From a virus, in the IMG/VR virus record IMGVR_UViG_3300020055_000186, positions 1 to 21,486 of that record: a stretch of DNA of 21,486 nucleotides; one strand, 5' to 3'. The notes beneath the pieces are model-generated. The model was not told where the DNA came from. It made no database searches and saw only the letters and a list, made by a program, of their open reading frames with translations. Within the stretch, counting starts at the first letter, position 1, and each line of letters opens with the position of its first letter. This document shows, in pieces, positions 1-21,486 of the stretch. A program made the translations under genes and the position numbers.

Positions 1-709
1 TACAAATAATATAGATGAATTATCAGATACAGAAAATTATGATTCAAAAACATTCGTGAGTAACATTCGTCGAAGAAATATACCTCCTGGTGCTAACCCA
101 ACACCGTTGCCTTACAACATTGCTTCATGGAAAGCATCAGGTGCTCCGGACTGGCGAGTAAAATTAAGTATTCCTTCTGGCGTAAGTTTTGGACCTTTGC
201 ACGGTTCATTATCTAAGACTGGAGGTTGTATGTGGCCTTATACGCCAACTATAAACTTTGGTACAGGTGCTGTGTATTCGGAAATGACACCAACACATGC
301 TCTTTATCCGTATGTTGTGTATCAGAACAGCATGGTGCAAGATATTAACATAGCAGGAACATTTACCTGTCAGAATGCCGAAGAAGCGACATATATAATT
401 GCTGCACAGCATTATTTAAAAACTGTAACTAAAAGTGCTTATGCTAATAGTGCTTTCCAAGGATCACCGCCGCCTGTTGTGTTTTTAAATGGGTACGGAC
501 AGTTTATGTTTCAAAATGTGCCAGTAGTAATTACATCGTGGAGTATAAATTTACCTCAAGACGTTGATTATATACAATCTACGGTTGGAACTTATGCACC
601 AACTAAATGCGAAATACAAGCTAATTGTAAAGTTGCATACAGCAGAAGCAAAACACAATCATTTAGCTTACAAAGCTTTGCAGCTAGCGGCGGAGGAGGT
701 TTTCTATGA
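1..709 (+). CDS. Tail-tube/baseplate junction protein, gp48/gp54-like (5' partial)
   Basis: The C-terminal part of a phage tail-tube-like protein that likely caps the baseplate hub and connects it to the tube. The frame is open from base 2 (18 further codons lie before the GTG at 56) and that GTG has no Shine-Dalgarno sequence, so the true start is left of the window; 235 residues are visible. Numbered from the GTG codon, recognisable segments are HALYPYVVYQNSMVQDINI (about 81-99), GSPPPVVFLNGYGQFMFQN (about 136-154) and VPVVITSWSINLPQDVDYI (about 155-173). This pattern occurs in marine T4-like phage proteins annotated as tail tube cap or tube initiator. The protein ends in a glycine run whose codons carry the next gene's ribosome binding site, and its TGA overlaps the next ATG. 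T4 gp48 and gp54 are about 320-365 residues, so roughly a third is missing. The choice between gp48 and gp54 is uncertain. Confidence 0.72.
   Translation, partial: TNNIDELSDTENYDSKTFVSNIRRRNIPPGANPTPLPYNIASWKASGAPDWRVKLSIPSGVSFGPLHGSLSKTGGCMWPYTPTINFGTGAVYSEMTPTHALYPYVVYQNSMVQDINIAGTFTCQNAEEATYIIAAQHYLKTVTKSAYANSAFQGSPPPVVFLNGYGQFMFQNVPVVITSWSINLPQDVDYIQSTVGTYAPTKCEIQANCKVAYSRSKTQSFSLQSFAASGGGGFL
692..699 (+). promoter_or_regulatory. Shine-Dalgarno site inside the upstream gene's Gly codons
   Basis: GGAGGAGG lies 6 bases before the ATG at 706. It is formed by the consecutive glycine codons near the end of the upstream tail-tube protein and fixes the start of the gp53-like gene. Confidence 0.7.
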
Positions 710-1026
710 CCACTCTATATGATAAGGTAAAGTATACAACTACTAGTCCTTATTTTAAAACGGAAGTTAAAAATAACGAATATCTAAGTTACTTAACAAT
801 ACGACCGGTGCCTGCAAGGGCAAACGATGTTTTATACACAATAGAAGTTCAGTATACACATAGACCAGATTTGTTAGCTTATGATTTATATGGTACTCCG
901 GATTTATGGTGGGTTTTTGCACAAAGAAATTTAAATGTAATAAGAGATCCTATATATGATATAGAAGCAGGAGTCCAAATATATTTGCCACAGAGTCAAT
1001 TTATAAAAGATACTATCGGAGCATAA
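706..1026 (+). CDS. 53: Baseplate wedge subunit, gp53-like
   Basis: A 106-residue homologue of the T4 baseplate wedge protein gp53, which binds the wedge core and helps hold wedges around the hub. The diagnostic stretch is residues about 46-95: IEVQYTHRPDLLAYDLYGTP, followed by DLWWVFAQRNLNVIRDPIYD and a terminal GVQIYLP. The DxxAYxxYGxPxxWWVxAxxN pattern ending in a short 'I-Y-hydrophobic-P' strand is typical of gp53 and LysM-like baseplate proteins. T4 gp53 is 196 residues, so this is a short form containing little beyond the core. The start overlaps the upstream stop (ATGA) and has a strong GGAGGAGG at 6-base spacing, so the two genes are probably translationally coupled. Cytoplasmic assembly protein; no signal or membrane segment. 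Confidence 0.85.
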   Translation: MTTLYDKVKYTTTSPYFKTEVKNNEYLSYLTIRPVPARANDVLYTIEVQYTHRPDLLAYDLYGTPDLWWVFAQRNLNVIRDPIYDIEAGVQIYLPQSQFIKDTIGA

Positions 1027-3294
1027 ATGTCTAAAATTAGAACAAATGCAAATATTACAGATGGCGCAACAAGTTTAGACAATGTATCACGTTCAACTTC
1101 GGGCGATTCGTGGAGATCATGGACTGCGTCTAGTCCTGATGAATTTTTCTATCTTCGTGAATCAGGAAATATAAGAACTAGCACTGGTGCATCTTCTAGC
1201 GGTGGCGGCGGTGGCGGAGGAGGCGGAGGAGGAGGTCCTTCGATTAACCCATTGCATAAGTTTGCAACTTATAGTTGGATGTGGTCATTAAATGTTTTAA
1301 GTGTTGAGCAAACAAATAATCCTGAATCTATTTTTAAAGGAAAAATGTTTAGAGCCGGTATAACTGTAGCTGAAGACATGGGTGGTTCTGATTATCATTT
1401 TGATAATGTGAAAATAAAAAGTATTATATCAGCAACAAAAGGACAAAGAGGAACAAGTGCTTTAACATTTGCATTTGACATTGTAGAGCCGTATAGTTTA
1501 GGTAATTTTTTGAAAGACTTAGATACCGCAGCTCAAAGACAAGGTTTTAAAAACTATGTTGAAGCCGGAATGATGCTAGCAGTTAAATTTGACGGTTGGA
1601 AAGATGATGGTAGCTATGAACAAGTCGGACCTTACAATTTCATTATAAAATTAGTACAGGCAAAATTTACAGTAACAGAAGCTGGCACAGTTTACCAATG
1701 TTTAGCAGTTGCTTGGAATGATCAAGCGTTTAACGACGAAGTAGCTACTGTAAAGGCGTCTGGAACTATTGCAGGCAGGACAGTACAAGAAATATTATCA
1801 ACTGGAAATAATAGTTTACAAGCTATATTAAATGAACAAGAGCTAAAACAGGTTGAAAAAGGTGTACAAAAAGAAGCAGATCAATATTTTATTGTGTTTC
1901 CTAAAACAGAAACGTCAGCTGAAGAAGCAGCAATATTAGGGACTGCTAGTGCAGGACTTACTGATAACCCTATTGACATCATTCAGCAATGGGAATCCAC
2001 CAAAGGCGGAGAGAGCACCGGCGACGAAGGACAATACAATCTTCAAAATTTTGGAGGTGATGTTAAAACACTCCAATTAGGGGTTTCAAAATCGGCACAC
2101 AGTCTAGGGCCTACTATAAGAGCTTTTTATGACGGAAATGTTAACAACATAGGGTTAGCTGAATTAAAGAAAAATCCCGAAGACCCTGCAATAGTTATAA
2201 ACACAAATTTTGATAACTCACAATCTACTGATGATCCAATGGTTCATGATACAAAAAATTCTAGGGTACCTTTAGATGTTGCTGGCACGCAAATTAGCCA
2301 TAGTCAAAAAATTGTTAATGTTATTGAACAAGTTATTTTAGCAAGTAAGTATGGAAGAGAAGAAGGAGCATGGAAACCGCCTGACGGAAATAACAAGATA
2401 GAATGGTTTAGAATAACTGCATTTGTTTTAACTACTAACGGACCTAAGGAAGACGAGACAGGCAGAAAAGGAAAAATTTACATTTATCGGGTCATTCCGT
2501 ATAAAGCCGCAGCTAATAGAATTGCATCTCCAGGTTCAAAAGGCAAAGGCGGCGGCTCACCAGCTAGGGTATATGATTATATCTATACAGGAAAAAATAC
2601 AGATATCTTAAAACTAGATTTAGATTTTAATGCAACATTTTATGTACCCGTCGGGCATGATTTAGGTCAAAATGAACAATCTAGATTGTCTGGTTTTGCA
2701 GCGGGTCAAACTGATATGGATCCGATGACTTTGTTAAAATATAAGCAAGGAAGCGCAGGCGGCGACGAAGACTCATTAACCAGTTCTCAAAAACGATCAG
2801 ATAGCCCAACAAGAAGTTCAGGCGGACAGCTTTTTCAACATCCAGAATCTGCTCTAAATAGATATTGGCATGAAACATTGATGAATTCAAAAGTTGACTT
2901 GTTGAAACTGAATGTAGTTGTACACGGCGATCCATACTTTTTAACAAGTACCGGAGCTGGAAATTTTATTGACAGCGGATCAGTAAATGAAACATCACTT
3001 GGTCAAATAGAATATATACGAAGTGAAGCAGATATACGTATAAATTTTGAAACGCCTTATGATCTAGGAGTGCCTTGGATGACCACGTCTCAGTACAAAT
3101 TTACGGGAATGTATCAAGTGTTAACTATAGATTCTAGTTTTACTAAAGGTGAAGGTTTTAGACAGAATTTATTATGTTTACGACATAGGCAACAAGGTGA
3201 CGGAACAAGTTCACCTTTGCTAGAAGAAGGTGATATTTCTAATTCTACCACAATAGCTGATCAACCTGGCACTAATATTCACGGAGGGCCATAA
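1027..3294 (+). CDS. Probable baseplate hub protein (gp27/gpD-like) with poly-glycine linker
   Basis: A 755-residue protein, probably the hub ring on which the gp5 spike sits. Residues 1-58 are Ser/Thr-rich. Residues 59-70 are twelve consecutive glycines. A conserved body begins at SINPLHKFATYSW (about 72-84). Hub-like signatures are VEPYSLGNFLKDL followed by a YVEAGMMLAVKFDGW strand (about 154-192), a KLVQAKFTVTEAGTVYQCLA strand pair (about 209-228), GDPYFLT (about 634-640) and FTGMYQVLTIDSSFTKGEGF (692-711) with a trailing RHRQQ. The last pattern, FxGxYxVxxVxxxFxxGxFxQxL, is common near the C-terminus of gp27, gpD and VgrG-type hubs. Position next to gp5 supports this reading. T4 gp27 is 391 residues, so this is nearly twice as long; the region about 290-450 is unassigned. 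The ATG follows the previous TAA directly, with GGAG at 1018-1021. The exact name gp27 is an inference. Confidence 0.68.
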   Translation: MSKIRTNANITDGATSLDNVSRSTSGDSWRSWTASSPDEFFYLRESGNIRTSTGASSSGGGGGGGGGGGGPSINPLHKFATYSWMWSLNVLSVEQTNNPESIFKGKMFRAGITVAEDMGGSDYHFDNVKIKSIISATKGQRGTSALTFAFDIVEPYSLGNFLKDLDTAAQRQGFKNYVEAGMMLAVKFDGWKDDGSYEQVGPYNFIIKLVQAKFTVTEAGTVYQCLAVAWNDQAFNDEVATVKASGTIAGRTVQEILSTGNNSLQAILNEQELKQVEKGVQKEADQYFIVFPKTETSAEEAAILGTASAGLTDNPIDIIQQWESTKGGESTGDEGQYNLQNFGGDVKTLQLGVSKSAHSLGPTIRAFYDGNVNNIGLAELKKNPEDPAIVINTNFDNSQSTDDPMVHDTKNSRVPLDVAGTQISHSQKIVNVIEQVILASKYGREEGAWKPPDGNNKIEWFRITAFVLTTNGPKEDETGRKGKIYIYRVIPYKAAANRIASPGSKGKGGGSPARVYDYIYTGKNTDILKLDLDFNATFYVPVGHDLGQNEQSRLSGFAAGQTDMDPMTLLKYKQGSAGGDEDSLTSSQKRSDSPTRSSGGQLFQHPESALNRYWHETLMNSKVDLLKLNVVVHGDPYFLTSTGAGNFIDSGSVNETSLGQIEYIRSEADIRINFETPYDLGVPWMTTSQYKFTGMYQVLTIDSSFTKGEGFRQNLLCLRHRQQGDGTSSPLLEEGDISNSTTIADQPGTNIHGGP
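3283..3287 (+). promoter_or_regulatory. Shine-Dalgarno site in the terminal Gly-Gly codons of the hub gene
   Basis: GGAGG lies 6 bases before the ATG at 3294. The bases come from the Gly-Gly codons (GGA GGG) in the HGGP end of the hub protein. The stop and start codons overlap as TAATG. Confidence 0.65.
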
Positions 3295-4979
3295 TGGCAC
3301 AAGAAAAAGACACTACATCTGCTAGAGCGCCGACTAGTGGTAGTACTGATCCCGGTATATACATTGGTAGAATTTTAAATCCAATTGACGGTAAGCGAAT
3401 GGGCGAAATGCGTGTTCAACTGCTGAGTTCAGGTAAATCAGGTACTACTGGTGGTAGCAACGTAGAAGCAATCAATGCTATACCTTTACTACCTATTGGT
3501 GGCCAATTACCATCTAGTGGTCTTACAAAAAACGATCAATATGATTATAATCAACAAAGTTACGGTTTATGGGGCATACCTCCTGACTTTGGAGGATTTT
3601 GTATTGTGCTAGTCACTGAAGGAGGCGACGGTAAAGCATTTATCGTAGGATACTTTCAAGATGAGATGATGAATGCTAATATGTTTAATAACCTAGAAGC
3701 AGAGTACAATAAAAAAATTAGACCACCGGCAGTATACGATCCTGACACTAATGAACGTCAGTTAAACAACATGTCTCCTTTTAAAGGAAGCGGAACATAT
3801 GCTGATAGAGTAAAATTAGAAAAAGTCAATGGTTTATGGGCTGATCCTGATCGTGGACCTCAAACAAGTGGTCCTAGGAGAGATGCTATACCTATGGTAC
3901 AAGGTTGGAGTTCGCCAGGACCATACAAATATGATGGACCTAAATTAAATAGAACTCCAGAAGAGGTAGGACAAGTAATTAATGAATTACCTTTTAGTCG
4001 CCTCGGAGGTACTAATATTGTATTTGATGACGGAAATCCGGGCTTATATCGAACTACACTTGCTAAAGATGGCAAACGAGAATATGTACCAGCACCTGGC
4101 GGTGAACGTACAGTACCTCATAGTGAACAATTTAGGATAGAAACTCGTACAGGACACAAAATTATTTTACATAATAGTGAAGACTTTATTACTATTATTC
4201 ATTCTAATGGCGACAGTTGGATGGAATTTACTGCAAATGGTAAAATTGATGTTTATTCTAGAGGAGGAATAAGCATGGGTACAGAAATGGACGAAAAAGC
4301 ATCAATTAATTTTCATGCTCATCAATTCAATGTAGAAGTTAACGAGTTTAATATTAGCGCTAAAAACGAAATTAATATAGAGCAAAGACCTGATCCGGGG
4401 GCAGAACCTACTTTTGCTTTGAGAATTAAAGATGGAAAATTTGATATTCAATCAACTAAAGGGATTGATATCGAAAACAAACAAGGCGATGTAACTGGCC
4501 CTACTGACTTTAAATTACAATTTGATCAAGCTGCGGGTGCTTTTAATTTTAATCCTAATTCACAAACACAAATGAATGTAGCAGGCCAAAATTTTGCAAT
4601 AACTGGAAACATGGCCATTGGCGGCGGCTTAGAAGCAGATACTGATAATTTATTACCGATAGGAGACATACCGTCGACTCAACAAATGCAATATTCCGAG
4701 CTTCCGATGGTTAAAGATTTGCCAGAAAGCATTTCGTTGATCGATGACGAAAAAACTTCTTATGGTGACTATTCAACAATGAAATCTGTTCTTGGTCGTG
4801 TGCCAAGAAAACATCCTTGGCGACATCAAGAAAATTTAGATCCTGAACAATATAAGCCTGAAAAAATTCTGTTCGGTGGTCCTGCACCTAAAGATTCCGA
4901 ACCAGTGTACGCAAAAAGTTCTATTAGCGATACTGGTATAGCAGCCAAAAAAGTTCATGAAGAACGAGGAGGATACTAA
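3294..4979 (+). CDS. 5: Baseplate central spike protein, gp5-like, without lysozyme domain
   Basis: A 561-residue spike protein that should trimerise under the hub and puncture the cell envelope. Residues about 21-122 form the OB-fold: GIYIGRILNPIDGKRMGEMR at the start, then YGLWGIPPDFGGFCIVLVTE and AFIVGYFQDEMMN. A Pro/Gly-rich linker covers about 140-230. Residues 276-330 are gp5-type beta-helix sequence (EQFRIETRTGHKIILHNSED, then FITIIHSNGDSWMEFTANGK, then IDVYSRGGISM), and further alternating strands run to about 445. The tail is charged and Pro-rich. T4 gp5 (575 residues) has a lysozyme domain between OB-fold and helix. I see no T4-lysozyme-like sequence here; the linker is too short for one. 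Marine T4-like phages often lack it. The start overlaps the hub stop (TAATG). The neighbours, hub before and gp25 after, fit a spike. Confidence 0.88.
   Translation: MAQEKDTTSARAPTSGSTDPGIYIGRILNPIDGKRMGEMRVQLLSSGKSGTTGGSNVEAINAIPLLPIGGQLPSSGLTKNDQYDYNQQSYGLWGIPPDFGGFCIVLVTEGGDGKAFIVGYFQDEMMNANMFNNLEAEYNKKIRPPAVYDPDTNERQLNNMSPFKGSGTYADRVKLEKVNGLWADPDRGPQTSGPRRDAIPMVQGWSSPGPYKYDGPKLNRTPEEVGQVINELPFSRLGGTNIVFDDGNPGLYRTTLAKDGKREYVPAPGGERTVPHSEQFRIETRTGHKIILHNSEDFITIIHSNGDSWMEFTANGKIDVYSRGGISMGTEMDEKASINFHAHQFNVEVNEFNISAKNEINIEQRPDPGAEPTFALRIKDGKFDIQSTKGIDIENKQGDVTGPTDFKLQFDQAAGAFNFNPNSQTQMNVAGQNFAITGNMAIGGGLEADTDNLLPIGDIPSTQQMQYSELPMVKDLPESISLIDDEKTSYGDYSTMKSVLGRVPRKHPWRHQENLDPEQYKPEKILFGGPAPKDSEPVYAKSSISDTGIAAKKVHEERGGY
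4966..4972 (+). promoter_or_regulatory. Shine-Dalgarno site in the terminal Gly-Gly codons of the spike gene
   Basis: GAGGAGG lies 6 bases before the ATG at 4979. It is read as Arg-Gly-Gly codons in the ERGGY end of the spike protein, and the stop and start overlap as TAATG. Confidence 0.7.
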
Positions 4980-5479
4980 TGCCTAGATTAGAAAAAAAAT
5001 TATATAAAGAAGTTGTAGTACCTTCAACTAGTAGCTTTGATTACGGATTACCTGGAAAAACGTATGTAGGGTTTAGTACAACTGATCCTAATAGAAAAAC
5101 TGCTACAATATATGATTTAGAGTGTATAAAACAAGATATTATAAATCATTTTCATATAAGACAAGGTGAAAAATTATCAGATCCTACCTTTGGTACTATT
5201 ATATGGGACGTGCTATTTGATCCGCTAACTGATGTTTTAAAAGAAGCAATTACAAAAAACGTTACTGAAATCATAAACTTTGATCCTAGAGTGTCAGTCG
5301 ACAAAATTATAGTCGATCAGTACGAGCACGGTATACAAATAGAAGCAAATTTAACATATAAGCCTTATAATTTGACAGAATTTCTACAACTTAGATTTGA
5401 TAATAGAGCAGGATTTATTGCACCTACCACACAAAACATTGTAAGAGAGTCTATACCTAGTACTGCAAATCTAGTTTAA
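4979..5479 (+). CDS. 25: Baseplate wedge protein gp25-like (GPW/gp25 family)
   Basis: A 166-residue GPW/gp25-family protein. In T4 this protein binds the gp6 wedge core and is the site from which sheath polymerisation starts. The family core lies at about 45-165: YDLECIKQDIINHFHIRQGE, then KLSDPTFGTIIWDVLFDPLT, then a helix, then NFDPRVSV and paired strands. The family's conserved EPR motif is present as DPR (residues 102-104), a conservative change. An N-terminal extension of about 40 residues containing KTYVGFSTTDPNRKT is absent from T4 gp25 (132 residues) but is familiar from marine T4-like homologues. The start overlaps the gp5 stop (TAATG) with a strong GAGGAGG. It is the last gene of the first overlapping block; a short gap with a promoter follows. 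Confidence 0.92.
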   Translation: MPRLEKKLYKEVVVPSTSSFDYGLPGKTYVGFSTTDPNRKTATIYDLECIKQDIINHFHIRQGEKLSDPTFGTIIWDVLFDPLTDVLKEAITKNVTEIINFDPRVSVDKIIVDQYEHGIQIEANLTYKPYNLTEFLQLRFDNRAGFIAPTTQNIVRESIPSTANLV

Positions 5480-5494
5480 AAACCCTGGTTTTTT
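5478..5494 (+). terminator. Weak AT-rich hairpin after gp25, possible inefficient terminator
   Basis: A run of A ending in C (5478-5483) can pair with G and five T (5488-5493) around a CCTG loop, and the run of T ends at 5494. The stem has only one G-C pair and overlaps the gp25 stop codon. It is at best a weak terminator or pause site before the promoter that follows. Confidence 0.25.
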
Positions 5495-5498
5495 GCAA

Positions 5499-5507
5499 GA
5501 TAAATAC
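5499..5507 (+). promoter_or_regulatory. T4-type late promoter motif (GATAAATAC)
   Basis: GATAAATAC in the 48-base gap before the gp6 gene matches the T4 late promoter core TATAAATA and the ATAAATA late motif described for T4-like cyanophages. In T4 this element sits at about -10 and is read by the gp55 sigma-like factor with the sliding clamp. Transcription would then start near 5512, leaving a leader of about 15 bases that contains AGAGGA (5515-5520) at 7-base spacing from the ATG at 5528. It would drive gp6 and the giant gene. The match and intergenic position are seen; promoter activity is inferred. Confidence 0.68.
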
Positions 5508-5527
5508 TATATTAAGAGGACCTAGTA

Positions 5528-8500
5528 ATGTCAACAACTGACAGACAAAATAGATTGCTAGTCGCTGAGGACTGGAAACGTATCTATCAAAGTTTTAGAA
5601 ATGCTGATTTTTTGTCTTATGATTTTGATAATCTAAGACGGACAATGATAACTTATCTTAGAAAAAATTATCCAGAAGATTTTAATGATTATATTGAATC
5701 TAGCGAGTATATTGCTCTTGTTGATTTAATTGCATATTTGGGACAGGCTTTTTCATTTAGAACAGACCTTAATGCTAGAGAAAACTTTCTTGAAACTGCA
5801 GAAAGAAGAGAAAGTGTTTTAAGACTAGCTAGACTATTAAGCTATAATGCAAGTAGAAACAAAGCAGCAAATGGTCTTTTGAAATTAATTAATGTTGCAA
5901 CTACTGAAAATATTGTAGACTCAAACGGATTTAATTTAGCAGGTATACAAGTTACATGGAACGATTTAACAAATGATAATGCAAATGAACAATTTACAAA
6001 AATTTTAAATGCAGCACTTCCGGTAAATGCAGGCATTGGCAATCCAATAGCTAAAAGTACAATAAGCAAAATCTATACAGAACAATACAGATTTAACTCA
6101 AACAATAATGACTTACCTATTTTTACATTTACTAGAAATGTAAACGGCGTGAACAAAAAGTTTGAAGCGGTAAGTACTGGAATAAAAGAAAACAGTGTAA
6201 TCGAAGAAGATCCGTATCCTACTAACAAGTTTTCTATAATATATAGAGATGACGGTAAAGGGAAAGCAAGTAATAATACAGGCTTTTTTGTACATTTTAG
6301 GCAAGGAGAATTAGTTGACGGTAAGTTTAACCTAGAAAATCCTACATCTAATCAAGTTGTAGCAATCGACGAAACAAATATTAATGAAACAGATGTATGG
6401 TTATATAAGTTAGACGAGAACGACATTGAGCAAGAACTTTGGACAAAAGTAAGCTCAGTTGAAGGAAATAATGTAATCTATAATAGTATAGAAAAAGGTG
6501 TAAAAAATATTTACAGTATTTTGCCGAGAATCGAAGACAGAATTAGTTTAGTATTCGGTGACGGGGTGTTTGGAAATATTCCAAAAGGCAATTTCAAAGT
6601 TTATTATAGGATAAGTGATCCTTCTACTACACTAGTAACGCCTAATAATTTAGGTACAGTAGTTATTAGTTTTCCGTACATAAGTCACACAAATAAAGCG
6701 GAAACATTAACATTAACATTTAAATTAAGATATAATGTTGATAATGCATCTGAGGCAGAATCTAATGAAGATATAAAATCTAACGCACCAAGTAATTACT
6801 ATACACAAAATAGAATGATTACAGCTGAAGACTATCAGATTGCTCCGCTAGTACGAAACCCAGAAGTGATAAAGACTAAAAGTGTTAATAGAGTAAGTAG
6901 CGGAATAAGCAGATATTTAGATCTAATCGACAGTTCTGGAAAATATTCTAAAACAAATCTATTAGGAACCGATGGTGTAATTTACAAGCAAAACTATAGC
7001 AAAAAAAGCAATTTTAGTTTTACTACCAAAACAGATATTGAAGGTGCTATTAGTAATGTGATTTTACCTATATTAAAAGATTATAATTTACGGAATTTTT
7101 ATTACAACGAATTTCCTAGTAACAATTTATCTGGAAATAATATAACTTGGAATAGTTCTACATCTAAAACAAATCAAAATGTAGGAACATTTGTAGATAG
7201 CAGCAATGCAACGCTTTTGATAGGTGCATTTTCAACAAGTTCAACTAGGGTATTAACACCAAATTCTTTAGTAAAGTTTACAGCACCTGATGGATATCAT
7301 TTTATGAATGATAATTCATTAATGCAGGGTACAGCAAATCACATAGGCGCAAAAACATCTATTTGGACAAAGATTGTCACTGTTAATAATGATAGTACAG
7401 TAAAATTAACTGATTTCATTCCTACAGGAGCAGTTGTAGACAGGGTTATTACAAAATTAAGTTCAATAATACAAGAAGATGTTCAAACAGAAATAATAGA
7501 CCAGTGCTTTGATAAAAATACATTTGCCTTGCGATACGATGTTAATTTAATGCAATGGAAAATTGTAACACTAGATAATATAGATTTAGTATCTCCTTTT
7601 TCCATATCAAAGTCTGGAAATGAAACTAGTCAACAAGCTGATAACAGCTGGTTAGTACTTTTTGAATATACTGGCTCTAGATACGAAATTACCTACAGGT
7701 CTAGTAAGTTTGTTTTTGAAAGTCCGAATGAAATAAGATTTTTTTATGATTCGTCTGATAAAGTTTTTGATTCAACATCAGGCAAAATTGTAAAAGACAA
7801 AATTTCTGTTTTAAGTTTTAACACCAAACCAGACAGTTTAGAACAATTTACTCAAGATTATGATTGGGAAATTATAGCAAAAGTTAGAGATTCTGACGGT
7901 TATGTAGATGCTAGTAAAATAGAAATTACTTTTTTTGATAGCGACGAAGATGCAGTAGTTGATAATCCTGAACTATTTGATTTGATCGTAAATGACAGTG
8001 TTAATGAAAATAGTAAACTTATTTTTAGAAAAAAACAAGTGAATATCGACGGTAGCGAACAATATTTGTATTTTGATAATTCTCAAAGCAATATAATTGT
8101 ATTTAACGAAAAATTAAGTTTACAAACTACTACAGTGTACGATGACGGCCAAATATTTTATTTTGTAAAAGAAGATTTATTCCAAGTTCTTAATAAAGAG
8201 TCTAACACTCTTTTGACATCTAATGACTATGTTGCAAATAAAGGCAGGGATAATTTAAAGTTTTTATATGTACACGCAGCAGATGCAGACAAGAGATTAG
8301 ATCCTAGTTTGACTAACATAATAGATATTTACATGCTTACTAAAAGTTATGATACGCAATTTAGATTATATCTAGCTGATCAAGTTTTATTACCTAAGCC
8401 GCCTAGTAGTGATCAGCTATTTTTAAATTATAGTGACGAACTTAACAAAATAAAATCTATAAGTGATGAAATTGTTTATCATCCGGTAAAATATAAAATT

Positions 8501-8962
8501 TTATTTGGAAATAAAGCTGATACAAATTTGCAAGCAACTTTTAAAATTGTTAAAAATCCTGAAGCTGTTATTAATGAAAATGATTTAAAGTCTGAAACTC
8601 TTTCTGCAATTGATAGATTTTTTGCGATTGATAACTGGAACTTTGGCGATACTTTCTATTTTTCAGAACTATCTGCTTATGTAATGCAAGAACTTACTCC
8701 TAATTTAGTTACATTTGTAGTCGTTCCGTCAAATACTACCGATGTCTTTGGTAGTTTATTTGAAGTAAAAGCTGAATCAGATGAGATTTTTATAAGCGGA
8801 GCAAGAATTGCAGATATTGAAGTAATTGATGAAATTACAGCATCTAAACTAAATGCTAATGGCGTAATTTCTACGTCTACAACTACTGTAAATTCAGGTG
8901 TTCAAAGTTCTACACTAACAATTAATAACACAAGTACTAGTAGCGGAGGAAATAGTTACTAA
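5528..8962 (+). CDS. 6: Baseplate wedge subunit gp6-like, enlarged
   Basis: An 1,144-residue gp6 homologue. gp6 dimers form the continuous ring that clamps wedges together round the hub and transmits the contraction signal. The N-terminal part is nearly diagnostic: NYPEDFNDYIESSEYIALVD (about 50-69), LIAYLGQAFSFRTDLNAREN (70-89), FLETAERRESVLRLARLLSY (90-109). A baseplate-J-like core follows with LVFGDGVFGNIPKG (about 341-354) and an AEDYQIAPLV element with KTKSVNRVSSGISRYLDL (about 430-468). The C-terminal region, from about 911 to 1110, has DPSLTNIIDIYMLTKSYDTQ, YHPVKYKILFG and WNFGDTFYFSELSAYVMQEL, the part linked to gp6-gp6 contacts. T4 gp6 is 660 residues; much of the extra length lies at about 490-910. 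The last 40 residues are Ser/Thr/Asn-rich. It starts after a late-promoter-like motif and ends by overlapping the giant gene (TAATG). Confidence 0.95.
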   Translation: MSTTDRQNRLLVAEDWKRIYQSFRNADFLSYDFDNLRRTMITYLRKNYPEDFNDYIESSEYIALVDLIAYLGQAFSFRTDLNARENFLETAERRESVLRLARLLSYNASRNKAANGLLKLINVATTENIVDSNGFNLAGIQVTWNDLTNDNANEQFTKILNAALPVNAGIGNPIAKSTISKIYTEQYRFNSNNNDLPIFTFTRNVNGVNKKFEAVSTGIKENSVIEEDPYPTNKFSIIYRDDGKGKASNNTGFFVHFRQGELVDGKFNLENPTSNQVVAIDETNINETDVWLYKLDENDIEQELWTKVSSVEGNNVIYNSIEKGVKNIYSILPRIEDRISLVFGDGVFGNIPKGNFKVYYRISDPSTTLVTPNNLGTVVISFPYISHTNKAETLTLTFKLRYNVDNASEAESNEDIKSNAPSNYYTQNRMITAEDYQIAPLVRNPEVIKTKSVNRVSSGISRYLDLIDSSGKYSKTNLLGTDGVIYKQNYSKKSNFSFTTKTDIEGAISNVILPILKDYNLRNFYYNEFPSNNLSGNNITWNSSTSKTNQNVGTFVDSSNATLLIGAFSTSSTRVLTPNSLVKFTAPDGYHFMNDNSLMQGTANHIGAKTSIWTKIVTVNNDSTVKLTDFIPTGAVVDRVITKLSSIIQEDVQTEIIDQCFDKNTFALRYDVNLMQWKIVTLDNIDLVSPFSISKSGNETSQQADNSWLVLFEYTGSRYEITYRSSKFVFESPNEIRFFYDSSDKVFDSTSGKIVKDKISVLSFNTKPDSLEQFTQDYDWEIIAKVRDSDGYVDASKIEITFFDSDEDAVVDNPELFDLIVNDSVNENSKLIFRKKQVNIDGSEQYLYFDNSQSNIIVFNEKLSLQTTTVYDDGQIFYFVKEDLFQVLNKESNTLLTSNDYVANKGRDNLKFLYVHAADADKRLDPSLTNIIDIYMLTKSYDTQFRLYLADQVLLPKPPSSDQLFLNYSDELNKIKSISDEIVYHPVKYKILFGNKADTNLQATFKIVKNPEAVINENDLKSETLSAIDRFFAIDNWNFGDTFYFSELSAYVMQELTPNLVTFVVVPSNTTDVFGSLFEVKAESDEIFISGARIADIEVIDEITASKLNANGVISTSTTTVNSGVQSSTLTINNTSTSSGGNSY
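8945..8950 (+). promoter_or_regulatory. Shine-Dalgarno site for the giant gene, long spacing
   Basis: GGAGGA, formed by the Gly-Gly codons in the SSGGNSY end of gp6, lies 11 bases before the ATG at 8962. This is longer than the 5-7 base spacing at the other junctions, which may lower initiation and favour coupling to gp6 translation. Confidence 0.6.
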
Positions 8963-11900
8963 TGGCGTACGACAATTCACAAAATGAACCTATTTTACCT
9001 AATAAAAATTTAAATAATAGCCGTAAAAGCGCAAATCATTTACCTAAGATTTTTAGAACTCCTAGTAATAATAAATTCCTCTCGGCTACTTTAGACCAAA
9101 TGATACAACCTGGGGTAATTGATAAAATTAATGGGTTTGTTGGGAGAAAAACTGCTAAGGCTTATAATGCAGCAGATGTTTATATTTCTGATGTTAATAC
9201 GCAACGACAAAATTATCAATTAGAACCAGCTAGTGTAATAAAAGATGACTTAGACAACGTTACATTATATCGTGATTACAACGATTATATGAATGTGTTA
9301 GCAAATTCTAATAAAGCAGTAAAAAATGATAGCATAGTTAACGAGCAAGAGTTCTACGCATGGAATCCTCATATAGATTGGGATAAATTTACAAATTTTA
9401 GGGAATATTATTGGTTACCAACAGGTCCACAAGCTATTTCAATTTTTGGCAATAGTAAAGAAGTAGAAAGCACATATACGGTTCGTCTATCCGATAACTT
9501 AGATTCGTACAGTTATATTTTCACTCCGGATGGTAGTACACCTAATCCTACTTTAACTTTATACAGAGGTGTAAAGTATAAATTTGATGTCGATGTGCCT
9601 AATTTTCCTATTACTTTTAGAACAAAACTTACTGATTCTAGTGAATTTGATCTAGATAGTTCTACCATTCTTTTGTATGACGGAGTTGATATACAAGGGC
9701 TAGAAACCGGCAACGTTACTTTAGAACTTAGTACGTCTGCTCCTGACAGTTTATGGTATGTATCAGCTACAGATATAAATGTTCATGGTAAAATAATTGT
9801 AAAAGATATACAAGACAGTGCTTTTATAGATGTAGAAAAAGAGATTATAGGAAAAAAGACTTATAAATCTGGAAATGGCGTTACATTTAGTAATGGAATG
9901 AAAATAAATTTTGCTGCTGAAGTTGAGCCTGCATTTTATAAAAATAGAAATTTTTACGTAGAGGGTGTAGGCGATAAAATTCAACTTATAGAAGAAGCTT
10001 TGCTCAATGTATCTACTAGTTTTACAGAAGAAATTGTAGATAATTTTGATATTCAAAATTTTGATAATTTGCCGTTTAGTACAGCATTAGGTTATGCAGG
10101 ACAAAAAGATTATATAGTAATTAACAGAAGTGCAAAAGACGGAAACTTGTGGTCAAAGTATAACAAATGGTTCCATAAAAGTGTAATTGAGCAAAGTGCA
10201 CAATACAATAATCTTCCTATAGTAATAGATGAAACAGCTAAAGCTAATAGACCTATTATTGAATTTGAAAGCGGTTTAAAGTTATATAACTTTGGCTCTC
10301 AAGAAAAACAAGCTGTTGATTTACTTGACGATATTACAACTGATGTTTTTTCTACTATTGAAGGTAGCATAGGTTATAATATAGACGGAGTAGATGTTGC
10401 AGACGGACAAAGAATACTTTTTACAAATGACAAAGATAGTTTAGTAAAAAATAGAATTTTCAAAGTTAAGTTTATAACATACGATGGCACTATAGCTGAT
10501 GATGCAAATGTAAGCGGCCGTAGACAAATTACTTTACAAGAAGAAGACGACAGTGTTTCAAAAAATAATGAAACAGTTTTAGTAAAGCAAGGCAGTAAAC
10601 ACGGAGGCACAGTATTTCATTTCAAAAATAATAGCTGGGCACTAGGACAAAGTAAGGACAAAGTAAACCAAAGTCCATTATTTGATATGTTTGACGAAAA
10701 TGAATATAGTTTTTCTGATGTAACTATCTATCCGTCTAATACATTTACTGGTACGAAAATTTTTAGTTATAAAAGAGGCACCGGCACAAACGATGTTGAA
10801 TTAGGATTTCCGCTAACTTATCGAAATATTAATAATGTTGGAGATATTGTGTTTACCTCCGACATTAGTAATGACACTTTTTCCTATTCTGATAATGAAG
10901 ATGTTATTACATTATCCATATCTGATGGATATTTACATAGATACAATTCATTGGATACTTATGTACATGAGACTAATTGGAAAAAAGTAGATTCGAGTGA
11001 ACAATTTGTTATACAACAAAAAGTATTTGACAGTACTTTTATTAATATTTTAATAGATGAATACAATAATAGCTGGGATTTTGTAGACGAAATGGAAATT
11101 ATTGTTTACAAAAATAATCAGTTATTAATTAAAGATAAAGATTTTACATTATCGCAACATTCCACTAACCATATACAAATTAATTTTACATCTGCCTTGA
11201 AAGAAAATGACATCATTTTAACCAAGACAAAATCTAGTGCAGAAAAAAACAGTAAGGGATATTTTGAATTTCCTTATGCCTTAGAACGTAACCCACAAAA
11301 TGAAAATCTTATAGATTGCACATTAGGTGAAATAAACGATCATGTGCAAACAATTACTGAAAATACAGCAGATTTTATTGGCGCATTTCCGGGCACAAGT
11401 AACTTGCGGGACTTAGGCGGGTTAAGCCAAAATGGCAGACGCTTCTTGCAACATAGTGCACCTACTAACCTTTCACTATTCCATTTTACAGAAAAAGAAT
11501 ATAGTGTAGTTAAAAGTATTGAATATGCAAAAAATGAATACTACATGTTCAAAAAACAATTTTTATCTATTGCTGAAAATTTAGGTTTTTCTGGACCTGT
11601 AGACATACATGTGACTAAGATTTTACAAGAAATAAACAAAAGCAAAAAAGAAACAGATTCATTTTATTTTAGTGATATGGTTCCTCAGAGTGCTTATGTT
11701 AAAACTGATCATGATGTCGAAGATTCTGACGAAATTTATTTCCCACTTAGCTCAAGTTTTAGTTTAACTGATCCTAGTTATAAAGCAGTTTTAATTTATA
11801 AAAATAACGAACAATTAATTCATGGCAAAGACTACACTTTCAATACAGAAGGGTATGCAGTAGTAACAACTACTAAACAACCATTAGATATAATAACCAT

Positions 11901-14900
11901 ATATGAATACGAAAATACATTTGGAAATTACATACCGCCAACACCGACTAAATTAGGATTATATCCAGCATTTGAGCCAATGATGTACGAGGATACTACT
12001 TTTTTAGAAACTCAAACAGTAATTCAAGGGCATGATGGAAGTATTATTTTAGCGTTTGGCGATTATAGAGATAATCTAATTTTAGAATTAGAAAAAAGAA
12101 TTTTTAACAATTTAAAAGTAAAATACGATCCTTCATTATTTAATATGGATAGTGTGCGTCCTAGTTACTATAATAAAAATAGTCTTGCGTTTAACGAAGT
12201 TAATAAATCGTTATTAGCAGATTTTGTACATTGGGCAGCCAATACTTCGTATGATTACACAAAGCAAGATTTTATAAGAGATAATAGATTTACTTATAAT
12301 TATAGCTCTAGTTTCAACGACCAAAATGTATCATTGCCGGGCTTTTGGAGGGAAATTTACAAGTATTATTATAATACAGATAGACCACATACTCATCCAT
12401 GGGAAATACTTGGCGAAACAATAGAACCAATTTGGTGGCGAGATACCTACGGCGAAGCTCCCTACACAAAAGATAATTTTTTAATGTGGGAAGATATTGA
12501 AAATGGTGTATTACGTCAGCCTAACCAAAGAGTAATATTTAAAAAAGAGTTTATTAGAAAAGGCTTAACTAAAATTTTGCCAGTCGACGAGCACGGGGGG
12601 TTAGTATCACCATTAGAAATAGGCCTAGTGTCAAAATACAATTCAGAGTTCATAGAACAGCCGTGGATTTTTGGTGACGGCGGGCCAGTTGAAGCAGCAT
12701 GGAGACGATCGAGCAACTTCGTTTTTGCTTTATTAAAGGCGCTAGTTTTAAATAAGCCAAGTAAAGCATTTGGGACAGGATTTGATAGGGTTAACCAAGT
12801 TAGAAATAAAGCAGGTAATATTATTTACAAGCCTTCTAATAAACGTATTGAATTGCAAGACATTATATTCCCAACATCAGTTGATGAAAACCAAACACAG
12901 TATACAAGTGGTTTGGTAAACTTAATTGGTGAATTTGTAAAATCAAATGTAGATCAATCGTATAATGATTACAAGAATAAGGTTAAATCTATAAAAAATC
13001 AGTTAGGTTTTAAACTAGCTGGGTTTACAGATAAGACCAAATTAAAATTAATTTTAGATAGCCGGACACCTCTTAACAAAGGAAATGTTTTTGTACCTGA
13101 TGAAAACTATCAAATATTTGTTAATGAGAGTTCTCCTATTGAGTTACTTAATTACAGCGGCATAATTATCGAACGCAGGCAAGAAGGTTTTTTAATTAAG
13201 GGATATAGTAACCAAAAAGGATATTTTAATACTCATCCTATTTTACAAAAAAGTAAAACTATAGATATAAATGTAGGAGGCATAAGCGAAAGTTTCCTAG
13301 AATGGAATAGTAACAATTTCTACACCAAAGGTGTGATTGTAAGATATAATTCTTCTTATTATAGATGTACGGTTGATCATAAAGAAGAAGATTTTCTAAA
13401 TACTAATTTTGTTAAATTGCCTAATTTGCCTGTAATCGGTGGAAGAAACGTACAAATACCAACAGTGTTTAACACAAATAATGTAGTAGAAGTGCCATAT
13501 GGCACTCTTTACTATACAATTCAAGAAGTAGTAGACTTTATTGCTTCCCATGCATCTTATTTGAAAAATAAGGGTTTTGTTTTTGATTACTTTGACGATA
13601 GTGTTGGTAAAATTTTAGATTGGAATCATTCAATTCAAGAATTTGTATTTTGGACTTTATACGAGTTAGACGAAGGATCAGCTATTGCTCTTAGCCCAAG
13701 TTCAAACTTATTACAATTTGTAAGTGAAAAAAGTGTAGTATCTAATGTACTTGACGGACCTAATGATTACACATTGTTAAACGCTACTGGCAACATACAA
13801 GATTTTGATAACGTCTTTGTTCAAAGATACAACAATGATTTTTCGATGTACTTGTCTGATGAAAATGGTGCAGGAATATATTATATTGAACTACCAATGA
13901 CACAAACTGAACATGTTGTGTTATTAGATAACAGTACTGTGTTTAATGATATAATTTATGATACAGTGCCTGGATATAGGCAAGAAAGATTACAAATTCT
14001 AGGTTATAGAACTGATAATTGGTCAGGAAATATAAACATACCTGGTTTTATATACAATGATTCAACAGCAAAAAATTGGGAAGAGTACCAAAATTATATA
14101 GTGGGTGATTTAGTAAAATATAAACAGTACTATTATATTGCAAAAGATAATGTAGAGGGATCAAATTTATTTAATGAGTCTGACTGGGTAAGTATAGGCG
14201 ATAAACCTAGACAAGGCCTTTTACCTAATTTTGAGTATAAAAGTAATCAGTTTACTGATTTTTATGATTTAGATAGTGATAATTTAGATACCGAACAACA
14301 AAAATTTGCACAACATTTAATCGGTTATCAAAAACGAGATTATCTAGAAAATATTATCAATAATAGTGTAAGCCAGTATAAGTTTTACCAAGGAATGATA
14401 TTAGAAAAAGGCACAAAAAATTCCTTAAATAAATTATTTAATGTGCTTTCTAGTAACGATAAAGATAGCTTAGAATTTTATGAAGAATGGGCAATTAGAA
14501 ACGGCCAATATGGTGGTACTAATATTGTAGAAGAGTTTGAATTTAATTTAGATGAATCACAATTTATAGTGAATCCGCAGCCTATACTTTTAAGTTCAAC
14601 AAATAGCAGTAATGATACTGAAGTTGTTTATAGAGTTAAGCCATTTGATATTTCAGTTAAGCCTACTAATTATAATAATCTACCGTTTCCGTCTAAAGAA
14701 ATCACAAACATATATACAAATGATGTTGGATATGTTCATAAAGCAGACGTAATTAAAACCTTATCAAATTTAAATGAGCTAGTTGCAACTAAAACTAGTG
14801 AAATTAATCAAGGAAATTTTGTTTGGGTAGGCGATTATAATGATAGCTGGAGTGTATTGCAACACATAAATGCTAATTTAACTTTACAAAAAATTTCTAA

Positions 14901-17900
14901 TAACACCTTAATTTTTTCCGAAATAGTAAGTAATATTAGTCAAGGTGATATTATTGGAATAGATAATGTATATTTTACATCAGTTAACGAAAATGTAGTG
15001 TTAGCTGATTCTACGAAATATTTAGAATCTAATACTTTACTATCTAATTTTGCTTATTTCTTAAAAGTTAGTAGTGTTGATAAAAACAAAATTACTTTAG
15101 AAATTCCAACAATACTTCAAGATAGTTTTAACACAGACTATGATGTTGATAATGCAACTATTACAAGATTCGAACCGTTTAGGTTTACTACTGTAGATAA
15201 CGCAAATAAAGCGTTACAAAAATATTATGAGCCAGCAACAAAACTATGGATAGACAACATAGTAGATAACAAATGGAAAGTTTTAGAAAATACAAATAGC
15301 TATTCGCTTGTTGAAAATTTAAAAGGACCGACCGATCACGAATATTCTAAATCATTTGGTAGTGTAATATCTAGTAATGTTGCTAATAATGTAATGGTTG
15401 TTGGTGATTATCTTAACGAAAACGGTAAAGTTTTTGTTTATCGTCGTCAAAATTCTAAAAAAGGATGGTATCTTTCACAAACAATTGAGCCTTCGAACTA
15501 TGCTGATCCTAATCAAGAGTTCGGTAAAACAGTAAGTGTTAGTGATGATGCGAAATGGTTAATAATAGGGTCGCCTGCTGCATCTAATGTAAAATCAAAT
15601 TACAAAGGTGATTTTTCGGTAGATACTGCTTATAACGCAGATGACATAGTGTTTTATAGCGAAAGATTGTGGAAAGCAAAATTTGATTTACTTTCAAGTT
15701 CGGCGGGTGTAAATTTCAATACGTTTGACAGTGTAGTACAAAATGTATTTGATTTGAATGAAGAAAATACACAATCAGATAAAAATGACATAATTTATGT
15801 AGGAAATTATTCAATACCGTTTGGCACAACTGTAACTCCGTTTGAACAACCAGTTGATCATATATTAGTAAGAGCGCCTGCGGCTCTATACAATAATACT
15901 TTGTCAGATACTGAAAATTGGCAAGTAAAGTTGCAGTGGAACTTGCTAACTTTAGGCAATCAAGATCAAAATACATTAGTAGAAGTACAACCGTTTAATA
16001 ATCAATATGCAGCCAGTGTTTCTAATACATCGCTAACAGGAATAAAAGACATAGAAAGTAGTATTGATATTGTTCTATTCTTTGATACTTTACCTGTTGT
16101 ACCGTCAGTGGGCGAAACAATTCAAACGAGCACAGGCACAGGAGTTGTTGATTATGTTTACGGTAACGAAGATGCAAAATATGTTATGTATATTACAAAC
16201 GTTACTGGTAGTTTTAACACAACCGACTCTGCTTTTAGAGCTTCGGGCGAATTCATAGGTGACTTTGAAAAACAGTTAGACACCGACGGCACTGTATATG
16301 GTGGTTTTTGGAAAATTTCTACTACTTCGTTCACGCCAACTTATGCCAGCGGATTATCAGATAGCGGTCGAGGACTAGTTTTTGTAGATATGTCAAAAAC
16401 AAATGATTTTACAAATGTATATTATAATATTTTTGATACAAATACAACTGTAATTGATAGTGAAAATAATAAAAACAGTTACATTAGACCGTTGAGTAAT
16501 GTTGGGTTCCCAAATGTAAACGGAGTCAATGGTGAAATTTTAAGTACTAGATACGTAATTAGAGCACCTAAATTACTAACTGATACTCTAAGCAACGATG
16601 ATACTATAAACTTATTTGTTAATGAATTACCAAACTATAACAATGGCGTAGAAAATCCATTATCGTCAATAAATTTATCACCAGATGAAGTAAACGGGCT
16701 AATAACTGTAGATGATTTATGGGATGGATATATTCAATTATCTTTTACTAAGTTTCAAACTAATGGTACTCCTTATGAACCAAAAATAGGACAGACTATT
16801 AGAGATATGAGAACCGGTGCAACCGCTAGAGTTGAATATTATCAAAGAGATAATCTTGATGCAACATTATTTGTATCTAATGTTACAGGAAATTGGAGCA
16901 AGGGTGAAGATTATAATGATCTTTCTGAAATTGAATTTTTAGGAAATCCAAGTGATCCGTTAGGTGTATATCAAATTGACCGAGAAATGGGCGATATACA
17001 GTTTATTTCTTTAGGTTCGAGCACAATAGGTAAGTTAATTGTAGTTGATACCCAAAGCGACATAGAACTAGTAGAATCAGCAACTAGTTTTTCTAGATTA
17101 GAAAATGCAGAATATTATTTTTATACTGCAAGAGAAGTAAGCGGTGAACCAATTTCTTTAAGTGCTCCTAGTATTTTAAATGCAAACTGGGCACAAACTT
17201 TTAGTATACCTGCAGACGAAAACGGTACTTCTAGTGCATACACTAATCAAGGAATGTATTCTTTATATATGCTTAACGGTAGTCTTTATGCAGAATACGG
17301 ATCATATGTGACTTCGGATTCTACAAATAATTACTATTTAGGATCCGATGTAAAAATAAGGCAACAAGGTGATAATTATAAAGGTTATATTCATGCTGCG
17401 GGTAACGCTACAACAGCAATACCAGGCAAGTTACATTTTATAAACAAAGGCACCTACCAAAATATACAGTATGACTGGGAATATAGTAAAAACAAAAAAT
17501 ACAAAGGCCCATTTGACGAAACTTTAACTTATGAAAAAGATGACATTGTAGTAGTTACAAGCACAGCAAGAGATCAACTTTATAAAGCAAAAATCAACAT
17601 AGCAGGCGGAACTCCGTTTGCTGCAAGCAGCTGGGAATTACAAGAAGACTATATAGATTATGTAGGTTACATTCCTAATACTACTAACATATCGGTAATA
17701 AACGATTCAACAGAGTATTCGGGATCATTAGAAAGTGACAATATGATTGCATTTGCTAATGAATTTGATATATCAAAAGATGGTGACGTAATAGTTGTTA
17801 AAGTTAATTACAATAATGAATCAAAGATATTAGTTTATAGAAATGTCCAAGAAAATTATCAACTAGGACAAACAATCGTTGTAGGCGACGAGTCTAGTGT

Positions 17901-20900
17901 TACTAAAGAATGGGTAGTGAGTATTAGTAATGATGGCATGTATATTGCTGTAGGAAAATCATTAGAGGATACTTACCAATACGACGAAGGACAGGTATTT
18001 ATATACCAACAAAAAAATGGTATTTTTGAATTAGTACAAGTTTTAGAAAATGCAAATAAAAGTAACAGCGAAATGTTTGGTTATGTTGTAAACTTTGATG
18101 ATAACAAGTTAGTAGTCAGTGCCCGTAATGCAAGTGCTGAAGTTCCTACTAGCTTTGACTCTGGATTAACAAGTTTTGATGCAGGATTTACAAACTTTAA
18201 TTATACTAACGAATTCCAAGGTATAGTTTACATATACGAAAAAATTAAAGATAGATTTTTGCTTGGGCAAAAACTATTTGTAAAAGATCCCGATGTTAGA
18301 CAATTTGGAAAACATTTACATTTAAAAAATAACAATATCTACGTCGGACTTCCGATAAAGCCTGAAAATTCTACTTCTACACATATAGGTGAAATATACA
18401 ATTTCAAGTTGCTAAATGTTAATGAACCTATGTGGTCAGAAAAGAGAAGCATACAAGCAGCAGTAGATTTAGAAAAAATCAAAGAAATATATCTTTATAA
18501 CACAAAAACAGGCAAAAAATTAGCAAACTTAGATTACATTGATATAAATCAAGGTAAGATAGCAGGTGTTGTTGATCAAGAAATTAGTTATAAAACTTTT
18601 GATGATCCGGCAGTATATTCAAGTAGTATAGAAAATGTAACTGTAGACAAAAATAATGCCTGGGGAGATGCCAATGTAGGAAAAGTATGGTGGGATCTTA
18701 CAAATGCTAATTTCTTCAATGCATATCAAAAAGATATAATCTACAGTGCACAAACATGGAATATGCCTTTTGTAGAAAATTCAATAGATGTATATGAATG
18801 GACAGAGAGCATTTTTACTCCAGAAAAGTATAATCAACTTTCTCTAGCTCAAAATGCAGACACCGTGAGATATGATATAAGCGGTGAGGCAAAAACATCT
18901 TACAATACGCTAAAAGTTTATGACTATGTTAGTAAAACTTTTACTACAAAATATTATTTTTGGGTAAAAAATAAAACTTCAATTCCTGTGTCGTCTGATA
19001 GACAATTTACAGTTAAAACAATTAGTGAATATATATTAAATCCTGTAAGTAGCGGTGTTGAATTTGTTTCATTATTGTCAAGTGATAGATTCGTTCTTAA
19101 CAATGTTGAAAAATATCTTTCCGGCACAGATGTAGCATTGAATATTCAGTACTATAAACAAGATAGTAAAATTTCTAATATACATACCCAGTATGAAATA
19201 CTTTCTGAGAATTTAGGCACAAGCCAGCCATCCGACGACATAATAGAAAAATGGTTTGATAGCTTAGTGGGATATGATAATAATTTACTTCCAGTGCCTG
19301 ATGATAATCTGCCGGTAAAGTACAAATACGGTAATTTATCAACTCCGAGACAAAGTTGGTTTATTAATAGATTCGAAGCAAATAAACAACTTATAGAAAG
19401 AGTAAACTTTGTTTTAAAAGATAACATAATTGTTGAAAATAAAAATTTAACACCTTTACTTGCTTCAGATAGTATTGAAGATGTAAATATAAATTCCTAT
19501 GATTTGATAGTAGACGACTTGTTAGATTTGGAAGAAATACAAACAGAAAAATTAAAACCTGCAATATTGCATCCTACAGTTGTTAATGGAAAAATTACCG
19601 ATGTTACAATTGTTGATTATGGCAGAGGTTATAAAAAAGTTCCAGATGTTGAAATTTACGGCAAAGGAATAGACGCTAGCATTGAATTACAAATCGATTC
19701 CCTAGGTAGAGTAGTGTCTGCTAAAGTAATTAATCAGGGAAAAAACTTCACAGATAATACAATCTTAAAAGTACGTAATTTTAGTGTGTTAGTTAAAAAT
19801 GATACAACTTTAAATTCTAAATGGGCTATTTATGAAAGAAACATTACTTCTAATTCATGGGTGCGAACAGTAAAACAAAAGTTCGATACTACGCTTTATT
19901 GGGATTATGTAAATTGGTATGAAAGTGGATACAACGATAATTCAAAAATAGATCATGTGGTTGCAATAAGTGCCGACTTGTACAATACTAATATAGACAT
20001 AGGTCAAACTGTAAAAATTACAAATATCGGTTCCGGCGGCTGGCTATTATTGAAACGAATTAGTAATACGAATAGCTTAGATTATACAGTTGATTATCAA
20101 ACTATTGGTAGAGAAAACGGCACAATACAACTTAGCGACAAGCTATATTTACCACCATCGTTTGGCTACGATAGTAATAGCTTTGATGTTAAATTCTATG
20201 ATTTCTTACCAGTGTACGAATTAAGAAATATTTTGAATGCAATTAGATACAATTTATTTGTTGATGATTTACTAATAGAATTTAATAGATTATTTTTTGC
20301 TAGTATAAGGTATGTGTTAAGCGAGCAAATGAATGTAGATTGGTTGTTCAAAACAAGTTTTGTAAAAGCTAAACATAATGTAGGCGCACTAAGAAAAGAC
20401 ATCACGTTCAATAACGACAATTTAGCAGACTATGAACAGTACTTAAATGAAGTTAAACCCTTTAAGTCTAAAATTAGAGAATATTCAAGTTCTTACGAAA
20501 ATTTAGAGCCTACAAATAGTTTTGTAACTGATTTTGATTTAACTCAAGTTTATGATGCAACTGAGGGTAAATTAATTCATCCAAGTAATAAAATAAAAAA
20601 TAATCAAGTTGATATTTTACAAGACCTAATAGAATCTTATCCTAACAAACATTGGTATGATAACATAGGTTACTCAGTTGTTAAGATTAATATTACTGAT
20701 AATGGCAGTAAGTACAGAACACCACCTACTGTCAAAGTCATTGGCGGAGGCGGCACAGGAGCTGAAGTTAAAACATATATTGGATCTAATGGCAAGCTAA
20801 TCAAATGTGAAGTTATTAATGAGGGCTTCGGCTATACAAGTACACCTACATTAGAAATTAGTCATAATTTAGAAGATGGCGGTAAGCCAGCTATACTAAG

Positions 20901-21486
20901 TGTAGAACTAGGAAATGGGTTACATAGGTCAGTTTTAACGGGAATAAAGTTTGATAGAACAGCAGCAAGATTTACTATTACTGAAATAAATGCAGAAGAA
21001 AATTTTGTAGCGTCGGGCAGTAATTACGAATATAATTTACAATGGCCAATGGTATTATCTAACGATAAAGTTGAAGTGTATGCAGGTACTAGAAAGCTAC
21101 TTAGAAGTGAATATCAATATTCTAATGTTAAGGACAATACTAAAACATTTGATCGTAGTTTAGGAAAAATTACCACTACAGAAGCATTACCTAAAAATAC
21201 ACAAATTAAAATTATATATAAAAAATCATTAGAATTACTTAATGCAGCAGATAGGGTAAATGCATACTATACACCAGCTACTGGTAGTTTAGGTAAAGAT
21301 TTGGCTCAGTTAATGACTGGAGTAGATTATGGCGGCGTAGCAGTCAAAGGTACTGGTTTTGAGCAGATTCAAGGCTGGGATAATGATCCGTGGTACACAT
21401 CTGAATGGGATGCATATGTTAATACAAACGACGATGAAGTTTTTGAGTTTGATCAATCTACAGTAGAAATACAACTATCAAAACCA
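8962..21486 (+). CDS. Giant modular baseplate/tail structural protein, at gp7 position (3' partial)
   Basis: One open frame of at least 4,175 codons, read through by eye without a stop, still open at the window edge. The start ATG overlaps the gp6 stop (TAATG). It follows gp6, where T4 has the wedge protein gp7 (1,032 residues), so a wedge or peripheral baseplate role is the best inference. Order of parts: N-terminal domain with NHLPKIFRT and YAWNPHIDWDKFTNFREYYW (about 29-155); cupredoxin-like module (about 182-286); conserved body with NLWSKYNKWFHKSVIE (about 396-411), NLRDLGGLSQNGRRFLQHSA (about 815-834), VIQGHDGSI (about 1020) and DTDRPHTHPWEILG-like sequence (about 1140); CBM5/12-like segments (about 1448, 1706, 2221, 2851); propeller-like blades (about 2129-2209 and 2929-3150) split by duplicated units; two GxGY modules (about 3546-3607, 3907-3969); and YVLSEQMNVDWLFKTSFVKA (about 3783-3802). 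I saw only three cysteines. No signal peptide or membrane span. Similar sequences are known as virion structural proteins in marine T4-like phages; the exact role is not established here. Confidence 0.9.
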   Translation, partial: MAYDNSQNEPILPNKNLNNSRKSANHLPKIFRTPSNNKFLSATLDQMIQPGVIDKINGFVGRKTAKAYNAADVYISDVNTQRQNYQLEPASVIKDDLDNVTLYRDYNDYMNVLANSNKAVKNDSIVNEQEFYAWNPHIDWDKFTNFREYYWLPTGPQAISIFGNSKEVESTYTVRLSDNLDSYSYIFTPDGSTPNPTLTLYRGVKYKFDVDVPNFPITFRTKLTDSSEFDLDSSTILLYDGVDIQGLETGNVTLELSTSAPDSLWYVSATDINVHGKIIVKDIQDSAFIDVEKEIIGKKTYKSGNGVTFSNGMKINFAAEVEPAFYKNRNFYVEGVGDKIQLIEEALLNVSTSFTEEIVDNFDIQNFDNLPFSTALGYAGQKDYIVINRSAKDGNLWSKYNKWFHKSVIEQSAQYNNLPIVIDETAKANRPIIEFESGLKLYNFGSQEKQAVDLLDDITTDVFSTIEGSIGYNIDGVDVADGQRILFTNDKDSLVKNRIFKVKFITYDGTIADDANVSGRRQITLQEEDDSVSKNNETVLVKQGSKHGGTVFHFKNNSWALGQSKDKVNQSPLFDMFDENEYSFSDVTIYPSNTFTGTKIFSYKRGTGTNDVELGFPLTYRNINNVGDIVFTSDISNDTFSYSDNEDVITLSISDGYLHRYNSLDTYVHETNWKKVDSSEQFVIQQKVFDSTFINILIDEYNNSWDFVDEMEIIVYKNNQLLIKDKDFTLSQHSTNHIQINFTSALKENDIILTKTKSSAEKNSKGYFEFPYALERNPQNENLIDCTLGEINDHVQTITENTADFIGAFPGTSNLRDLGGLSQNGRRFLQHSAPTNLSLFHFTEKEYSVVKSIEYAKNEYYMFKKQFLSIAENLGFSGPVDIHVTKILQEINKSKKETDSFYFSDMVPQSAYVKTDHDVEDSDEIYFPLSSSFSLTDPSYKAVLIYKNNEQLIHGKDYTFNTEGYAVVTTTKQPLDIITIYEYENTFGNYIPPTPTKLGLYPAFEPMMYEDTTFLETQTVIQGHDGSIILAFGDYRDNLILELEKRIFNNLKVKYDPSLFNMDSVRPSYYNKNSLAFNEVNKSLLADFVHWAANTSYDYTKQDFIRDNRFTYNYSSSFNDQNVSLPGFWREIYKYYYNTDRPHTHPWEILGETIEPIWWRDTYGEAPYTKDNFLMWEDIENGVLRQPNQRVIFKKEFIRKGLTKILPVDEHGGLVSPLEIGLVSKYNSEFIEQPWIFGDGGPVEAAWRRSSNFVFALLKALVLNKPSKAFGTGFDRVNQVRNKAGNIIYKPSNKRIELQDIIFPTSVDENQTQYTSGLVNLIGEFVKSNVDQSYNDYKNKVKSIKNQLGFKLAGFTDKTKLKLILDSRTPLNKGNVFVPDENYQIFVNESSPIELLNYSGIIIERRQEGFLIKGYSNQKGYFNTHPILQKSKTIDINVGGISESFLEWNSNNFYTKGVIVRYNSSYYRCTVDHKEEDFLNTNFVKLPNLPVIGGRNVQIPTVFNTNNVVEVPYGTLYYTIQEVVDFIASHASYLKNKGFVFDYFDDSVGKILDWNHSIQEFVFWTLYELDEGSAIALSPSSNLLQFVSEKSVVSNVLDGPNDYTLLNATGNIQDFDNVFVQRYNNDFSMYLSDENGAGIYYIELPMTQTEHVVLLDNSTVFNDIIYDTVPGYRQERLQILGYRTDNWSGNINIPGFIYNDSTAKNWEEYQNYIVGDLVKYKQYYYIAKDNVEGSNLFNESDWVSIGDKPRQGLLPNFEYKSNQFTDFYDLDSDNLDTEQQKFAQHLIGYQKRDYLENIINNSVSQYKFYQGMILEKGTKNSLNKLFNVLSSNDKDSLEFYEEWAIRNGQYGGTNIVEEFEFNLDESQFIVNPQPILLSSTNSSNDTEVVYRVKPFDISVKPTNYNNLPFPSKEITNIYTNDVGYVHKADVIKTLSNLNELVATKTSEINQGNFVWVGDYNDSWSVLQHINANLTLQKISNNTLIFSEIVSNISQGDIIGIDNVYFTSVNENVVLADSTKYLESNTLLSNFAYFLKVSSVDKNKITLEIPTILQDSFNTDYDVDNATITRFEPFRFTTVDNANKALQKYYEPATKLWIDNIVDNKWKVLENTNSYSLVENLKGPTDHEYSKSFGSVISSNVANNVMVVGDYLNENGKVFVYRRQNSKKGWYLSQTIEPSNYADPNQEFGKTVSVSDDAKWLIIGSPAASNVKSNYKGDFSVDTAYNADDIVFYSERLWKAKFDLLSSSAGVNFNTFDSVVQNVFDLNEENTQSDKNDIIYVGNYSIPFGTTVTPFEQPVDHILVRAPAALYNNTLSDTENWQVKLQWNLLTLGNQDQNTLVEVQPFNNQYAASVSNTSLTGIKDIESSIDIVLFFDTLPVVPSVGETIQTSTGTGVVDYVYGNEDAKYVMYITNVTGSFNTTDSAFRASGEFIGDFEKQLDTDGTVYGGFWKISTTSFTPTYASGLSDSGRGLVFVDMSKTNDFTNVYYNIFDTNTTVIDSENNKNSYIRPLSNVGFPNVNGVNGEILSTRYVIRAPKLLTDTLSNDDTINLFVNELPNYNNGVENPLSSINLSPDEVNGLITVDDLWDGYIQLSFTKFQTNGTPYEPKIGQTIRDMRTGATARVEYYQRDNLDATLFVSNVTGNWSKGEDYNDLSEIEFLGNPSDPLGVYQIDREMGDIQFISLGSSTIGKLIVVDTQSDIELVESATSFSRLENAEYYFYTAREVSGEPISLSAPSILNANWAQTFSIPADENGTSSAYTNQGMYSLYMLNGSLYAEYGSYVTSDSTNNYYLGSDVKIRQQGDNYKGYIHAAGNATTAIPGKLHFINKGTYQNIQYDWEYSKNKKYKGPFDETLTYEKDDIVVVTSTARDQLYKAKINIAGGTPFAASSWELQEDYIDYVGYIPNTTNISVINDSTEYSGSLESDNMIAFANEFDISKDGDVIVVKVNYNNESKILVYRNVQENYQLGQTIVVGDESSVTKEWVVSISNDGMYIAVGKSLEDTYQYDEGQVFIYQQKNGIFELVQVLENANKSNSEMFGYVVNFDDNKLVVSARNASAEVPTSFDSGLTSFDAGFTNFNYTNEFQGIVYIYEKIKDRFLLGQKLFVKDPDVRQFGKHLHLKNNNIYVGLPIKPENSTSTHIGEIYNFKLLNVNEPMWSEKRSIQAAVDLEKIKEIYLYNTKTGKKLANLDYIDINQGKIAGVVDQEISYKTFDDPAVYSSSIENVTVDKNNAWGDANVGKVWWDLTNANFFNAYQKDIIYSAQTWNMPFVENSIDVYEWTESIFTPEKYNQLSLAQNADTVRYDISGEAKTSYNTLKVYDYVSKTFTTKYYFWVKNKTSIPVSSDRQFTVKTISEYILNPVSSGVEFVSLLSSDRFVLNNVEKYLSGTDVALNIQYYKQDSKISNIHTQYEILSENLGTSQPSDDIIEKWFDSLVGYDNNLLPVPDDNLPVKYKYGNLSTPRQSWFINRFEANKQLIERVNFVLKDNIIVENKNLTPLLASDSIEDVNINSYDLIVDDLLDLEEIQTEKLKPAILHPTVVNGKITDVTIVDYGRGYKKVPDVEIYGKGIDASIELQIDSLGRVVSAKVINQGKNFTDNTILKVRNFSVLVKNDTTLNSKWAIYERNITSNSWVRTVKQKFDTTLYWDYVNWYESGYNDNSKIDHVVAISADLYNTNIDIGQTVKITNIGSGGWLLLKRISNTNSLDYTVDYQTIGRENGTIQLSDKLYLPPSFGYDSNSFDVKFYDFLPVYELRNILNAIRYNLFVDDLLIEFNRLFFASIRYVLSEQMNVDWLFKTSFVKAKHNVGALRKDITFNNDNLADYEQYLNEVKPFKSKIREYSSSYENLEPTNSFVTDFDLTQVYDATEGKLIHPSNKIKNNQVDILQDLIESYPNKHWYDNIGYSVVKINITDNGSKYRTPPTVKVIGGGGTGAEVKTYIGSNGKLIKCEVINEGFGYTSTPTLEISHNLEDGGKPAILSVELGNGLHRSVLTGIKFDRTAARFTITEINAEENFVASGSNYEYNLQWPMVLSNDKVEVYAGTRKLLRSEYQYSNVKDNTKTFDRSLGKITTTEALPKNTQIKIIYKKSLELLNAADRVNAYYTPATGSLGKDLAQLMTGVDYGGVAVKGTGFEQIQGWDNDPWYTSEWDAYVNTNDDEVFEFDQSTVEIQLSKP
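9505..9816 (+). other. Cupredoxin-like beta-sandwich module in the giant protein
   Basis: Residues about 182-286 read as a beta-sandwich: YSYIFTPDGSTPNPTLTLYR, then GVKYKFDVDVPNFPITFRT, later APDSLWYVSATDINVHGKI. The order of 'NPTLTLYRG-x-x-Y-x-F' strand, P-rich strand and late 'APDxLxYVS' strand resembles cupredoxin-like domains of phage structural proteins. The usual copper-binding His and Cys are absent, so a purely structural role is likely. Confidence 0.5.
11089..11226 (+). repeat. YKNN beta module, copy 1 of 3 in the giant protein
   Basis: Residues about 710-755: EIIVYKNNQLLIKDKDFTLS, then a short strand and LKENDIILTK. The same layout, a 'hydrophobic-YKN-x-x-x-L-x-x-x-x-DY/DF-T' strand followed by a 'L-x-x-N/D-x-I' strand, recurs at 11776-11910 and 21052-21225. 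It is a small beta module seen in many phage fibres and baseplate proteins. Confidence 0.5.
11776..11910 (+). repeat. YKNN beta module, copy 2 of 3 in the giant protein
   Basis: Residues about 939-983: YKAVLIYKNNEQLIHGKDYT, then VVTTTKQPLDIITIYEYE. It aligns with the copy at 11089-11226 about 690 bases upstream, sharing YKNN, the KD-aromatic-T turn and the closing hydrophobic strand. Confidence 0.5.
13303..13430 (+). repeat. CBM5/12-like module 1 in the giant protein
   Basis: Residues about 1448-1490 read WNSNNFYTKGVIVRYNSSYY then a short tail. This resembles the W/Y-x(4)-Y-x(2)-G-x-x-V-x-Y-x-x-x-Y-Y/W-x-A/C pattern of chitin-binding CBM5/12 folds. Glycan binding is an inference. Confidence 0.4.
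14077..14208 (+). repeat. CBM5/12-like module 2 in the giant protein
   Basis: Residues about 1706-1749 begin WEEYQNYIVGDLVKYKQYYY, then IAKD and, after a loop, ESDWVSIG. This is the clearest of four such modules: aromatic, Y-x-x-GD-x-V-x-Y, paired aromatics, A, and a terminal W. Confidence 0.5.
15346..15588 (+). repeat. Beta-propeller-like (FG-GAP type) blades, first group
   Basis: Residues about 2129-2209 contain two blade-like units: SKSFGSVISSNVANNVMVVG followed by GKVFVYRR, and EFGKTVSVSDDAKWLIIGSP. The pattern FGxxVxxSxDxxWLxxGxP with a 'G-x-V/I-F/Y-V/I-Y' strand is the FG-GAP/propeller signature. The remaining blades lie about 2.2 kb downstream at 17746-18411. Confidence 0.55.
15862..16440 (+). 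repeat. Divergent duplicated unit A inside the propeller insertion
   Basis: Residues from about 2301 start ILVRAPAALYNNTLSDTENW. Further in come PSVGETIQ (at 16105) and a strand ending YITNVTGSF (at 16189). The order and spacing of these landmarks match unit B at 16549-17060: RAP to P-x-x-G is 78 codons here and 74 in B, and P-x-x-G to NVTG is 31 here and 32 in B. Confidence 0.5.
16549..17060 (+). repeat. Divergent duplicated unit B inside the propeller insertion
   Basis: Residues from about 2530 start RYVIRAPKLLTDTLSNDD. PKIGQTIRDMRTGATARVEY follows (at 16783), then LFVSNVTGNWSKGED (around 16870). It shares RAP-x-L, P-x-I/V-G-x-TI, the G-x-V-x-Y turn and NVTG-aromatic with unit A, at similar spacing. 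Confidence 0.5.
17746..18411 (+). repeat. Beta-propeller-like (FG-GAP type) blades, second group
   Basis: Residues about 2929-3150 hold about four blade-like units. They are EFDISKDGDVIVVKV with ILVYRN; EWVVSISNDGMYIAVGKS with GQVFIYQQ; MFGYVVNFDDNKLVVSARN with GIVYIYEK; and QFGKHLHLKNNNIYVGLP with GEIYNFK. With the two at 15346-15588 the total would be about six, in the usual range for one propeller. Another phage-typical segment (GKIAGVVDQEISYKTFDDPA) follows soon after. Confidence 0.6.
19597..19782 (+). repeat. GxGY module 1 in the giant protein
   Basis: Residues about 3546-3607: VTIVDYGRGYKKVPDVEIYG, then GRVVSAKVINQGKNFTDN. This beta-rich unit (VxxxGxGYxxxPxVxxxGxG ... GxVxxxxVxxxGxxFT/YT) recurs at 20680-20868 and is common in marine phage structural proteins. 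Confidence 0.55.
20680..20868 (+). repeat. GxGY module 2 in the giant protein
   Basis: Residues about 3907-3969: NGSKYRTPPTVKVIGGGGTG, then GKLIKCEVINEGFGYTSTPT. It is a fuller version of the module at 19597-19782, with the GGGGTGA turn intact, and contains one of the few cysteines of the protein. Confidence 0.6.
21052..21225 (+). repeat. YKNN-type beta module, copy 3 of 3 in the giant protein
   Basis: Residues about 4031-4088: DKVEVYAGTRKLLRSEYQYS, then GKITTTEALPKNTQIKIIYK. It has the strand-turn-strand layout of the copies near 11.1 and 11.8 kb but with YAGT in place of YKNN, so it is a more distant copy. Confidence 0.4.

Follow-up and report, generated by a model that had tools for sequence, protein, structure and literature searches.

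A giant gene directly behind gp6 in an uncultured relative of the T4-type jumbo phages

Directly behind gp6, this virus carries an open reading frame (P0001, 8962..21486, + strand) of 4,175 codons, still open at the edge of the window, which is the whole stretch of 21,486 nucleotides that was analysed. T4 gp7 (1,032 aa) holds the same gene position but is about five times shorter, gives no significant profile match and was not among the fold matches listed. The locus raises the question of whether so long a frame is a real gene and what its product might do in the baseplate.

The open frame and its surroundings

Five genes upstream of the giant could be identified.

706..1026, + strand: T4 gp53-type wedge protein (PF11246, E 6.3e-5; phrog_7145, E 1.7e-27)
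1027..3294, + strand: virion structural protein of 755 aa, hub-type by position (phrog_11190, E 1.3e-19)
3294..4979, + strand: gp5-type hub/spike protein of 561 aa (phrog_13211, E 1.4e-12)
4979..5479, + strand: T4 gp25-type wedge protein / sheath initiator (PF04965, E 2.9e-9)
5528..8962, + strand: T4 gp6-type baseplate wedge protein of 1,144 aa (phrog_10646, E 8.6e-285; phrog_219, E 2.7e-21)

The resulting order, 53-hub-5-25-6-giant, is T4-like, and the gp6 stop overlaps the start of the giant by one base. A gp6 homologue was found directly upstream of the giant in 92 of the 93 testable loci, mostly with a one-base overlap, and the position right behind gp6 that was claimed by a sequence-only reading thus holds in the window and among its relatives. 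In SCTP-2 (L004, 5636-14926) the gene preceding the giant encodes 3,096 aa without a tblastn match to gp6, gp25 lies ~76 kb from the giant's cluster and the baseplate cluster is rearranged.

From composition ~357 stops were expected in the frame, and the same reading's claim that none interrupts it from the ATG at 8962 to the edge proved correct; the other two forward frames contain 371 and 645. At the three codon positions GC is 0.412/0.321/0.205, lowest at the third, which matches coding sequence. Two further IMG/VR contigs of this virus (99.84% and 99.85% DNA identity), named after two other sample numbers, cover residues 1-3165 (L008, the longer) and 1-1576 of the giant and confirm nearly all of 1-3165. 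The giant differs from that of the longer copy by 20 substitutions, 13 of them synonymous, a pattern that fits selection on the protein. A single 1-base deletion in L008 (L008:19160), opposite window base 18122 and 334 bases from the end of its own contig, is probably an assembly error in that copy, since relatives align in frame across this base. In the neighbouring 755-aa structural protein a Ser/Gly run (window 1199-1204) differs by 6 bases, in frame, from L009.

The virus record itself stops at 21,486, so the 3' end of the giant lies beyond the contig and its stop codon cannot be read; rightward extension was sought, and both same-virus contigs stop earlier. Complete relatives end 391-1,384 aa past this point (median 820), and the nearest of them (L015, 60% identity, 5,001 aa) ends 792 residues past it, from which the intact giant should have ~4,970 aa and a mass of ~560 kDa, with its stop ~2.4 kb past the window. 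The unbroken gene of 4,175 codons is confirmed as real and conserved at the protein level, and it makes up most of a protein of ~5,000 residues.

Giants in jumbo phages and cyanophages

The giant matches phrog_10938 (E=0, 1047.7 bits) with a profile match of >1,000 residues, and by this measure is a member of a large existing family of T4-related jumbo phages. Isolates in the family include Atu_ph07 (gp180, 4,449 aa), PA5oct (gp355, 3,857 aa) and RaK2 (ORF070w, 3,326 aa), with further members in Phosso (294), SCTP-2 (gp140), 121Q (582), XaC1 and others; their matches to the window protein have 25-29% identity. The isolates and the most distant IMG/VR members show 24-31% identity to the window giant and can be aligned with it over blocks 20-150, 290-1990, 3150-3500 and 3640-3870, but differ in the content of residues 2000-3150 and in the C-terminus. 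Their giants also lie directly behind gp6 (SCTP-2 excepted) and are virion proteins in isolates. No near-identical DNA to that of this virus was found among cultured phages. PHROGs places phrog_10938 in the category 'head and packaging', with no function, although gene position and motif indicate the baseplate wedge.

A profile scan of IMG/VR revealed at least 579 stretches encoding the family, 80 of which were fetched. The giant is a single ORF above 3,300 aa directly behind gp6, and the 59 complete relatives range from 3,326 to 6,436 aa with a median of 4,907. Given these lengths, and the giants found at the same place in cyanophages, the size is ordinary for the jumbo-phage lineage and is a lineage trait. 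The exceptional size that had been ascribed to the protein was right in its figure of >450 kDa, the part within the window alone having a mass of 474.7 kDa, but was overstated for a family of such lengths. The longest relative (L074:5640-24950) has 6,436 codons in one frame and a mass of ~699 kDa. A literature search on the largest phage proteins gave no relevant match.

Cyanophage proteins named gp7 or 'baseplate wedge initiator' reach 5,195 aa in P-SSM2, 4,878 aa in Sf-CH5 and 4,225 aa in ACG-2014f. Like the window giant they are ORFs directly behind gp6 with GxGY repeats and a beta-module, and the FYxSKG motif of their core has a putative counterpart in it, but their core is at the N-terminus (~residue 200) rather than at ~1,800, a separate gp8 follows them and there was no tblastn match between a cyanophage giant and the window giant. 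In cyanophage P-TIM40 (L114:5995-21882; KP211958.1 65082-87137) an ORF of 7,351 residues, annotated only as a putative structural protein, lies directly behind gp6; together with the P-SSM2 'gp7' it bears out the earlier remark that long ORFs are known here from marine T4-like phages. In Synechococcus phage DSL-LC02 (L113:9001-20847) the protein at the gp7 position is split into two adjacent genes of 2,514 and 1,432 aa.

Anatomy of the giant and its relation to gp7

Conservation is high at residues 50-150, 400-650, 760-900, 1000-1990, 3150-3500 and 3640-3870, and low at 2000-3150. The following features could be placed along the chain.

9004..9441, + strand: conserved N-terminal domain, residues 15-160 (conservation profile; consensus LPxxxQT...GYIGR...YQLEP motifs)
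11011..11238, + strand: beta-module repeat copy 1, residues 684-759 (HMM, E 3.7e-11)
11704..11916, + strand: beta-module repeat copy 2, residues 915-985 (HMM, E 3.9e-15)
13291..13443, + strand: CBM5/12 (chitin-binding type 3) fold, residues 1444-1494 (PF02839, E 9.7e-4)
14065..14217, + strand: second CBM5/12-like module, residues 1702-1752 (HMM, E 6.1e-8)
14254..14631, + strand: gp7-core-like region, residues 1765-1890 (motif FYQGMILEKGTKNSLNKLFNVL at 14383-14448)
15355..15606, + strand: FG-GAP (beta-propeller type) repeats, first half, residues 2132-2215 (PF14312, E 5e-5)
15607..17673, + strand: low-conservation insert between the FG-GAP halves, residues 2216-2904 (conservation profile)
17674..18411, + strand: FG-GAP-like repeats, second half, residues 2905-3150 (weak, E 0.02 plus FG..D patterns)
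18409..19461, + strand: second family-wide conserved block, residues 3150-3500 (conservation profile)
19570..19776, + strand: GxGY...PPxVxI repeat, residues 3537-3605 (family-derived HMM, E 6.1e-28; Dpo31 tailspike match, E 2.5e-4)
19879..20571, + strand: third family-wide conserved block, residues 3640-3870 (conservation profile)
20668..20862, + strand: second copy of the GxGY repeat, residues 3903-3967 (HMM, E 9.9e-14)
20995..21228, + strand: beta-module copy 3, residues 4012-4089 (HMM)

Beta-modules, CBM5/12, FG-GAP and GxGY repeats are thus combined in one chain, as the sequence-only reading had supposed in proposing several kinds of module. The beta-module has a unit of ~70 residues, and the C-terminal part of L015, beyond the window, holds six more candidates (four strong, two weak). 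For the CBM5/12 at residues 1444-1494 the Pfam, solved-structure and Foldseek results agree; the best PF02839 E-value among relatives was 1.4e-7 and Foldseek matched chitin-binding domains with a probability of 0.98-1.00. Residues 2905-3150 are probably FG-GAP repeats and may, going by their patterns, belong to a propeller.

Structure predictions covered residues 985-2060 (pLDDT 82) and 3150-4175 (pLDDT 81). The first model strongly matched the predicted models of relatives, while of solved structures only chitin-binding modules were among the matches listed; the second weakly matched phage tailspike/fibre-adaptor and tail-complex proteins. Its match to T4 gp6 (5iv5_A) was discarded (probability 0.47, TM-scores <0.1). 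The core helices were modelled at low confidence (pLDDT ~46-66); solved gp7 chains exist, and no gp7 was among the 50 Foldseek matches listed for residues 985-2060.

Like T4 gp7, the giant sits between gp6 and the peripheral baseplate and fibre genes, the downstream side being visible only in relatives. The T4 gp7 profile phrog_964 matched neither the window protein, at E<=5, nor anything in the giant-bearing jumbo genomes searched. When the whole family profile was compared with T4 gp7 and cyanophage gp7 by hhalign, the alignments were scattered, degenerate or of low probability; the one exception, a block that matched cyanophage gp7, falls on the GxGY repeats common to both. The N-terminal LP...GYIGR domain was ruled out as the gp7 core (E 0.15-0.5 against both profiles).

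The motif FYxSKGxxxSxxxLFxxL is common to T4-type, cyanophage and pelagiphage gp7 (T4 residue 734, P-SSM2 residue 206), and the core motif of T4 gp7, FYSTKGIEASYKFLFKVL at 734, has a putative counterpart in FYQGMILEKGTKNSLNKLFNVL at residue 1808 of the giant. For 9 of 10 gp7 proteins the best match of an HMM of residues 1765-1890 fell on this motif, and in a sliding scan of 65 blocks 63 of the 64 others reached two gp7 proteins or fewer and one, overlapping, block reached four. In the reverse search, with a gp7-core HMM, 47 of 79 giants were matched at the motif. Individual matches were non-significant (E 0.017-1.3; hhalign probability <=7%), the motif was picked by eye before the 65-block control and the gp7 sequences tested are mutually related, so that the evidence for a core is good but not conclusive. 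From their location, residues 1765-1890 would correspond weakly to the gp7 core, a placement that is new here. The gp7 correspondence suggested earlier accordingly stands as to position and a motif-level signal, but gains no support from profile or fold matches.

The giant is probably the gp7-position wedge protein in the baseplate of a T4-related jumbo phage, a lineage-specific chain of ~5,000 residues. It might instead merely occupy the gene position of gp7, the wedge-core partner of gp6 being a different, unrecognised protein. This would explain why no single comparison of profile or fold with T4 gp7 was significant and why two large conserved blocks (985-1700 and 3150-3870) have no solved relative, but is unlikely in view of a motif concordance unique among 65 blocks and of gp6 lying next to the giant in 92 of the 93 loci.

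Virions, fibre genes and the wedge periphery

Published proteomics has shown that giants occur in virions, in relatives only. The 381.88 kDa gp245 of phAPEC6, directly behind its own wedge gene, yielded 17 virion peptides (PMC7247149) and CBB_236, which adjoins the wedge gene CBB_237, yielded 21 (PMC5259590); both were placed in the family by gene order and mass. The record of PA5oct gp355 is flagged 'ESI-MS/MS'. Peptide coverage of the relatives' giants was 7.6-7.7% (PMC7247149, PMC5259590) and, being below 8%, leaves the intactness of the chain in virions unproven. Such low coverage would suit post-translational cleavage of the chain into several virion proteins, which is nevertheless highly improbable, as the frame is intact in all 59 complete relatives and no sign of cleavage was found.

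The sequence-only reading had further proposed that the giant replaces gp8, gp10 and fibre-attachment parts. Marginal matches aside, no gene for gp8 (phrog_977) or gp11 (phrog_963) was found in nine contigs that carry a giant and in eight jumbo genomes that are complete or nearly so, while gp25 was detected in all 20 records searched; virus contigs may be fragments, so absence from them is weak evidence. Within the giants phrog_977 gave one marginal match to the gp8 N-terminus (L060 record, 83461-83685, + strand, E 5e-4), which falls within the last residues of that giant, near its C-terminus. Matches of phrog_438 were ruled out as evidence for gp8, as in giants they involve only model positions ~173-301, which are the GxGY repeats, and phrog_958 had no match within the family's giant. 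Apart from these repeats and the L060 match no gp8 domain was found in the giant, so that gp8 may have disappeared, been replaced or changed too far to be recognised. In L021 the giant is followed downstream by a 204-aa protein (phrog_11259), a collar protein of 790 aa that weakly matches Gp10_C, two more proteins of fibre type and one of 304 aa, and in PA5oct a separate gene, gp358, matches the gp10 C-terminus. Since the collar and fibre-type genes are separate, the fibre genes are not merged into the giant, and the proposed replacement is supported neither on this point nor by the profile searches for gp8. That a single chain absorbed the functions of gp7, gp8, gp10 and fibre attachment is accordingly improbable, even with its many beta-modules, the undetected gp8 and gp11 genes and the L060 match in its favour.

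T4 gp7 is a wedge monomer with six copies in the baseplate; its domains hold gp8, gp9 and gp10 (PMC3004832), and its XM1 counterpart, gp17, anchors spikes (PMC10457771). For the giant as a gp7-position wedge protein we infer orthology to gp7, a role in the core bundle, copy number, docking of the fibres and binding of sugars. Its most likely role is that of T4 gp7 with far larger arms. As in T4, the short helical core (residues 1765-1890) would associate with a pair of gp6 chains at the core of the wedge, and there would be one giant per wedge and six per virion. The flanks, ~1,750 residues before the core and ~3,000 after it, could form a peripheral platform or rim holding separately encoded fibres, with the beta-modules stiffening the platform and the CBM-like modules facing the cell, where they may touch surface or cell-wall sugars. 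It is conceivable, though rather unlikely, that a gp7-type core has grown in both directions into a single-chain wedge periphery of ~5,000 residues that does the structural work of gp7, gp8 and gp11 and leaves only the trimeric fibres separate.

The family had been sequenced before and detected in virions, and the giant itself extends it by one uncultured member. The location of the putative gp7 core is more widely useful, as synteny and motif together put phrog_10938 in the baseplate wedge. If this is confirmed, the lineage would have baseplates with wedges based on chains of 370-700 kDa, and the core would give a precise site to look for in cryo-EM maps.
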